A stretch of DNA of 64,000 nt from Planctomycetota bacterium (GTDB lineage: Bacteria; Planctomycetota; Phycisphaerae; UBA1845; UTPLA1): NCBI GenBank assembly GCA_016235815.1, contig JACRIM010000058.1, forward strand, positions 222,041 through 286,040. Reading direction: 5' to 3'. Below are positions 1 through 64,000 of the stretch, one piece after another. The notes under the pieces are model-generated. The model ran no database searches, had not been told where the DNA came from, and saw nothing but the letters and a program-made list of their open reading frames with translations. Made by a program: the position numbers and the translations under genes. Each line of letters begins with the position of its first letter. Position 1 is the stretch's first letter.

Positions 1-1
1 G

Positions 2-121
2 CAGGTGGACATGTCGCAGGAGGATTCGGTGTGTGACCCGGCGCCGGTGGAGAAGGTCTTTGGGATTCGACTGCGCGATTTTCGGCGCGAGTTGGCAGAC
101 TATGCGGCGCTGATCGAGTAG
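2..121 (+). CDS. C-terminal end of an upstream gene, possibly an NDUFA9-like/SDR-family protein
   Basis: An open frame enters from the left edge and ends at TAG 119-121 after 39 codons. The visible residues end in FGIRLRDFRRELADYAALIE. The pattern 'D.V.DP.P....FGI....F...L..Y' resembles the C-terminus of NAD-binding epimerase-like (complex I NDUFA9 type) proteins, but the piece is too short to be sure. The next gene follows about 46 bases later on the same strand. Confidence 0.45.
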   Translation, partial: QVDMSQEDSVCDPAPVEKVFGIRLRDFRRELADYAALIE

Positions 122-167
122 GATCGTGGTGTTGGGGGCGCGGTCAAGGGAAGCTCAAAGGGCACAT

Positions 168-614
168 ATGCCGGACATCAGTTACTTCAGCGTCATCTTG
201 CGTTTTCTGCACATCCTTGCAGCCATAACGGCGGTCGGCGGGACGATCTTCGCCGCGTTTGTTGTGCTGCCGGCGACGGAAACGATCCCCGACGCGGCGC
301 GGCCGCACTTTCATGAAGGCGTGCGTCGGCGAGCCTCGAAACTGGTCATGATGGCGATCGCGTTTCTGCTGCTCAGCGGGTTTTACAATTATGTTGTGAA
401 TGAGATTCCGGCACACAAGGGGCAGCAGGCCTATCACATGCTCATGGGCGTGAAGATTCTGCTGGCGTTTGTGGTGTTCTTCCTGGCCAGTGCGCTGACC
501 GGTAGGTCGTCCGCCTTTGCGAAGCTGAGAGAGAAACGGAAGCGCTGGATGCGATTGCAGATTCTGGCGTCACTGGGCGTGGTGCTGGTTGGGTCGTTTC
601 TGCGGGCGATGTAG
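168..614 (+). CDS. Four-helix integral membrane protein of unknown function
   Basis: This encodes about 148 residues with four hydrophobic segments: roughly residues 11-35, 59-77, 90-112 and 130-148. The first helix carries a 'RFLHILAA' stretch like that seen in small CopD/DUF-type membrane proteins, where a His sits in the first helix. The frame is open further upstream to 126, but the ATG at 168 is preferred because the extra 14 residues are polar and the helix pattern begins right after it. It lies 46 bases downstream of the preceding gene, so the two may be cotranscribed. No catalytic motif is visible and the function is unknown. Confidence 0.7.
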   Translation: MPDISYFSVILRFLHILAAITAVGGTIFAAFVVLPATETIPDAARPHFHEGVRRRASKLVMMAIAFLLLSGFYNYVVNEIPAHKGQQAYHMLMGVKILLAFVVFFLASALTGRSSAFAKLREKRKRWMRLQILASLGVVLVGSFLRAM

Positions 615-641
615 ACACTCTTGATTCGATTACGAGTGAGG

Positions 642-986
642 CTATTTCGCACCGTTCGAACGGTGACGTCGACGTTTCAACTCTGAAAAAACGTGAGCCA
701 TTTGAGCCATTGCAGCCGAATCAAAGACTCGCTCGCCGCACGCATCACACACATCGGCCGACACCCTTCGAACCGTGGCGCCTCCGGGGAATCGCTTCGT
801 AATCAGGCGACGATGCACTCGGCGGGAACCACAGGTCGGACAGATGGTAATAGGCCGGCTACGACCGTGACCGCCTTGATCGTTTCGACGAGATGAGGAA
901 GTAATAGAACTCCGTACCGCCCTCGTGCGCGATTTTGCCTTTGGAGTAGATGAGCGTCCCCGAATAGTTAGCGCTTTCGATGACAT
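642..986 (-). CDS. YgiT/MqsA-type zinc-finger protein, putative antitoxin
   Basis: The recognisable part has two CxxC pairs, CPTCGS and CDACGE, spaced about 35 residues apart. This matches the YgiT-type zinc finger that forms the N-terminal half of MqsA-like antitoxins. The frame overlaps the end of the DUF4258 gene (859-1167), as expected for a toxin-antitoxin pair with the toxin first. The start is uncertain. The only ATG in frame is at 986, which gives a 128-base out-of-frame overlap and a 45-residue basic, serine-rich leader. No GTG or TTG lies between it and the first CxxC; an ATT at about residue 46 is the other option. No helix-turn-helix follows the finger, so it is shorter than full MqsA. 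Confidence 0.65.
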   Translation of the reverse strand: MSSKALTIRGRSSTPKAKSRTRAVRSSITSSSRRNDQGGHGRSRPITICPTCGSRRVHRRLITKRFPGGATVRRVSADVCDACGERVFDSAAMAQMAHVFSELKRRRHRSNGAK

Positions 987-1167
987 AGAGTTTCTCGCCA
1001 GATCGTATCGTCGAGATGATCGTCTTGCGGATGCGATCCGCCATCAGTATTGACTCGAGAATATCTGCCTCATCAAGACCGTCCAGGGCCAGTTCATCGG
1101 TCGCTTTTTCGCTGAATCGATATTGGCGTCGGACGATCAGCCGCTTGATCTGGGTAAGTATATCCAC
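859..1167 (-). CDS. DUF4258-family protein, putative toxin of a type II toxin-antitoxin pair
   Basis: This encodes about 102 residues. The body 'YRFSEKATDELALDGL', then 'EKLYVIESANYSGTLIYSKG' and a terminal 'FYYFLISSKRS' fits the DUF4258 family. Members are small proteins commonly encoded just upstream of a YgiT-type zinc-finger protein, and are thought to be MqsR/RelE-like. An ATG lies at 1185, but the GTG at 1167 is preferred: an AAAGGCGGA ribosome-binding sequence overlaps the codons between the two, and the protein then begins with the usual 'DILTQIKRL' helix. The zinc-finger gene follows with an out-of-frame overlap. Toxicity is inferred from family and context only. Confidence 0.68.
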   Translation of the reverse strand: MDILTQIKRLIVRRQYRFSEKATDELALDGLDEADILESILMADRIRKTIISTIRSGEKLYVIESANYSGTLIYSKGKIAHEGGTEFYYFLISSKRSRRSRS

Positions 1168-1213
1168 GTTCCGTCCGCCTTTCATCCGGCTTCGGCAGCG
1201 CGAATGCCCGGCC

Positions 1214-1221
1214 AGTATAAT
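1214..1221. promoter_or_regulatory. Overlapping divergent -10-like elements
   Basis: The bases AGTATAAT read TATAAT on the plus strand (1216-1221) and TATACT on the minus strand (1214-1219). The site lies between the divergent DUF4258 gene and the aldehyde dehydrogenase gene. It could fire both ways, a known arrangement of symmetrical -10 elements. No convincing -35 is seen on either side. Confidence 0.35.
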
Positions 1222-1283
1222 CCGTTAGCTTAATGGACCGCCTACGCGGCATCCGGACCCCGGCACCATCGGACGATCACGAA

Positions 1284-2705
1284 ATGCTCCACATTCCCAT
1301 TCTTCGTCACGGCAAGCCTTACACCAGTGTTGAGACGGTGGAGATTCTCCACCACGCCACGGGAGAGCCGGTGGCTCGCGTCAGCCAGGCCAACAGCGGG
1401 ATGATTACGCGCGACGTGGGCCGGTGGGACCATCGCGCTCTCGAACGATTCACTGTCGCTCAGCTTGTCGAGGCCTGCAGCAAGGCGGCGACGATTTTCA
1501 TGACGGCGACACTACCGCTTGGCGAGGTCACCCAGTCGTTTGACGATTACATCGGGCAGCTCTCGGCGACGACCGGGATGCCGGTGACGCTGTGCCGCAA
1601 CAACGCCGACAAGATACGGCGCATGTTTGCGGAGATGCAGCTTATCCTTGCGGGACTGACGCGCGGATTCGATCTGAGCATTCTCGACCGCGGCTATGGT
1701 GATGATGATCGCCGGACGCTGAGCTGGTTTCGCGAGGCCCGGACATTTGGGGCGGTTTTGCCGAGCAATTCGCCGGGTGTGCATTCGCTGTGGATGCCGG
1801 CGATACCGCTGAAGACGCCGGTGGTTTTGAAGCCCGGCCGTGAAGAGCCGTGGTCGCCGTGGCGAATTATTCAGTCGTTTATCGCCGCGGGGCTGCCGGC
1901 GGAGGCGTTCGGCTTCTATCCAACGGATCACGGTGGCGCGGCCGCGCTCTTGCGAGCCGTGGATCGGGCGATGCTGTTTGGCGATACGTCCACCACGAAG
2001 CCGTGGGCCAATGATCATCGGGTCGAACTGCACGGCCCGGGGTTCAGCAAGGTGCTTCTTGGTGACGACGCGGCGAAGGAATGGTCGAAGTATGTCGAGG
2101 TGATTGCGTCGTCGATCGTCGCGAATGGCGGTCGATCGTGCATCAACGCTTCGGCGGTGTGGACGCCGTCGCATGGCCGGGAGATCGCCGAGGCCGTGGC
2201 GAAGGAGCTGGCCAAGGTGCAGGCGCTACCGGCCGAAAACCCGGAGGCGAAGATCGCGGCATTTGCAAATCCAAAGATGCCGGAGTTGATTTCCGCGAGC
2301 ATTGACGGCGGGTTGCGCGAGGCCGGCGCCGAGGATGTGACTCAACGTATTCGGGGCACGCCGCGACTGGTAACGATTGGTCGTTGTGCGTATTTGCTTC
2401 CGACGGTGATTCGTTGCGACCGTTGGGAGCATCCGCTGGCCAATCGCGAGTTCCTCTTCCCGTATGCCTCGGTGGTTGAGTGTCCGACAACCGAGATGCT
2501 CAGTCATATTGGACCCACGCTGATCGGTACCGTGATTACCCGCGACAAGCGGTTCATCACCGATTGCATGGCGTGCGGCGACATCGATCGGCTGAACGTC
2601 GGCGCGATTCCGACGTGGCGGATCAGCTGGGACCAGCCGCATGAAGGCAATCTCTTTGAGCATTTGTATCGCCAACGGGCGTTTCAGATTGAACACGCCG
2701 CCTGA
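1284..2705 (+). CDS. Aldehyde dehydrogenase family protein
   Basis: This encodes about 473 residues with aldehyde dehydrogenase features. There is a nucleotide-binding stretch 'PVVLKPGREEPWSP' (equivalent to the family's 'P.VLKPAE..P'), and a catalytic-cysteine segment 'ANGGRSCINAS' in place of the usual 'GQ.C'. A C-terminal 'P.....' strand region reads 'LIGTVITRDK.....ADRLNVGA'-like. The frame is open from 1233, but the ATG at 1284 is preferred because a TATAAT at 1216-1221 would place the transcript start near 1228, too close to 1233. An iron-type alcohol dehydrogenase follows 37 bases later, suggesting interconversion of an alcohol, its aldehyde and an acid or acyl product. The family motifs are divergent, so the substrate cannot be given. 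Confidence 0.85.
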   Translation: MLHIPILRHGKPYTSVETVEILHHATGEPVARVSQANSGMITRDVGRWDHRALERFTVAQLVEACSKAATIFMTATLPLGEVTQSFDDYIGQLSATTGMPVTLCRNNADKIRRMFAEMQLILAGLTRGFDLSILDRGYGDDDRRTLSWFREARTFGAVLPSNSPGVHSLWMPAIPLKTPVVLKPGREEPWSPWRIIQSFIAAGLPAEAFGFYPTDHGGAAALLRAVDRAMLFGDTSTTKPWANDHRVELHGPGFSKVLLGDDAAKEWSKYVEVIASSIVANGGRSCINASAVWTPSHGREIAEAVAKELAKVQALPAENPEAKIAAFANPKMPELISASIDGGLREAGAEDVTQRIRGTPRLVTIGRCAYLLPTVIRCDRWEHPLANREFLFPYASVVECPTTEMLSHIGPTLIGTVITRDKRFITDCMACGDIDRLNVGAIPTWRISWDQPHEGNLFEHLYRQRAFQIEHAA

Positions 2706-2742
2706 CGCCGCCGTCGCCATGCCGGGCTGAGGATCTCCACTC

Positions 2743-3858
2743 GTGCAATCGGACTTATTGAATCACTCCCGCGTCCACGTCGTCTTCGGCTCCGGCACCT
2801 TGCGACGGCTTGGCCCGATTGTCGTCGAGGAGTGCGGCACGCGCGCGCTGCTCGTTACCGACCCGGGCATCGTGAAGGCCGGGCATGTGGAACGAGCGAC
2901 CGCCTCGCTGCGGGAGGCGGGCGTGGAAGTGACCGTGTTTTCCGGCGTACACGAGAACCCAACGACGGAGCATGTCGCGGCGGGCGTGCAGATCGCGCGC
3001 GAGCTAGGCATCAACGCGATCGTCGGCTTTGGCGGTGGCAGCAGCATGGACTGCGCAAAGGGAATCAACTTCCTCCTGACCAACGGCGGGCGTATGCAGG
3101 ACTACTGGGGCGTGGGCAAGGCAACGAAGCCGATGCTTCCGCTCATTGCCGTGCCCACGACAGCAGGCACCGGCAGCGAGGCACAGTCGTTCGCGCTGAT
3201 CACCGACCCGGACACCCATCAGAAGATGGCCTGCGGCGATGAAAAGGCGCTTGCGCGGGCTGCGATTCTGGATCCAGACCTGATCGCCACCGTGCCACGA
3301 AAAGTGGCCGCGGCAACGGGGATTGACGCCGTGGCGCATTCAGTGGAAACGGCGGGATGCAAACGGCGAACGGAGCTTTCGCGCCGGTTTTCCTGTGAGG
3401 CGTGGAGGCGTCTCGATGGCTCGTTGGAGCGATTCCTGAAGAACCCATCCGATGCGGTCGCACGCGAGGACATGCTGCTTGGGGCGCATCTTGCCGGCGT
3501 TGCGATTGAAAAGTCGATGCTCGGCGCGGCCCATAGTTGTGCGAATCCTCTCACATCGGAGTTCGGCGTCGTGCATGGCGTGGCCGTGGGCCTCTTGCTT
3601 CCTCACGTCATTCGTTTCAACGGGGCTGACGGGGTCAACCCTTACTCCGAGCTGTGTGATGACGCGGAATCGCTTGCGTGTCGTGTGGAGGCGATGCTGC
3701 AATTTGCAGGCCTTCCGCAACGATTGGGCGACCTCGACATCACGTCCGCCGATTTTTCGCGGCTTGCCGAAATGGCCGCCAAACAGTGGACGGCGCAGTT
3801 CAATCCAAGGTTCTTTGGCGTCCAGGAGGCTTTGGCCGTTTATTCGGCTGCGGCCTGA
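2743..3858 (+). CDS. Iron-containing (group III) alcohol dehydrogenase
   Basis: This is a 371-residue protein of normal family length with a GTG start. The N-terminal dinucleotide fold holds 'GFGGGSSMDCAKG' (about residues 95-107) and 'PTTAGTGSE' (138-146), both diagnostic of iron-dependent alcohol dehydrogenases. The metal ligands appear complete: Asp195 and His199 in 'GIDAVAHSVE', His264 in 'GAAHSCANP', and His279 in 'VHGVAVGLLLPH'. The enzyme should reduce an aldehyde or oxidise an alcohol with NAD(P). It lies 37 bases downstream of the aldehyde dehydrogenase gene, so the two probably form an operon. No microcompartment shell gene is nearby. Confidence 0.93.
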   Translation: MQSDLLNHSRVHVVFGSGTLRRLGPIVVEECGTRALLVTDPGIVKAGHVERATASLREAGVEVTVFSGVHENPTTEHVAAGVQIARELGINAIVGFGGGSSMDCAKGINFLLTNGGRMQDYWGVGKATKPMLPLIAVPTTAGTGSEAQSFALITDPDTHQKMACGDEKALARAAILDPDLIATVPRKVAAATGIDAVAHSVETAGCKRRTELSRRFSCEAWRRLDGSLERFLKNPSDAVAREDMLLGAHLAGVAIEKSMLGAAHSCANPLTSEFGVVHGVAVGLLLPHVIRFNGADGVNPYSELCDDAESLACRVEAMLQFAGLPQRLGDLDITSADFSRLAEMAAKQWTAQFNPRFFGVQEALAVYSAAA

Positions 3859-3901
3859 GCCAGCGCCGGGAGTTGAGCGCTATGATTTCCTGAGGAATGC
3901 C

Positions 3902-4942
3902 TTGAGAGATCCCAATCACGGAAATCACCACGCGGACACCAAGCACCGAGAGGCGGTCTTCAATCGTCTCCGGAATGAGCTATTGCGAGAAGGCAGCAAT
4001 CACTCAAGCTTCACACGGGTTAAGGCCAAGGTGCTGGCCGATCGAGACGTTCGCGGCGACTCGACGCTTCAATCCATGGTCAAGACGTACATTGCCGAGC
4101 GCGAAGCTGTCTTTCGGACGATGCACGCAGTGAAGCCGGTGACGAAATCGCGCCCGGCGTCGGTTTCGGTCGAGCATCGGCCGCAGGTGACTCCGGTCGA
4201 AGCGGCGCGGCATGAACAGAGGTATCAGGCGGAGTTTCTGCTTGGACAGTTTCGCGAGAAGATCCGCCACTATTACGAGTCCGAGGCATCCATTTTGTTG
4301 GACAGGCTTCGCCGTATTAACGCCGATCAACCCGAGCTGATATCGGCGGAGACCGTGGCGACATGCGACGGAATGCTCCGCCGCATGAGTCAACGGCGCA
4401 CACACTTTCTTCAACATGTGACGGAGGTAGCCGACAGGGCAGTTGCCGCAGCCGGTCGCGGAGCGCACGACATGGCCGCGCGTGCGCTTCGGAGGCTGAC
4501 GCTCATACACCTGGCTCACCGCGAGTGGCTGCCCGACGCCACGTTTGAATCGGTGCGGGATCGGATCATTCATGCCCGCGACCATCGAGACGAACAGCTC
4601 TCAGCGCAAAAGATCGTCGAGCGTGAGCGTACCATCGCCGCGGAACTCAAAGGGCTTTCGGAACGCCTGCACCGCTTTCACTCGATCGCCTTCACAACTC
4701 CGCATGACACCGCGGCGTATCGAGACGCGGAGGCCGACTATCGCGCTGCCGTCGCGGACGTAACGCATCATGACGCCGAGTGGCTTGACAGCGTTATTTT
4801 TGAATTGGTGGAATTGCTGAATGAACTGCATGACCCGCCGCCGGAAAAGGCGGATCAGCAAGTGAATCGATTTCTGGATCGAGTTCGGGCTGCGATCCAA
4901 ACGCTGCGTCGCGAGGTTAATGCCTGGAAGCCAAAGCCGTAA
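3902..4942 (+). CDS. Helical protein of unknown function
   Basis: This encodes about 346 residues and I do not recognise a family. The protein is rich in Arg, His and Glu and almost entirely predicted helical, with heptad-like stretches such as 'QRYQAEFLLGQFREKIRHYY' and the region around residues 225-260. It has no signal peptide or membrane segment. The start is taken as TTG 3902, with GAGGA at 3892-3896 about 5 bases upstream. The reading frame stays open back to 3452, but that part is an alternative frame of the alcohol dehydrogenase gene. It starts 43 bases after that gene and converges on murJ with only 2 bases between the stops. Confidence 0.72.
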   Translation: MRDPNHGNHHADTKHREAVFNRLRNELLREGSNHSSFTRVKAKVLADRDVRGDSTLQSMVKTYIAEREAVFRTMHAVKPVTKSRPASVSVEHRPQVTPVEAARHEQRYQAEFLLGQFREKIRHYYESEASILLDRLRRINADQPELISAETVATCDGMLRRMSQRRTHFLQHVTEVADRAVAAAGRGAHDMAARALRRLTLIHLAHREWLPDATFESVRDRIIHARDHRDEQLSAQKIVERERTIAAELKGLSERLHRFHSIAFTTPHDTAAYRDAEADYRAAVADVTHHDAEWLDSVIFELVELLNELHDPPPEKADQQVNRFLDRVRAAIQTLRREVNAWKPKP

Positions 4943-4944
4943 GG

Positions 4945-6603
4945 TCACGTGGGCAGGTTTGTGGGGATCGAAGACTTCGCTCGTTTGGGGACAATCCAGC
5001 GTACTTCATCCATTCGCATCACAAAGGCTGCCCCAACATACGCAGCGCCAGCAGCGAGGAGCGGCACGAACACAAGCACCGCCCTTCCGCCGATTCGACC
5101 GAATCCTGTGATGTCCAAGCCTGTCGCATAGTTCAGAACAAACCATGCCGCCGCCGCGGCGAATACGCTGGCAATCAGCGTTTTGGCAAACGATGCGGCC
5201 AGCAATCGACCACCGATTCGCCCCGCGAGTCGCTTTCGCAGCAGCCACAGGGAAACGGCGACGTGAAGCGAGCTGGTCACGGCCGTGCCGATGCCAAAGG
5301 CTGCTTCTCCGATCCACGGATTCCAAAGCAGCGTAGCGTTGATGGCGAGGTTCAGCAGCACAAGGGCGCACCCGACCCACATCGGCGTCATGGTGTCTTT
5401 GAGGCTGTAGAAACCGCGCAGGACGATTTGTTGGCAACAATAGGCGGGCATGCCGAGGGCGTACCATTTCAAAACCCACGCCGCGCGGGCCGTTGCTTCG
5501 GACGTGTATCGTCCGTGTTGAAACAGGAGCGCGATGATCGGCTCGGCCAGGACAAACAACACGACGCCCGACGGTATGCCCTCGAAGATTGCGACACGCA
5601 TGGATTGGCCGAGCGTCGAGCGGAGTCCTGCATAGTCTTGTCGGCTTGCATAGAGACTGAACAGAGGGAACGCGGCCGTGGCGAGGGAAATCGCGAGTAC
5701 GCCGAGAGGAAACTGGTAAAGACGCTGGGCATTGTTCACGGCGGAGAGGGCGCCCTCGTGAAGCGGGTATGCGAAGGAGATGCCGAGGAGCGTGCGAGTG
5801 GCCGGGTCTTCGGGGCCGCGGGTCAGAAATGTGCAGATTTGCGAGTCTAGAAACACCGAGAGAAGCAGGACGCCCTGGCCCAGCACGACCGGGATGAACA
5901 TTCTGATCATTGAGCGGACATGCGGGTCGTTTGTATCGATGGACCAACGGAAGTGAACCCCCTGTTTGCGCATAACCGGCCAGATGAGCAGCAACTGCAC
6001 GACACTTGCGGCAAGCACGGTCCATGCGACGCCGTAGATTTGCTGCTCCATGGTGGTGCCGATCATCGGGCCGACCACGAGAACGCCGAGAATGTTCATG
6101 ACGTTCAACACGATGGGCATGAGGGCCGGCGCGGTGAAATGGCTCAGGCAGTTCAACATGCTGGAGAGCAGGGCAAGGGCGCAGATGGAGATCATGAACG
6201 GGAGCATCACGGCGGAAAGGCCGATCTGAAGCGTTCGCATCGGACCGCCCGGAGCGAAAACGTGGAGCGCCATCGCGCCGCCTTCGAGCAGAATCGTGAC
6301 GATGCAGAGGATGAGCACCATGAGACTCATTACTCGGCCCAGAAGCACCCATGCGGCCGGTCGGCCCTCTTTGTCGAGCACGTCGGTGAACGTCGGGATG
6401 AAAATGGCCGAGAGCGCCCCCTCACCAAAGAGTCGTCGAAAAAGATTGGGAATGAGAAAACCGTAATTGAAGGCGTCCTGCACCCAATTTTGGCCGAAGG
6501 CACGGTTGAGAACGATATCGCGGGCCAATCCGGTGATGCGCGAAAGGAGCGTGCAAAGTGCGATGAGGCGGGCCGATCCGAGATAACGGGTGTCGTTGGG
6601 CAT
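4945..6603 (-). CDS. murJ: Lipid II flippase MurJ
   Basis: This is a 552-residue polytopic protein with about 14 hydrophobic segments, the standard MurJ (MviN) size. The N-terminus has the family signature 'TLLSRITGLARDIVLNRAFG', followed by 'FLIPNLFRRLFGEGALSAIFIP', both highly conserved. The protein flips lipid-linked peptidoglycan precursor across the inner membrane, so this organism is likely to make peptidoglycan. A minus-strand TATAGT (plus coordinates 6613-6618) lies only 9 bases before the ATG, suggesting a very short leader. The gene is downstream of, and codirectional with, the membrane TPR protein gene. Confidence 0.96.
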   Translation of the reverse strand: MPNDTRYLGSARLIALCTLLSRITGLARDIVLNRAFGQNWVQDAFNYGFLIPNLFRRLFGEGALSAIFIPTFTDVLDKEGRPAAWVLLGRVMSLMVLILCIVTILLEGGAMALHVFAPGGPMRTLQIGLSAVMLPFMISICALALLSSMLNCLSHFTAPALMPIVLNVMNILGVLVVGPMIGTTMEQQIYGVAWTVLAASVVQLLLIWPVMRKQGVHFRWSIDTNDPHVRSMIRMFIPVVLGQGVLLLSVFLDSQICTFLTRGPEDPATRTLLGISFAYPLHEGALSAVNNAQRLYQFPLGVLAISLATAAFPLFSLYASRQDYAGLRSTLGQSMRVAIFEGIPSGVVLFVLAEPIIALLFQHGRYTSEATARAAWVLKWYALGMPAYCCQQIVLRGFYSLKDTMTPMWVGCALVLLNLAINATLLWNPWIGEAAFGIGTAVTSSLHVAVSLWLLRKRLAGRIGGRLLAASFAKTLIASVFAAAAAWFVLNYATGLDITGFGRIGGRAVLVFVPLLAAGAAYVGAAFVMRMDEVRWIVPKRAKSSIPTNLPT

Positions 6604-6726
6604 CTGACTGAGACTATATCGTCCGGCCGGGGGGCGTGAAGCGAAGCGCGGAGGACTGGCGACCCGTCAAACCCCGCCGCTGAGGCCGGCCGCAGCGTTT
6701 TCCAACTGAATCGGGTGTTTGAGCGC

Positions 6727-9039
6727 TCATGTTCCCGACCGAAATGGCCGCCGCTCGCGGTATAGCGCAATCCGACTTGCAATCTTGGCCTCGGCGTCGG
6801 ATTGCTTCGCCGTCCGGGCGAGGTCCAGCGCCGTGCTGGTGACGCGGATTGCATCGTCGAAGCGTCCTGCGTTGGCATAGGCCGTGCCGAGCGTGTCAAG
6901 GAATGCGAAATTCTTCTCCTGGGTGGATCGCGCTGCTTCTTCGGCGAGGCGGACCGCTTCTTCGGCGTTTCGCAGTTTGTCGTTGGGGGAGGTTGCGAGG
7001 ATCCACGCCAGTTCGGCCTGGGCCTCGATCAGCTTTGGGTTAAGCTCCAGGGACTTGCGGAATTCCCCTACCGCGCCCACCGCATCGCCGGCTGCCGAGA
7101 GTGCCTTTCCGTATGCAAGGTGCACATCCGGGTTGCCGGGCGATTCCTGAGCGGACTGGCGAAGGGCGACGACCGCCTCGGCCGTCCTGCCCGACGATAA
7201 TCGTGCAAGCCCCAGCCTGTAACGCGCTGCGGAATTAGAAGGATCGAGACGTACCGCCTCTGCAAACTGATCCCCGGCTTCCGAAAGCCGGTTCATCTGC
7301 GCCAGGATGCTGCCGAATTGGGCGTGAAGGGCAACATCATCCGGACGCAGGACTAACGCGGCACGGTGCTTTGCGACGGCATCTTCGAAACGTCCTGCCG
7401 CGGCGAGAACGACACCCATCGACGCGAGAATGTCCGGGTCATCGGGTCGAATGGAAATCGCGCGCTCATAGCACTCAAGGGCATCTTTTAAGCGACCCTT
7501 GGCCACGAAAACGCCGGCCAGCCCGGCGTAGGCGTATGCGTCGCGAGGAGACTGTTGAAGTACGAATTCATATTCCTTTGCCGCGTCGTCATGTTGACCA
7601 ATCCGGCGAAGATCTTCGGCCAAATTAAAATGGGCATCCACATACACAGGCCAAAGCTCAATCGCTTTTTGATAAAAGGGGATCGCCTCCGCGAACTTAC
7701 CGGCAGACGAGTAAACATAGCCCATGGAGTTCATTGCCCGCGGGTTTTTCGGCCGGTGCATGAGCGCCTGCCCCCACAACGAGTAGGCCGAAGCGTAATC
7801 CATGTTGCGGTGGCGAGTTCCGGCGACCAGTGCGACCGTGGCGGAGACAAACAGAATGCAGGCGACGAACCGCCCTGCCGTCGGGCCGGCCCCGGCATTC
7901 GCCAGTCGCAACAGCGCCCGATGAACTGCCATCACCACGAAAAGAATAACCGGCGCGAGGGCAAGGTACATTCGATGTTCGGATGCAATGATGTTGATCG
8001 GGATCACGCTCGACGTCACCGAAAGGATGAGAAAAAACGAGGCGCCGAGAAACCCGGCCGGCGACCCGCGAAGGACCGCCCGCGCCGAGGCATAAACCAT
8101 GATTAGTATCACCGCCGCGGCCGGCAGGACCTTTATTGCCGCCGACGCGATCGGCCAGTCATAGTCGATGACCAAGGGGTTTGGCCAGAAGACGAGCGAC
8201 AGATAATGAAGGATGACCTCGGGCTGTGTCTTGGCATACTCAAACGGGGTCCAGTCTTTCAGGGCGAATCCTGCCGTTTCCGATCGCGGCCCTCCAATGA
8301 CAAGGGATGCGAGGATGACCCAGCAGAACCCGAGGCCTGCATACATCGTCCGCCGTTTGTAAAGCGCGCTTACGAAGGAGTGTGAGAGGAAGACGCGATC
8401 ATAGATCAGGACAGCAAGAGGGGCCGTGGCCATGACTTCCTTGGTGGCCATGCCGACAGCGCAGGCCGCGACCGCCCCGAATTGCCAACCGAGCGGGCGC
8501 GATTCGGTCGCCGCACGCAGCGAGCAATACAGCGTAAGCAAATAGAACAGCGACACGAGCGACTCGGCCCGCTGCACGATGTAGGTCACGCACATCGTTT
8601 GTAGTGGGTGCACCAGCCAGAGTGCGGAGGCGATGAACGCGATCCAATGCGCTGACCCGCTAAACGTCGCGCCGAACCTCGGCAGCCGCAGCGTCCGGCG
8701 AATAAGCCCGAAGAGCGTCACGCCCGCGAGCGCATGGATCACCAGATTCGTGGCATGGTAACTGCCGACGTTGAGTCGGCTGATGGCGTAGTTGAGGGCG
8801 AACGTGAGATTCAGAATCGGTCTTCCGGAGGTCCCAATCTGTTGCGGCGGCGACAAGCTGGTTGAGAGCGAACGGATTGAGCTGTTCGTTACGATCGAGT
8901 CAAGATCGTCGAACTGGAACGGCGTGTTGATTGAATTGCCATAGGCGCCCACGACCAGCGCGCATAGCACGGCCATCATCCAGAGAGGTGTGCGCGATGG
9001 ATCTCCCGATGCCGGGGTCGGAGGCTGCGGCTCGACCAT
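6727..9039 (-). CDS. Membrane TPR protein, TMTC/GT39-like glycosyltransferase candidate
   Basis: This is a 770-residue protein in two halves. Residues 1-430 contain about 10-11 hydrophobic segments. The loop after the first helix reads 'INTPFQFDDLDSIVTNSSI', matching the acidic 'FDD' loop of TMTC/PMT-type O-mannosyltransferases. Residues 430-750 are about nine tetratricopeptide repeats, e.g. 'AEAIPFYQKAIELWPVYVDA' and 'KDALECYERAISIRPDDPDI'. This architecture is common in Planctomycetota and Bacteroidota, and a protein glycosylation role is inferred from it. The ATG is only 3 bases beyond the stop of the S46 peptidase gene, so the two are cotranscribed. Confidence 0.85.
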   Translation of the reverse strand: MVEPQPPTPASGDPSRTPLWMMAVLCALVVGAYGNSINTPFQFDDLDSIVTNSSIRSLSTSLSPPQQIGTSGRPILNLTFALNYAISRLNVGSYHATNLVIHALAGVTLFGLIRRTLRLPRFGATFSGSAHWIAFIASALWLVHPLQTMCVTYIVQRAESLVSLFYLLTLYCSLRAATESRPLGWQFGAVAACAVGMATKEVMATAPLAVLIYDRVFLSHSFVSALYKRRTMYAGLGFCWVILASLVIGGPRSETAGFALKDWTPFEYAKTQPEVILHYLSLVFWPNPLVIDYDWPIASAAIKVLPAAAVILIMVYASARAVLRGSPAGFLGASFFLILSVTSSVIPINIIASEHRMYLALAPVILFVVMAVHRALLRLANAGAGPTAGRFVACILFVSATVALVAGTRHRNMDYASAYSLWGQALMHRPKNPRAMNSMGYVYSSAGKFAEAIPFYQKAIELWPVYVDAHFNLAEDLRRIGQHDDAAKEYEFVLQQSPRDAYAYAGLAGVFVAKGRLKDALECYERAISIRPDDPDILASMGVVLAAAGRFEDAVAKHRAALVLRPDDVALHAQFGSILAQMNRLSEAGDQFAEAVRLDPSNSAARYRLGLARLSSGRTAEAVVALRQSAQESPGNPDVHLAYGKALSAAGDAVGAVGEFRKSLELNPKLIEAQAELAWILATSPNDKLRNAEEAVRLAEEAARSTQEKNFAFLDTLGTAYANAGRFDDAIRVTSTALDLARTAKQSDAEAKIASRIALYRERRPFRSGT

Positions 9040-9042
9040 TCG

Positions 9043-11115
9043 TTATTTCCCGGTGATTTCACGAGCCAATGGAGCGGCGTCGTACAGTTTTGTCAGGGCT
9101 TCGATGATGGCGGCAGAGTGAACGCCGACGGCGCGGCCTTTTTCCATGTCGAAGATGAAATCCCATACCAAGCCCGGGAGATTACCGTCAAATACCAGTC
9201 CGGTTACCTCGGCCTTTTCGTTAAACATGGGGCTGCCGGAGTTGCCGCCGATGATGTCGTTGGTGCTGATGAAATTAAACGGCTTGGAGAGATCGATCTT
9301 TGATTTGCCGTCGGCCCATCGCTTGGGCAGATCGAAGGGTGGCGTGTTGGCGTGCTCCGCGGCGCGCTCATAAAGCCCGGCGAAGGTGGTGATGGCGGGG
9401 ATGTGAGTGCCGGCGTCATCGAAGCCCTTGACCGTGCCGTCGTTGAGTCGCAGGGTAAAGGTTGCATCGGGATAGACGGACTCTCCGGACATGTCGAAGG
9501 TCGCCTGGGCGATTCGGGCGTAGGCCGACCGCTCCACGCTTTCAAAACGATCTTCGTATTGCTTTCGAACTTTGCGGCCGGGCGCGTCGACCTCGCGGGC
9601 AAGGCGAATCATGGGATCGTCGCTTTCGGCAATGGCCGCGCTGCCACCCTCGTACAACTTCTTGCGGAAGGCGATGTCCTTCAGCTTCGTTCCTGCGATC
9701 AATTCGACCGCTCGGGTGTGGGCATCCTTGCCGGCCAGCGCCGTCTTCATGAATGAATGGTCGCCGCCGAGGAAGCGGCCGAGTCGAATCAAGCCGTCCT
9801 CAAACTTGAACTGCTCCAAATCGTCGTAGATCGGGGCGGCGGAGAACAGGCCGAGTTCGAGCGTTGCCAAATTGGCTTCACGATATTCCTCCAGCCGATC
9901 GCCGTCGGGTTTGCGCTTTTCATCGGCGGCGCGAACGAGCTTGCGGGCTATGTCGAAATGGCGACAGAGGTTGGCTCGGCGATTTTCGATAAGGAAATAT
10001 TCCGCGTAGTACGGCCGGACATCGTTGAGCGCCGAGGAAAGCTCGGTCCACGCCGAGGCGTATGCCGCCTTGCGCTTTGGATCGGCGTTGACGAAGGCCC
10101 GTAGTTTGTCTTCGGCGGTCTGCTTTCGCATCATGAGCCGTTCGTCGAGAAGGCCGGAGTGAATGCCGCAGTAGGCTTTTCGGCTGTTCTGGACGCCGTA
10201 GAGGTCTTCCTTGCCGATGCGGTAGGCCTCGGAACTTCGGGCCATGAAGTTAATCAGGCCGACCTCGCGTTGGTTGTGGGCCGTGAGCAGCATCGGGGCA
10301 TAGACATCACGCAGGAAGCGCAGGTGATCCATCGTGTACAGTCGCTGCGTGCGGCCGGGGTGACCGGCGACGAAAATGAGATCGCCGTCCTTGGGGCCGG
10401 ATGCGCTCCACTTCAGGTAGTGTTCGATCTTTGCAGGCTTGTCGTTTTCGTAGGCGCGAAGGAACGCGCAGTCGAGGTTGAAGCGCGGGTATTCGAAGTT
10501 GTCGTTGTCTCCGCCGAAGAACGCGATCTGCTGCTCGGGGGCGAATACGAGTCGCACATCGGTGTATCGCTTGTAGAGGTAGAGGTTGAACCGCGCGCCG
10601 TGATAGAGCGTGACGATTTCAGGTTGCAGGCCCGTTTTTTCCTTCGCATTCTTCTCGATTTCGGCCTTGGCCTTTTTTCGCATGGCCTGCGCGTCGGCAG
10701 GCGCGATGTCGGTGGTGATGCCGGCGTTGACTTTCGCGGTGACGTCCTCGATCTGCATCAGGACATCCATTTCCATATTCGGGCACTTTAGCTCGTCGCT
10801 CCTGGTGCGGGCGTAAAAGCCGTCCCGGGCGTAGTCGTGTTTTTCATCGGAGACGTCGCCGATGGCATCGGACGCGACGTGGTGATTCGTCATGATGAGG
10901 CCGTCGGGGGAAACGAACGAGCCGGAGCCGCCGGCACCGATGCGCACGCACGACATGCGGACGTGGTTGGTCCAGTCATCCGTGGGCGTGAAGCCGTATT
11001 TTTGCTTCCACTCCTCTTTGGGCAGCTTGTTGAGCAGCCACATGCCTTCATCGGCACGGGCGAAGGTCGCGAGGATGGCACAGAAAACGACGGCGAAAAC
11101 GACGCGGCGGACCAT
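9043..11115 (-). CDS. S46-family dipeptidyl-peptidase (DPP7/DPP11 type), secreted
   Basis: This is a 690-residue protein with a signal peptide (residues 1-21, cleavage after 'ARA'). Family S46 features are the N-terminal 'DEGMWLLNKLP', the His of the triad in 'LIMTNHHVASDAI' (His78/79), 'FFGGDNDNFEYPRFNLD', and the nucleophile Ser626 in 'IIGGNSGSPMFN'. The residue 18 positions after the nucleophile is Gly ('VFDGN'). In characterised enzymes Gly here goes with DPP7-like hydrophobic P1 preference and Arg with DPP11-like Asp/Glu preference, so DPP7-like activity is inferred. It would release dipeptides in the periplasm. The ATG has GGGAG about 6 bases upstream. The membrane TPR gene follows after 3 bases. 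Confidence 0.95.
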   Translation of the reverse strand: MVRRVVFAVVFCAILATFARADEGMWLLNKLPKEEWKQKYGFTPTDDWTNHVRMSCVRIGAGGSGSFVSPDGLIMTNHHVASDAIGDVSDEKHDYARDGFYARTRSDELKCPNMEMDVLMQIEDVTAKVNAGITTDIAPADAQAMRKKAKAEIEKNAKEKTGLQPEIVTLYHGARFNLYLYKRYTDVRLVFAPEQQIAFFGGDNDNFEYPRFNLDCAFLRAYENDKPAKIEHYLKWSASGPKDGDLIFVAGHPGRTQRLYTMDHLRFLRDVYAPMLLTAHNQREVGLINFMARSSEAYRIGKEDLYGVQNSRKAYCGIHSGLLDERLMMRKQTAEDKLRAFVNADPKRKAAYASAWTELSSALNDVRPYYAEYFLIENRRANLCRHFDIARKLVRAADEKRKPDGDRLEEYREANLATLELGLFSAAPIYDDLEQFKFEDGLIRLGRFLGGDHSFMKTALAGKDAHTRAVELIAGTKLKDIAFRKKLYEGGSAAIAESDDPMIRLAREVDAPGRKVRKQYEDRFESVERSAYARIAQATFDMSGESVYPDATFTLRLNDGTVKGFDDAGTHIPAITTFAGLYERAAEHANTPPFDLPKRWADGKSKIDLSKPFNFISTNDIIGGNSGSPMFNEKAEVTGLVFDGNLPGLVWDFIFDMEKGRAVGVHSAAIIEALTKLYDAAPLAREITGK

Positions 11116-11221
11116 GGGTTTCTCCCGAATGAAACAGGCGTCCGGCTCACAGACGCGAAGCTATGTAGTCTAACGGAGAAACCATGCCGACCCAACTGCT
11201 CCCGGCTCGCACATCATCGAT

Positions 11222-11233
11222 TACAATCATGCC
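11222..11233 (+). promoter_or_regulatory. -10-like TACAAT directly before the ATG (possible leaderless start)
   Basis: TACAAT at 11222-11227 lies 6 bases before the ATG at 11234, and no Shine-Dalgarno sequence precedes that ATG. If used, the transcript would begin at or next to the start codon. No good -35 is visible. Confidence 0.3.
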
Positions 11234-12766
11234 ATGAAGACTCATTTCCGCCCTCTCGGCCTGTTCGTTCTGTTGCTTTTGACGTCGGCCGTGCACGCCG
11301 GCGAAGGCCTCTCATTTCAACTCAGCTTTGATGAGAAGGTCCGCTCCGAGCCTTTCACCGGCCGTGTGCTGATCTTCATGTCGGACGACTTTGGCAAGCA
11401 GCCACGCCTCCAGCAATCCTGGACCAGTCGCCAGCCGATGTTCGGGGCCAACGTCAAGGACTGGAAGCCCGGCGAATCACTGACGCTGACCGACGTCATC
11501 GGGTTCCCTTATGACCTGAAGGACCTGCCGGCGAAGAAGTATGCGATTCAAGCGGTGATGCACGTTAATCCCGATGCGCCGCACTCGGGCAATGCCGTCG
11601 GCAATTTGTATTCCAAGCCGATCAAGATGGAGCTTGATCCCGCAGAGGGCGGCGTCATCGAGCTGTCCATTAATAAGGTGGTGAAGGAGTCCAAGGATCG
11701 GCAGCTTCCGCCTCGGGCGAGGCACGTCGAAATCAAGAGCAAACGGCTCTCCGACTTTCACCATCGCGACATCATGATGAGCGCGATCGTGATGCCGCCC
11801 GCCGAGTATGAAGAAGACGAGGAAGCCAAGTTCCCCGCGATCTATGTCATCCCCGGGTTTGGCGGCGACGAGAGCCAATCGGCCATGATGGCGATGATGT
11901 ATGGCAAGCCGGGCGTGCCGATGGTCAAGATCGGGCTGGACGGCATGTGGGCATTGGGGCACCACGTCTGGGCTGATTCGGACAACAACGGGCCGTGGGG
12001 CAAGGCACTGACCGAGGAGTTTATCCCGCATCTGGAAAAAGAGTTTCGCCTGATTCCCGAATCGCGGGCGCGGTTTCTCACGGGGCATTCGTCGGGCGGT
12101 TGGAGCAGTCTGTGGCTGCAAGTGGCGTATCCCGATTTCTTCGGCGGCGTGTGGTCGACGTCGCCCGATCCGGTGACATTCAAAGACTTTTGCGGGATGG
12201 ACCTTTATGACCCCAAGACGAATTTCTACACACTGCCCGATGGAGAACTGCGCCCGATGATGCGGCGCGGGGGAAAGACCATTGTGGTGGTGCGTGATTC
12301 GTGCCGGGCTGAGGAGGTGCTGGGGCCGGGCGATCAGTATTTTTCATTTGAGGCGGTCTTCAGCCCGCGCGGGAAGGACGGAATGCCGCGAAAACTCTGG
12401 GATCGCAAGACCGGCAAACTCGACATGAAGACGATGGAGGCGTGGAAGCGCTATGACATCGTTGAGAAGCTGAAGAAGGAATGGCCCACGATCGGTCCGA
12501 AGCTCAAGGGCAAGCTGACCGTGATCATGGGCGAAGAGGACACCTTCTTCCTCGAAGGCGCGACGAAGATTCTCAAAGACGAACTGGAGAAATTAGGCAG
12601 TGACGCCCGCGTCATCATCGTCCCCGGCAAGGACCATGGCACGATCATGTTCACAAAGCCGTTTCGGGCGATGATGAAGGAGATGGGGGAGAAGTTTGCG
12701 GGGAAGGCGAACGCACGAGAGAAGGATGAAGACGGGGATCAGGGGGCCGGGGGATCGGGGGAATGA
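11234..12766 (+). CDS. Secreted alpha/beta-hydrolase, esterase-D-like
   Basis: This is a 510-residue protein with a signal peptide ('FVLLLLTSAVHA' then cleavage before Gly-Glu). An N-terminal beta-rich domain (about 25-160) is followed by a PF00756-type esterase domain. The core strand is 'FPAIYVIPGFGG', the nucleophile elbow is 'GHSSGG' (Ser286), an acidic residue sits in 'GEEDTF', and a His in 'PGKDHGT', completing a plausible Ser-Asp-His triad. The C-terminal tail is a low-complexity Asp/Gly/Lys stretch whose DNA is part of a run of G tracts. The gene diverges from the S46 peptidase gene with 118 bases between starts. Substrate unknown. Confidence 0.87.
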   Translation: MKTHFRPLGLFVLLLLTSAVHAGEGLSFQLSFDEKVRSEPFTGRVLIFMSDDFGKQPRLQQSWTSRQPMFGANVKDWKPGESLTLTDVIGFPYDLKDLPAKKYAIQAVMHVNPDAPHSGNAVGNLYSKPIKMELDPAEGGVIELSINKVVKESKDRQLPPRARHVEIKSKRLSDFHHRDIMMSAIVMPPAEYEEDEEAKFPAIYVIPGFGGDESQSAMMAMMYGKPGVPMVKIGLDGMWALGHHVWADSDNNGPWGKALTEEFIPHLEKEFRLIPESRARFLTGHSSGGWSSLWLQVAYPDFFGGVWSTSPDPVTFKDFCGMDLYDPKTNFYTLPDGELRPMMRRGGKTIVVVRDSCRAEEVLGPGDQYFSFEAVFSPRGKDGMPRKLWDRKTGKLDMKTMEAWKRYDIVEKLKKEWPTIGPKLKGKLTVIMGEEDTFFLEGATKILKDELEKLGSDARVIIVPGKDHGTIMFTKPFRAMMKEMGEKFAGKANAREKDEDGDQGAGGSGE

Positions 12767-12812
12767 GGATTGAGGGTCGAAGGGGCCAAGGGACCGAGGG
12801 GCCGAGGGCGGG
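12734..12812 (+). other. G-tract cluster, potential G-quadruplex
   Basis: Ten runs of three to five G occur in 79 bases: 12734-12737, 12742-12746, 12749-12753, 12757-12761, 12774-12776, 12782-12785, 12790-12792, 12798-12801, 12806-12808 and 12810-12812. Loops are mostly 1-5 bases (the longest is 12). They cover the last codons of the esterase gene and its 3' flank, so the structure could form in the mRNA as well as in the DNA. Confidence 0.6.
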
Positions 12813-12817
12813 AAGTG

Positions 12818-12856
12818 GTTGCTTCGCAACGATAGCAGCTGATTTGATCAGTTGCT
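12818..12856. other. Two adjacent hairpins between convergent genes
   Basis: GTTGC/GCAAC arms (12818-12822 and 12826-12830) are followed by a 10-base-pair stem with one G-T pair (12834-12843 with 12847-12856) and a 3-base loop. They lie between the esterase gene and the small minus-strand gene ending at 12911, where a bidirectional terminator would be expected. Neither side has a T run, so the terminator role is only suggested by position. Confidence 0.4.
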
Positions 12857-12910
12857 AATCGCGGGAATCTGCGCCATTCAGCGAACTCTACGGTTTCTAT
12901 TCCCGATTTG

Positions 12911-13042
12911 TCACGGCTGCCACGGCTCGCGCGGGCGCAGGGCGAAGAAGCCGGCGATCACCAGCAAGATTGCTGTAAACGGTAAAACGACGAGGCTGGC
13001 CGCGGCTCCGAGGGCGGCGGCGCGCTTGGCGATATCGGACAT
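12911..13042 (-). CDS. Small single-pass membrane protein, 43 residues
   Basis: The peptide begins MSDIAKRAAALG and has one strong hydrophobic helix (about residues 12-34, 'ASLVVLPFTAILLVIAGFFA'), ending 'RPREPWQP'. The ATG at 13042 has a very strong GGGGGAG 4 bases upstream, which is why it is preferred to the in-frame ATG at 13117. No family is recognised. It sits alone between the convergent esterase gene and the divergent glycosyltransferase gene, in an otherwise gene-free 465-base stretch. The remaining 13043-13230 shows no further feature apart from the promoter space of the two divergent genes. Confidence 0.6.
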   Translation of the reverse strand: MSDIAKRAAALGAAASLVVLPFTAILLVIAGFFALRPREPWQP

Positions 13043-13230
13043 TTTTCTCCCCCTGCCACAATTCATGCAAATGCGGTGCCAAGGTGTTGCGACTTGCAAT
13101 TCCGAGGCCACCAGCAACGATTCTCGGCCTTTTCAAACTTGCAACGGCCGGTGTTGCAAAAAACGCTCGCCATGCGTTGCATTTCAACGACACTTCGCGC
13201 CTTCTCCATGCCGTTGTATGGTCCGTCGCC

Positions 13231-14406
13231 ATGGCGGTCATTTCGACGACGCTTTGTTACCCAACACCCGTCTCGCCCACGCAGGGTGTTTTCGTGCAGC
13301 GGCGGCTTGCCGAGATTGGCAAACTCACGCCGCTTCATGTGGTCGTTCCGATGCCGTGGTTTCCATTACTGGCACCCATGCGAACTGAATTGGGTGAGGC
13401 TGCGGGAATCACGCCGCCGACGTGGTATCAGCGAATGGTGTATGTGCCTGGAGTTTTGAAGTCGCTCGATGCGCGGTGGTATGAACGGAGTCTGCTGGCG
13501 GGAATCGACGCGCTGAAAAGTGCCGGGCGGATAAAGAGCGTCCGGTTGATCGATGCGCATTTCGAGTGGCCCGACGGGGTGGGTGCGTTTCGAGCGGCGC
13601 GGCGGCTTAACGTGCCGTTTGTGTGCACGCTGCGGGGCAAGCTCGTGAGCCAGATCGAGCATTCGTCGAAGCGGACGCAGATTCGGGAGATGCTGCTCGG
13701 GGCGGATGCTTTGATTTCCGTCTCCAAGTCGCTGGCCGGATTGGCCCGCGAGGTTGCCGGGAAGGAACTGGCGATCAGCGTGATTCCGAATGCGGTGGAT
13801 ACGGCCTTCTTTCATCCGTGCGACGATCGCGAAGCGATTCGGAAAGAACTGGGTTGGCCACAGAATTCCCGAATCGTGGTGTCCATCGGGCACTTGCAGG
13901 AGCTGAAGGGCTTTCACCATTTGATTGAGCTTTGGCCCACCGTGAGGAAGCAGGCGGGCGATGCTCGACTTGTGCTCATTGGAGGGGCAGCGGGCGAACC
14001 GGCGTATGAGCGGCGGCTGCGCGAGCGGATCGCTGAACTTGAGATGGTTGAGTGCATCACGCTTGCGGGCCGGCAGACACCAGCACAGATCGCAAAACAT
14101 TTGGGTGCCGCCGACTTGTTCACACTGGCCAGCCGGTCGGAGGGGTGGTGCAACGCATTGGCGGAGGCGCTGGCGTGCGGTTGCCCGGCCGTGGTGACGG
14201 ATGTGGGCGGCAATGAGGAGGTCATGAACGAATGGGGATTGGGGAGGCTGGTGCCCTATGGAAATTGGGAGGCATTCGCGGAGCGCGTGGCGTGGGCGCT
14301 GGAGGAGCCGTGGGATCGGGCGAAGATCGCCGAATTTGGGGGACGCCGGACGTGGCAACAGACGGCGGAGGAATGCGTAGGAGTGTTCGATCGCGTTCGA
14401 GTTTAG
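13231..14406 (+). CDS. GT4-family glycosyltransferase
   Basis: This encodes about 391 residues with a GT-B fold. The N-terminus 'TTLCYPTPVSPTQGVFVQRRLAEI' is the usual 'YP....P..G.Fv..q' acceptor-side motif. The C-terminal half has 'VVSIGHLQELKGFHHLIELW', then 'SRSEGWCNALAEALACGCPAVVTDVGGN', which is the E-x7-E nucleotide-sugar signature of family GT4. The frame is open from 13084, but the extra 49 residues have no family character, so the ATG at 13231 is preferred. It probably adds a sugar to a surface polysaccharide or glycolipid. A second glycosyltransferase gene lies at 16595. Confidence 0.88.
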   Translation: MAVISTTLCYPTPVSPTQGVFVQRRLAEIGKLTPLHVVVPMPWFPLLAPMRTELGEAAGITPPTWYQRMVYVPGVLKSLDARWYERSLLAGIDALKSAGRIKSVRLIDAHFEWPDGVGAFRAARRLNVPFVCTLRGKLVSQIEHSSKRTQIREMLLGADALISVSKSLAGLAREVAGKELAISVIPNAVDTAFFHPCDDREAIRKELGWPQNSRIVVSIGHLQELKGFHHLIELWPTVRKQAGDARLVLIGGAAGEPAYERRLRERIAELEMVECITLAGRQTPAQIAKHLGAADLFTLASRSEGWCNALAEALACGCPAVVTDVGGNEEVMNEWGLGRLVPYGNWEAFAERVAWALEEPWDRAKIAEFGGRRTWQQTAEECVGVFDRVRV

Positions 14407-14424
14407 CCGTTGAAGCAAGTCCAA

Positions 14425-16467
14425 CTAAGAGGGCTCGGCCAATAGGGTGCTGACAAATCCACTCAAGTCACCCTCATCCAATATGGCATTGCCATCGAAA
14501 TCGGCAAGGTAAAGATCGACCGGATTCATCGAATTGGCAAGCATGGCAATAACGAATGGGGCAATATCCAGTCCGTTCACATTGCCATCGTCATTCATGT
14601 CGCCAAGGCGCACGCCGTGATATTCCCACGTATCTGACAGATATGTGCCCATTGCATCAAGTCCGCCATAGAGCACGACTTTATTTTGCCCGGAGTCCAA
14701 CGCCATCCCAGAAACTCCACGCGGCGTCGGACCGATCGTGCTTCGTTTTGTCCAGGTGGAACCGTCCCATTCCCACGTATCGCCCAGAAAGGAGCCATCA
14801 AAGCCGCCGAACATAATGACTCGCGACGTACGAACATCGAATGACATCCGTTGGGCATATCGCGCGGTCGGGCCGAGACCGATGGGCATAATCTGTGTCC
14901 ACACTGATCCGTCCCACTCCCAAGTATCATCAAAATATGGCGGGTTCACTCCCGGATTCGCACCGCCGAAGAGTACGACACGATTGCGAATCGGGTCAAA
15001 CGCCAATGATGATGATGAACGCGGGAATGGCGATGGTCCAATCAAAGCAACTTGGGTCCACGCATTGCCGTCCCATTCCCACGTATCATTCAGGAAACCG
15101 GAAGTGCCGCTGCCGCCGAAGATCACCATTCGACCCCGGCCGGCGTCATATGCCATACCGTGGGATCCTCGCGGAGATGGGCCCGGTACGATGCGCTGCG
15201 TCCATTGTTCGCCATCCCATTCCCATGTGTCACCAAGTACCGACCCGGAATTATTTCCACCGCCGAACAAGACAACACGGCCACGGCTAGAGTCGAAATC
15301 CATTGTATGAAATGCTCGAGAAGCGGGGCCGACAACGCAATGTTGCGACCAACTCGGCTGAACTCGCCCCCATGTTTCGCCCAAGCTCAGATGTGATCTG
15401 ACCCAACCGCCGAATTGAATAAATTCGCTGTTTGCAGAATCAAACACCAAGGCGTGATAGGCGCTCGGCCCAGGGTTTGAACTCAATACCTCATTCCAAT
15501 CTGTGCCGTAGTACAGCCATGTTCCGCCGGGGCAATTTGTCTCTCCTCCCAACAGAAATGTCTGCCCGCGAACCGAATCGAACGCCATCGCATGATCCGT
15601 TCTCGGCGCGGGGCCGGGGGATGATTGTTGCACCCACGAAATGCCATCCCATTCCCAGGTATCACCGACCGACAATGTTCCATCGTTGCCGCCGAACAGC
15701 ACCGTTCGGCCACGGGACGAATCGAAGGCCATCCGGTGTTGGCGTCGCGGAACCGGCCCGGGTGCTGATATCGGAGTCCACGAAGTACCGTCCCACTCCC
15801 ACGTCGTGCTATCGATAGGCGTCGACCACTGCGGACCGCCCCCGAACAACACGATTTTCCCACGAACCGAATCGTAGGCCATAGCAAGCTGGGCGCGTGA
15901 CGATGGGCCGGGCACGATGCGCTGAGTCCAAACCGAGCCATTCCATTCCCACGTGTCGCCTGAATTTCCCGAACCATATCCACCGAACAAAACAGTCGTC
16001 CCCGTTGCAGCGTCGAAGGCCATCGCGTGGTTCGCTCGTGGCGTCGGACCCGTCGTCGCCACTTGGGTCCATGCAACTCCATCCCATTCCCAGGTGTCGC
16101 CAAAGTATGGACTTCCGTAATTCAATTGACCGCCAAACAACACTACCCTCGCACGTGCCGAGTCATAGGCCATGGCGTGATTCCATCGCGACGAGGGTCC
16201 ACTTGAGGCTCGGTGCACCCAAGCCGAGCCATCCCACTCCCACGTCTGAGAGGAAACATGCCAGACGATGCAGTTGCGTCCCGAATCAAAAACCGCCGCA
16301 GCACCGCTTGAGTCATACGGAGTTGGAACCGTCACATTGGTCCATCCCGGAGTCTGGCCGCGGGTCTCACATTGGCGTGCGAGTAAGGCAAGATTGACGA
16401 TAAATAAAAAGCAAATAAGACGAGGCGTGACGTCCCTGAAAATGATGGCCCGGTGAGACGTAAACAT
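14425..16467 (-). CDS. Secreted Kelch-repeat protein with C-terminal dockerin/EF-hand-like tail
   Basis: This encodes about 680 residues. A signal-peptide-like segment (about residues 15-35) is followed by 12 repeats of about 50 residues of the form 'H.MAFDS.RGRVVLFGG.....GDTWEWDG..WTQ', i.e. Kelch blades, enough for two six-bladed propellers. The C-terminus reads 'GDMNDDGNVNGLDIAPFV' and then 'ADFDGNAILDEGDLSGFV', two calcium-binding loops of the dockerin/EF-hand type very common on secreted planctomycete proteins. The frame is open from 16563, but the ATG at 16467 directly precedes the signal peptide. It converges on the glycosyltransferase gene (18-base gap). A surface or matrix adhesion or binding role is plausible but not shown. 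Confidence 0.88.
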   Translation of the reverse strand: MFTSHRAIIFRDVTPRLICFLFIVNLALLARQCETRGQTPGWTNVTVPTPYDSSGAAAVFDSGRNCIVWHVSSQTWEWDGSAWVHRASSGPSSRWNHAMAYDSARARVVLFGGQLNYGSPYFGDTWEWDGVAWTQVATTGPTPRANHAMAFDAATGTTVLFGGYGSGNSGDTWEWNGSVWTQRIVPGPSSRAQLAMAYDSVRGKIVLFGGGPQWSTPIDSTTWEWDGTSWTPISAPGPVPRRQHRMAFDSSRGRTVLFGGNDGTLSVGDTWEWDGISWVQQSSPGPAPRTDHAMAFDSVRGQTFLLGGETNCPGGTWLYYGTDWNEVLSSNPGPSAYHALVFDSANSEFIQFGGWVRSHLSLGETWGRVQPSWSQHCVVGPASRAFHTMDFDSSRGRVVLFGGGNNSGSVLGDTWEWDGEQWTQRIVPGPSPRGSHGMAYDAGRGRMVIFGGSGTSGFLNDTWEWDGNAWTQVALIGPSPFPRSSSSLAFDPIRNRVVLFGGANPGVNPPYFDDTWEWDGSVWTQIMPIGLGPTARYAQRMSFDVRTSRVIMFGGFDGSFLGDTWEWDGSTWTKRSTIGPTPRGVSGMALDSGQNKVVLYGGLDAMGTYLSDTWEYHGVRLGDMNDDGNVNGLDIAPFVIAMLANSMNPVDLYLADFDGNAILDEGDLSGFVSTLLAEPS

Positions 16468-16594
16468 ACTGCGCCTAACCCACTGGTGTTCGCGGATTTC
16501 GCACAAGTCACTCGGCCCAGTGGAATCAGTACAAGTGTACCGAAAAATGCCGCTTGGCGTCAAGAAAACGCATGGACAGGCCGATCATTAAAAG

Positions 16595-17773
16595 GTGATC
16601 CACGACCGCACAATCCTCTGCTTCGCCAGCAACTGGTTCTACGACCCGACAAGCAAGCATCATGTGATGAAGCTGCTTGCGGAGCGGAATCATGTCGTTT
16701 GGGTGAACTATCACGCCTCGCGGCGGCCGAGTGTGGCGGATGCGGGGGCGATTGTCGGGAAGCTGCGGCAGGTGATTCAGGGGCCGCGGCGGGTGAGCGA
16801 GGGGCTGACGGTTGTGACGCCATTGGTGGTGCCGCTGCCGGGCAGCCGGGCTGTGACGGCGCTGAACCGACGGTTACTTGTGCGGCAGATTCGCAGTGTG
16901 CTGCGGACACTTCCCAAACGGCCGGTGCAGCTTTGGAGCTTTGCGCCGGATGTTGATTATCTCGTCGGGCAATTCGACGAAGAGGCGGTGGTGTATTACT
17001 GCGTCGATGCGTTTGGGGAGTTCACGGGGTATGACCGAGTTGCAGTTGCCGAGGCGGAGGCGCGGCTGTGTCGAAAGGCCGATCTTGTCATCACCACGGC
17101 GGAATCACTCGAAAAACAAAAGCGATCGTTGAATGAAAACACGGTGCTCGTGACGCATGGCGTGGACTGCCGGCACTTTGCGAAGGCGGCGGACCATGCG
17201 ACTGAGATCCCCGCCGATATCGACTCCATTCCTCGTCCGATCCTGGGGTTCTGGGGTCTAATTCAGGACTGGATCGATGTTGAACTGCTCGCGGAAATCG
17301 CACGCCGACGGACCGACTGGTCCCTCGTGTTGATCGGAGAGGCTGCGACCGATATGTCAGCCGTTCGCGGGCTGGCTAATATTCATGTGCTCGGTCGCCG
17401 GCCCTACGACAGCCTGCCGGGTTATGCGAAGGCGTTCGACGTGGGGCTCCTTCCCTTTCGGAGAAACTCTCTCACGGAGGCGGTGAACCCGATCAAGCTG
17501 AGGGAGTACCTGTCGGCCGGGCTGCCCGTTGTGGGGACGCCGCTGCCAGAGGTTCGGCGTTATGAGCGATGGGTTCGCCTTGCAGAGACGCCGGACGAGT
17601 GGGTTTCGGAACTTGAAGTATTCCTGAGAAATCACAGCCCTGCCGAAGCCGACTCGCGACGTGCCGCGATGCAGGCGGAGACATGGTCCGCGAAGGTGGC
17701 GGACATCGAAACACACCTCGCCGCCGCGCTCGCACATAAAGCGGTGGTTCATGCGACCCCATCCATCCGATAA
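16595..17773 (+). CDS. Glycosyltransferase, GT-B fold
   Basis: This is a 392-residue protein. 'AVVYYCVDAFGEFTGYDR' and 'ADLVITTAESL' followed by 'VTHGVDCRHFAKA' match GT4/GT1-like glycosyltransferases of polysaccharide clusters. The donor side has 'PILGFWGLIQDWIDVELLAE', 'VLGRRPYDSLPGYAKAFDVG' and 'NPIKLREYLSAGLPVV', the last being the sugar-nucleotide binding loop. The start is GTG 16595, overlapping its AAAGG. The gene points away from the Kelch gene (128 bases between starts). A role in exopolysaccharide synthesis is inferred. Confidence 0.83.
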   Translation: MIHDRTILCFASNWFYDPTSKHHVMKLLAERNHVVWVNYHASRRPSVADAGAIVGKLRQVIQGPRRVSEGLTVVTPLVVPLPGSRAVTALNRRLLVRQIRSVLRTLPKRPVQLWSFAPDVDYLVGQFDEEAVVYYCVDAFGEFTGYDRVAVAEAEARLCRKADLVITTAESLEKQKRSLNENTVLVTHGVDCRHFAKAADHATEIPADIDSIPRPILGFWGLIQDWIDVELLAEIARRRTDWSLVLIGEAATDMSAVRGLANIHVLGRRPYDSLPGYAKAFDVGLLPFRRNSLTEAVNPIKLREYLSAGLPVVGTPLPEVRRYERWVRLAETPDEWVSELEVFLRNHSPAEADSRRAAMQAETWSAKVADIETHLAAALAHKAVVHATPSIR

Positions 17774-17941
17774 CGGCCACTCCGACGGCTGCGTTTGATT
17801 GCCCTTCGCCGGTCGCGTAAAATGGAGGGCTTGCAAGGACGAGGCGCTACCCCAGCGACCGACTCCCCGACGATGGACGAGCGCGGGAGCATTCGTCCGG
17901 CTCGGACCCCGCTAGACTCAGCGATAGGCGGCCCCATGCGA

Positions 17942-17960
17942 CACCGGTGCCAAACCGGTG
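17942..17960 (+). promoter_or_regulatory. Perfect hairpin upstream of pilB
   Basis: CACCGG (17942-17947) and CCGGTG (17955-17960) form a perfect 6-base-pair stem around TGCCAAA, 36 bases before the pilB ATG. It could act in the leader of the ATPase operon. It is not followed by a T run, so it is not a plain terminator. The rest of the gap 17774-17996 holds a -10-like TAAAAT at 17818-17823 and nothing else I recognise. Confidence 0.3.
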
Positions 17961-17996
17961 AGAATCAGCCTGGCCGACCGTGGGTGGTGGACGATC

Positions 17997-19745
17997 ATGG
18001 CATTGGCACGAAAACGACAGAAGCTCGGCGAGATTCTTCAGGAGCAGAATCTCGTTTCCAAGGCGGACGCGGATCGCGCGGCCGAGTACGGCCTGAACAA
18101 CCGCAAGCGGATTGGCGAGGCGCTCGTCGAATTGGAACTGGCATCCGAGGAGGATGTTGCCAAGGCTCTTGCGCAGCAGCATGGTCTCGACTACATCGAA
18201 ATCAGCCGGAGCACCGTCCCGACGGAGTCGCTGAGCCTCATCCCGGAGAAGATCATCAAGCAAAGCATGGTGCTGCCGATCAGCAGCGAAGGCGGCAAGC
18301 TTCGCGTGGTCATGAGCGATCCACTCGACCTCGACACGCTCGACATGCTGCGATTCCGTCTCGGCGTTCACGACGTGGAGCGCGTGCTTGCGCCGAAGTC
18401 CCGGATCAAGGCGTACATTGATCGCTATCTCACCGGAGCCGAGCGCTCGCTTGACGAACTTTCGAAAAGCCTCGACGCCTCAGTCGACGCGTCGCTGGAT
18501 ATGCAGGCTCGCGAAGCCAAGAAAAAGGCAGGGGGAAGCGATTCGGACGAAGACGCCCCGATCATCAAGCTGATCAACATGATGATCAGCGAGGCGGTTC
18601 GGACACGATCCAGTGATATTCACGTTGAACCGATGAAAGACCGCGTGCGGGTGCGCTATCGAATTGACGGCGTCTGCATCGAGCGGGAATCAATCCCCAA
18701 GCGACTGCAGAACGCAGTCAACACCCGTATGAAAATCATCTCCGGCGTGGACATCGCCGAGAAGCGCGTCCCGCAGGACGGTCGTATCAAAATGCGGATC
18801 GGTAACGGCGAAATTGACTTCCGCGTCAGTTGCTGCCCCGGCGTTCACGGTGAATCGATCGTGCTTCGTATTCTGCGCCCCGACGCGGCGAACGTGAACA
18901 TTCAGGACCTGGGCTTCGAGCAGGATGACTACGAGAAGTTTCAAAAGATTATCGCGCGACCGAACGGCATTTTCCTCGTCACCGGTCCCACCGGATCGGG
19001 CAAGACGACGACGCTTTATTCCGCGCTGTCCACGCTCAATCGCCCCGACAAGAAGATCATCACCGCCGAGGACCCCGTGGAATACATGTTCCCCGGCATC
19101 AATCAGTGCCAGGTGAAGGAAGAAATCGGCCTTGGCTTCGACAAGATTCTCCGTTCCATGCTTCGTCAGGCGCCGAATATCATCCTTGTCGGTGAAATTC
19201 GCGATCTGGCGGTCGGTGAAATCGCCATTCAGGCGGCGCTGACGGGGCACCTGGTCTTCAGCACGCTGCACACCAACGATGCGCCCAGCGCGTTGACCCG
19301 ACTAACGGATATGGGCATCAAGCCCTTCCTGATCGCCAGCTCGGTGCAGGCCATTATGGCCCAGCGACTTGTGCGAATTCTCTGCAAGGAATGCAAGCAG
19401 GAAGATCCGAACCCTGACCACAAGTTGATGATGCTCTGCGGATTCAAGCCACACGAGTACGCGACCGTGAAGTCGTGGAAGCCGATCGGTTGCTCGCACT
19501 GCAACAACACAGGCTATCGCGGGCGAAAAGGCATTTTCGAGATGCTCATTATGAACTCCGAGCTTCGCGAGCTTGCTTTCAACCGTGCTTCCGTCACGGA
19601 TATCCGACGCGCCGCCAAGGCCACCGGCATGAAGACCTTGCTGCAGGACGGAAAGCGTAAGATCCAGCGCGGCCTGACCTCCCTTGAAGAAGTCAGCCGA
19701 ATTACCCAGGCCGAAGTGGAGCAGACCGCGACCGAGGCCGCATAA
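17997..19745 (+). CDS. pilB: PilB/GspE-type pilus assembly or secretion ATPase (first copy)
   Basis: This encodes about 582 residues. The N-terminal MshEN/T2SSE_N domain (about 1-140; 'LGEILQEQNLVSKADADRAA') is followed by the N2 and ATPase domains. Walker A is 'GPTGSGKTTT', the Asp box 'TAEDPVEY', Walker B 'IILVGEIRDL', and the His box 'TGHLVFSTLHTNDAPSAL'. A zinc tetracysteine site is present as CKECK and CSHCNNTGYRGRKG, typical of extension ATPases. The ATG at 17997 is chosen over the upstream in-frame ATG at 17958, which lies in the leader hairpin. It is the first gene of a PilB-PilT-PilB/GspE run. It would power pilin or pseudopilin assembly at the inner membrane. Confidence 0.95.
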   Translation: MALARKRQKLGEILQEQNLVSKADADRAAEYGLNNRKRIGEALVELELASEEDVAKALAQQHGLDYIEISRSTVPTESLSLIPEKIIKQSMVLPISSEGGKLRVVMSDPLDLDTLDMLRFRLGVHDVERVLAPKSRIKAYIDRYLTGAERSLDELSKSLDASVDASLDMQAREAKKKAGGSDSDEDAPIIKLINMMISEAVRTRSSDIHVEPMKDRVRVRYRIDGVCIERESIPKRLQNAVNTRMKIISGVDIAEKRVPQDGRIKMRIGNGEIDFRVSCCPGVHGESIVLRILRPDAANVNIQDLGFEQDDYEKFQKIIARPNGIFLVTGPTGSGKTTTLYSALSTLNRPDKKIITAEDPVEYMFPGINQCQVKEEIGLGFDKILRSMLRQAPNIILVGEIRDLAVGEIAIQAALTGHLVFSTLHTNDAPSALTRLTDMGIKPFLIASSVQAIMAQRLVRILCKECKQEDPNPDHKLMMLCGFKPHEYATVKSWKPIGCSHCNNTGYRGRKGIFEMLIMNSELRELAFNRASVTDIRRAAKATGMKTLLQDGKRKIQRGLTSLEEVSRITQAEVEQTATEAA

Positions 19746-19793
19746 AGACACCAAGGAACGCTCGGCGCAAGGCCGCCGACACCGTGAGACAAT

Positions 19794-20954
19794 ATGGCAT
19801 CCCTTCACATCGATCGCATTCTGGAGACCTGCATCAAGCGCGGGGCCTCGGACATTCACCTGTCCGTGGGGCGGCCGCCCATTCTTCGCCTGCACGGTCG
19901 GCTTCGGCAGCTTGAGACAAAAGTGCTGGAACCGGACGACACGGTCGCACTGATGAAATCCATCACGCCCGATCGCAATCAGCAGGAACTGCAGGAAGAA
20001 GGCGGCACGGACTTCGGGTTTGCCTTCGGCGATCAGGGACGATTTCGTGTGTCCGTGTTTCGCCAGAAGGGCAACGTCACGATCGTGCTTCGGCTGATTC
20101 CGACGCGGTTTCTGACGTTTGATGAGATCGGTCTGCCGCCGATTTGCCGGGCGCTGTGCCGCCGTCCCCGAGGATTGTTTCTGGTCACAGGCCCGACCGG
20201 CTCGGGCAAGACGACGACGCTCTCGTCGATGATCAATTACATCAATAACGAGCTGGATCGCCACATCGTGACGGTTGAAGACCCGATCGAATACTACCAC
20301 ACGCACAAGAAGAGCCTGATTAATCAGCGCGAAGTCGGCAATGATGTCGGCAGCTTCTCAGAGGCTCTGCGTCGCGTGCTTCGTTCTGACCCGGACGTGA
20401 TCCTCGTCGGCGAAATGCGCGATTTGGAAACCATTTCCAACGCCATTCTCGCCGCCGAAACGGGCCACTTGGTTTTCAGCACTCTACACACGACGGGATG
20501 CCAGGGCACCATTAACCGAATCATCGACGCCTTCCCGCATGAACAGCAGGACCAGATCCGCGTGCAGCTCAGCACCTCGCTGATCGCCGTACTGAGCCAG
20601 GCCCTGTTGCCGAAGAAGCCCACGGGCATGGTCGCCGCCTATGAGTTCATGGTCTGCACGCCGGCCATTGCCAACCTCATCCGCGAAAACAAGACCTTCC
20701 GAATTGACTCCGCCATTCAGACCGGAAAAAAATTCGGAATGCAGCTCCTCGACGAGCACCTCTGGAATCTTTTCGAAAAGGGCCAGATCGATGCCGACGA
20801 AATGATCGACAAGGCGCGCAATGCCGGCGAGATTCAGGATAAGCTTGAGAAGATCGGCAGACTCCATGAGGCCGGCGAGGCTCTCATCACGATTCACGAA
20901 GACACCACGAACGAAAAGGATCAGGACAAGGGCAAGGAGAAGAAGGAGGGGTAG
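19794..20954 (+). CDS. pilT: PilT-type retraction ATPase
   Basis: This is a 386-residue protein of usual PilT length. It has the PilT N-terminal domain ('RGASDIHLSVGRPPILRLHG'), Walker A 'GPTGSGKTTT', Asp box 'TVEDPIEYYH', Walker B 'VILVGEMRDLETI', His box 'TGHLVFSTLHTTGC', and the PilT-specific 'AIANLIRE' motif near the C-terminus. It lacks the zinc tetracysteine site of PilB. The tail is Lys/Glu/Asp rich. It starts 48 bases after pilB and is followed 52 bases later by the second PilB/GspE gene. It should drive pilus depolymerisation and so implies a retractable pilus rather than a pure secretion system. Confidence 0.95.
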   Translation: MASLHIDRILETCIKRGASDIHLSVGRPPILRLHGRLRQLETKVLEPDDTVALMKSITPDRNQQELQEEGGTDFGFAFGDQGRFRVSVFRQKGNVTIVLRLIPTRFLTFDEIGLPPICRALCRRPRGLFLVTGPTGSGKTTTLSSMINYINNELDRHIVTVEDPIEYYHTHKKSLINQREVGNDVGSFSEALRRVLRSDPDVILVGEMRDLETISNAILAAETGHLVFSTLHTTGCQGTINRIIDAFPHEQQDQIRVQLSTSLIAVLSQALLPKKPTGMVAAYEFMVCTPAIANLIRENKTFRIDSAIQTGKKFGMQLLDEHLWNLFEKGQIDADEMIDKARNAGEIQDKLEKIGRLHEAGEALITIHEDTTNEKDQDKGKEKKEG

Positions 20955-21006
20955 GCCGCGCGTGTCGTTGACGCCGCCGCCCCCCCACCGACTTGGGAAC
21001 ATCCTT

Positions 21007-22764
21007 ATGGCCGCCACCGCACCTGCTCCCGGGAGCAGCAAACCATATAAAGGCCGCACGATCGGCCGCATCCTCATCAAGATGGGGAAGGTCAATCGCA
21101 CGCAGGTGCATGAAGCACTTGCGGTGCAGCAGGCCAAGCGCGGACCGCTCGGTCAGATTCTGATCGACCTCGGCTACATCAAGGAGGCGGACCTCAAGAT
21201 CGCGCTCGCGGCGCAGATGGGCATGGACCCCGTCAACCTCGACGTGATCGACGTGAACCCCGAGACGGTCAAGCTGGTCCCGAACCAGATGGCCAACACG
21301 TATCGCATCATTCCGGTGGATTATGAGAAAGAGTCGAACACGCTGAGCGTGGCCATCGCGTCGCCGGACAACTTCCAGGCGATCGACGACATCCGCAAGC
21401 TCCTTGGCATGAACGTGAAGACGCTCATTGCCACGGATGATCAGATCACGAAAAACCTCACCCGGTATTATCCCGAAGGCGCCGGGCAGTCCCTTTCCGA
21501 CCTTGTTGATGAACTCGGCGGCAATACCGATCTCGCCAAGTTCGAAGGACGCGGCGAATCGCTGGACATGGCGGAGTTAAAGGAGCTGGTTGACTCCAAC
21601 CCGGTCAAACAGTTGCTCAATCTCGTCCTGCTACAGGCCATCCGCGAACGATCCAGCGACGTGCACTTCGAACCGTTTGATACGGAGTACAAGCTTCGCT
21701 ATCGCGTGGACGGCGTTTTGTATGAGATGACGCCTCCCCCCCGCTTTCTGGCGATGGCCATTGCCAGCCGCATTAAGGTCATGGCGAACCTCGACATCGC
21801 CGAGCGGCGACTGCCTCAGGACGGGCGCATCAGCCTGACGGTCGGCGGGAACCCGATCGACCTTCGCGTCGCCGTATTGCCCACGATGTTCGGCGAGTCG
21901 GTCGTGCTTCGTATTCTCGATCGCGGCAACGTGGCGTTGTCGCTGGATAAGGTTGGATTGCGATCCGACGATCTGGACTTGATCGACAAGCTCATCAACC
22001 GTCCCCACGGCATCATTGTGAACACCGGCCCGACCGGCTCCGGAAAGACGACCACTCTCTATGCATGTCTGAACAAGCTGAACGATCCGACGGTCAAGAT
22101 TCTGACGTGCGAAGACCCGGTCGAATACGACATCGACGGCATCATTCAGGTTCAAGTCAACGTGGATGCCGGGCTTACCTTTGCCCGGGCCTTGCGCAGC
22201 TTCCTGCGACAAGACCCCGACGTGATCCTCGTCGGTGAAATTCGCGACCTTGAAACGGCGCAGATCGCGATTCAGGCGTCGTTGACCGGCCACCTTGTAT
22301 TCAGCACGCTGCACACCAACGATGCACCGTCGGCCGTCGCGCGTTTGCTCGATCTTGGTGTGGAGCCGTTTCTTATCACCGCAACGTTCGAAGCCGTCAT
22401 CGCTCAACGACTAGCCCGCCGCATTTGCAAGCAATGCAAGAAGCCGCATCAGCCCACCGAAGAACAACTCATGGAGTTGCAACTCCGACCGGAGGACGTG
22501 GCAGGCAAGACGTTCTATGTCGGCGAAGGGTGCGACGCCTGCAATGGCACAGGGTATCGTGGACGCGTCGGTATTTTCGAGATCATGGTCTTTACCGATG
22601 AAATTCGGGATATGGTCATGAACGGCGCGTCGACGGGCGTACTGCGCGAGGCGGCACTGAAGAACGGCATGAGAACGCTGCGCGAAAACGGCCTGCTTGC
22701 CATGTATGACGGCGTGACCACGATCACCGAAGTCGCAAAGGAAACACTGGCGGCCGAAATCTAA
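21007..22764 (+). CDS. PilB/GspE-type ATPase (second copy)
   Basis: This encodes about 585 residues. After a 15-residue Ala/Pro-rich start comes an MshEN domain ('IGRILIKMGKVNRTQVHEAL...QAKRGPLGQILIDLGYIKEADL'). The ATPase core follows, with Walker A 'GPTGSGKTTT', 'TCEDPVEYDI', 'VILVGEIRDLETAQIA', 'TGHLVFSTLHTNDAPSAV', and the tetracysteine site CKQCK plus CDACNGTGYRGRVG. The frame is open back into pilT, but the ATG at 21007 after the pilT stop fits the family start. The protein is closely similar in layout to the copy at 17997, so there are two extension-type motors with one retraction motor between them. It may serve a second pilus or a type II-like pseudopilus. Confidence 0.93.
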   Translation: MAATAPAPGSSKPYKGRTIGRILIKMGKVNRTQVHEALAVQQAKRGPLGQILIDLGYIKEADLKIALAAQMGMDPVNLDVIDVNPETVKLVPNQMANTYRIIPVDYEKESNTLSVAIASPDNFQAIDDIRKLLGMNVKTLIATDDQITKNLTRYYPEGAGQSLSDLVDELGGNTDLAKFEGRGESLDMAELKELVDSNPVKQLLNLVLLQAIRERSSDVHFEPFDTEYKLRYRVDGVLYEMTPPPRFLAMAIASRIKVMANLDIAERRLPQDGRISLTVGGNPIDLRVAVLPTMFGESVVLRILDRGNVALSLDKVGLRSDDLDLIDKLINRPHGIIVNTGPTGSGKTTTLYACLNKLNDPTVKILTCEDPVEYDIDGIIQVQVNVDAGLTFARALRSFLRQDPDVILVGEIRDLETAQIAIQASLTGHLVFSTLHTNDAPSAVARLLDLGVEPFLITATFEAVIAQRLARRICKQCKKPHQPTEEQLMELQLRPEDVAGKTFYVGEGCDACNGTGYRGRVGIFEIMVFTDEIRDMVMNGASTGVLREAALKNGMRTLRENGLLAMYDGVTTITEVAKETLAAEI

Positions 22765-22811
22765 TCCATGCAGCGGTTACATCTCTTCGCGTCAAACACA
22801 CGGTAGTCCCC

Positions 22812-23729
22812 ATGCACATCGGCTGGATTGGTACAGGCGTGATGGGTCGAAGCATGGCGGGCCACCTGCTCGATGCCGGGCACACGCTTTTCATATTCAA
22901 TCGGACAAGGGAAAAGGCGGCTGCGCTCGTCGAACGAGGCGCTGTCTGGTGCGATTCTCCCGCCGATGTTGCGGCGACATGTCACGTGGTGTTCACGATG
23001 GTCGGATACCCGGCGGACTTGCGCGACGTGGCGCTGGGTTCGATGGGCTTGCTTTCGACGATGCAGCCGGACGGACTCTTAATCGATTGCACGACGAGCA
23101 GCCCGGCGCTTGCGGTTGAGATCGCAAAGGCCGCCGCAACGAAGGGAATTGCATCCCTTGATGCGCCGGTGAGCGGCGGGGATGTGGGGGCGCGAAACGC
23201 GACGTTGTCGATCATGGTCGGTGGCGAAAAGGCAGCGTTTGATCGCGCGATGCCCTATTTCGAAAAGCTGGGAAAGACCATCGTGCTGCAAGGGCCGGCA
23301 GGAAGCGGCCAACACACGAAAATGGTGAATCAGATTCTCATCGCATCGGGGATGGTCGCCGTGTGCGAAGGCCTGATTTATGCCCGAGCCTGCGGACTTG
23401 ATCCGGAACGTGTCTTGCAGAGCGTCAGCGGCGGCGCCGCGGGGTCGTGGAGCCTGACAAACTACGCACCGCGCATGCTTAAGGGCGACCTCGCACCGGG
23501 CTTCTACGTCGAGCACTTCCTGAAAGACATGAAGATCGCCCTCGACGCGGCGGATGAGATGAAATTGTGCCTGCCCGGATTGGGTTTGGCCAAGCAGCTC
23601 TACACAATGCTTGCGGCCATGGGCGGCTCCCGCAACGGCACGCAGTCCCTGATCAAGGTGCTGGAGGCCATGTCCGGCATGTCTGGCCCCGGAAACTTGA
23701 CGGACTCGAAATCGGCGCCACGGGGCTAG
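22812..23729 (+). CDS. NAD(P)-dependent beta-hydroxyacid dehydrogenase family protein
   Basis: This is a 305-residue protein. The N-terminal dinucleotide fold is 'HIGWIGTGVMGRSMAGHLLDAGH'. The substrate-binding loop 'SLDAPVSGGDVGARNATLSIMVGG' and the catalytic Lys in 'GSGQHTKMVNQ' are the 3-hydroxyisobutyrate / tartronate-semialdehyde reductase (GlxR) family signatures. The C-terminal helical domain is complete, including 'HFLKDMKIALDAA'. It would interconvert a beta-hydroxyacid and its semialdehyde. It follows the second ATPase gene by 47 bases, but no functional link is evident. Confidence 0.92.
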   Translation: MHIGWIGTGVMGRSMAGHLLDAGHTLFIFNRTREKAAALVERGAVWCDSPADVAATCHVVFTMVGYPADLRDVALGSMGLLSTMQPDGLLIDCTTSSPALAVEIAKAAATKGIASLDAPVSGGDVGARNATLSIMVGGEKAAFDRAMPYFEKLGKTIVLQGPAGSGQHTKMVNQILIASGMVAVCEGLIYARACGLDPERVLQSVSGGAAGSWSLTNYAPRMLKGDLAPGFYVEHFLKDMKIALDAADEMKLCLPGLGLAKQLYTMLAAMGGSRNGTQSLIKVLEAMSGMSGPGNLTDSKSAPRG

Positions 23730-23807
23730 CGGCCGGATTTCCGTAACGCTTTGTAAAGGCTTGGTTGAATCGGGCGGATCGCGGAACGTCTCCGGTCGTT
23801 TGCCCGA

Positions 23808-23813
23808 TACAAT
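23808..23813 (+). promoter_or_regulatory. -10-like TACAAT before the two-component operon
   Basis: TACAAT lies 23 bases upstream of the GTG start at 23837, and AAGGG at 23823-23827 gives a ribosome-binding site in between. No -35 is clear. The placement supports the GTG start over the upstream ATG at 23765. Confidence 0.35.
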
Positions 23814-23836
23814 GGAATGCCGAAGGGCGATACCGC

Positions 23837-24589
23837 GTGAACAGCCGCCAGATTGTCATAGTCGAAGACGAGACGTCCATCCGCGAAGCAATTGCAGAAA
23901 CGCTGCGCGCGGCGGGCTATGAGCCACTGCAAGCGGCCGATGGCGTCGCGGGGCTGACCGCGGCCCGGCGGCCCGGCGTTCGACTCGTCCTGCTGGATCT
24001 CATGCTTCCCAAAATGGACGGCATGGCGGTATTGCGACAGCTTCGGCAAACGCATTCGACGCTGCCGGTCATTATTCTGACCGCGCGTGGCGCCGAAGAC
24101 GATCGTGTGCAGGGTCTGCAGGCCGGCGCGGACGATTACGTCGTGAAGCCGTTCTCAGCGCGAGAGCTGATGGCTCGCGTTGAGGCCGTGCTTCGACGCA
24201 GCGCCGAGCGCCCCGCCGATGTAACGGATATTCGCGTCGGCAAGGCAACGGTTGACCTGGAGCGCCGCGAAGTGCGCCGGGGCAACGAGGAACGACAAAC
24301 GCTGTCCGAGACGGAATGCACGATTCTGTTGCACCTTGCCGCGTACCCTGGTCGGGCCGTTTCGCGGGATGAATTGTTGACGCGTGTGTGGGGGCTTTCC
24401 GGCGGGGGTATTGAAACGCGCACCATCGACATGCATGTGGCGCGGCTTCGTGCAAAACTTGCCGCCATCAATCAGAATGAAGATGAATCATACATCATGA
24501 CGGTGCGCGGCAAAGGGTACATGCTCGGACCGGATGTTAGCGTCCGTGCCGCGGATGCGCCGGTTCCGCAAAAGGGTGCCAAGAAATGA
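23837..24589 (+). CDS. OmpR/PhoB-family response regulator
   Basis: This encodes about 250 residues. The receiver domain has the acidic pair in 'VEDE', phosphoacceptor Asp54 in 'LLDLMLPKMDG', the switch Thr in 'ILTARG', and Lys in 'VVKPFSARELMARV'. A C-terminal winged helix ('LSETECTILLHLAAYPGRAVSRDELLTRVWG' to 'VRGKGYML') binds DNA. GTG 23837 is chosen because it has AAGGG 9 bases upstream and begins the receiver directly. The stop overlaps the start of the kinase gene by 4 bases (ATGA), so the two are translationally coupled. Confidence 0.94.
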   Translation: MNSRQIVIVEDETSIREAIAETLRAAGYEPLQAADGVAGLTAARRPGVRLVLLDLMLPKMDGMAVLRQLRQTHSTLPVIILTARGAEDDRVQGLQAGADDYVVKPFSARELMARVEAVLRRSAERPADVTDIRVGKATVDLERREVRRGNEERQTLSETECTILLHLAAYPGRAVSRDELLTRVWGLSGGGIETRTIDMHVARLRAKLAAINQNEDESYIMTVRGKGYMLGPDVSVRAADAPVPQKGAKK

Positions 24590-26481
24590 CGGACCCGCGC
24601 ACGATGCGCCGGCAGGCGGGGGTCGCCGTCGCGTTCGTTTGGCTCCTAGTCTGCGGCGGGCTTGCCTGGGCCACCTATTCAGCCATTCAACTGGAAGAGT
24701 TCGAGACCGCGACGCAGCACAACCTTACCGAAGAGCGGGCCAAGGCACTGGCCATTTCGCGGCTTGATGCAATCGTCGAACCCGTGCTGGCGCGGGAGCG
24801 TCAGCGTCCGTACACGTCGTTTCGGCCGAAGTACAAAGCCGCCAAAGCGTTTAACGCGTCTTCTGGTGAAGAGCTGAGCGACGTCATTGTTCCTTCTCCG
24901 CTGGAGCGTTTGCCCGGTCCGGAGTGGTTACTTCTTCATTTTCAGGTTTCGTATTCGGGCGGGTGGAGTTCGCCGCAGGTTTCGGGCCATCTGGATGATT
25001 CGGTGATTCCGGCCGGGTCGATTCCGCGAAACAACGGCCACCGGGATGCCGGGCCGGAGAACTGGCTGGCAGCGCTCAAGAGCCGCTTTGAGCTACCGCA
25101 GTTACTGGAGGAGTTTGAGTTCGCGCTGAGCGCCGAGATCGAAGCGAAGCGGGCCTTTCAGGCAGCGCGACCGTCTACGACGGCTTCGGCCGAACCGGTG
25201 CCGCCGCGACCCGCGGATCGATCGGACCCTCGCACCGAGCTGGCGCGCCGGGCAGCGCGGGCGCAGCAATTGGAAAAAGAAAACTTCGTCTCTCTCGCCC
25301 GCTGTGAACCTGAAAAGGTTGCTCTGGAAAATCTCGAAGGCGCAACGCCGGAGCCGAGCTACTCCGCGGCCTGCGTGGAAGTGGCACCTAATCTGATGAT
25401 GCCGGTGTGGCTTGATGTGACGCTGGAATCGGAGCCGTACTTGGCGCTGCTGCGAACCGTCAGCGTGCAATCGACGACATACTGCGTGTTACAGGGGGTG
25501 TTAATTGACTGGCGACGATTGCGCGAACATATGGTTCAGGAAGTCCATGACCTCTTCCCTGAAGTCAAGATCGTACCGGTCGTTCGAGGCGGCCCGAAGC
25601 CGTCCACGTCGGACATGCTCCAGACGATTCCGGCGCGCATCGTGACCGGGCCGATGGCCGCGACCGCCGTTCACGCATCGTCCAGCCTTCGCATAACACT
25701 TTCGGTTGCGTGGCTGGCGACGGTGCTTGCGCTCTCGGCGGTCACGTATGGAACACTCAAATACCTGACCATTGCCCAGAGGCGCATGCATTTCGTGTCC
25801 GCCGTGACGCATGAACTGCGGACGCCGCTTACTTCATTCCAACTCTACAGTGATCTGCTCGCCGATCTCGGCGATGACGATTCACAGCGCCGTCGGCAAT
25901 ACGCCGAGCGATTGCAGACCGAATCCCGACGACTCTCGCGTCTCGTGGAGAATGTGCTTGCCTATTCGCATATCGGCGATACGGGCGTGAGGCTGCACGG
26001 CCGACCGTGCAAGGCTTCGGAGTTGGCGGAGGCGGTCGCGGGTGCCGTGGCCGCAAAATGCGAAGCGTCGGGCAAGCGCTTATGCATCGACGTGGCCGAC
26101 GACGCGACGATCGAAACCGACCTTGAATTCGTGGTGCAGATCGTCGCCAACCTTGTTGAAAACGCCTGCAAATACAGCGAAGACGCGAGTGATCCATCCA
26201 TCTATGTTCGCGTGGCGACGAACGGAAGCGGCGGCCTCGACATTGACGTCGAAGATGGCGGGAGTGGAGTGTCTCCCAGTGATCGTCGTGCCGTGTTTGA
26301 ACCGTTCCGCCGAAGTGACGCGGCCCGCTCGACGGGCAGCGGAGGAGTCGGGCTGGGATTGGCACTGTCGCGCTATTGGGCCGAATGCCTTGGCGGGCGC
26401 CTCTCGCTTCGCAAGGGACCGCGCAATCTCAACGCCTTTGCCTGCTTCACCTTATCGCTCCCGGCTACCCTTCGGCCTTGA
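24586..26481 (+). CDS. Sensor histidine kinase with a large extracytoplasmic domain
   Basis: This is a 631-residue protein. Membrane segments at about residues 11-35 and 369-392 enclose an extracytoplasmic sensor region of some 330 residues that I do not recognise. The kinase core follows directly without an obvious HAMP domain. The H box is 'VSAVTHELRTPLTSF' (His409), the N box 'NLVENACKYSED', G1 'DVEDGGSGV', the F box 'FEPFRR', and G2 'GSGGVGLGLAL'. It should phosphorylate the regulator encoded just upstream (4-base overlap). The signal is unknown. A tRNA gene starts 40 bases after its stop. Confidence 0.93.
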   Translation: MTDPRTMRRQAGVAVAFVWLLVCGGLAWATYSAIQLEEFETATQHNLTEERAKALAISRLDAIVEPVLARERQRPYTSFRPKYKAAKAFNASSGEELSDVIVPSPLERLPGPEWLLLHFQVSYSGGWSSPQVSGHLDDSVIPAGSIPRNNGHRDAGPENWLAALKSRFELPQLLEEFEFALSAEIEAKRAFQAARPSTTASAEPVPPRPADRSDPRTELARRAARAQQLEKENFVSLARCEPEKVALENLEGATPEPSYSAACVEVAPNLMMPVWLDVTLESEPYLALLRTVSVQSTTYCVLQGVLIDWRRLREHMVQEVHDLFPEVKIVPVVRGGPKPSTSDMLQTIPARIVTGPMAATAVHASSSLRITLSVAWLATVLALSAVTYGTLKYLTIAQRRMHFVSAVTHELRTPLTSFQLYSDLLADLGDDDSQRRRQYAERLQTESRRLSRLVENVLAYSHIGDTGVRLHGRPCKASELAEAVAGAVAAKCEASGKRLCIDVADDATIETDLEFVVQIVANLVENACKYSEDASDPSIYVRVATNGSGGLDIDVEDGGSGVSPSDRRAVFEPFRRSDAARSTGSGGVGLGLALSRYWAECLGGRLSLRKGPRNLNAFACFTLSLPATLRP

Positions 26482-26521
26482 CAGTCGCGCAGGTGAGAGG
26501 TCTAATGTTTGAATAATTCCC

Positions 26522-26594
<73 letters not shown>

Positions 26595-26696
26595 ATCCGG
26601 TGAGTTTCACGCACATTTGACGTACGTCCTCCTTCGCAACAAACGAGAGCAACTTCGGTGGAGCATCGGCGCGTCGTAGGGGTTAGCGGCCGCCCT

Positions 26697-26709
26697 TACA
26701 ATCTGACCT
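26697..26709 (+). promoter_or_regulatory. -10-like TACAAT directly before the ATG (possible leaderless start)
   Basis: TACAAT at 26697-26702 is followed by 7 bases and then the ATG at 26710. There is no ribosome-binding sequence. The expected transcript start coincides with the A of the ATG. No good -35 is seen. Confidence 0.33.
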
Positions 26710-27657
26710 ATGATCGTTCTCGATTCCACACGCCCGGTTGTCGATGAAGCCGGACAGGTTCGCCTCGACGACGCGGCCATTACCCGCTGGGCTTCGACCA
26801 TTACAGCGGACGCGCTGAAGCCCGCGGAACACGCGCTTTTGGCACAACTTCCCGGTTCCCAGGCTCAGCTTGCCAATCTTGTCTTACTCATCGACGCGCT
26901 GAATTTCTGCTTTTGGTCGGAAAACCCAATCCAGTTCGACTGGCGTGGCAAGCTTTATCGACGATTTGAAGCCATGATGGTCTCCATGCTGCTGGCGGCT
27001 CGGTACGAGCCTCGGTGGTTTGACCCTTATTTTTGGCTGGAGGTTCCGCGGGAAGAGATTGAAGACGTCCTGCGCGGAAAAGGCGACCTAAAGCTGATGG
27101 ATGAGCGTGAACAGATCATCCGGGATACCGCCCGCACGCTGATCGACCGGTTTGACGGCCAGTTTATGCACGCCATCGAGTCCGTGAATGAACGAGCCTG
27201 GCCGCTGGCCGTCCTGCTCATGACGAACTTCGACTCCTTTCGCGACGTGGCGAACTATCGTGGTCGGCCGGTGTATTTCTTGAAACGCGCCCAGATCTGC
27301 GCCCTGGATATCGCGGTGGCATTCGACACGCACGATCATCCACCACTTTCAGGACTGGAGGAACTCACGGCGTTCGCGGATTACCGCGTACCGCAGGCGT
27401 TGCGTCACCTTGGTATCATGGTGTTGGATGATGGGCTGGCGCGCCACATTGATGCGACCACGGAATTGTCGCATGGTTGCGAGGCCGAGGTTGAATTGCG
27501 GGCGGCAACGATTCATGCCGTCGATCGGATGAGCCGGGCGGCCGCACGACGAGGGCTGATTGCCCCGCCGTGGACGGTGGATTGGTATTTGTGGGGTCTT
27601 TCGCACCATCCAGACGTGAGGGCCGACCATCATCGTACGTTGACGGTATACTACTAG
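26710..27657 (+). CDS. Queuosine salvage protein (DUF2419/Qng1 family)
   Basis: This is a 315-residue protein that matches the DUF2419 family. Family motifs are 'LLIDALNFCFW', 'LYRRFEAMMVSMLLAARYEPRW' in two parts, 'LMTNFDSFRD', 'VYFLKRAQICALDIA', 'FADYRVPQALRHLGIM', 'ELRAATIHAVD' and a terminal 'DWYLWG'. Characterised members are queuosine 5'-phosphate N-glycosylases that release the base queuine for reuse in tRNA. They are known mainly from eukaryotes and scattered bacteria. There are no membrane segments, so it should be cytosolic. No other queuosine gene (tgt, queA, queG) is in the window, and the adjacent tRNA-Ala is not a queuosine tRNA. Family assignment is confident; activity is inferred. 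Confidence 0.85.
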   Translation: MIVLDSTRPVVDEAGQVRLDDAAITRWASTITADALKPAEHALLAQLPGSQAQLANLVLLIDALNFCFWSENPIQFDWRGKLYRRFEAMMVSMLLAARYEPRWFDPYFWLEVPREEIEDVLRGKGDLKLMDEREQIIRDTARTLIDRFDGQFMHAIESVNERAWPLAVLLMTNFDSFRDVANYRGRPVYFLKRAQICALDIAVAFDTHDHPPLSGLEELTAFADYRVPQALRHLGIMVLDDGLARHIDATTELSHGCEAEVELRAATIHAVDRMSRAAARRGLIAPPWTVDWYLWGLSHHPDVRADHHRTLTVYY

Positions 27658-27694
27658 CCATCGCAACCAGGAATCAGGAAACAACGGAGTACAC

Positions 27695-28615
27695 GTGAAC
27701 GGATTTATTCGGCATCATCTCGCCTGGAGTCCGCTGTCCGTCGTCTTATTGGCATTAGGATGCGCAAAGCCCACCGTGAGCATTCCTTCCGGCGTGCGAA
27801 TCGAAGGCTACGAAGAGGCCAGAAAACGGATCTCCGCGAACCCAGTCGGTTTTCTTGAAGAGTGCCTCGCCGAGGCCTCGAAGCTCAGCGCCTATACCCT
27901 GACCTTTCAGCGTCAGGAGCGACTTGGCATCCTCAAGGAACTTAAGCCACAGGAAAACATGCGGGCCGAGTTTCGGGAGGAACCGTTCAGCGTTCGATTT
28001 ACCTGGACCGACGACGACAGCGAATACCGGCAGTGCGTCTATGTGAAAGGCAAGAACAGCAACAACGTTCTTTTACTCCCCCGCAACGGCCTGATGGGCC
28101 AGCCGCCCAAGGTGCAGTCCTACCCGCCGAATTTCGCGGTGCTGTTCGGGAAGTCGCGGAATCCGATTACGGATTTTGGCGTCAAGCGCATGATGGAACG
28201 CATTCTCGATCGAATCAAAAAGGCGAAACCCCACGGCGAGGTTGCAATCAAACTGTGCGAACCGACGGAGATTGGACCGCACAAGGAGCCCTGTTTTTAT
28301 CTTGAGTTGCGTTATCCGGCGGGCGACGAGTTTCCGTGCAAGCTTCAGGACCTTTACATCAGCGCACGCACCAAGCTCCCGGTGGCGACTTATTTGTGGC
28401 TAAGCGGCAAGGTGGAGCGAAGCGGCGAGACGCTCGACGGCATGTACGTTTACAGCGGCTTGCGGCCGGTTGAGCATCTCGCGGATCGTTACTTCGTGAT
28501 CGATGCAGACAAGAAGCAGGCACTGGCCGAATCGGACGAATCTCTTGCCGGAGAAGTCGGCGAAGAAGAAGGCTCGACGGGCGCGCCGCCGGCGACTGAC
28601 GAGTATTTCCCGTGA
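27695..28615 (+). CDS. DUF1571 lipoprotein
   Basis: This is a 306-residue protein with a GTG start and a lipoprotein signal sequence ending in 'LLALGC' (Cys about residue 23). The body has the DUF1571 pattern 'LSAYTLTFQRQERLGILKELKPQENMRAEFREEPFSVRFTW' (read as several adjoining stretches), followed by a LolA/outer-membrane-carrier-like beta-rich region. DUF1571 proteins are found largely in Planctomycetota and their function is unknown. The tail is acidic and Gly/Glu rich. It is followed 10 bases later by sixA, so it may belong to the same transcript as the polyphosphate-type genes. Confidence 0.83.
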   Translation: MNGFIRHHLAWSPLSVVLLALGCAKPTVSIPSGVRIEGYEEARKRISANPVGFLEECLAEASKLSAYTLTFQRQERLGILKELKPQENMRAEFREEPFSVRFTWTDDDSEYRQCVYVKGKNSNNVLLLPRNGLMGQPPKVQSYPPNFAVLFGKSRNPITDFGVKRMMERILDRIKKAKPHGEVAIKLCEPTEIGPHKEPCFYLELRYPAGDEFPCKLQDLYISARTKLPVATYLWLSGKVERSGETLDGMYVYSGLRPVEHLADRYFVIDADKKQALAESDESLAGEVGEEEGSTGAPPATDEYFP

Positions 28616-28625
28616 GGCACCCGCG

Positions 28626-29129
28626 ATGCGCGTCTACTTGATTCGACATGCCATCGCCATTGAGCGCGAGTCGGTCGATCTGTTCAGCGACGCTGCACGT
28701 GAATTGACGCCTGACGGAATCGACAAGTTCCGCCGCTGTGCCCGAGCCTTGCGGTCGCTTGGCACCGTTGTTGATGAAGTCTGGACCAGCCCATTGGTTC
28801 GCGCCCGGCAAACCGCGGAAATCCTTGCCGAGAATCTTGCCCCTCCACCGCCGGTCCATGTTGTCAAGGGGCTTGAGCCGAACGGCCATTTCGAGACGAT
28901 TCTTCAGGCATTGGAGGCTCGCGCAGACAATCTGGATTCGGTCGCCCTGGTCGGCCACGAGCCGTACCTCGGAGGATTTACGAGTTACATGCTGGGAGGA
29001 CCGCGAAACCTTGCCATCTCCTACAAAAAGGGGGGAGCGGCGATGATCAAGATCGACGATTTCCAGCCCCCCTTACGCGGCGAGTTGTGCTGGTTGATCA
29101 CCCCCAAGCAAATGGGGCGAATGGACTGA
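28626..29129 (+). CDS. sixA: SixA-type phosphohistidine phosphatase
   Basis: This encodes about 167 residues. The RHG motif sits at the N-terminus ('RVYLIRHAIAIE'), followed by 'SPLVRARQTAEIL' and the second catalytic His in 'VALVGHEPYLG', all hallmarks of histidine-phosphatase-superfamily SixA proteins. These remove phosphate from phosphohistidine. The frame is open further upstream, inside the DUF1571 gene, but the ATG at 28626 gives the family start. Its neighbours, CHAD and Ppx/GppA genes, are a recurring context for SixA and suggest a role in phosphate or polyphosphate handling. Confidence 0.9.
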   Translation: MRVYLIRHAIAIERESVDLFSDAARELTPDGIDKFRRCARALRSLGTVVDEVWTSPLVRARQTAEILAENLAPPPPVHVVKGLEPNGHFETILQALEARADNLDSVALVGHEPYLGGFTSYMLGGPRNLAISYKKGGAAMIKIDDFQPPLRGELCWLITPKQMGRMD

Positions 29130-29229
29130 CACGTCGGCCGGCCCACGAAAAGCAACCTCCCACCCGTAACTTCAGCCTGCACAAACCCTTAGCGGCCGAG
29201 CGCAACGGCCCCCCCGCCAGTCCATCGGT

Positions 29230-29235
29230 TATACT
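29230..29235 (+). promoter_or_regulatory. -10-like TATACT before the CHAD gene
   Basis: TATACT lies 25 bases upstream of the ATG at 29261, in the 131-base gap after sixA. A separate promoter for CHAD-Ppx-kinase genes is possible. No matching -35 is clear. Confidence 0.3.
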
Positions 29236-29260
29236 TAGGTTCTGTACGTCACACGATTTA

Positions 29261-30232
29261 ATGGCGAAGGGCAAACTCATTAACGGGTTCACCATGGCGG
29301 CCCCCGGCACTCCAACCCAGGGCGATTCACTCGCCGAGTATGTCGCGAAGCACCGTCGACGTTTCGCCGAGAATTTGCGGTTGGCCATCGATTCGGGCGA
29401 CGTGGAATCTATCCACGATTTACGCGTCGCATCGCGCCGCCTGACCGAGCCGCTCAAGTTGCTCGGCAAATGGACCTGCCGTCGGCAGACTCAGCACGTG
29501 TTGAAATCTCTCAAAAAAACACGAAACGCGTTTCGCAGAGTGCGCGATTTCGACGTCGTGCTGGCGGGTATTCGTTCACGGGAGTCGACGTCAATACTGG
29601 GCGCCGACGACCATGCCCAACTGGAAGGATTGCTCACGCGAGCTCGCGATCGTGCATTTGCCAGGGCGCAGCGCGAGTGTCGCCGATCCAATTCAGAAGA
29701 AGCGGCCACGCGCATTGAGTCGATCTTGTCCCAGTTCACGGAGTCGCTTTGCGATGAGATCCACGCGGGGATTGAAACTCGAGTCAGCGCGCTGGTGGCA
29801 TCGTGGACACTGCGATTGATTGAAAAAGACCCGCGCGACCCGCTGACCACCGATCTACATGACACGCGGCTATGCGCCAAACGACTCCGATATGCCGTCG
29901 AACTTTTCCGGGATATTTGCCACCGACCGGATGATCCGCGTACCACCGCATTGGCCGCCATGCAGGAGGTCCTCGGCCACTGGAACGATCAGCTTATGAT
30001 TGCATCGCGCATCCTTGCTGTTGCGCGCCGGCCCGATGTGTTGGCCACCCATGCGGGCTGGGCGACGAAGCTTCTCGAACTCGCTTCCGCGTGCATTCGG
30101 TCGGCAGAGGCGGACCGACCGCGCATTATCGCCGTGTGGGATGAGTGTCACGCGCTGCTTCAATCCACCGATCTGAGTCAACCAGAAGCCGACGGGGAAC
30201 GAGCCGTGCTCGCGAGGAACGAACACCCTTGA
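29261..30232 (+). CDS. CHAD-domain protein
   Basis: This encodes about 323 residues and is nearly all helical. The CHAD signature is 'SIHDLRVASRRLTEPLKLL' near residue 50, with a second half-repeat 'LHDTRLCAKRLRYAVELF' near residue 205, followed by 'LAAMQEVLGHWNDQLM'. These give the two conserved His-Asp-x-Arg / Lys-Arg-x-Arg-Tyr helices. CHAD domains bind inorganic polyphosphate through this basic surface and can localise to polyphosphate granules. A second possible start is the ATG at 29294. The stop overlaps the TTG start of the Ppx/GppA gene by 4 bases. Confidence 0.9.
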   Translation: MAKGKLINGFTMAAPGTPTQGDSLAEYVAKHRRRFAENLRLAIDSGDVESIHDLRVASRRLTEPLKLLGKWTCRRQTQHVLKSLKKTRNAFRRVRDFDVVLAGIRSRESTSILGADDHAQLEGLLTRARDRAFARAQRECRRSNSEEAATRIESILSQFTESLCDEIHAGIETRVSALVASWTLRLIEKDPRDPLTTDLHDTRLCAKRLRYAVELFRDICHRPDDPRTTALAAMQEVLGHWNDQLMIASRILAVARRPDVLATHAGWATKLLELASACIRSAEADRPRIIAVWDECHALLQSTDLSQPEADGERAVLARNEHP

Positions 30233-31938
30233 ACCTCCCCGACCTTGGCGACCACGTTCGAACGGATTCACCGACGGCAGACGGATTTGGCCTGGTGAAT
30301 GCGTCGTCTCTCTCGGCCCCTCCTGCCGAAACTGATTTCATTCCCCGCCGCGGGGAAACGCCTCGCAAGCCGCCGCCCACCAAGTTCGGCGCCATCGATG
30401 TCGGCACGAACAGCATTCACCTCGTCATGGTGGAGATTTCGTCCGAGGGCGACTTTCGCATACTCGGTCGCGACAAGGAACTGGTGCAGCTTGGCAAGGG
30501 CGGATTCATTCGCCACCTGCTTACACCGACGGCCATCGAGGCGGGTGTCGCATCGCTCACCCGATTCTCCAAGATGGCCCGGCTCAAAGGCGTGAGTCGC
30601 TTGCGAGCCGTCGCCACCAGCGCGGTGCGCGAGGCCAAAAACGGCGGTAACTTTGTCGAGCGCGTTCGGCATGAGCTTGGGATGGAATTGCACGTCCTGT
30701 GCAGTGAGGAAGAGGCCCGGCTGATTTATCTGGCCGTCAAACATGCCGTCAATCTTGGCGACCGCGACAACCTGATCGTCGATATCGGCGGCGGGAGCGT
30801 GGAGATCATCCTGGGCAACGCCGAGCGTCCCGAGATTCTCTTCAGCGCCAAGCTGGGGGCTTTGCGTCTTTCCGAGATTTTTCTGGCCAACGATCCGCCG
30901 ACGATGGACGAAATCAAGACGATGCGGCGGCACATCCTTCGCTTTATCGAACCATTGGCCAAGCGAATCGGCCATCGCAGCCTGGCTCGCTGCATTTGTA
31001 CGTCCGGCACGTTTCAGAATATCGCGACCGTTTGCGCCTATCGCCGCGGGCTTACGGATGTCAATGCGTCGTCGCAACTAATGGTCGACCGGGATGAGCT
31101 AAAGTCCCTCGGGTCCCTGATGAGCCGCATGTCGCGTGAGCAACGTCTGAAGGTGCCGGGCGTCGAAGCCAAACGCGTGGATAACATCGTGCCCGCGATC
31201 ACGACGCTCCTCGCAATCGCCCGCGAGTTTGATGTCGATCGTTTCGAATACTGCGACATGGCGCTGCGCGAGGGGATTATCATTGACCATATCGCCGGTC
31301 AGCGCGCCCACTTCCGCGCGCGCGCCATGTGGCCGGACGCTCGAATGCGCAGCGTCATTCAGTTGGCCGAACGATGCGGCTACAACCAGATGCACGCCAT
31401 GCAGGTTCAGCGACTGGCGCTGTCACTCTACGATCAACTTGAGTCGCTCCATCAGCTTGACCGGCACTATCGATCGCTGCTTGCGTACGGATGTCTGCTT
31501 CACGACATCGGGTACCTCATCAGCCATAGCGGCCATCACAAGCACTCGTACTACCTCATTCGCAACGGCGGCCTTCAGGATTTTACGGACATGGAAGTCG
31601 AGATCGTTGCGAATCTGGCGCGCTACCACCGCAAAAGCCGGCCCCGTAAGTCGGATTACAGTTACAGCCATCTCGACAAGCCGAGCCGCAGGGCGTTTGG
31701 GTATCTGATTCCCCTGCTTCGGCTTGCCAACGCGCTCGACCGGACGCACTACAGCGTGGTTGACGCCGTGCAATGTCGGCTTACCGAAGAGAAAATTGAA
31801 GTTTCCGTTAAGACGGCCAAAGATTCGGAATTGGAGATTTGGACCGCCCAGCGCGAGTGTCCACTTTTTGAGAAGGAATACGGAATCCCGATTGAAGTGT
31901 CGCCTGCTCCGCAGGAGCCGTTAGAATCCCAGCCCTAA
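30229..31938 (+). CDS. ppx: Ppx/GppA-family exopolyphosphatase with C-terminal HD domain
   Basis: This encodes about 569 residues. The actin-like Ppx/GppA core begins with 'FGAIDVGTNSIHLVMVEI', followed by 'RAVATSAVREAKNG', 'LIVDIGGGSVEIIL' and 'SARCICTSGTFQNIA'-like phosphate-binding loops. The C-terminal half has an HD-type domain ('GCLLHDIGYLISHSGHHKHSYYLI'), as in long Ppx proteins. The TTG at 30229 overlaps the CHAD stop by 4 bases and has GAGGA 10 bases upstream, so it is preferred; a GTG at 30295 is the alternative. It should hydrolyse polyphosphate or pppGpp. The first thymidylate-kinase-like gene starts 3 bases after its stop. Confidence 0.92.
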   Translation: MNLPDLGDHVRTDSPTADGFGLVNASSLSAPPAETDFIPRRGETPRKPPPTKFGAIDVGTNSIHLVMVEISSEGDFRILGRDKELVQLGKGGFIRHLLTPTAIEAGVASLTRFSKMARLKGVSRLRAVATSAVREAKNGGNFVERVRHELGMELHVLCSEEEARLIYLAVKHAVNLGDRDNLIVDIGGGSVEIILGNAERPEILFSAKLGALRLSEIFLANDPPTMDEIKTMRRHILRFIEPLAKRIGHRSLARCICTSGTFQNIATVCAYRRGLTDVNASSQLMVDRDELKSLGSLMSRMSREQRLKVPGVEAKRVDNIVPAITTLLAIAREFDVDRFEYCDMALREGIIIDHIAGQRAHFRARAMWPDARMRSVIQLAERCGYNQMHAMQVQRLALSLYDQLESLHQLDRHYRSLLAYGCLLHDIGYLISHSGHHKHSYYLIRNGGLQDFTDMEVEIVANLARYHRKSRPRKSDYSYSHLDKPSRRAFGYLIPLLRLANALDRTHYSVVDAVQCRLTEEKIEVSVKTAKDSELEIWTAQRECPLFEKEYGIPIEVSPAPQEPLESQP

Positions 31939-31941
31939 ACC

Positions 31942-32631
31942 ATGATTAACTCACTCCTACAACCTCATGCCTTTCCCGGTCGCCTGATCATCGTCGAGGG
32001 CATCGACGGCTCAGGCAAGAGCACGCAGATCCGCCTTGTCCAGCGCTGGCTGGAGAGCATGAAATACAACGTGTTCTTCACCGAATGGAACTCGGCGGAC
32101 CTCGTGAAGAAAACGACGAAGAAAGGCAAAAAGAATCGCAGCCTGACGCCAACGACGTTCAGCCTTTTGCATGCGACGGACTTCGCGCATCGGTTGGTGT
32201 CCAACATCCTGCCGCCGCTCAAGGCCGGCATGATCGTATTGGCCGATCGCTATGTGTTTACGGCATTTGCCCGCGATGTCGTGCGCGGCTGCGACCGGGA
32301 GTGGGTCCGGAAGGTGTACAGTTTCGCCCCCAAGCCGGACATCGCGTTTTATTTCCGAGTGCCGATTGAAACCAGCGTCCAGCGAATCATGATGGCCCGC
32401 CAGGTGCTCAAGGATTTCGAGGCCGGCATGGACCTCAATCTTCACCCCGATCCGGTTGAGAGTTTCAAGATCTTTCAGGGGCGCATCCTGGATGAGTACG
32501 ACCGCATGTCAAAGGAAGCGGGCTTTGTCGTGATGGATGCCATCGCCTCGATTGCCGAACAGCAACGACTTGTCCGCCAAGTCGTTCTGGACCGGCTCAC
32601 CGCTTACAACCGAAACCCGAGGATCGCATGA
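31942..32631 (+). CDS. Thymidylate-kinase-like P-loop kinase (first of a tandem pair)
   Basis: This is a 229-residue protein. The P-loop is intact: 'IIVEGIDGSGKSTQIRL', with Lys26. The 'DRYVFTAFARDVVRG' segment corresponds to the DRY motif of dTMP kinases. A further motif 'FEAGMDLNLHPDPVESFKIFQ' is shared with the next gene but is not standard for cellular dTMP kinase. The protein is close to dTMP kinase in size. Position directly after ppx suggests it acts on a substrate linked to polyphosphate metabolism rather than being the housekeeping enzyme, which is inference. It overlaps the next gene by 4 bases (ATGA). Confidence 0.82.
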   Translation: MINSLLQPHAFPGRLIIVEGIDGSGKSTQIRLVQRWLESMKYNVFFTEWNSADLVKKTTKKGKKNRSLTPTTFSLLHATDFAHRLVSNILPPLKAGMIVLADRYVFTAFARDVVRGCDREWVRKVYSFAPKPDIAFYFRVPIETSVQRIMMARQVLKDFEAGMDLNLHPDPVESFKIFQGRILDEYDRMSKEAGFVVMDAIASIAEQQRLVRQVVLDRLTAYNRNPRIA

Positions 32632-33437
32632 GTCAACTTCAGTTCTTTGGCAACGGCTTGCCGTATGTGAAGACGTCGGATTATCCCGGCGTGCTGATCT
32701 CCATTGAAGGCACGGACGGCGTCGGCCGAACCACGCAGATGATCATGCTCCGCGAGTGGCTGGAGGTGCAGGGATACGGCGTGGTCGAAACCGGCTGGAC
32801 GCGCAGTCCACTCATCGGCCGCACGATTGCCGAGGCCAAGCAGGGCCGGTCGCTCAACCGATTCACTTATTCGCTGCTTTACGCGGCGGACTTTGCCGAC
32901 CGGCTGGAGAAGGAAATCCTTCCGGCGCTGCGGAGCGGATTTGTGGTGCTTTCCGATCGTTACGTCTTCACGGCGTTTGCTCGCGACGTCGTGCGCGGCT
33001 GCGATCGAGATTGGACGCGCGATCTCTTTGGGTTCGCCCCGATTCCCCAGCTCGTCCTTTATTTAAAAATTGATGTGCCCACGCTCATTCGCCGGGCCAT
33101 CTCCCGCGGCATGGTGGATTTCTTCGAGGCCGGCATGGATATGAACCTTGGAGACGACCCCTACGACAGCTTCAAGCAATACCAAACCTTGCTGACTCGC
33201 GAATACAACAACATGGCCCGCGAGTTCAACTTTCATCTGCTCAACGCCCGGATGAAGCCCGAACGAATACACGAACGCATCCGCACGATCGTCTCCGATT
33301 TTTTCGCCCAGCGAAAGTTCCACAACTGGCAGGTGCCGGACGATGTCGAACCGGCCTCGAAGCCAACCTCAAAAAAAATCGCGGCGGCGGCGGCCTCTCA
33401 GGCCGCTTCCGTCCGATCGTCAACGCCGAATCCATAG
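32628..33437 (+). CDS. Thymidylate-kinase-like protein with Lys-to-Arg change in the P-loop
   Basis: This is a 269-residue paralogue of the preceding protein. The shared blocks are 'DRYVFTAFARDVVRGCDRDW' and 'FFEAGMDMNLGDDPYDSFKQYQ'. The P-loop reads 'SIEGTDGVGRTTQM', with Arg34 where the nearly invariant Walker A lysine belongs. It also has a 12-residue N-terminal extension and a C-terminal Ala/Ser/Pro/Lys-rich tail of about 40 residues. It may be an inactive or altered partner of the intact kinase, for example one subunit of a heterodimer, since dTMP kinases are dimers. It is translationally coupled to the first copy. Confidence 0.82.
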   Translation: MSQLQFFGNGLPYVKTSDYPGVLISIEGTDGVGRTTQMIMLREWLEVQGYGVVETGWTRSPLIGRTIAEAKQGRSLNRFTYSLLYAADFADRLEKEILPALRSGFVVLSDRYVFTAFARDVVRGCDRDWTRDLFGFAPIPQLVLYLKIDVPTLIRRAISRGMVDFFEAGMDMNLGDDPYDSFKQYQTLLTREYNNMAREFNFHLLNARMKPERIHERIRTIVSDFFAQRKFHNWQVPDDVEPASKPTSKKIAAAAASQAASVRSSTPNP

Positions 33438-33513
33438 GACGGTCGCCCGTGCTTCCTGGACGCGTTCGTCGCTCCCTGCGTGCAGGTTGCATCCGCAATA
33501 CCGGCCTGTTCGC

Positions 33514-33542
33514 TTGACTCCTATAGGAGTGTCGCGTACACT
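33514..33542 (+). promoter_or_regulatory. Sigma70-type promoter of the cysteine dioxygenase operon
   Basis: TTGACT (33514-33519) and TACACT (33537-33542) are separated by exactly 17 bases, close to consensus. The transcript would start near 33549, leaving a short leader with GGAG at 33561-33564, 7 bases before the ATG at 33572. Confidence 0.7.
33517..33530. promoter_or_regulatory. Palindromic operator candidate 1
   Basis: ACTCCTATAGGAGT is a perfect 14-base palindrome. It overlaps the -35 element and the spacer of the promoter, where a bound dimer would block RNA polymerase. Confidence 0.55.
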
Positions 33543-33556
33543 CCCAAAAGAGTGTA
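33537..33556. promoter_or_regulatory. Inverted-repeat operator candidate 2
   Basis: TACACTC (33537-33543) and GAGTGTA (33550-33556) are perfect 7-base arms around CCAAAA. The site covers the -10 and the expected transcript start. Its half-site, ACTC(C), resembles that of the palindrome 20 bases upstream, suggesting two sites for one regulator. Confidence 0.5.
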
Positions 33557-33571
33557 TCATGGAGTGCGTCG

Positions 33572-34240
33572 ATGCATCCACAACTGATTCGGCTCTTTGA
33601 GGAGTTGGACCAATTCGACAAGCCGATCGCCGTGAAACCATTACGCAGGATGGTTCGTGGCTTGCGGATTTCGCGCCGCGATCTCGGATCGTACGTGCGA
33701 TTTGGGAAATCGTGCTATCGGCGAAATCTTGTACACACCGGCCCGGCTTATCAAGCCCTCGTGCTTTGCTGGCGAAGTGGTCAGCGCAGCCCGATTCACG
33801 ATCACCGCGGATCTGCCTGCGCGGTGCGCGTCGTCGAAGGCATTGCCACGGAAACGCGCTTTGCCGTCAGCCCCGCCGGCCTGCTTTTTCCAACGGATTC
33901 ATCGCACGCCACGGAGGGGTCGGTGTGCGCATCGTTCGACATGGACATTCACCAAATGGGCAATCTTCAGCCCGCCGGTCGCGACCTGATCACGTTGCAC
34001 ATTTATTCTCCAGCATTGTTGGCGATGGGAACGTACTTTCTGGGCAATTCGGTGCTCGGCGAAGACGATCGAGCCGTGGCCATGCTCATCCGCCAGCGCG
34101 TTCGCAACAAGGCTCTGCCCCAAGGAAACTTCGCCGTGCCGCGCGTACACTCGTTACCCAACAAGCGGAGGGGATGCGTTCCGACACGTCGTGCGTCTGA
34201 ACGCCTCCTACCGAAAAGGATTGATGCTCATGCCCGATGA
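33572..34240 (+). CDS. Cysteine dioxygenase family protein
   Basis: This is a 222-residue cupin. The metal-binding histidines are His76 and His78 in 'QRSPIHDHRGS' and His127 in 'DMDIHQMGN'. The residues of the Cys-Tyr cross-link of type I cysteine dioxygenase are both present: Cys83 in 'GSACAVRVVEG' and Tyr145 in 'LHIYSPAL'. The 'YRRNLV' motif supplies the substrate-carboxylate Arg. It should oxidise cysteine to cysteine sulfinate with iron and O2. GGAG lies 7 bases upstream of the ATG. The sulfite-oxidase-like gene overlaps its 3' end, which fits a cysteine-to-sulfate route. The last 40 residues are basic and not family-like. Confidence 0.9.
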   Translation: MHPQLIRLFEELDQFDKPIAVKPLRRMVRGLRISRRDLGSYVRFGKSCYRRNLVHTGPAYQALVLCWRSGQRSPIHDHRGSACAVRVVEGIATETRFAVSPAGLLFPTDSSHATEGSVCASFDMDIHQMGNLQPAGRDLITLHIYSPALLAMGTYFLGNSVLGEDDRAVAMLIRQRVRNKALPQGNFAVPRVHSLPNKRRGCVPTRRASERLLPKRIDAHAR

Positions 34241-35270
34241 TCCCGCCGCGCTGGTGCCTGTTCACCAACGGCCGTTTAACGCAGAGACGCCACTTCGCCT
34301 CCTGGACCGTGCGTTGACCACGTCGGAGTCGTATTTCGTGCGAAGCCACTTTGACGTGCCCATGATGGACCCGGGTAACTACGCACTGACAATCGATGGG
34401 ATTGTGGCGCGAACCATTCGCCTGTCGCTTGCGGAAATCAAGGCGATGCCGAACGAGTCCGTTACCGTGACGATGGAGTGCGCGGGCAACGGTCGAACCT
34501 CGCTCAATCCGCGACCCACCGGCGTTGCCTGGGGCCTTGGTGCGGCCAGCACAGCTCGTTACACCGGCGTTCGACTTAAACATGTATTGGACCTCGCCGA
34601 GCCTGGTCGTGCGTTGGAAGTCGTGTTTACCGCGGCGGATGGCGGAGACGTTGACGGGCAACATGTCGTGTATGCACGCAGCCTTCCGCTGGCCATTGCT
34701 CGTTTGCCGGATACCCTGCTCGCCTGGTCGATGAACGACGAACCGCTTGCTCCAGCGCATGGCGCGCCGCTTCGCCTCGTTGTACCCGGATGGTATGGAA
34801 TGGCGTCGGTGAAATGGCTTACGCGCATCACCTTGTCCGGCCAGCCCTTCACCGGCCACTATCAGCACAATGACTATGTTTATCTCCGTCAGGATGGCAT
34901 CGCGGACGGCACACCCGTCACCCTGATGCGTGTGCGGTCGGTCATTGCATCGCCCATTGATGGAGCGACGATGTCGATGGCACCCGTTGTTGTCAGCGGG
35001 TCTGCGTGGTCGGGCGAAGCGCCGATTACACGCGTCGAACTTTCACACGACGACGGACGTACATGGCATCAGGCGACATTGAATCCGCCGGCATCGGAAC
35101 GGGCGGCGACTTTGTGGAAATGGACGTGGACGCCGCACGTAACGGGGTCATTCACGCTGATCGCACGGGCGACCGACGGTGCGGGGCGGACCCAACCTCT
35201 CGAGCCAGTCTGGAATCTGCGCGGCTACGGGAATAACAGTGTGCACCGCGTTCGGGTGAACGTGGCGTAA
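34230..35270 (+). CDS. Molybdopterin sulfite-oxidase-family enzyme
   Basis: This encodes about 346 residues. The oxidoreductase molybdopterin domain (about 20-215) has the molybdenum-ligand Cys84 in 'VTMECAGNGRTSL' and 'VPGWYGMASVKWLTRI'. The C-terminal Mo-co dimerisation domain (about 225-345) has 'GSAWSGEAPITRVELSHDDGRTW' read as adjoining stretches. There is no signal peptide, haem domain or Tat motif, so the enzyme should be cytosolic. The ATG at 34230 is 9 bases after AGGA at 34217-34220; the ATG at 34224 is too close. It overlaps the cysteine dioxygenase stop by 11 bases. The pair could convert cysteine sulfur to sulfite and then sulfate. Confidence 0.9.
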   Translation: MPDDPAALVPVHQRPFNAETPLRLLDRALTTSESYFVRSHFDVPMMDPGNYALTIDGIVARTIRLSLAEIKAMPNESVTVTMECAGNGRTSLNPRPTGVAWGLGAASTARYTGVRLKHVLDLAEPGRALEVVFTAADGGDVDGQHVVYARSLPLAIARLPDTLLAWSMNDEPLAPAHGAPLRLVVPGWYGMASVKWLTRITLSGQPFTGHYQHNDYVYLRQDGIADGTPVTLMRVRSVIASPIDGATMSMAPVVVSGSAWSGEAPITRVELSHDDGRTWHQATLNPPASERAATLWKWTWTPHVTGSFTLIARATDGAGRTQPLEPVWNLRGYGNNSVHRVRVNVA

Positions 35271-35283
35271 CCGAGGGCAGCGT

Positions 35284-35826
35284 GTGGCCGCAGGCATTCG
35301 ACCGGCACATTCGGTTCATCCCGATCGGTGGCGAGTTGCGCTGACTATCTACGTCGTGGGCGGTGTCTGCGTCGGCCTCGTGTGCCGCCCGTTGAGTATG
35401 TGGGCGGCCAGTTCCGGCATTCGTCCCGGGGTTGGCACGTTTCTCTGCGTGAACGCCCTCATGCCCACACTGGCGGTTGTAGCCGCCCTCTACTACCCCC
35501 GCGCCCGCGTGGCAACAATCGGGGCGTTCCTGAGCAGCGTCTGTCTCTATCTCACGATGCGATTGGTTCAGTTCCTCGACATCGCCCAGTGGACCATTCG
35601 CGCGACGATTGTTGATGTTGAGCCGGTTCTTGTCGCGGCCACCGTCGGCTACATCATCCTCGCGATGATCACATCGGTCGCAATCCAGCCATGGCGAGTC
35701 GTCGCGCTGCCGGATGCTCACCTGCGGTGCGAGTCGTGCGGATACTTGCTTTTGGGGTTGTCGAAGCCAACGTGTCCGGAGTGCGGAAGTCCGTGTAAAA
35801 CGATTCCGCCCATTCCCGATTCATGA
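35284..35826 (+). CDS. Membrane protein with C-terminal zinc ribbon
   Basis: This is a 180-residue protein with a GTG start. Four hydrophobic segments (about 19-40, 50-70, 78-97, 112-135) are followed by 'LRCESCGYLLLGLSKPTCPECGSPC', two CxxC pairs forming a zinc ribbon. Membrane proteins ending in this type of 'C..CGY.L.GL....CPECG' ribbon are very common in Planctomycetota. The function is unknown. It follows the sulfite-oxidase-like gene by 13 bases and its last 6 bases overlap the convergent tsaD gene. Confidence 0.75.
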   Translation: MAAGIRPAHSVHPDRWRVALTIYVVGGVCVGLVCRPLSMWAASSGIRPGVGTFLCVNALMPTLAVVAALYYPRARVATIGAFLSSVCLYLTMRLVQFLDIAQWTIRATIVDVEPVLVAATVGYIILAMITSVAIQPWRVVALPDAHLRCESCGYLLLGLSKPTCPECGSPCKTIPPIPDS

Positions 35827-36846
35827 TTGACTGGTCGTTGCGACGGCGCTGAGTGTCCAATCGTTCGAGTGGCCGCGTTGCAGGAGGTGATACCCGAGCG
35901 CGGCAATCATGGCTGCGTTGTCCGTGCAATAAACTGGAGGCGTGACGTGCAATGCGACGGAATCGCGGGCGCAACGCCCGGCCAGCCGAATTCGCAGCAT
36001 CGAGTTCGCCGCAACCCCCCCGCCGACGACCACGGTCCTGACACCCTCGCGCTGCACTGCCCTCAGAGTCTTCTCAACGAGCACATCGACCACCGCCGCC
36101 GAAAACGATGCACAGATATCCGCGATGCTCTGTTCATTCAGTCGCTCAAGCCCGCCCGTTGTCCGCCCCGCCCCATGCACATGATAAAGCACGGCCGTCT
36201 TCAATCCGCTGAACGAGAAGTCGAGCGAATTCGCGTCGAACATGGTCCTTGGGAAGCGTGTGGCCAACGGATTACCGGTGGCGGCCAGTCGATCGACCAC
36301 CGGCCCGCCGGGGTAGCCAAGTTTCAATATGCTCGCCACCTTGTCGAAGGCTTCCCCCGCCGCGTCATCTACCGTCGCGCCGAGGGGCGTGATTGAGTCG
36401 AAATCTCTAACGTGATAGAGGGACGTGTGCCCGCCGGACACCACCAGCGCCACGGCCGGCCACGGAGCAACGTCAACGGCCATGGCCGCACTGGTGGCGT
36501 GGGCATGGATGTGATTCACGCCGATCAGCGGCTTGTTCCACGCCCATGCGAGGGCCTTGGCCGCGGTGACACCGATCAGTAATGCTCCGATCAGACCCGG
36601 CTGCGACGTAACCGCGATGCCGTCAATGTCATCGGCAGAAGCGCCGGCCACGTGCAACGCCTCCTCAATGAGCGGATCGAGCACTTCGAGATGGGCCCGC
36701 GACGCGATTTCCGGCACAACGCCGCCGAATTTTGCATGGAGGTCAAATTGCGTCGCGATCAGATTCGCCCGCACCGTGCGGCCCTCATCGACCACGGCGA
36801 CGGACGTCTCATCGCATGAAGTTTCGATGCCTAGAATCGTGCGCAT
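35821..36846 (-). CDS. tsaD: tRNA N6-adenosine threonylcarbamoyltransferase TsaD
   Basis: This is a 341-residue protein of standard length. The N-terminal ASKHA fold starts 'ILGIETSCDETSVAVVD'. The family metal-binding motif is 'GVNHIHAHATSA', and 'PWPAVALVVSGGHTSLYHV', 'AFDKVASILKLGYPGGP' and 'VVVGGGVAANSMLR' are all TsaD signatures. It catalyses the last step of t6A37 formation on ANN-decoding tRNAs with TsaB and TsaE. The S41 protease gene ends 6 bases upstream, so the two are cotranscribed. Confidence 0.97.
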   Translation of the reverse strand: MRTILGIETSCDETSVAVVDEGRTVRANLIATQFDLHAKFGGVVPEIASRAHLEVLDPLIEEALHVAGASADDIDGIAVTSQPGLIGALLIGVTAAKALAWAWNKPLIGVNHIHAHATSAAMAVDVAPWPAVALVVSGGHTSLYHVRDFDSITPLGATVDDAAGEAFDKVASILKLGYPGGPVVDRLAATGNPLATRFPRTMFDANSLDFSFSGLKTAVLYHVHGAGRTTGGLERLNEQSIADICASFSAAVVDVLVEKTLRAVQREGVRTVVVGGGVAANSMLRIRLAGRCARDSVALHVTPPVYCTDNAAMIAALGYHLLQRGHSNDWTLSAVATTSQS

Positions 36847-36852
36847 GAGCGT

Positions 36853-38271
36853 TCATTTCGAGGGCTGCGTGGCTGGTGCGCTCGTGGGCTGTGTGGATGC
36901 CGGACGAATCTTGCCGCGCAGGTATTCGACAGCCCTGGCCAGTTGTAGATCGGCCGCGAGCAACGCCGTCTCGGCTGTTTCCGCCTCGCGTTCTTCGGAA
37001 GGCTGGCTGGTCGGCGCGGTCGCCGGCGCGGTGGAGGGCTGCGATGCAACCGGCTCACGACCCAAATCGCGCCACGCCGCAAGCCACTTGGCACGCTGAC
37101 TGTCGGTCAGGTCCACGGAAATGGTCGGCCCGACGCCCCAGTTGTTTTCCTCAATTGTTTTCGGTGTGCGATGGATACACTGCCCGCATGGCAGATAGTA
37201 GTACGCTGTCGTGAGTTTGATCGCACCGCCGTTTCGCTCCAGCGCCACGACTTCCTGCACACTTCCCTTTCCATAGGTTCGCTCACCGACGACCTCGGCC
37301 CGATGATGGTCGCGAAGCGCCCCCGCCACGATCTCGGCCGCGCTGGCCGTTGAGCCGTTTACCAGAATGGCCATCGGAAAATCGGGGTATGTGCCGTCCC
37401 GCATCGCAAACCATTGTTTTTCGTCGGCGCGACGTCCGGCCGTGCGCACGATAAGCCCGCTTTCAAGAAACCGATCCGCGACTTCGCGTGCCGAATCCAG
37501 CAGTCCGCCCGTGTTCTCTCGAAGATCGAGAATCAACCCCGCCATGTTGTTTCGCAACAGCCGCTCAACCTCGGTATCGATCCTTTGATCGGCGTCGGGC
37601 GTGAACTTCGTCAGGCGCACATATCCAATCCCAAATACCGGGTCCAGCATGTATCGCCATCCGCCAGACGCCGAACGCGACCAGCCGCGTACCGGGTCAA
37701 TTTGTATTTCCTTTCGTTCACAAATGATTTGCCGCGGCGGACTCTGAGGCGGGTCGCTTGGACGCACGATCGTCAACGCCACGCGTGTCTCGGGCGCGCC
37801 GTTTAGCAGATTCGTCACCGCATCCACGAGGGACATCTTCAGCACGGAGCGTCCATCGATATGTGTGATAATGTCGCCCGGTAAGACGCCCGCCATCGCC
37901 GCCGGCGATCCTGTCGCGCGGCTGAGCACTTCCAACCCGTTGTCGGCCGCCCAGACATCCACACCGACTCCACCAAAAAGACCGTCGGTTCGGCTTTTGA
38001 ATCGTGAGTATTCGCTCTCGTTCAAATAAATGGCGTGTGGATCGCCGAGCTTCTCAATCATCGCCCGAATGCCCGCATCGACGGCCGCGTTGGCAAGGAC
38101 CTGGTCCGGAAGTTCGTCAACGTAGCGCTTGCGAATCTGGGCGCGAGCATCCACCAGCGGGCCGAACGCACGATAGACCGCATCGCGACCCGCGATGATC
38201 TGCGGCAACTGCCACATGAGCAGCGTGATCATCGTTATGACGAGGATCCACGCGAGATTTCGCTTGGGCAT
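36853..38271 (-). CDS. S41-family (CtpA-like) C-terminal processing protease
   Basis: This encodes about 472 residues. An N-terminal membrane anchor/signal ('NLAWILVITMITLLMWQLP') is followed by a PDZ domain (about 85-175, with 'VDVWAADNGLEVLSR...SPAAMAGVLPGDIITHIDG') and an S41 catalytic domain with Ser in 'VNGSTASAAEIVAGAL' and Lys in 'ERTYGKGSVQEV'. The tail is Ala/Pro/Thr/Ser rich with a Glu/Ala helix. The ATG at 38271 is preferred to 38319 because it places the anchor at the N-terminus. It would process periplasmic proteins near their C-termini. It is followed 6 bases later by tsaD. Confidence 0.92.
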   Translation of the reverse strand: MPKRNLAWILVITMITLLMWQLPQIIAGRDAVYRAFGPLVDARAQIRKRYVDELPDQVLANAAVDAGIRAMIEKLGDPHAIYLNESEYSRFKSRTDGLFGGVGVDVWAADNGLEVLSRATGSPAAMAGVLPGDIITHIDGRSVLKMSLVDAVTNLLNGAPETRVALTIVRPSDPPQSPPRQIICERKEIQIDPVRGWSRSASGGWRYMLDPVFGIGYVRLTKFTPDADQRIDTEVERLLRNNMAGLILDLRENTGGLLDSAREVADRFLESGLIVRTAGRRADEKQWFAMRDGTYPDFPMAILVNGSTASAAEIVAGALRDHHRAEVVGERTYGKGSVQEVVALERNGGAIKLTTAYYYLPCGQCIHRTPKTIEENNWGVGPTISVDLTDSQRAKWLAAWRDLGREPVASQPSTAPATAPTSQPSEEREAETAETALLAADLQLARAVEYLRGKIRPASTQPTSAPATQPSK

Positions 38272-38446
38272 AGGTGAAACTCTGGCAGCACGGCCGGAAT
38301 GATGGGGCCTCGGGGGCAATTCTGCGGTGGCCTGCGGGCCGCGTCAAGACTGCCCCCCCCGGCGGAGTTGCCGAAACCTGCTCCCCGACGGATAATTATA
38401 CGCCACAAGACGGGCGATGGCTTTGCCCATCGGGGAGGAGATTGAG

Positions 38447-39202
38447 ATGAGCTTCGCGTTCGGCGCACAATGCGATGACTTTCACATCGCCACCCGGCTG
38501 TTTCTGAAGCTCGAACTGGCCCTTCAGCGCGAAACGCTGCTTCATTTCTTCGACAGCATCAAACGCGAATATCCTCCACTTTGTAAACTGCGCCGGCGCG
38601 ACGACGGCGCGCTGCTCCTTGAAGAAGACGAGGCCGAGAACCCGGCACGCCGCTGGCTGCGCGTCGACGAGAATGCACTGCGTTTCGGCCAATACAACCC
38701 ACCCCGGCCGGACGAAGCTCACACGTTCGCGCAGTCCGTCCTGAAAATGGCCCCCTATCACCTGACGCTGAGCGAGTTGGACTACGACCATCTCGAAGTC
38801 GTGATCGGGTTCGACCTCGAATATCGCGGCAATCACGATCAACTCGTCGCGGAAACACTGTTCGGAGACAGTCCGCTTGCCGGGCTTATGGGGCACGATT
38901 CGGTTACGGGCATCATCGACGCGCAGCCATTTCTCGGCATGTCGGTGAGTGACAGCTGCGATACCCAGATGTATCTCGAAATCAAGAGTCGGACGTCGAC
39001 CTACGAGATTCGCACTCAGCAGTTTGAGGCTCAACCGCTCAGTGTGTTCCTGACGCTGCGACGCTATTGGGGATTTGCCCGGGGCGAATCGCTTTTGGAT
39101 GCCCACGCCGATCTTGCCAAGCGGGCCGAGGAGTGGGCCGCCGAAAAGGTCGTCCCACTGGTGGTCAATCCGCTTGCGCTGGCCATTGCGTCACGATCGT
39201 GA
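38447..39202 (+). CDS. Conserved-looking protein of unknown function
   Basis: This encodes about 251 residues with a very clear ribosome-binding site (GGGGAGGAG ending 6 bases before the ATG at 38447). I do not recognise a family. The composition is that of a soluble cytosolic alpha/beta protein, with no signal peptide or membrane segment. Features include 'LHFFDSIKREYPPLCKLRRRDDGALLLEED' (as adjoining stretches) and 'MYLEIKSRTSTYEIRTQQF' in the C-terminal half. It diverges from the S41 protease gene with a 175-base gap that contains a run of eight C at 38353-38360. Confidence 0.7.
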   Translation: MSFAFGAQCDDFHIATRLFLKLELALQRETLLHFFDSIKREYPPLCKLRRRDDGALLLEEDEAENPARRWLRVDENALRFGQYNPPRPDEAHTFAQSVLKMAPYHLTLSELDYDHLEVVIGFDLEYRGNHDQLVAETLFGDSPLAGLMGHDSVTGIIDAQPFLGMSVSDSCDTQMYLEIKSRTSTYEIRTQQFEAQPLSVFLTLRRYWGFARGESLLDAHADLAKRAEEWAAEKVVPLVVNPLALAIASRS

Positions 39203-39249
39203 TCGGCCCCCAGCCATTCAGGATTGTTACCGGTATTTTCAATTCGTAC

Positions 39250-39277
39250 TTGGTCATTCGTGAATCTCCGCTACGAT
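39250..39277 (+). promoter_or_regulatory. Promoter-like TTGGTC - 16 - TACGAT next to the ATG
   Basis: TTGGTC (39250-39255) and TACGAT (39272-39277) flank a 16-base spacer, and the ATG at 39285 begins 7 bases after the -10. No ribosome-binding sequence fits between them, so a leaderless message is predicted. Confidence 0.38.
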
Positions 39278-39284
39278 TGAGCGT

Positions 39285-41045
39285 ATGAACGAGCGAGGCC
39301 GCTCCACGATCTGGATTCCCGTTGCCCTTGTCATCGCCATTGCTTCCGCCATCCTCGCCGGCCGCTCTGCGACGCATCTTGAGCGTTTGTGGGACGAACA
39401 AGTCGATCACGACATCGCGGTGGGCCTGCGAGCGCATCCGCTGACCGGGGAAAGGCCGGCCATTGACGCCTCGCAACTTCGCCTGCCGATGTATGTCAAC
39501 GCCCTCGTGTTCGCTGCGACCGGACACGACGACCTTGCGACCTCGCGATTCGTCAGCCTCGCGTGCGGCGCACTTACCGTGGTTGCGACCGCGGCATTGG
39601 CGAATACCCTTTTCGGACCCCTGGCTGCGATCCTCGCGGCGTTGCTCCTTGGTTTTTCGCCGTACTTTTTATCATTCGAGCGAATCGCCATGACCGAAGG
39701 CGATGTATTCTTCGCTTGTTTCGTCACACTCGCGGTGCAGACCTTTGTTCGCTACTTGCAATACCCCTCAAATACTCGCTGGACCATCGCAGGTGTCATG
39801 CTGGCTTTGGCCATCGGGTCGAAGTTTTTCGCGATTTTCCTCTTTCCGGTCTTTTTCGTGCTCGCAACATCAACACGATCGCGGGGCGATTGGCAGCCGT
39901 ATTACGATTCGGCAACCGCCCGCAGGCTTCGTAATTCGATTGCCGTTGGATTGACCTTTGCCGTCGTCTGCCCCGTCGCCACATGGGCTGCCCGTCGATA
40001 TGGTTCGCCCCCTGTTCAAACATTCATCTCGATCGGAGGCTGGGCGGCCGTCTTCGCCATTTTGCTTTATGCGACAACCGTCGCGCTTCAGCACGGCGCC
40101 CTGCCGCGTACCAGTCTCGGACGAATCCTCGCACTGATTTCATTCGCAATTCTAGCCTGCGCTGCATTAATGCCGGTTCACGTTACCGAGCCTGACATCG
40201 CTGTTGAACTGGCGCGCCGAACGCTTCGCTGGGACCACCGCCTGCCGCTGGCGCTCTGGAGCGACCACTTACGACTCTATTCCGGAATTGTTCTGCTCAA
40301 GCTCTCCATCCCTCTGGGAATCATCACGTCGCTTGCGATGCTGCTTGCCGCGTTTCGGGAGCGCGATGACGGCCGATGGCGTCCTTGCATACTTCCAGTG
40401 ATTTTCTACGTCGTACTCCTGTGTTTTCTGCCTCTTCGTCAGACGTTCTATCTCATGGGCGTGTATCCGCTCATTATGATTCTGACGGCAGCCATGCTTG
40501 CGGAACTCATGACGTGGTCGCGCGCGACATCGACGAGAATCGTCGTCGCCGTGCTGATCATCGCAGCACTCGCGCATGGGGGATGGCTGCTCAGTCGCTC
40601 GTATCCCCATCTCCAACTCCATGGATATCGCATCTGCGGCGATTCATGGATGGGTCGCGAATCGCGCGGGTATCGAAATCTCATTCAGACGCCAAGCGAT
40701 GGTGTTGAGGAGATGATTCGCTGGTGCATCTCCGAATCCAACGTTCGCCCCGGCGCAAACGTCGTGAGCTTCCTGTGGGAGGAGCGAATCATTGAGTCGA
40801 TTCTGCCGCACGATGCCCGGATCAAGTTTGTCTCACGCGGGCTTTCGCAAGAAACGGACGCAATCCCGCCGCCTCCGTCAATCCAGGGAGCGGACGTCGT
40901 GCTGCTGCACATCAATAATCTGCTTGGCTATGGCGATCGCCCTCCTGACACGCCGCCGATGGATATCCTGGCGCGCGATTTTCGTATCGGCCATACCGTG
41001 ACGCGCGGTCCTCTCGCCGTGGGGTGGGTGTATGTTCGCAAGTAG
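39285..41045 (+). CDS. GT39/ArnT-like membrane glycosyltransferase
   Basis: This is a 586-residue protein with about 11 hydrophobic segments. The first large loop has the acidic motif 'RLWDEQVDHDIA', and another loop has 'RIAMTEGDVFF', the two acidic sites expected of GT39/PMT-2 family enzymes that use polyprenyl-phosphate sugars. The C-terminal part (about 430-586) is a soluble extracytoplasmic domain. It probably adds a sugar to lipid or protein outside the inner membrane. It converges on the small membrane protein gene at 41064 with an 18-base gap. Confidence 0.82.
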   Translation: MNERGRSTIWIPVALVIAIASAILAGRSATHLERLWDEQVDHDIAVGLRAHPLTGERPAIDASQLRLPMYVNALVFAATGHDDLATSRFVSLACGALTVVATAALANTLFGPLAAILAALLLGFSPYFLSFERIAMTEGDVFFACFVTLAVQTFVRYLQYPSNTRWTIAGVMLALAIGSKFFAIFLFPVFFVLATSTRSRGDWQPYYDSATARRLRNSIAVGLTFAVVCPVATWAARRYGSPPVQTFISIGGWAAVFAILLYATTVALQHGALPRTSLGRILALISFAILACAALMPVHVTEPDIAVELARRTLRWDHRLPLALWSDHLRLYSGIVLLKLSIPLGIITSLAMLLAAFRERDDGRWRPCILPVIFYVVLLCFLPLRQTFYLMGVYPLIMILTAAMLAELMTWSRATSTRIVVAVLIIAALAHGGWLLSRSYPHLQLHGYRICGDSWMGRESRGYRNLIQTPSDGVEEMIRWCISESNVRPGANVVSFLWEERIIESILPHDARIKFVSRGLSQETDAIPPPPSIQGADVVLLHINNLLGYGDRPPDTPPMDILARDFRIGHTVTRGPLAVGWVYVRK

Positions 41046-41063
41046 CGTTCAACGACGGCGCCG

Positions 41064-41417
41064 CTATTTTTCCTCATTGTCAAGGTGGAACTTATGGAGC
41101 AGTCGATGCACAGCCGGCGCGAACAAGATTGCCGCGACGGTCAGAAACATGATCCCGGAGAACAGAGCGTAAAAGGACGCGAAGAGCTTTCCGCGCTCTG
41201 TGTGCAGGGAATCCACCGGCCCCATGCCGCCAAGGATCATCGAGGCATTGAGCAGTGAATCGATCCACGGCATTCCTTCGAATGAGTGATACCCGAGCAC
41301 GCCCAGGAGCAGCGACGCTCCGATCAGCATGACGGCAAGCGAACCGCTCCGGGCCAATCGGAGCAGAAATCGAGTACTTGGTATGAGCGGTTCGGAACGA
41401 TGCTCGTACTTTCGCAT
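41064..41417 (-). CDS. Small two-helix membrane protein, ion-channel-like
   Basis: This encodes about 117 residues. Hydrophobic segments at about 24-43 and 80-102 flank 'GMPWIDSLLNASMILGGMGPVD', a re-entrant-loop-like region placed as the pore loop is in two-helix potassium-channel-type proteins. The selectivity signature TVGYG is absent, so true channel function is doubtful. The tail is basic and acidic ('HRLLHKFHLDNEEK'). The frame is open to 41714, but the ATG at 41417 follows the HyuA-like gene stop by 14 bases and gives a sensible start. The two genes are probably cotranscribed. Confidence 0.65.
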   Translation of the reverse strand: MRKYEHRSEPLIPSTRFLLRLARSGSLAVMLIGASLLLGVLGYHSFEGMPWIDSLLNASMILGGMGPVDSLHTERGKLFASFYALFSGIMFLTVAAILFAPAVHRLLHKFHLDNEEK

Positions 41418-41431
41418 GGTTAATCCTCTGC

Positions 41432-42634
41432 CTACTTGCCTTCGGGCATGGTGAGCACCATGCCGCCCGCCATGGCGACTTCCGCGATCCAGCCATCGGG
41501 AACGATGGTTACATGCCATGGTTCCCGAATTGCCGCAGGCCCGTGTAGTGTCGCGCCGGGCGCGAGGTCGCTTCGCTCGACCATGCGGCGGTGCATGAAT
41601 TGTGATTGTATGTCGGCACCCGAGCGAGCGGTGGTGCGCCGCACCGTCGCCAAGGGCGGCGGAGGCAGATCCAAAGACAATTGATCCTGGTGGGCGCTGG
41701 CAATCGCCCGACACATGAGCAAGTCTTGTGGGTCGAAATTACCCGACTCAATTCGACGTGCGAATGATTGAGCAACATCCCGCTCGTTTGTTGAACTTTC
41801 ACACGGAACACAACGTTCGGCCGTCTCGCCGACGCGACGCACGGCGATCCACTGGGCACAGGTGACATCGTCGAAGTCCAGCCCGTCCATGCTGATCCGA
41901 CCTGAGATCTCCTCCATCAGTCTGCAAAACGCATCGCGAAGAGGCCCCATCGACAACGGGTGGTCGTGCATGGGCTGTTCAACTTGAAAGACCTTCGGCA
42001 TGCAGACAAGCCCTATCGCTTCAAAACAGCCGGCATAATCCGGAACAATCACGCGCCGCCGCCCCAACTGTGCAGCGAACTCCGCGGCATGAAACGGCCC
42101 ATCTCCCCCACTGCAAACGAGCGGCGACGAGTCAACGATGGCTAAATCGTGGCGCATGGACTTTGCAAAAGACGTGGCGGCGTCGTTTAGGCGAGATGCG
42201 TCAACTCGGTTGGCTGTCCGCGGCCATACCAAACATTCAGGCTCAGTTCCACGAAGATGAAGCTGCCGCGACCTGTAGGACGATGCACCGACATCCACAC
42301 CCAACGCCTCCTCCAGCCGATGTCGGCCCGCCAGCCACCGCAGGGCGTGGAGTCCCGGCCCGTGTCCGCCATTGGTCATGGCTGCGGACGCCTGTGAAGC
42401 TCCGTAATGGACGGCGTTATCAAAAACTCGCCTTTGAAACTCCGGCTTCGTGTACGAGACCCGGGTTGATGAATACCGAAACTCAAATCCGCGACGGGGC
42501 GAGAGAAGGTCCAGCCATTGCGGAAGTTCGGTAATGGGGTCTCCCGTCGGCAGCTTTTCAACTTGCAACGCCCGGCCATCCCATTTTGCCAGGTTTACCG
42601 TCGCTGTTCCGACATCCACCACCACCGTATCCAA
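41432..42634 (-). CDS. Short HyuA-like (hydantoinase A/oxoprolinase family) protein
   Basis: This is a 400-residue protein. The ASKHA-type start is 'VVVDVGTATVNLAKWDG'. The middle has 'GRRRVIVPDYAGCFEAIGLV', matching the HyuA 'VVVPP.PGVFSALGLL' motif. The end 'LAPGATLHGPAAIREPWHVTIVPDGW' matches the HyuA C-terminal 'GPA.VE...T...P.G' block. Classical HyuA subunits are about 650-700 residues, so this is a condensed version lacking most of the N-terminal domain. No HyuB partner gene is in the window. It may be a sugar or one-carbon pathway relative rather than a hydantoinase. It diverges from the next membrane protein gene with 33 bases between starts. Confidence 0.7.
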   Translation of the reverse strand: MDTVVVDVGTATVNLAKWDGRALQVEKLPTGDPITELPQWLDLLSPRRGFEFRYSSTRVSYTKPEFQRRVFDNAVHYGASQASAAMTNGGHGPGLHALRWLAGRHRLEEALGVDVGASSYRSRQLHLRGTEPECLVWPRTANRVDASRLNDAATSFAKSMRHDLAIVDSSPLVCSGGDGPFHAAEFAAQLGRRRVIVPDYAGCFEAIGLVCMPKVFQVEQPMHDHPLSMGPLRDAFCRLMEEISGRISMDGLDFDDVTCAQWIAVRRVGETAERCVPCESSTNERDVAQSFARRIESGNFDPQDLLMCRAIASAHQDQLSLDLPPPPLATVRRTTARSGADIQSQFMHRRMVERSDLAPGATLHGPAAIREPWHVTIVPDGWIAEVAMAGGMVLTMPEGK

Positions 42635-42667
42635 CGCACCACTCCTGTGTCACAATCCCCAGCGCCT

Positions 42668-44278
42668 ATGGTACCGACCCCGGACTTTCATCACACCGTC
42701 TGGCACTCCCACCGGCGGGCCATCGTCTTTTCCGCCATCGGTCTCGTCGCGGCCATCGTTGCGAGCAGTTTTGATGTACTGGGCGTCCTGCACGCCGATG
42801 ACCTGACGCATTATCTCTTCGCGCGGGAGTCATGGCGGTGGCCGACCTATTTACTCAACGACTGGGGCCGGCCCGGTTTTACAATTCCGTATGCCCTTCC
42901 CGCCGCGTTCGGCTGGGAGCCGTGCCGGATGCTCTCAGCAATATTGTCAACGTTGGCCGCATGGCTTGGATACCTGATCGCTGCAGAACTTCGACTCCGC
43001 GCGCCCTGGGCAGTAATTCCGCTTTGTTTTCTGCAACCGCTGTTTTTCAAGCTGGCCCAAACGACGCTTACGGAAACACCGCTCGCTTTTTACCTGACGC
43101 TGGCAGTCTACCTCGCGCTTCGCCGACGGTGGACGGCATCCAGCGTGATCATTTCATTGGCATTTGTCACGCGCCACGAGGCGATCATCTTTCTGCCCAT
43201 TTGGCTCTACTATGCGCGACGGGAAAAGATTCCGCTCGTGCGACTGTGGCCGATTCTCTGGGCGCCGATCGCCATCAACGCGCTCGCTTCGCACTTTGGC
43301 GTCAGCACCATTCTCTCGCGCCTCCTCAATCCGGCTTCGACCGGCCAATATGGTCGCGGAGGGTGGCTTACCTATTTCTCCCGATCGCTTGAGGCCTTCG
43401 GCCCCGGGATCGCCGTACTTGCCGTGGTGGGTTTTGCCGTTTTTGTAATGGAGCGAAAGCGTAGACCGGTTGTTCACCTGCTGCCCGTTGCCTGCGCGCT
43501 TGCCTACTTTGCAACGCAAACCGTTATTCGCGCTCTTGGGCTGTATGACTCCGGCGGCTACGCCCGATTTCTTGTTCCCATCGGCCCGCTTGTCGCGATG
43601 GCGGCGTTGGCCGGATGGCACGAACTTCATCACGAAAGCCCCCTGAATCGCCGCCGTGCGATTGCATACTCCATTGCGGCGATCGCGGTACTTTGGATCG
43701 CCATGGAGCGGCAACTCATGCTTTTCGCCATGCACCGGGATGACGCCGCGGAATTGCCGGAACTTCACCAGGCCAAAATCGCAATGCGAATTGCAACCGG
43801 CGTAATCGTTGTCATCGGGATGTGGACGCTCGTCGACCGGCGGATGCGATTATCCCGGTTGCTTGTTACGTCTTTCGTGGCCCTCATCGCACTCGGAACA
43901 TGGGCACTTTCCGGCCGGCTCTACTCGCCTCCCGAAACACAGCTTATTCGCGCGATGAATGAGTGGCGCTTCACTCACGGCCATTCCCTGGCACCGATCA
44001 TCTCCGCATCGGTCTGGATCGACTGCATGACGGTGACCAACGTGCCGCCCGATCGCCCTCCTGTGCGTGTTCAACTTGAACGCGCACCGATCGGAACCTG
44101 CTTCGCATGGGACAAGCAATTCGCACCGTCCGCAGACCATGGCATCTCTTTGGCTGAGCTTCGTGACTCGGGTTGCTTCAAACAGATCTACGAGTCGCCG
44201 CCTCGACCCGGAGACGCCGAACCATTTCTTCGCTTGTTCAAGAAAATGGCTCCATGGCCGGCCAAGACTCACCGGTGA
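42668..44278 (+). CDS. GT39-like polytopic membrane protein
   Basis: This encodes about 536 residues with about 11-12 hydrophobic segments. 'VLHADDLTHYLFARE' after the first helix and 'TTLTETPLAFYLTLAVYLA' a little later correspond to the acidic loop motifs of GT39/PMT-type glycosyltransferases. It is distantly similar in layout to the protein at 39285. The frame is open from 42518, but the ATG at 42668 after the divergent HyuA-like start gives a sensible N-terminus. A short soluble tail ends 'MAPWPAKTHR'. The next plus-strand gene encodes a phosphatase-superfamily enzyme, so a cell-envelope polymer role is plausible. Confidence 0.8.
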   Translation: MVPTPDFHHTVWHSHRRAIVFSAIGLVAAIVASSFDVLGVLHADDLTHYLFARESWRWPTYLLNDWGRPGFTIPYALPAAFGWEPCRMLSAILSTLAAWLGYLIAAELRLRAPWAVIPLCFLQPLFFKLAQTTLTETPLAFYLTLAVYLALRRRWTASSVIISLAFVTRHEAIIFLPIWLYYARREKIPLVRLWPILWAPIAINALASHFGVSTILSRLLNPASTGQYGRGGWLTYFSRSLEAFGPGIAVLAVVGFAVFVMERKRRPVVHLLPVACALAYFATQTVIRALGLYDSGGYARFLVPIGPLVAMAALAGWHELHHESPLNRRRAIAYSIAAIAVLWIAMERQLMLFAMHRDDAAELPELHQAKIAMRIATGVIVVIGMWTLVDRRMRLSRLLVTSFVALIALGTWALSGRLYSPPETQLIRAMNEWRFTHGHSLAPIISASVWIDCMTVTNVPPDRPPVRVQLERAPIGTCFAWDKQFAPSADHGISLAELRDSGCFKQIYESPPRPGDAEPFLRLFKKMAPWPAKTHR

Positions 44279-44453
44279 GCGCGGCCTCAGTGAACGGGAC
44301 CGGCAACGCGAGAATCAATACAACTGCTGTCCAGTCCACCACTTGCGCCAGAAATGAGGGTTGCGGAACGACCCATTTCAGGCTACCATACCTCTCCTCA
44401 GAGGATCGGTGCGCGGTCGCCCCTGGCTCGGGCGGTTCCGGTTTCTCGGCCAT
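44238..44453 (-). CDS. Possible small membrane protein, 71 residues
   Basis: A minus-strand frame starts with ATG 44453 (MAEKPEPPEPGATAH) and contains one hydrophobic segment, 'VVDWTAVVLILALPVPF'. It fills most of the 187-base gap between two plus-strand genes but overlaps the last 41 bases of the first. No ribosome-binding site is seen and no family is recognised, so it may be chance. Confidence 0.25.
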   Translation of the reverse strand: MAEKPEPPEPGATAHRSSEERYGSLKWVVPQPSFLAQVVDWTAVVLILALPVPFTEAALTGESWPAMEPFS

Positions 44454-44465
44454 TGGCGTCAACGA

Positions 44466-46121
44466 GTGAACAGTAACCGACGACAACATTCTAATCAGCG
44501 CCATTTTTCCCGCGTCCTGATGATCGGCCTTGATGGCGCGACCTTCGACGTCCTCGGCCCCCTCATGGAAAGCGGGACGATGCCGAACCTCAAGGCCCTC
44601 GTCGGCGAGGGCGTTTCCGGCCCGCTTGAATCCACAAAACCGCCGATCACCCCTGCCGCCTGGACGACGTTCATGACCGGCAAAGGCCCGGGCAAGCACG
44701 GCATCATCGATTTCCTCCAGTACGACCCGACGACCAATCGCCTGCTCTTCAACAACAACCAGAAGATTCTGCAGAAGACGATTTGGAAAATCCTCAGTGA
44801 CAAGAACTATCGCGTTGGCTCCATCAATGTCCCGATGACCTTCCCGCCGGAAAAGGTCAACGGCTTCATGATCAGCGGCTTTGACACGCCGACCGGCCGG
44901 GACTTCACCCACCCGCGCGAATTGCAGGACGAAATCTTCGCACGCTACCCGGATTACACGCATGAGAAGAAGTGGGAGCGAACACCCTTCGGCGGTGACG
45001 ACCTCTTCGCTCAGAATATTGACTACATCAGCCAGAGTTTCGATCGCGGCTATGAACTAGCGCGATTCTGCGGCGAGAAGTACGGATGGGATGTGATGAT
45101 GGTGCTCTTCAAACTGGTGGACAACCTCCAGCACAAGGCATGGCGTTATCTCGACCCGCGCACGCGCGATTCCAATCCGTCGCGCCGCGATCTGACCATT
45201 CAGTGTTTCGCCCGACTCGACCAGGTGCTCGGCAAGCTGCGGGCCCTCGCGGAGGAAAATGGCGCTACGATCCTGATCATGTCCGACCATGGGCATGGCA
45301 GCCTCGACGGAAAGGCCCAGCCCAATTTGCTGCTTTCGCAATGGGGCTATCTCGGCCTGCGCAGCCCGTTCTCGCGAATGCGCACACGCTCGGCGACGTG
45401 GTGGCGGCGACTCACACGCTCGAAGAACGGCTCTCCCGCGAACAACGGCCATGGGTCGCTGGACCATGACCTCGCGTTCGACTGGACTAAGACAAAGGCC
45501 TGCGTCCTTCACGCCGGCATTTACGGATTCCTCTACATCAACCTCAAGGGGCGCCAGCCGCAGGGGATTGTCGAACCCGCACAGTACCACTCGCTGCGAG
45601 CCGAAATCCGCAAGAAGCTTCTCGCGGCTGAGTGCCGTGACCGCGACGGAAAGCTCATGCGAGTCTTCTCCGATGTGTTTGTCACTGAGGATCTCTACGG
45701 TTGCAACCGCGAGGAATTCCCGTGGATGCCCGATCTGCTTCTTGCCCCGGCAAATGGGCTGGCCGTCGTGAAGAAGATCCGCGGAACCGACCCGGTTCGC
45801 TGGGTATCGCTGGACCGGCTTGAGGGCACTCACCGCCTTGACGGCATCTTTATCGCTCACGGGCCGGCCATTAAAAGCGGTCGCAAGATCAAAGATGCTC
45901 ACATTGCAGACCTTGCGCCGACGTTGCTGGTCGGCCTCGGTGAGCGGGTTCCGCAGGATATGGAAGGCCGCGTTCTTCGCGACTTGTTCGCTGAAAAGAT
46001 TGCCGTTGAATACGAGCCGCCGAAAGCACGCGAGGCCGCCGAGGTCGAAGCACCAGTGCTCAGCACCAAGCAGCTTGAAGAAGTGGCCGATCGACTCGGC
46101 GATCTTGGCTATTTGGATTGA
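44466..46121 (+). CDS. Alkaline-phosphatase-superfamily phosphodiesterase/phosphatase
   Basis: This encodes about 551 residues with a GTG start. The PF01663-type fold begins 'VLMIGLDGATFDVL' (metal-ligand Asp), followed by the nucleophile region 'PPITPAAWTTFMTGKGPGKHGI' read as adjoining stretches (Thr/Ser), and the metal-site motif 'ILIMSDHGHGS'. The C-terminal part has 'GTHRLDGIFIAHGP' and 'IADLAPTLLVGLGERVPQDMEG', typical of the family. There is no signal peptide or anchor. The substrate is unknown; relatives act on nucleotides, phospholipid head groups or sugar phosphates. Its 3' end overlaps the convergent VKOR-DsbA gene by 13 bases. Confidence 0.86.
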   Translation: MNSNRRQHSNQRHFSRVLMIGLDGATFDVLGPLMESGTMPNLKALVGEGVSGPLESTKPPITPAAWTTFMTGKGPGKHGIIDFLQYDPTTNRLLFNNNQKILQKTIWKILSDKNYRVGSINVPMTFPPEKVNGFMISGFDTPTGRDFTHPRELQDEIFARYPDYTHEKKWERTPFGGDDLFAQNIDYISQSFDRGYELARFCGEKYGWDVMMVLFKLVDNLQHKAWRYLDPRTRDSNPSRRDLTIQCFARLDQVLGKLRALAEENGATILIMSDHGHGSLDGKAQPNLLLSQWGYLGLRSPFSRMRTRSATWWRRLTRSKNGSPANNGHGSLDHDLAFDWTKTKACVLHAGIYGFLYINLKGRQPQGIVEPAQYHSLRAEIRKKLLAAECRDRDGKLMRVFSDVFVTEDLYGCNREEFPWMPDLLLAPANGLAVVKKIRGTDPVRWVSLDRLEGTHRLDGIFIAHGPAIKSGRKIKDAHIADLAPTLLVGLGERVPQDMEGRVLRDLFAEKIAVEYEPPKAREAAEVEAPVLSTKQLEEVADRLGDLGYLD

Positions 46122-47338
46122 GCTCCAACCAGCCTGCCCCACAGACGATCCGTTCCATCCAGATCGACTTTTGGCGACGCATCAGTAGTGAGCAAGTGCC
46201 ACGCGTCCAGTCGCCGACCATCCAGGAAGATTGCCGGCGTACCTTCAACGCCCAATGCATGGGCCGACTCAATGTCCGCTGCAATGCGTTTCGTGGCGTC
46301 TTCGCCTTCGAACACGATCGCCCATTTTGCCGAGTCCAATTTGGAGTCTTGAGCAAACTCCTTGTACGGCTGCTCCGCCAGTCTCGCCGCGTTCTCAAAC
46401 ACCAACTGATGATACCGATAGGTACTCTCCCACGAACCGACGCTCCGCGCTGCCTCCGCGGCCCGAGCGGCTTCGCACGCGAACACATGCATCGACTCCG
46501 TTGAATGCGTATTGCACGTACGATCCAATGGGAAATGCCGAAATGCGATCCGCACGGCATCGGGATACAGATTGGTGAGCCGGGCCGCGTATCGGTGAAA
46601 CCCCGCACAGGCCGAACACTCGAAATCGGTGTATGCCACGACGACGTGCGGGGCGTCGGCGCGACCGATGACAAACTCATCGGGTCGTAGTGCGATCTCA
46701 TGGCGGGCGTTCTGCGAGTGCCGCCACAGGATGTAGTCCGCGTTGTTTGTCGCTTTGAGGAGATCCAACTGGAAGCGCCGAGCCGTCACTTGCATTTGGA
46801 ATCCGAAGATAAACGATGCAATTAGAAGCGAAACGCCGGCCGTTCCGCCGATCACGCCCCATGCTCGTGCGGCGCTGGGGTAGGCGGACTGCCCGGCAAC
46901 CGCCGCACAGGTCGGTCGCGCCGCCAAAACACATGCGATGCACAGGATTGCGTTAATTCCATGTACGCCGAGGCACCACGTACACCACACCGGCAGATAC
47001 GCGGCCATGACGAGGGTGTAATAGACGGAGGCGAGGATTCCGACCACGCACAGCAGCATTGGCACACGATGCCAACGCCGTCCTGCGCCATTCGGCAGCC
47101 CGACAAAAGTGAACCATGATCCTAATGAGAGGAAATACAGCAGCCCCACGGCGGCCGATGGCAGCGGCCCGACCTTGGCCCAGCGACTCGCCAGCACATA
47201 ATCACAGTTGATTCGCGCCGTCGGCTTGCAAAGCGATTGGCTAATCCCGTCACCGGAATCGGACGGCACGCTCATCCGCAGGAGCACACCACATGCCAAG
47301 GTCCCCAACAGACACAAGATCAGAAGTACGACGCGCAC
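46109..47338 (-). CDS. Vitamin K epoxide reductase-DsbA fusion (disulfide bond formation)
   Basis: This is a 409-residue protein. The N-terminal VKOR domain (about 1-180, four to five helices) has the loop cysteines Cys37 and Cys45 ('SLCKPTARINCDYV') and the active-site CTWC (119-122). A thioredoxin-fold DsbA-like domain (about 215-400) has active-site CSAC (241-244) in 'AYTDFECSACAGFHRY' and a cis-Pro loop 'VEGTPAIFLDG'. Such fusions both oxidise substrate cysteines and pass electrons to quinone. The start is GTG 47338 with GGAGG 4 bases upstream. It lies 15 bases after the lipoprotein gene at the end of the secretin operon, suggesting it supports folding of envelope proteins made there. Confidence 0.92.
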   Translation of the reverse strand: MRVVLLILCLLGTLACGVLLRMSVPSDSGDGISQSLCKPTARINCDYVLASRWAKVGPLPSAAVGLLYFLSLGSWFTFVGLPNGAGRRWHRVPMLLCVVGILASVYYTLVMAAYLPVWCTWCLGVHGINAILCIACVLAARPTCAAVAGQSAYPSAARAWGVIGGTAGVSLLIASFIFGFQMQVTARRFQLDLLKATNNADYILWRHSQNARHEIALRPDEFVIGRADAPHVVVAYTDFECSACAGFHRYAARLTNLYPDAVRIAFRHFPLDRTCNTHSTESMHVFACEAARAAEAARSVGSWESTYRYHQLVFENAARLAEQPYKEFAQDSKLDSAKWAIVFEGEDATKRIAADIESAHALGVEGTPAIFLDGRRLDAWHLLTTDASPKVDLDGTDRLWGRLVGAQSK

Positions 47339-47353
47339 GGTGCCTCCGCCCGA

Positions 47354-48103
47354 CTACTTGCCGGTCGTCGCCGGCGCTGCCGTAACACTTGCAGGCTTCT
47401 GCCGTGGGGCGCGGGCGCGCGACGTCCTGTTGTCATTCGACAAGGCACCTGTTGCAGGCTTCACCGTTGCGGTCAGCGACCGATAGGGTTCAATACCAAC
47501 GCTTCCGTTCTTCGGCAATTTCAGGACTTGTCGCGATGATGTAATTACTTTGCCGTCTTCGCGAATGTACTTCACGAGAAATGCGACTTGCTTTCCGGAC
47601 AGGTCCAATCCACGGTCCCATTGCAATCGAAGACCGTAACCCCACCCCAGCGCCGTCTGCGCCTTCGCACGATAGACATAGCACTTGTCAGCGGGAAGAT
47701 CCCATTCGTAAACCTGCGTTGCCATCTCTTCGCCAACGGGGTTTATGTCGATGCGATACATCGTGACGACCATTCGACCTGTTCCGAAAACGCCGGCGGA
47801 CTTGCGCGGACCTTCCAGATACACTGAGAATTTCACACCATCCGGCCGATTCGTTCCATCGGATTCAAAACTCAGCCATGGCTCGCTGCTGAAGAACTTG
47901 TTCACGCGCACGATGTTCGGCTCCAACGGCCCTTCGGCCGGCTCCTTGGAATCGAACGGTTTGCTGCGCGACTGAGATACACCGGTCGATGGTGCCGGCT
48001 TCATGCAGCCCGCGGCGATCACCGCGCCGGCAATCATCATGACCGCGACCAGCACTCGCGTGTCTTTTAGTGTTCTTGTCATTCGGCGACTCCAAGCTTC
48101 CAT
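47354..48103 (-). CDS. Lipoprotein encoded directly after the giant secretin
   Basis: This is a 249-residue protein. The start at 48103 has AAAGGA about 8 bases upstream. The signal sequence ends in a lipobox 'VIAAGC' (Cys about 33). The mature part is beta-rich: 'LSFESDGTNRPDGVKFSVYLEGPRKSAGVFGTGRMVVTMYRI' in consecutive strands, then 'LSGKQVAFLVKYIREDGKVI'. The tail is basic, Ala/Pro/Arg rich. I recognise no family. Its position 59 bases after the secretin gene makes a pilotin-like role (lipoprotein that guides secretin to the outer membrane) worth considering, but it lacks visible similarity to PilW/PilF TPR or GspS pilotins. Confidence 0.75.
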   Translation of the reverse strand: MEAWSRRMTRTLKDTRVLVAVMMIAGAVIAAGCMKPAPSTGVSQSRSKPFDSKEPAEGPLEPNIVRVNKFFSSEPWLSFESDGTNRPDGVKFSVYLEGPRKSAGVFGTGRMVVTMYRIDINPVGEEMATQVYEWDLPADKCYVYRAKAQTALGWGYGLRLQWDRGLDLSGKQVAFLVKYIREDGKVITSSRQVLKLPKNGSVGIEPYRSLTATVKPATGALSNDNRTSRARAPRQKPASVTAAPATTGK

Positions 48104-48162
48104 GCGTTGCTTCCTTTCCCTGGTACTCTCGTTGCAGTGTGCTCCAGCGGGAGCGTTGCGAC

Positions 48163-51100
48163 TTACGGCATCACGCCGGTCGGCGGCCTCGACGGGTCCG
48201 TCGTTCGCCGTGCGACCACATCATCGCCCGGCGGCACCAGCGGACCATACTTCGGCGCCTGCGGGCCGTACTTCTTTTTCTCGCCTTCTTCCTTTGCCGG
48301 CTCGGCCTTGTGCGGGCCGGGCTGTTCGAAGGCTTCTTCCGGCGGCGTCGGTTCGGTGTCAATCCATTCATCCACCGACTCCGGCTTGACCTGCAGCTTC
48401 TCGAACAGCGGACTCTGCTTTTGCGAGTCCGTAATGATTCCGGATTCGTCTCGCTTATCGATGGAGATTCGCCGTGCATCCTCCACCGTCCGCACCACGT
48501 GCGGCGTCATGGCGATGAGCAACTCTGTTTTGGACTTCGTCCGAGTCGTCGTGCGGAAGAGGATGCCCAGGCCCGGGATGTCTCCAAGCACCGGCACCTT
48601 GCTCTCGCTTTCATTCTCCGCTGTCGTGATGAGACCGCCGATGACAACCGTTTCGCCATCTCGTACCGCGACATTGGTTGACGCCGTGCGGCGATTGATG
48701 ATCGGAGCGAACGAACCCGGCGCGATCTGGACGTTCGAATCCGACACGTTGGAGATTTCAGGCTCCACGAGCAAATACACATAGCCATCCGGATTGATGT
48801 GCGGCTCAACCGTCAGGATCACGCCGACATCCTGATACTGCACGGTCGATGTGATACCACCGCCGAACCCGCTCGAAACGGAACCCTGCAACAAAGGCAC
48901 CGACTGGCCGATGCTGATGTTCGCCTCCTGATTGTCCTGGCACATGATCATGGGTCGCTGGATGACCTCCAGCCGGCTGTCGGCCTGCAAGGCTCGTACG
49001 AGGAAGTTGAAGTCTTCGCCGGTGATGGTGAACGAGAAGCCGCCCAACCCCGAGCCGGCCGCGCCGAGATCAGTGCCGCCCACCACGTCGAAGTGCGAGC
49101 TTTGAAGTATGCCGTTTGGATTCGCCACGGCGGTTTCGCTGAATCGCAGCTCCTGCAAGGCGAATTCAAGGCCCATCTCGAAGCGGTCGTTCAATGACAC
49201 TTCCGCGATGACCACCTGGATCATGACCTGCGGCGGCGGACGATCGAGCTGTTCGACGAGAGTCAGAACCTGCTGCTTGTAGCGGGGGCTGACCGACACA
49301 AGAAGCTGATTCGATTCTGGATGCGGGACGATGGAGACTTCCTGCTCCATCCGACGCTGCGGCGAGACGAAATCCTGCAAGTCGGACAGGCGATTCGTTT
49401 CTGCCTCAAAGTAGCTCGTCAGCGCCGCTTCCACATCTTCAGCGGTCGCGTTGTTCAGTGCGATAACCATGTTCTCGCGATCCTGGATCGACCGTGAATC
49501 AAGCTGGTCGATCACATCGGCGACAACATCGATATCTTCGGGCCAGCCGGCGACGATGATCGCGTTGGTGCGCTCATCCGCCACAAACGTCGACTTCGGG
49601 CGACCAAAGGTACCCTTGGATGTCGGTCCGCCTTGCGATGCAGCCGTCGGTGCTCCGCCGGTGGCCGTCGTGCCGCCTTCGACGCTGATCGAACGGTTCT
49701 GCTGGAACTCCTCCTGCGACTGGCTGCCTTCATCCTGGGCAAACATTTTTTCCAGCTGCTCGACCATCTTGGTTGCGTCCGCATTGCGAAGTAAGAAGAC
49801 CTTGACCAGCACCGACCGCATCTGAATCTCGTCGAGTCGCTTGATGAGTTGTCGGATCAGCTTCAATGAGGAGGGCGGCGCGATCGCAATGATGCTGTTG
49901 GTTCGCTCGTTGTACGTGATCTGCACGTTTTCGCGGATCGTCTTGAGAAACAGTTCCTTGCCTCGCTCGTCCGTCGTGGCGAATGAGAGCACCATCGACG
50001 CCACTTCGCGCGCCTCATCGGAGACTTTGCCGGAGCCGCCGGCGCCGCTGCTACTACTGCTGCGACTGCCGGATGACCCGCTGCTGCTGGAGACCGTCGT
50101 CTCGCCCGTGAGGATCGAGTTGAGCAACTCCGCCATTTTCTTAGCGTCTTCGTTGTTGCATGGGAAGACGCCGATCTCCGCGCCGCCCTTGACCTCTGAC
50201 TGATCGAGGCGTTCGACGAGCTTGACGATGTTTTCCAATTCGCCCGGGGGCGCCGTCACCACGACCGCGTTGGTCCGCTTGTCTTCAATGACGCCGATGC
50301 CCTTGCCGCCGCCGCTCGAACCCGTGCCGCCGGAACCACTGGAGCCTCCGCTCTGGTACAGCTCGTCGAGAATCTTCTTCACCTTTTCGGCGGACGCTTT
50401 TTCCAGCGGTATGACCTTCGCCATCTCCAGGACCGTTGACGGCCGATCCAGGCGCGCAAGCAAATCCTTCACGAGGATATGATCCTCGCGCGACGCATTC
50501 ACCACGAGGCTGTTCGTCGTCGCCTCCACTTCAATGGACACGGCAATATTCGGGACCTTCGACCCCGTGTCTCCGCCGCGAGGCTTGTTGCGCTCCTCGA
50601 AGATCTTTTTGACCGTTTCGCCGACCTTTGCCGCGGAGGCCTCCGTCAGGCGATACACTTCAACCAATTGGCCCGGCGTCCCCGGCGGGACATCCAGCTT
50701 TTTCACGAGTTCAACGGCTGAGTCAATTCCGTCTTTGGTTCCGCCAAGCACGATGCGATTGCTTCGCTCGTCGGCGAAGACCGTCACTCCGAAACCGCCT
50801 TTGCTCTTGGTGGTGCTCGACGCCTCTTCTTCGCGGATTTTCTTGAGCTTTTCGAAGTAATCGAGCACCTGCGCCGCGATTTTCACCGCGTCGCCGTGTT
50901 CGATGATGATGAGCTTGGTAATCGCCACATCCCACGGCGTCGTGACACTGTTCATCCGCTTATAAATCTCGCGGACAAGCTCCATGTTTTCGGGTGCTGC
51001 CGACACCATGATAATGTTGGAACGCTCGTCGACCGTCGTCGTCACCTTCGCGCGGTCCTTTGTTCCCGGGCTGTCCGACGCCACGCCCGGCTTGAACACG

Positions 51101-54100
51101 CCATCTTTGAAGAGTTGATCGATTGTGTCCTTCACGCGTCCCGCGCCGACGTTGGTGCAGACGAAGAATTCGACAATGGCCTGCACCCCGATCTCCTGAT
51201 CGAGCGCCCCGATCTTCTCCATCATCACGTCGTAGTTTTCTCGCGAACCGACAAAGAGCAGCGTGTTGGTGACTTCATCGACCTTGATCGCGACTTTGTC
51301 TTCGGGCCGGGGCTTGCCGTCCACGGTTCGCATTTCGGCGCGCTTCTCAAACAGGCCCGTGAACGCAGGCTCCAGCGTCTTGGCCGAGTTGTGCTTGAGG
51401 CGCACAAGGTAGATGTTCGCCATCGGGTTCAGTTCGAGGCTTTCGATTTTGTCCACAACGGACTTGATGGCCTCGAAGTCGCCCTTGCTTGCCGCGACGA
51501 TGAGTGAATTGCTGCGCTCGTCCGCCACAATGGCCGGCGTTTCGAGTTTCAGGCCTTTCGAGCCTTCCGATTGCTGCTGCTGGCGCTGTTCCCAGAGTTT
51601 CTTGAGCTTTTCGGCGAGATCGGTCGCCGTCGTCTTCTTCAGCGTGATCGTGCGGATGTCCTCAATCAGCGCGGTCGCCGGGATGTCCAGCTTCTTGATG
51701 AGTTCCTTGATTTCTTCCCGGCGCGACTGATTCGCCGAGATGATCAGCGATCGACTTCGCGGATCTCCCTTGATGATGACCGTTTCGTTCTTGCCGGCGT
51801 TTGGTCCCGTGCCCTTCGGCAGGATTTCGGCCCGCGCCTTCATCATGTCGGTGAGCGCCGTCTCCAATCCCGTCGCACTGGCATACTCCAGGCGCACAAG
51901 TTCGAACGGCATGACGTCGGACCCTTTGACATCCAGCCTTGCCACAAGGTCTTCGAGAATCTTCAGCTCTTCCGGTCGCGCGACGATCAGAATCTGATTC
52001 GTCCGTGCATCAGCGGAAACCACCGCCTTGAACACCAAAGCCCCCGCCGGCCCATCAGGAATGCCGCTTTTGTCGCCCTTACCCGGCCGCTGCGTCAGTG
52101 CTTCGCTGTCCGTAAGCAACTTCTTCAGCCGATCCTCAACCTCCGACGATTCGGCGTACTTCAACGCGATCATCTTGTGAACGACTTCGGCCCGCGCCGG
52201 CTCCTTGTCGAACGCGAGCGCGACCTGCTTCATGATCAGGCAGTTTTGCTTGGTGCTGGCGATGATCAGGCTGTTGCTGTCCTTGTCGCCGAAGATGACG
52301 ATAGGCCGATCGAGGTTCACCGTCGCCAGCGGCTCGCCCTTATCGTCGAGCAGACGGAATCGCCGAATGAAGTCCTTCATGGGCGTGTCGCCCGTCGCGG
52401 CTTTTTTCAGCAATTCATTCAGCAGCGTCCCGAGCGTATCCGCCTGCGCCACGCGCAGCGGAATAATCATTACATCCGCCTCGCCGACGGGCTGCTGTTT
52501 GCCTTCCTCAGTCTGCGGTAATTCAGCGTCGAGGCTGCCGACCAGCTTTTCGACGAATTGCAGATCGGTCTCGCCGCCGGTCACAAGGATCGTGTTCGTC
52601 TGCGGGTCGAGTTCGATACCGATCTGTGACGGGTCGGTGATGCCCTTCTGTTTGAGATAAGCGGCGACCATCTTCTTGAGGATTTCGCCTGCTTCCATTA
52701 CGCGGCGGTTCTTCAACTGGAATGACTTGACGTTTTTCTCCGAGCTGGGAGCGGCCTCTTCATTCTTGCGGATCAGCTCCAGCGCCTGCGCCATCTTCTC
52801 TTCCGTGGCCGCGATATACAGACCGTTTGTTCGCGGATCGGCGACGATGTCGACCTTGTCTTCCGGTCGGGGCTGCCGCTCGCCTTTCTTCTCGACTTTC
52901 GAAAAGACATCCGTCAGCGTCTTGGCCAGTTCCTGTGCCCGGGCGTTCTTTAGCGTGACGTATTCGAGCCTTTTGGTCGCCGTGACTTTATCAAGCATCT
53001 CGATGATCGATATTACGACATCCATATCGGCGTCGTTCGCTTCAATGACCACCGTGTCCTGCCCTGCCTCGGTTACGCCGATGGGTGCGCCGCTGAACTT
53101 CTTGTAGAGGGCTTCCTTGGCAGAGTCCGACATTTGCGACGGGTCAATCCCCTGCCCGGCCAATGCCTTCATTCGTTCCAATTGCGCCGCGTCAATCTGC
53201 GGCTCCGCGGGCTGGGATGATGGCGTGCGCGAACGAATCGTCGCGGTCGGCGGCGTCACATCTTTCTTCGGCGGTGCCTGTGCAAGCTGCGTTTGCGCAA
53301 CAGCCGTGTTGAGCACTATCTGCGTCATCAACACGGGCAAGCTCAATCCATAGGCGGTTCGCATCGATGATCGTTCCCTTTCATCTCGGCGGCTCCGCGT
53401 CCAGCCGGCATCCGATCGGGCGCCACGATTTGACGCACCCGTCGTACCCGACTGCGGGCCCTTCTGGATTTGCTCCAGCAACTGTTTTACCTGCTGCGGC
53501 GACATGGATTTTAAGTTGATCACGCGTCGCGTCGTGCCGCCCGTGGGGGCCATCGCCACCAGTTCGTTCACCAATCGCTGGGCTTCCTCATACTTTGCCT
53601 TTGACCCCGACACCAGCAGCGCATTGGCTCGTGTGTCCGCCCCGATCTTCACCATGCTCGGTTTGTAATCTTTCACGAGCAGTTTCTTGTTGTTCTCCGC
53701 GTCATTCAGCTGCGCCTCAATGAGCCGCGCTAATTCCTCGACGCCGCGTCCTGCCGGAACCGGAAGTATCCGCACCGCCCCTGTTCCATCTTCCTTCAAC
53801 TCCAGGTCTAGGCTTTCGATCATCCCTTTGATCTGGCCGAAGTCGCCGGCCGTCGCGCGAACGATGATGCTGTTCGTCGCATCTTCCGCCACGATAACCG
53901 GGGCCTTGTAGGTCGCACCCTTGCTCTTGTCCGTGCGGTTCGGGTCGTTGAACACGCGATTGAGCGTCCCGGCGATGTCCGAGGCGTTGCCGTTCTTCAG
54001 TGCAATACGAGTCGGCACATCGACCGTGCCCTCTTTGCGCTCGACGTCCAGTTCCTTGATCTTCGCAATCGTGTCGTCCACGCCTTCGCGCTTGCCGACC

Positions 54101-57100
54101 ACAATCACGGCGTTCATCGTTTCGACGGCCTTGAGGCGCATGTCGCCGGCCAGAACGGTTTTGTCATCCTTCTTTAATTCCTTGTCAGCCCACCACGGCA
54201 TGAACTTCGGGCCTTCTTCTTCCGTCGATCGCTTGGCGACCTTCAGGTATTCCGTCAGGATCGCAATCATTTCCGAAGCATCGACGTACTTCAGCGGGAC
54301 CATTTCCATGACCATCTTCGCGGCGTTGTCCACGTCGATGTCTTTCACGATGTCGTCGATCAACTCCTTCGTCTTCTCGGAGCAATAGACCAACAGCATG
54401 TTCGCCGAAGGCTCTGCGGTGATCGTGACCTGATTATCCGCGGCCTTGGCCGGCGGCTCGCCACCACGCATCCACGGCGGCGTGTTGCTCTGCTGATTCT
54501 TCAACCCCGCCTTCTTGTCGAAGAACGCTTGCAACGTCTTGGCAACTTCATCCGCAACGGCGTGTTTCAACGCAATCTTGTACATCTGCATTGCGCCGAT
54601 GGCCGGACTCTTCGACACCACGTCGATGACCTGCTCCTTGATCTTCGCATACTCGGCATCCGAGGCGAACACCAGCAGCGTGTTTGTCGGTTCGTGATAC
54701 TCGGCCTTCACACCCTCCTGCCCTTGCGGCGAGCCGTAGAGCTTGTTGATGTTCTCCACGACCGTTTTCGCCGGCACGAGATCGGGCATGGCGACGGTGA
54801 AGACCTTGCGGCCCTTCTCCACGTCAACCTTCTTCATCATTTCTTCGACTTCGCGGATGTATTCCTCGGTGGCGGTCACCACGAGACTGTTCGAGGCCAT
54901 GTCCGCGGCGATGGAGATCGGATACTTGCCCTGCTGATTCGCGATCGTCCGTGACTGAAACGCCTCCGTCAGCGCGCGGGCCATGGCATCGGCCTTGCCG
55001 TTGACCAGCGGGATAAACTTCGTGACCTTGATGTTCGTCTTGGTCACCGATGCCAGGATCGGATCGACGATCGACGCCTTAATCTCCGCCTGCTGCTTAG
55101 GCGTTGCCGTCACAACAACCAGATTCGCATCGGGGTTTGCTGAAACGACCGGCGCGATCACGCCCGTCGTCTTCGGGTCCACATTCTTGTACATCTCGGT
55201 GATGTTCGTTGCGAGTTGCGCTGCCTTGGCCTGGTCCGGCACGTTGTACGTCACCGTTGTCGGCCGCACCGATTCATCCGCCTCCTGATCGACGGCTCTT
55301 AGCACGTCGCCGATCAGCATGAACGTCACCGGGCCGCCCGTGACGATGAGCGAATTGGTCCGCGCATCGGGCACCACGCCGACGAGGTCGAGCTTCACGC
55401 CCGACAGCCCGCCGGTGGCCATCGCCTTGGTCATCATGTCGGTGAGTTTCTGGTTTACATCGACGGCCGACGCATGCTTGAGCGGGAACGACTTGACCTG
55501 CATGCCGCTCGGCTGCGTGTCCATGTCGCTCGCGACCTTCTTGATCTGTTCAAATACCTCGGGTGCGGCGTTGGCGACGTATACAGTGCCGTTGTTCTTG
55601 TTGCCCTTGATGGTCAGCGGCTGACCGCCCTTGCCCTTCTTGCCGGCACCGGTGAAGACTTCCTCTAGTTGCTTCGCTACGGTTTCGGCATCGGCCACTT
55701 TGATACGAATCATCTTTAGGTTTTGCGTGTCGGCAGCCTTGCCTTCGAGCGACTGAATCTGCCTGCCGATCTCTTCCATCTGCGGCGCCGGCGCCTTGAC
55801 GAGGATCGTGCCCGATGCGGCATCGGCGGTGATCACGATGTCCGATTCACGACCGCCGCCGACATAGATGCTCTTCAGCGCGGTCACGATTGAGTTCGCA
55901 TCGCCGGTAACGGGAAACTGCCGGACGCCGGAACCTTCCTGATCGACGTCGAGTTCTTTGATGACTTTTTCGACGCGCTCAAGGTCCTTCGACTGCCCCG
56001 CGAGGATGACGCTGTTCGTCCGCGAATCGGCGTTGACGCTGACGTTTCCGCCTCGACCGCGACCACGACCACCTTCGCCTCCACCACCGCCACCGGCCAC
56101 CTGTCCGGCGACATCTTTCACGATGGTGGCAATGTCGCTGGCGCGGGCGTGTTCAAGGGCGACGCGGCGCATCTCGGGCTTTGTGGTGTTTGTCTCTTTT
56201 TCGAGATCATCGATCAACTTACCAATAAGATCGAGCGTATCCGTCGGCCCCTGTGCAATGACCGTGTTGGTCTGTTCTTCTGCCGTCAGCTTCACTTCAT
56301 CCGCGGATACTGTTGCTGTCGCACCGGCTTGTCCCTGCTGCCCGGCCATCTGGAAAATCTGTTGCTGTGGCTGCCCTTCCTGCGGCTGCGGCTGCCCAGG
56401 CTGGCCAGGTCGTCCGGCGCGGTTTCCACCCCGCGTGCTAGGTTCAAGTCCCAGCACTTCACGCAGGCTCTGCACCACCTGTCCCGCCTCCAGGTTCTGC
56501 AACCGGAACATGCGAATATTCTTATTCGACGGCGGTACCTTCTGATCGATCGTCTTGAGCACGTCGATCACCAGTGGGATATCCTGCGGCGGTGCGACGA
56601 CGAGAATGCTCTTCGTCCGCACGTTCGGGATCGCCTTGATCCGGCTCGGCCCCGCCGGTTGCTGCATTTGCTGTTGCGGTTGACCCGGCTGTCCCGGTTG
56701 CGGCTGCTGACCCGGTTGCAATGGCTGCCCCGGAACCGGCGCCTTTCCCGGCTGCGGCGCGGCCGGCGCCGGCGCCATCGGAATCGCCGCGCCTCGCCCC
56801 TTTTTGCCGACGGCCGCTGCGCCCTGATTGAAAATCTGCTCGAGGAGTTGCGCGGCCTTGTTCACGTCTTCGTACTTGAGCGGGAATTGCCGAATCACAG
56901 GCGGTGCATCGCCTTCGGTTAATTCGTCAAGCAAATCTTCCATTTCTTCGAGGTCATCCTCAGAACCAAGAAAGATCAGCTTTCCGGTGTCCGGATCGAT
57001 AATGACCGTTGGCTCCATCGCAGCGTCCTTGGACTTGTCAGGTCCCTGCGAAGCGGACGTCTCCGGTTGTGCAACATGATTGTGCTGAGCGGTATCCTTT

Positions 57101-60100
57101 TCTGATGCGTCGTCTTTCGGAGTGTCGTAGACCGGGTCATCAAACGACGCGGTAATCAATGTTTCCAACGATGCCACCATGCCACCAGGAAGGGTGCATG
57201 CATTTTGGCGACAGATCGGACACGTCACCGGATCATGCATCGGCTCGGCCGATTGTGCAGGACACAGCGATGCAAGACTAAGGAGCAGGCTCGCGGGCAA
57301 CACGCACGGCGTGATCATCGACCGTGACGGTTGCGTCGTCGGCTCCGGTGGATCATCCGCGTGAATGTCAATCGTGGGGACGAGACCGGCGGTCATATCT
57401 CCGATGACCTTAACCTTGCGACCATCGGCCGACAGATAATTCTGCGAAATAATCTTGGCGGCCAGTGCCGGCGGTATTTTGCAATCGACAATTCGTTTGT
57501 TGTTGGTGATCCTGCCACTCTTGGGCACGTCATACATCGCCACCACATCCATCACCAATTGTTTCTGCGATGGCTTGCAATTCTTCACCAGCAGCGTCTT
57601 CTTGTTCGGTCCTTCGTCAACCTTGATCCCGGCCGATTTGCCTTCGGGATTCACGAGGTCTTCGACGTCGTAGGCGATGTCAAACGCATCCTTGTTCTTC
57701 AACGCGATGGTGAAGAACGGCTGCGCGCCCTCCTCCGGGCCGCCCTTGATTACGCTCGGATCCGCGAAGGCCAATGCAAGGAAACTCTCTACAATCTTCA
57801 GATCGCCCTCGACTTTTACTCCGACAAGCAGCGTGTTTTCATTCGTGTCGGCGTAGATCGTGATCGCCTCCGGCGCGGCCAATTGCGGCGGCGGCGGCGT
57901 GCCCGGGGCGCCGGCTGGCTTGGCACCGCCGGCCTTACCCGAAGGGCTCATCGCCAGCATGGCGCGAAGCTTCTTCTCATCTTCCTCCGCATCCTGCACG
58001 CGATACTTACGGAAGATCGGCTGGTCGTATGGCATGTCGATCTGGTCGAGCAACTGCAGGCACTTGGCTACCTGCTCCTGCGGACCTTCGAGGATGATCG
58101 TGCGGCCGCTCGGGAGAATGGTCATGCCGCCCGATGGTGATGCCGGCGCACCCGGAGCTTTCACCGCGGCGGACGCACCGCCACCACTGCTGGTCAGTGT
58201 CTTGAGAATCTCCGCGAGTTCATTCGCACCGCGGTTTTTGGCCTCCACGATCACGCGGGCCGTCTGCGACTTTTCCTCCATCTCGGTCACCAGTTTGTGA
58301 ATCTGCTCCATCTCTTTCGGAGGAGCCTGCACCAGCAGCGAGTTCGTGATCGGCTCGGCGACGATGCGAACACCGCCTCCCGATCCGCGCGAGGCGCCGG
58401 CAATTTGCGGCTGACCCGGCTGCACGACCGAAGACGGACCACCGCTCGAGGCTCCAACCGCCTGCATCAGAATCGGCGCGACCGACTCGGCCTTGGCGTG
58501 CGTCAATTTGATGACAGTCAGGTCGCCCTTGGTCGGGATATCCAACTGCTTGATGACCGGCTCGACCTTGCGGGTGAACTCCATCGACGCGTAAATCTGA
58601 ACGGCGTCGTTGAACTCGTCCGCGAGAAATGCGGCCTGCGGCGCGCCGGCGGGTTTGCCCGGCTGCTGCGGCGGCGGAGGGAACATCATCTTCAGCGTGT
58701 TGACGATGTCCGTCGCGTTGGCGTGTTGCAGTTTGATCGAGGTAAGTTTCGATTCGCCGATTCCGGTCTGCTCTTCAAGTTGCTTGATGAGCGGCTCGAT
58801 GCGCTCCCATTCGCGATCGCTCGCATACACGATCAGGTAGCCGCTTGCGTCGTCAGGCACGAAGCGCAGCGACGTGCCGCCGACCTGGCCCGGCTGGGGC
58901 TGGCGACCCGGCATCGGGGCCTTGGGCGGCACGATGCCCGGGGCGATCTGCGTGAGGATGTTGGAAAGATTGCTTGGCGTTGCATTCGAGAGCTTGACCA
59001 GGTGTTGCTTTGCCTCGTCGTCGGGCTTGACGTCCAGCTTCGCGATCGTGTCCTTGAGCTTCTGGAATTCCTGCTTCGACGCAGACACCAGCAGCGATGT
59101 GCCCGTTACCGCGGCAATCTTGGTCGGCTGCTGACCCGGCTTGGGTTGCGGAGGGAAGAGCGTCGTAATCGTCGTTGCAATGGCCCCGGCATCGGCATTT
59201 TTCAGGTCCACGATCTCCGTCACGGTGTTTTCATCCGGCTTGTCCCACTCTCGGACGAGCTTCTCCGCCGAGTCGAGGCCTTCCTGCGTGCCGACGAGGA
59301 TGACCGAGTTCGACCCGGGATCGGCGAAACAATCGCGTCGCGCAGCCGCCTTGCGCTCCGGCGTCACATGAACGGTCGGATCGGAGATCAACTCCTGCTG
59401 CTCGCGGGCAAAGATCTGCTTGATGAGCATGGTCATCTGATTCGCGTCGGCGAAATGCAGCTTCACGATGCGCATGTCGAGCGCGGCCGGCCCGGTGCCG
59501 GTGTCCAGTTTCTCGATCATCTGCGAAATTTCATCCAAAGCCCGCTGGGAGGCGATCACGATCAGCTTGTTGTTCTTCACGTCGGGGATGATGTCGATTC
59601 TCTTCGCTGTTTCGGCTTTCGGATCAACGCCCGGCCCGCGCCCCGGCTGCACCGCGCCGCCGGCCGTCGCTGGAAAGACCTGCCTCAGCATGTTTTGAAT
59701 GTCCGTCGCCTTCGCGACCTTCAACTCAAACGTCCGCTGCGGCCGAGAGTCCGGGTCTTGAGGTCCAGACATGCCGGTCAGCTTGCTTACCACTTCGCGG
59801 AATCGATGATGCTCCATGACGATTCCGGTCAACTCGATGACATCGCCCTTGCACTGAGTGCCATAGGTGTCTGAGAAGAGTGGACGGAATTCCTCAATGA
59901 TCTCATAGCAGCTCCATCCCTTCGGCGTGGGCAGGTTCACCATGACGATGTCAAAGTCATCCAGCCTGGCCGAATCCATCTCCTCGAACGACCGAAACAT
60001 CCGCTCCGGCGGAATCTCGCGCATGAGATCGGGCAATCGCTTGATCGTGAGGTAGTTGTCCTGCCGGTGGATCAGGTACTTGTTGACGGGGCGACTCAGC

Positions 60101-60867
60101 AGCAACTCATTTAGTTGATGCAGCGCCTCGTTGTACGTCATCACCCGCGGGCTGCGGAAGGTCATGTTGTCCGTCAGCGGCGGATCGGGCTGATTGAGGA
60201 ACGGCAACCCGCTCATTCTCGCGAAATCCGTGAGCACATCGCTCCACGGCATCGCCTGATAGTCGAAGCGATAGGTCTTCGATTCCGGATTCGGCGGACC
60301 CACTTCAAAACGAATCGTCGTCTGCGTCTCGCCCAAATCAGAGGCCGGTGTCGTGGGAGCTGCGTCGGCCGCGCCCGCAGGCGGTGTCGCGCCGGGCTTG
60401 GCCCCCGGCGTCGGAGTCGCCTGCTTCGGCGCCCCGGCAGGAGGCGGAATCACGGCCGACGGTTTTGGATTCGTCGTCCGCACGGGCATCTCCGGTCCCT
60501 TTTTTTCATTCTTGGTTTGAACGGGTTTTTCTTGCGGTGGCGGCGGCACCGCGCCCGGCTTCGTTGGCGCACCCGGTTTCGTGCCGGGCGTGGGCTTCAC
60601 GCCCGTGCCCTTGCGAGGGTGTTCCTCTGGTTGCGGTTTCGCCGCCTTGCCCTCGGCCTCCATCACCGCGCGCTTCGCGGCCTCGATCTCGTCGTCCGAT
60701 GGCGCCGCGGGCTTCTTCACCTCCGTTGAGGCGGGCTGCGTCGTCGCCGGCGCGGCGGGCTGCGTGGTCTGCGCGACAACCGTCGCTCCACACCAGAATA
60801 AGAGGGTGAGCGCGATCATGAGTCCGTGTATTGTTCGTGTCGTCATATCAGTTCGCCTTGCGGTCAT
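48163..60867 (-). CDS. Giant multi-N-domain secretin (PilQ/GspD-like), about 4,234 residues
   Basis: This is one uninterrupted frame. A signal peptide ends near 'TVVAQ'. A Pro/Ala/Lys-rich linker follows, then an N0-like domain (about residues 195-279; 'YRFDYQAMPWSDVLTDFARMS'). After it come roughly 36-39 N1-like repeats of 75-110 residues, each ending in the pattern 'D.RTN.LIV.A......I..LI..LD'. A single secretin barrel domain (about 3880-4122) contains 'VMIQVVIAEVSLND', 'VGVILTVEPHINPDGYV', 'NVAVRDGETVVIGGLI' and 'VPVLGDIPGLGILFR'. The ATG at 60867 has GGAGG 8 bases upstream; 60909 and 60846 are alternatives. Usual secretins have 2-4 N domains. Internal signal-peptide-like segments occur at nt 57318 and 53364. 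It lies 19 bases after the PilO-PilP gene. Confidence 0.88.
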   Translation of the reverse strand: MTARRTDMTTRTIHGLMIALTLLFWCGATVVAQTTQPAAPATTQPASTEVKKPAAPSDDEIEAAKRAVMEAEGKAAKPQPEEHPRKGTGVKPTPGTKPGAPTKPGAVPPPPQEKPVQTKNEKKGPEMPVRTTNPKPSAVIPPPAGAPKQATPTPGAKPGATPPAGAADAAPTTPASDLGETQTTIRFEVGPPNPESKTYRFDYQAMPWSDVLTDFARMSGLPFLNQPDPPLTDNMTFRSPRVMTYNEALHQLNELLLSRPVNKYLIHRQDNYLTIKRLPDLMREIPPERMFRSFEEMDSARLDDFDIVMVNLPTPKGWSCYEIIEEFRPLFSDTYGTQCKGDVIELTGIVMEHHRFREVVSKLTGMSGPQDPDSRPQRTFELKVAKATDIQNMLRQVFPATAGGAVQPGRGPGVDPKAETAKRIDIIPDVKNNKLIVIASQRALDEISQMIEKLDTGTGPAALDMRIVKLHFADANQMTMLIKQIFAREQQELISDPTVHVTPERKAAARRDCFADPGSNSVILVGTQEGLDSAEKLVREWDKPDENTVTEIVDLKNADAGAIATTITTLFPPQPKPGQQPTKIAAVTGTSLLVSASKQEFQKLKDTIAKLDVKPDDEAKQHLVKLSNATPSNLSNILTQIAPGIVPPKAPMPGRQPQPGQVGGTSLRFVPDDASGYLIVYASDREWERIEPLIKQLEEQTGIGESKLTSIKLQHANATDIVNTLKMMFPPPPQQPGKPAGAPQAAFLADEFNDAVQIYASMEFTRKVEPVIKQLDIPTKGDLTVIKLTHAKAESVAPILMQAVGASSGGPSSVVQPGQPQIAGASRGSGGGVRIVAEPITNSLLVQAPPKEMEQIHKLVTEMEEKSQTARVIVEAKNRGANELAEILKTLTSSGGGASAAVKAPGAPASPSGGMTILPSGRTIILEGPQEQVAKCLQLLDQIDMPYDQPIFRKYRVQDAEEDEKKLRAMLAMSPSGKAGGAKPAGAPGTPPPPQLAAPEAITIYADTNENTLLVGVKVEGDLKIVESFLALAFADPSVIKGGPEEGAQPFFTIALKNKDAFDIAYDVEDLVNPEGKSAGIKVDEGPNKKTLLVKNCKPSQKQLVMDVVAMYDVPKSGRITNNKRIVDCKIPPALAAKIISQNYLSADGRKVKVIGDMTAGLVPTIDIHADDPPEPTTQPSRSMITPCVLPASLLLSLASLCPAQSAEPMHDPVTCPICRQNACTLPGGMVASLETLITASFDDPVYDTPKDDASEKDTAQHNHVAQPETSASQGPDKSKDAAMEPTVIIDPDTGKLIFLGSEDDLEEMEDLLDELTEGDAPPVIRQFPLKYEDVNKAAQLLEQIFNQGAAAVGKKGRGAAIPMAPAPAAPQPGKAPVPGQPLQPGQQPQPGQPGQPQQQMQQPAGPSRIKAIPNVRTKSILVVAPPQDIPLVIDVLKTIDQKVPPSNKNIRMFRLQNLEAGQVVQSLREVLGLEPSTRGGNRAGRPGQPGQPQPQEGQPQQQIFQMAGQQGQAGATATVSADEVKLTAEEQTNTVIAQGPTDTLDLIGKLIDDLEKETNTTKPEMRRVALEHARASDIATIVKDVAGQVAGGGGGGEGGRGRGRGGNVSVNADSRTNSVILAGQSKDLERVEKVIKELDVDQEGSGVRQFPVTGDANSIVTALKSIYVGGGRESDIVITADAASGTILVKAPAPQMEEIGRQIQSLEGKAADTQNLKMIRIKVADAETVAKQLEEVFTGAGKKGKGGQPLTIKGNKNNGTVYVANAAPEVFEQIKKVASDMDTQPSGMQVKSFPLKHASAVDVNQKLTDMMTKAMATGGLSGVKLDLVGVVPDARTNSLIVTGGPVTFMLIGDVLRAVDQEADESVRPTTVTYNVPDQAKAAQLATNITEMYKNVDPKTTGVIAPVVSANPDANLVVVTATPKQQAEIKASIVDPILASVTKTNIKVTKFIPLVNGKADAMARALTEAFQSRTIANQQGKYPISIAADMASNSLVVTATEEYIREVEEMMKKVDVEKGRKVFTVAMPDLVPAKTVVENINKLYGSPQGQEGVKAEYHEPTNTLLVFASDAEYAKIKEQVIDVVSKSPAIGAMQMYKIALKHAVADEVAKTLQAFFDKKAGLKNQQSNTPPWMRGGEPPAKAADNQVTITAEPSANMLLVYCSEKTKELIDDIVKDIDVDNAAKMVMEMVPLKYVDASEMIAILTEYLKVAKRSTEEEGPKFMPWWADKELKKDDKTVLAGDMRLKAVETMNAVIVVGKREGVDDTIAKIKELDVERKEGTVDVPTRIALKNGNASDIAGTLNRVFNDPNRTDKSKGATYKAPVIVAEDATNSIIVRATAGDFGQIKGMIESLDLELKEDGTGAVRILPVPAGRGVEELARLIEAQLNDAENNKKLLVKDYKPSMVKIGADTRANALLVSGSKAKYEEAQRLVNELVAMAPTGGTTRRVINLKSMSPQQVKQLLEQIQKGPQSGTTGASNRGARSDAGWTRSRRDERERSSMRTAYGLSLPVLMTQIVLNTAVAQTQLAQAPPKKDVTPPTATIRSRTPSSQPAEPQIDAAQLERMKALAGQGIDPSQMSDSAKEALYKKFSGAPIGVTEAGQDTVVIEANDADMDVVISIIEMLDKVTATKRLEYVTLKNARAQELAKTLTDVFSKVEKKGERQPRPEDKVDIVADPRTNGLYIAATEEKMAQALELIRKNEEAAPSSEKNVKSFQLKNRRVMEAGEILKKMVAAYLKQKGITDPSQIGIELDPQTNTILVTGGETDLQFVEKLVGSLDAELPQTEEGKQQPVGEADVMIIPLRVAQADTLGTLLNELLKKAATGDTPMKDFIRRFRLLDDKGEPLATVNLDRPIVIFGDKDSNSLIIASTKQNCLIMKQVALAFDKEPARAEVVHKMIALKYAESSEVEDRLKKLLTDSEALTQRPGKGDKSGIPDGPAGALVFKAVVSADARTNQILIVARPEELKILEDLVARLDVKGSDVMPFELVRLEYASATGLETALTDMMKARAEILPKGTGPNAGKNETVIIKGDPRSRSLIISANQSRREEIKELIKKLDIPATALIEDIRTITLKKTTATDLAEKLKKLWEQRQQQQSEGSKGLKLETPAIVADERSNSLIVAASKGDFEAIKSVVDKIESLELNPMANIYLVRLKHNSAKTLEPAFTGLFEKRAEMRTVDGKPRPEDKVAIKVDEVTNTLLFVGSRENYDVMMEKIGALDQEIGVQAIVEFFVCTNVGAGRVKDTIDQLFKDGVFKPGVASDSPGTKDRAKVTTTVDERSNIIMVSAAPENMELVREIYKRMNSVTTPWDVAITKLIIIEHGDAVKIAAQVLDYFEKLKKIREEEASSTTKSKGGFGVTVFADERSNRIVLGGTKDGIDSAVELVKKLDVPPGTPGQLVEVYRLTEASAAKVGETVKKIFEERNKPRGGDTGSKVPNIAVSIEVEATTNSLVVNASREDHILVKDLLARLDRPSTVLEMAKVIPLEKASAEKVKKILDELYQSGGSSGSGGTGSSGGGKGIGVIEDKRTNAVVVTAPPGELENIVKLVERLDQSEVKGGAEIGVFPCNNEDAKKMAELLNSILTGETTVSSSSGSSGSRSSSSSGAGGSGKVSDEAREVASMVLSFATTDERGKELFLKTIRENVQITYNERTNSIIAIAPPSSLKLIRQLIKRLDEIQMRSVLVKVFLLRNADATKMVEQLEKMFAQDEGSQSQEEFQQNRSISVEGGTTATGGAPTAASQGGPTSKGTFGRPKSTFVADERTNAIIVAGWPEDIDVVADVIDQLDSRSIQDRENMVIALNNATAEDVEAALTSYFEAETNRLSDLQDFVSPQRRMEQEVSIVPHPESNQLLVSVSPRYKQQVLTLVEQLDRPPPQVMIQVVIAEVSLNDRFEMGLEFALQELRFSETAVANPNGILQSSHFDVVGGTDLGAAGSGLGGFSFTITGEDFNFLVRALQADSRLEVIQRPMIMCQDNQEANISIGQSVPLLQGSVSSGFGGGITSTVQYQDVGVILTVEPHINPDGYVYLLVEPEISNVSDSNVQIAPGSFAPIINRRTASTNVAVRDGETVVIGGLITTAENESESKVPVLGDIPGLGILFRTTTRTKSKTELLIAMTPHVVRTVEDARRISIDKRDESGIITDSQKQSPLFEKLQVKPESVDEWIDTEPTPPEEAFEQPGPHKAEPAKEEGEKKKYGPQAPKYGPLVPPGDDVVARRTTDPSRPPTGVMP
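48500..49230 (-). other. Secretin barrel domain coding segment
   Basis: This is the only secretin (PF00263-type) domain in the giant frame. It holds the barrel strands, a Gly/Ser-rich lip region ('GSVSSGFGGGITSTVQYQDVG') and the terminal 'TELLIAMTPHVV'. About 110 residues of Pro/Glu/Lys-rich tail follow it, possibly an S-domain-like or lipoprotein-binding tail. Confidence 0.85.
53365..57318 (-). repeat. Middle block of N1-like repeats, beginning with a signal-peptide-like segment
   Basis: The block begins at an in-frame ATG (57318) followed by 'MITPCVLPASLLLSLASLCP' and 'AQSAEP', which looks like a secretory signal. A short Cys motif, 'CPICRQNAC', and about 14 N1-like repeats follow. Before the next block the reading becomes Arg/Ser-rich ('RSDAGWTRSRRDERERSS'), like translated spacer DNA. 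It contains no N0 or barrel domain. Confidence 0.7.
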
Positions 60868-60886
60868 GTCACGCGCCTCCGCGGCC

Positions 60887-62416
60887 CTATTGTCTTGTCC
60901 ACGCGTCAATTGCCGTGGCCAGTTCCTGTTCTTCCTGAGCTTCCAACTTCACGCGATCCGTGAACTTCTTACCGAGGGGGTACAGATAGAAGTTTCCGCT
61001 CGGCATCTTCACCACGCCTCCCAGCGGATGCACAGCCAGTAAGACGCCGCCATCCACCGTTGCCGGCTCGCCCGCACGAATCACTTTTCTCGTGCCGCTG
61101 GCGTTGGCGATCATTTCCTGCGTCCCCTCATAAGTAACGAGGCCCGTGACCACCGCCCCCGCGTCGGCCGGCGGATCGTTCACGGGCTTGGACGCCTCGG
61201 CGATCGATTCAACCGGCTCCACGGGCACGGTATACGTCTGCTTACTCGCGGACGGGGAAAAGGTCGCAGGTGCCGCCTTCTTACCGGATGCATAGGTGGC
61301 TGTAATTTGCAGATTCTTGCACGGATAGGCCTCCAAATCCTCCTTCGTGGCACCCTTCACGCGAATGGTGGGCTTGGTCTTGGCCGCGCCTTCCTTTGGC
61401 GTCACGGTGATTTCGATGTCCACCGCGTCCTTGTCCTTATTGTCCACCGCGAGGTCGACGACTTCGGGCGGCGGCGCGGGACTATGCACGGCCACCAAAT
61501 AAGTGAAGTCCTTCTTCGTGTTGAAGTCGAACTGCTCAGGCCCGAACGCCTTGCCGTCGGCATAGGCGCCCTTGATGACGACGACATCGCCCTTCTTCGT
61601 GTACGTTCGTTGCGTCTTGCTCGGCAGTGTGTCGACCACTTCCTCGTTCAGTTTTCCATCCCAGAGAAAGGCGACACGCAACGCGACCGTCTTCCAATCC
61701 TGATTGTCTACGATGATTGCATTCGTCGGCGGAGGTACATAGGGACGGAAGATCAGTCGATCCGCGAGCAAGGGTAGATCGTCCGCCGATTTCGGATTCG
61801 GCCGCGCCGGACCCATCGCCGGATCGACCTCCATCGGCAACGTTGCCGCATCCGCCGCTTCCGGGATCGCCTTCTTGTCAATCTTTGGCGGCACCGGCGT
61901 CTCGATGGTCAGTTCCAATTTCACTTCGTCGCGGCCGCGCCCCTTCTGCAGAATGGGCGACCACGCGATCTTCGAGATCTGGCACAGGCTTGGGGTGCGG
62001 TAGAGGTCAAGCACGCACGCCAGCATTTCGCTAAATCGGCCTTCAAGCGTAAAGCGATAGCCCACGGCCTCGATGCCAGACTTGCTTCCGATCTTCATCC
62101 CGCCCGCCGGCGCGACCGACGTCACCGTGATCGTGCGATTCTTGGCAATGGCTTTGAGGTCCTGGCCGAATCGATTGAGCGCCTCGGCGGAGTCATACGA
62201 GTAAGTCCGCGCGATCAGGTCGCGCCATCGCCGCGCCAAATTTTCGCGCGAGCGAATCACACCCTTGAGGCGATTCGTCTCGGTGGTGAATTTGGCGATT
62301 TTGTCGTTTGCCTCGGCGATCGGGTTTATAAACAAGAACTTCACGCCGCTGTAAACGACAAAGACGCCAACGATGGCGCCGACCAGAATGAGCAGTTTCT
62401 TTTCGCGGGGGTTCAT
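60887..62416 (-). CDS. PilO-PilP fusion (GspM/GspC-like) inner-membrane alignment protein
   Basis: This is a 509-residue protein. A short cytoplasmic start and one membrane helix (about 7-30; 'LLILVGAIVGVFVVYSGVKFLF') are followed by a coiled coil (about 36-70) and a PilO-type ferredoxin-like domain ('GYRFTLEGRFSEMLACVLDLYRTPSLCQISKIAW' as adjoining stretches). A long middle region (about 210-420) may contain Ig-like folds. The C-terminal domain (about 425-495; 'VVTGLVTYEGTQEMIANASG' to 'VHPLGGVVKMPSGNFYLYPLG') looks like the PilP/GspC homology region that binds secretin N0. The ATG overlaps the PilM-PilN stop by 4 bases. Fusion of O and P would fix their stoichiometry at 1:1. Confidence 0.8.
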   Translation of the reverse strand: MNPREKKLLILVGAIVGVFVVYSGVKFLFINPIAEANDKIAKFTTETNRLKGVIRSRENLARRWRDLIARTYSYDSAEALNRFGQDLKAIAKNRTITVTSVAPAGGMKIGSKSGIEAVGYRFTLEGRFSEMLACVLDLYRTPSLCQISKIAWSPILQKGRGRDEVKLELTIETPVPPKIDKKAIPEAADAATLPMEVDPAMGPARPNPKSADDLPLLADRLIFRPYVPPPTNAIIVDNQDWKTVALRVAFLWDGKLNEEVVDTLPSKTQRTYTKKGDVVVIKGAYADGKAFGPEQFDFNTKKDFTYLVAVHSPAPPPEVVDLAVDNKDKDAVDIEITVTPKEGAAKTKPTIRVKGATKEDLEAYPCKNLQITATYASGKKAAPATFSPSASKQTYTVPVEPVESIAEASKPVNDPPADAGAVVTGLVTYEGTQEMIANASGTRKVIRAGEPATVDGGVLLAVHPLGGVVKMPSGNFYLYPLGKKFTDRVKLEAQEEQELATAIDAWTRQ

Positions 62417-64000
62417 CGTGATACCCCCTTCGCCGTGGTCGGCGACGCCTTACCGTCGGTCGGCGGCGTCTGCGTTTCAGGCTTCGGCTCTGTTTTTACT
62501 TCGGCCGGCTTTGGTTCCTCCGGCTTCGCATTGGCCGGCTTCACATCGACTGGCTTCGCCTCTGGCAGTTTCACGGGATTCGGCGTCTTTTCAGTGGGTG
62601 GTTCCGTCGTGCCTGCGCTCTTTGCCGTATCGTTCGCGATTGCGCGAGGTTGCTCATCCTTCCTGGGCGGCGGCACGATTGCGTCGATGTTGGTGTCGTA
62701 GCGATATCCGTCCTGCGAATTGAAATTCGGCGTCTCCTTCCCCGGGACGACGTTCGCAAAGCCCGACTCCCGCAACTTGGTCGTGAGGCCGTTTACCGCA
62801 CCCAACGATGCCGTCCGAAAGCGAATCCGCATCAAGGCATCAAGCGAGTTCGTCCTGGGATTCGCCGAAATCTCAAAGTCGGCCCGCGACACGTAGGCTT
62901 CCGTCTCCGCGGGGAACACCTCAGTAAGCATCGCGAGAACGGTCGGCCAGTGCTGCTCCGACTCGATCCATTTCTCCAGCGTCTCCACCTGCTCCTTGAA
63001 CTTGACGACCGGCTCTTCCTGCTTTTTCAGTTTCGCCCGTTCGAGGTCCAGTTTCTTCGCCTGGTCCTGCAACGGCTTCACAAAGCGATAGTGAAACGTC
63101 ACGCCGGAGCCGAGGAAGAGCAGCGCCGTCGCCACCGCCAGCGGCAACTTGCGCATTTGCACGTCGCGCTTGCTCACCGGCTTCTTCGGGTGCAGGAAGT
63201 CAATCGTCTCGAGGCCCTTTCGAGCGTGGCCGATGGCCAACCCAATCGCCGCGTTGAAACCTCGCAGCTCCTTGGCCCGCGATGCCGCGAGTTGCATTGC
63301 GCGATCCGGCGTGAAGAGTGCCGCCGTTGTCGCATAGCGGGCGCCGAGCGCCTGCGTGAGGTGTGTCTCCAGACCCGTCGCGCCGCAGACCACGATGTGA
63401 TCCAGGCTCACGGCCGGATCCGTTGCCCGATAGGCCTCCACCGAGCGGACGATCTCGACCATCAGATCGCTGACGGCCTGACGCGTCACATCGTCCTCCT
63501 CGCGTTCGACCGCCTTGTTCGTCGCAATGCGGCTGTCCGTGACGGACTCGCCCACGCCGTGCTCGGGCAGCGCGAGCAGCGCTGCGCGGCTGAAGACGAG
63601 TCGCCCGTTGCGTACGATGTCGATCTCGGTGAACTGCGGACCGATCTCGACGATGAGCAGCGATTTCTCCGCAAGCTCCTGCGCCCGGGATGTCACCGCG
63701 ATGAGGTTCGCGAACGGTCGCAGCCCGACGCGCTCCACGCTCAATCCGGCGTTCTCAACAACTTGCTGATAGAAGTTCAACTGCTCCCGCCGAACCGCGG
63801 CGACCAGAACGCTCACCGGCGCCTTCGGATCGAAGACGCCGCTCACGGCGAAATCGAGCGCCGCCTCTTCCGCGGAGAACGGCAACTCCTTGGTAATTTG
63901 AAACTGGACAATCGCCGGCAACTCATCCGCCGGCATCGGAGGAAGTTCGAGCGTGTTAAGGACGACGTGATCGCGCGGTATGGAAATCATCGCCTGACTT
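62413..64000 (-). CDS. PilM-PilN fusion (GspL-like), N-terminus beyond the window
   Basis: At least 525 residues are visible and the frame continues through the right edge. The actin-like PilM part includes 'HVVLNTLELPPMPADELPAIVQFQITKELPF' (as adjoining stretches), 'LLIVEIGPQFTEIDIVRNG' and 'IVVCGATGLETHLTQALG'. Then 'ETIDFLHPKKP', equivalent to the 'INLLP' tail by which PilN binds PilM, leads into a membrane helix (about 290-310), a coiled coil and a PilN-type periplasmic domain, ending in a Lys/Pro/Glu-rich tail. T2SS GspL has the same order in one chain. The ATG at 63990 is internal to the family fold, so the true start lies upstream. It is the first visible gene of the secretin operon. 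Confidence 0.88.
   Translation of the reverse strand, partial: SQAMISIPRDHVVLNTLELPPMPADELPAIVQFQITKELPFSAEEAALDFAVSGVFDPKAPVSVLVAAVRREQLNFYQQVVENAGLSVERVGLRPFANLIAVTSRAQELAEKSLLIVEIGPQFTEIDIVRNGRLVFSRAALLALPEHGVGESVTDSRIATNKAVEREEDDVTRQAVSDLMVEIVRSVEAYRATDPAVSLDHIVVCGATGLETHLTQALGARYATTAALFTPDRAMQLAASRAKELRGFNAAIGLAIGHARKGLETIDFLHPKKPVSKRDVQMRKLPLAVATALLFLGSGVTFHYRFVKPLQDQAKKLDLERAKLKKQEEPVVKFKEQVETLEKWIESEQHWPTVLAMLTEVFPAETEAYVSRADFEISANPRTNSLDALMRIRFRTASLGAVNGLTTKLRESGFANVVPGKETPNFNSQDGYRYDTNIDAIVPPPRKDEQPRAIANDTAKSAGTTEPPTEKTPNPVKLPEAKPVDVKPANAKPEEPKPAEVKTEPKPETQTPPTDGKASPTTAKGVSR

Follow-up and report, generated by a model that had tools for sequence, protein, structure and literature searches.

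What is encoded by one frame of 4,234 codons in a planctomycete of the class Phycisphaerae, with about 38 secretin N1-like units where GspD has N1-N2-N3, and what could such a protein build between the two membranes? The question is raised by a locus on contig JACRIM010000058.1 (assembly GCA_016235815.1), analysed here within a stretch of 64,000 nucleotides, the window. The closest known protein is GspD (PDB 5wq7 and 5zdh; PF00263, PF03958 and PF21305), with which the giant secretin shares an N0 domain in first position, N domains of β-α-β-β-α topology, a GspD-like barrel, a T2SS-type operon and a downstream lipoprotein. In contrast to GspD, it has its multiplied N1 units, two loop interruptions with signal-like segments and, in sister families, versions made of two or three polypeptides. 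Thermus thermophilus PilQ also has extra N domains in its periplasmic ring stack, with six stacked N rings that span most of its wide periplasm; however, it belongs to a T4P system, its N domains are six rather than about 38, and no splitting is described in that work (PMC5745081). These six rings are the longest experimentally described N-domain stack that was found, and a search of the freely accessible journal literature, preprints excluded, returned no published description of giant or multi-N1 secretins.

Reading frame and domain organization

Residue numbers of the giant secretin are all counted from a TTG at 60909, which, taken as the start, gives an ORF (60909..48163, minus strand) of 4,248 aa with no internal stop over all 4,248 codons; the frame of about 4,234 residues from the ATG at 60867, on which the earlier note was built, is borne out. 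The GC3 value is about 0.7-0.85 along nearly the whole frame, decreasing to 0.59-0.69 around residues 1100-1700. Pfam Secretin_N (PF03958) matches 34 stretches (1,025 bits, E=0) and Secretin (PF00263) matches once (E=3.2e-50) so that, with the barrel and the upstream N domains both present, the protein is a member of the secretin superfamily. A profile of the N1 unit, obtained iteratively from the window protein and its relatives, detected 37 units, of which 36 reach E<1e-3; for units 9 and 23 the match covers the second half only. One extra degenerate unit (residues ~1064-1128) was missed by the profile. The layout is one N0, about 38 N1-like units and one barrel (table 1), and chance is excluded as the origin of the repeat pattern. 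The 36-39 units marked off by eye in the earlier note agree with this count; the profile searches also located the N0 domain at the start and the barrel at the end, and found N domains across most of the repeat region. Since about 38 N1 units stand where the three N1-like domains of GspD are expected between N0 and barrel, the protein is best described as a GspD variant rather than a standard member. Several units carry long Gly/Pro/Gln/Ser-rich α1-β2 loops (e.g. residues ~1360-1425 in unit 10 and 3600-3640 in unit 35) that, if facing the lumen, could make a disordered plug or filter.

Table 1. Position in the window of the segments of the giant secretin and of the other genes considered in the text.
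Feature	Coordinates	Strand	Evidence or remark
Giant GspD-type secretin gene	48163..60867	(-)	4,234 aa from ATG at 60867; about 456 kDa
N-terminal signal peptide MTTRTIHGLMIALTLLFWCGATVVA, then Q	60772..60846	(-)	hydrophobicity scan
N0 module (GspD-type N0 and first N1-like part), residues 208-372	59794..60288	(-)	profile search
Block P1, N1 units 1-8, residues 398-1042	57784..59718	(-)	unit profile
Degenerate N1 unit, residues 1064-1128	57526..57720	(-)	half-unit scoring
Possible β1-α1 half of unit broken at junction 1	57433..57501	(-)	weak; score negative in window genome
Junction 1 (J12), hydrophobic motif PCVLPASLLxSLxxL..xG, then Q	57256..57309	(-)	conserved
CPxCxxxxC after junction 1	57196-57222		several family members
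β2-β3-α2 half of unit broken at junction 1	56920..57009	(-)	HMM positions 24-61 only
Block P2, units 9-22, residues 1290-2450	53560..57042	(-)	unit profile; AlphaFold block and PDB match
β1-α1 half of unit broken at junction 2	53461..53538	(-)	p=0.0005 vs shuffles
Arg-rich stretch RGARSDAGWTRSRRDERERSS before junction 2	53365..53427	(-)	matches the Arg-rich tails that end P2 in the split families
Junction 2 (J23), signal-peptide-like GLSLPVLMTQIVLNTAVA, then Q	53296..53349	(-)	
β2-β3-α2 half of unit broken at junction 2	52987..53058	(-)	unit profile, half-unit scoring
Block P3, units 24-37, residues 2654-3892	49234..52950	(-)	unit profile
Secretin barrel PF00263, residues 3973-4140	48490..48993	(-)	Pfam; TIGR02517; PDB 5wq7
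PilM/GspL-like protein	62413..63990	(-)	PF11104, E=2.8e-20
509 aa membrane protein, GspM/PilN-O-like	60887..62416	(-)	position and N-terminal TM; no family match
Lipoprotein gene, IAAGC lipobox	47354..48103	(-)	immediately 3' of secretin; candidate pilotin
VKOR-DsbA fusion (disulfide formation)	46109-47338	(-)	two genes 3' of secretin
Three consecutive T2SSE ATPase genes	17958-22764	(+)	MshEN domains in two; the third PilT-like by length
Peptidase S46, full length	9043-11115	(-)	PF10459, 661 bits

Relation to GspD and genomic context

A profile of the N0 region, made from eight orthologues, long and short, retrieved the N0-N1 structures of GspD from the PDB (best E=3.5e-13), and PF21305, the GspD N0 model, matched five of the eight aligned orthologues, with no match for the window's own sequence taken alone. 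At the other end of the chain, the C-terminal 599 aa reached 339.5 bits with TIGR02517 (GspD), for which the cut-off is 351.35, the top score among all secretin models, and GspD 5wq7 ranked first in the PDB for the barrel region (E=8.7e-78).

The order of the genes on the same strand, namely GspF, a GspH/G-like pseudopilin, an unmatched ORF, GspJ (a weak match), GspK, the PilM/GspL-like protein, the 509 aa TM protein, the giant secretin and a 249 aa lipoprotein, points to a T2SS-like operon. Neither GspE nor GspC was found within it, and several GspE-like ATPases are encoded at other sites of the window genome; the T2SSE ATPase trio in the window, at a distance of about 25 kb from the secretin gene, forms a cluster of its own, for a pilus or for secretion. 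A lipoprotein-like ORF comes next after the secretin in the relatives examined, and this position makes its product a candidate pilotin. The lipoprotein family is without a name, and a PWLSFD..G...PEGIK-like stretch is common to many of the relatives (downstream genes in L056-L093). The VKOR-DsbA fusion encoded nearby and the CPxCxxxxC motif after junction 1 make a disulfide or a metal site there possible.

Fold and spacing of the N1 units

In chains above 3,000 aa, neighbouring unit profiles are separated by a median of 12 residues (IQR 11-12, 958 junctions; 93% within 8-25 residues), most of each gap being made up by the first strand, which is absent from the unit profile. AlphaFold models of residues 1970-2460 (mean pLDDT 70, pTM 0.25) and 3337-4150 (mean pLDDT 66, pTM 0.35) consist of β-α-β-β-α beads. 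The closest solved chains are the GspD/PilQ/InvG secretins, with GspD 5zdh for the mid-chain model (Z 11.5, 190 residues, rmsd 6.7) and 9k8v for the C-terminal block (Z 13.1, 241 residues, rmsd 7.5). Structure prediction of repeat blocks, which the earlier note had proposed as a check, gave the secretin N-domain fold for every modelled unit. This predicted fold can be taken as secure, with low confidence in the relative placement of the units: the models are of monomers, their pTM values are low and the inter-unit geometry was not taken as evidence of stacking.

Distribution in Phycisphaerae

In f1, the family of the window genome, the secretin is a single frame of 4,261-5,207 aa in 15 of 17 genomes, finished single-contig assemblies included, and in the remaining two it ends at contig ends. 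The earlier note had named frameshifts or stop codons as the outcome that would undo its reading, and the signal-peptide-like segments inside the frame could indeed suggest separate genes fused by sequencing errors or by annotation; however, because nearly all f1 genomes share the same open frame, an assembly artefact is already refuted, with a residual probability close to nil. Elsewhere in the class, families f10, f14, f16, f17, f18, f22, f24 and f26 also have the secretin as a single chain, 2,381-6,169 aa long and with 20-61 units, so that the giant multi-N1 secretin is a class-wide architecture, which the earlier note had missed, and not unique to the window genome. The largest systems seen are one on two proteins with 46 and 14 unit matches (genome G021 of f6, locus L073) and one whose single chain, 6,016 aa or longer, has 61 unit matches (genome G079 of f18, locus L095). 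By contrast, the f19 orthologue has 685-704 aa and three N1-like profile matches only, in spite of sharing with the giant protein the N0 module and, in the tree, the barrel lineage. When 294 planctomycete genomes were sampled across the phylum with a strict threshold that leaves weak homologues uncounted, every frame above 4,000 aa fell within Phycisphaerae, and matches elsewhere measured 509-1,250 aa.

Identity between the units of one chain is only 29%, yet across the family each unit is conserved in its own right and the order is kept, with 35-36 of 36 steps colinear in the two closest chains compared and 31-33 in more distant ones. Recent tandem duplication was considered as their source and ruled out by the within-chain identity of about 29% together with colinearity between genera.

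Interrupted units and split genes

The most surprising part of the system is an N1 unit that is interrupted where sister families divide the gene. Two long breaks, of 215 and 124 residues, which had escaped the earlier note, separate units of the window chain. At the second one, the preceding sequence corresponds to β1-α1 of an N1 unit and behind the break only the second half of the unit profile finds a match, from which it follows that the segment is an insertion in the α1-β2 loop of one N1 unit. The first break resembles the second with weaker scores (in f2, p=0.22 and 0.10 for the ends of P1, p=0.0125 and 0.031 for the starts of P2), and probably also interrupts an N1 unit. In f14, which lies outside the order, the chain has a comparable interruption, so that the insertion at the junction may predate the gene splits.

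In f2 the secretin is encoded by three genes (1,290, 1,254 and 1,605 aa in genome G017), and in f5, f6 and f8 by two (2,601-4,010 and 1,435-1,908 aa). The gene breaks of all these families fall in the same α1-β2 loop as the insertions of the window chain. The P2 C-termini tested in f2, f5, f6 and f8 all contain β1-α1 (p=0.0005, the floor of the test), usually with an Arg-rich tail behind it; where a partial first unit was detected in a barrel protein, that protein begins with the second half of an N1 unit. The barrel proteins of f2 and f8 have mostly ordinary signal peptides, those of f5 and f6 a short hydrophobic N-terminus. In f2, f5 and f8 the N0 profile matched the upstream protein and never rose above a marginal score in the barrel protein, in a survey of the upstream proteins other than the incomplete one of f6 and some incomplete ones of f5. 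In the tree the single chain is widespread, and one split followed by re-fusion fits as well as two splits. The earlier description of the protein as single-chain was correct for the window insofar as the frame is continuous and open, but in f2, f5, f6 and f8 the homologous systems consist of two or three polypeptides, and signal-peptide-like segments stay near both cut points of the window chain itself.

At junction 2, all 15 of the f1 chains have a hydrophobic stretch and then A-x-A, A-x-G or G-x-A before an invariant Q (Q2539, after AVA, in the window; Q1219 at junction 1). The conservation of the hydrophobic core is not above that of other linkers, and a core of no special conservation is the usual outcome of signal peptide evolution. 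As judged by per-protein shuffles, the likeness of f1 junction 2 to signal peptides is modest (p 0.005-0.35); since in addition the sequences are related, processing by signal peptidase is here treated as a hypothesis. Junction 1 was considered as a plain signal peptide and rejected: PCVLPxSL is a distinct motif of only moderate hydrophobicity that also occurs in f8, and may at most be called signal-like. A bacterial polyprotein that is cut at an internal signal sequence is the fbcH cytochrome b/c1 precursor of Bradyrhizobium. However, in fbcH the part before the cut ends in the membrane, whereas in the giant secretin that part is periplasmic.

A proposed modular tube and its alternatives

On these bases, the window protein would be a GspD-type secretin in the outer membrane, part of a T2SS-like machine, with N1 multiplied to about 38 copies. 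We infer that N0 docks onto the inner-membrane platform, with the barrel in the outer membrane, and that the N1 units stack with one ring per unit, each of 12-15 subunits as in known secretins, the rings together giving a long modular periplasmic tube. At most three segments of chain would make up this tube, P1 bearing N0, P2, and P3 bearing the barrel, and they would meet within one N1 unit to which the upstream segment contributes β1-α1 and the downstream one β2-β3-α2. In f1 the segments lie in one frame, with signal-peptide-like sequences at the same points, where signal peptidase may cut; in the sister families the same segments are supplied by separate genes. Stacked rings appear to be the likeliest arrangement of the N1 units because of the near-constant unit spacing and because the sister families cut the chain between an N0 and a barrel that are both kept. 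As to the complete proposal, namely a modular tube of stacked rings from up to three segments with split-unit joints and possible signal-peptidase cuts, the arguments for and against seem to us evenly poised. With a height of 2.5-3 nm per ring, a rigid stack of 38 rings is estimated to be about 100 nm long, far beyond an ordinary periplasm. The specific version in which a tube of this length and about 38 rings is assembled from three segments, derived from a cut polyprotein or, in the relatives, from separate genes, with N domains of two polypeptides at the joints, is unlikely.

The earlier note had taken the wide planctomycete periplasm as the reason for the length of the protein, an explanation that is unsupported as stated. 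In Planctopirus the periplasm is variable and at times greatly enlarged, but the envelope complexes are located where both membranes are close (PMC5394234). Moreover, the window genome encodes at least two further, ordinary secretins (677 and 681 aa), each with about one N1 unit, which argue against a uniformly wide periplasm. Both the short secretins of the same cell and the close-membrane sites of the complexes would also suit units arranged as beads on a string, forming an elastic or flexible tether or binding other envelope components, with rings made by the last few N domains only. The lack of confident inter-unit geometry in the models and the variation of the unit number between 20 and 61 are in line with such an arrangement. 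Nevertheless, it leans to the unlikely side, given the short, near-constant inter-unit spacing, the conserved order and identity of the units and, in particular, the split families, which would sever the tether between N0 and barrel and yet keep both ends. With N0 and barrel on different polypeptides, covalent continuity from one to the other is unnecessary, and this favours stacked rings over a tether.

A different doubt bears on the cleavage step only and is compatible with ring stacking: the chain may never be cut, the junction segments being relics, or in-plane hydrophobic helices within long loops, and the single chain itself forming the rings. Start codons and ribosome sites are not conserved at either junction, many members of the class have no internal signal-like segment, and a lone hydrophobic segment within a chain that has already been exported would be a non-standard substrate for signal peptidase. 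On the other hand, A/G-x-A/G before Q is kept in all 15 f1 members despite the ordinary conservation of the core, as signal peptides evolve, and it is in the same loop that the sister families have their gene breaks. An uncut chain is a serious possibility, with a probability that falls a little short of even. The same segments could also mark internal translation starts that yield three proteins from one long frame, since in the window genome an ATG precedes both of them, each of which then resembles a normal signal peptide; but no conserved start codon or Shine-Dalgarno site exists at either junction across the 15 family members and the frame is open through both, so that this route is highly improbable.

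Concluding remarks

Secretins of 20-61 units across a whole class raise the question of the maximum reach of a trans-envelope machine, as well as that of the form of the envelope in these mostly uncultured planctomycetes and of whether secretin length tracks periplasm width. Cleavage at the internal signal-like sites, if it takes place, would make the protein a periplasmic polyprotein, of a kind unusual in bacteria. Finally, the split N unit is a concrete candidate mechanism by which the segments of a periplasmic tube may be joined.
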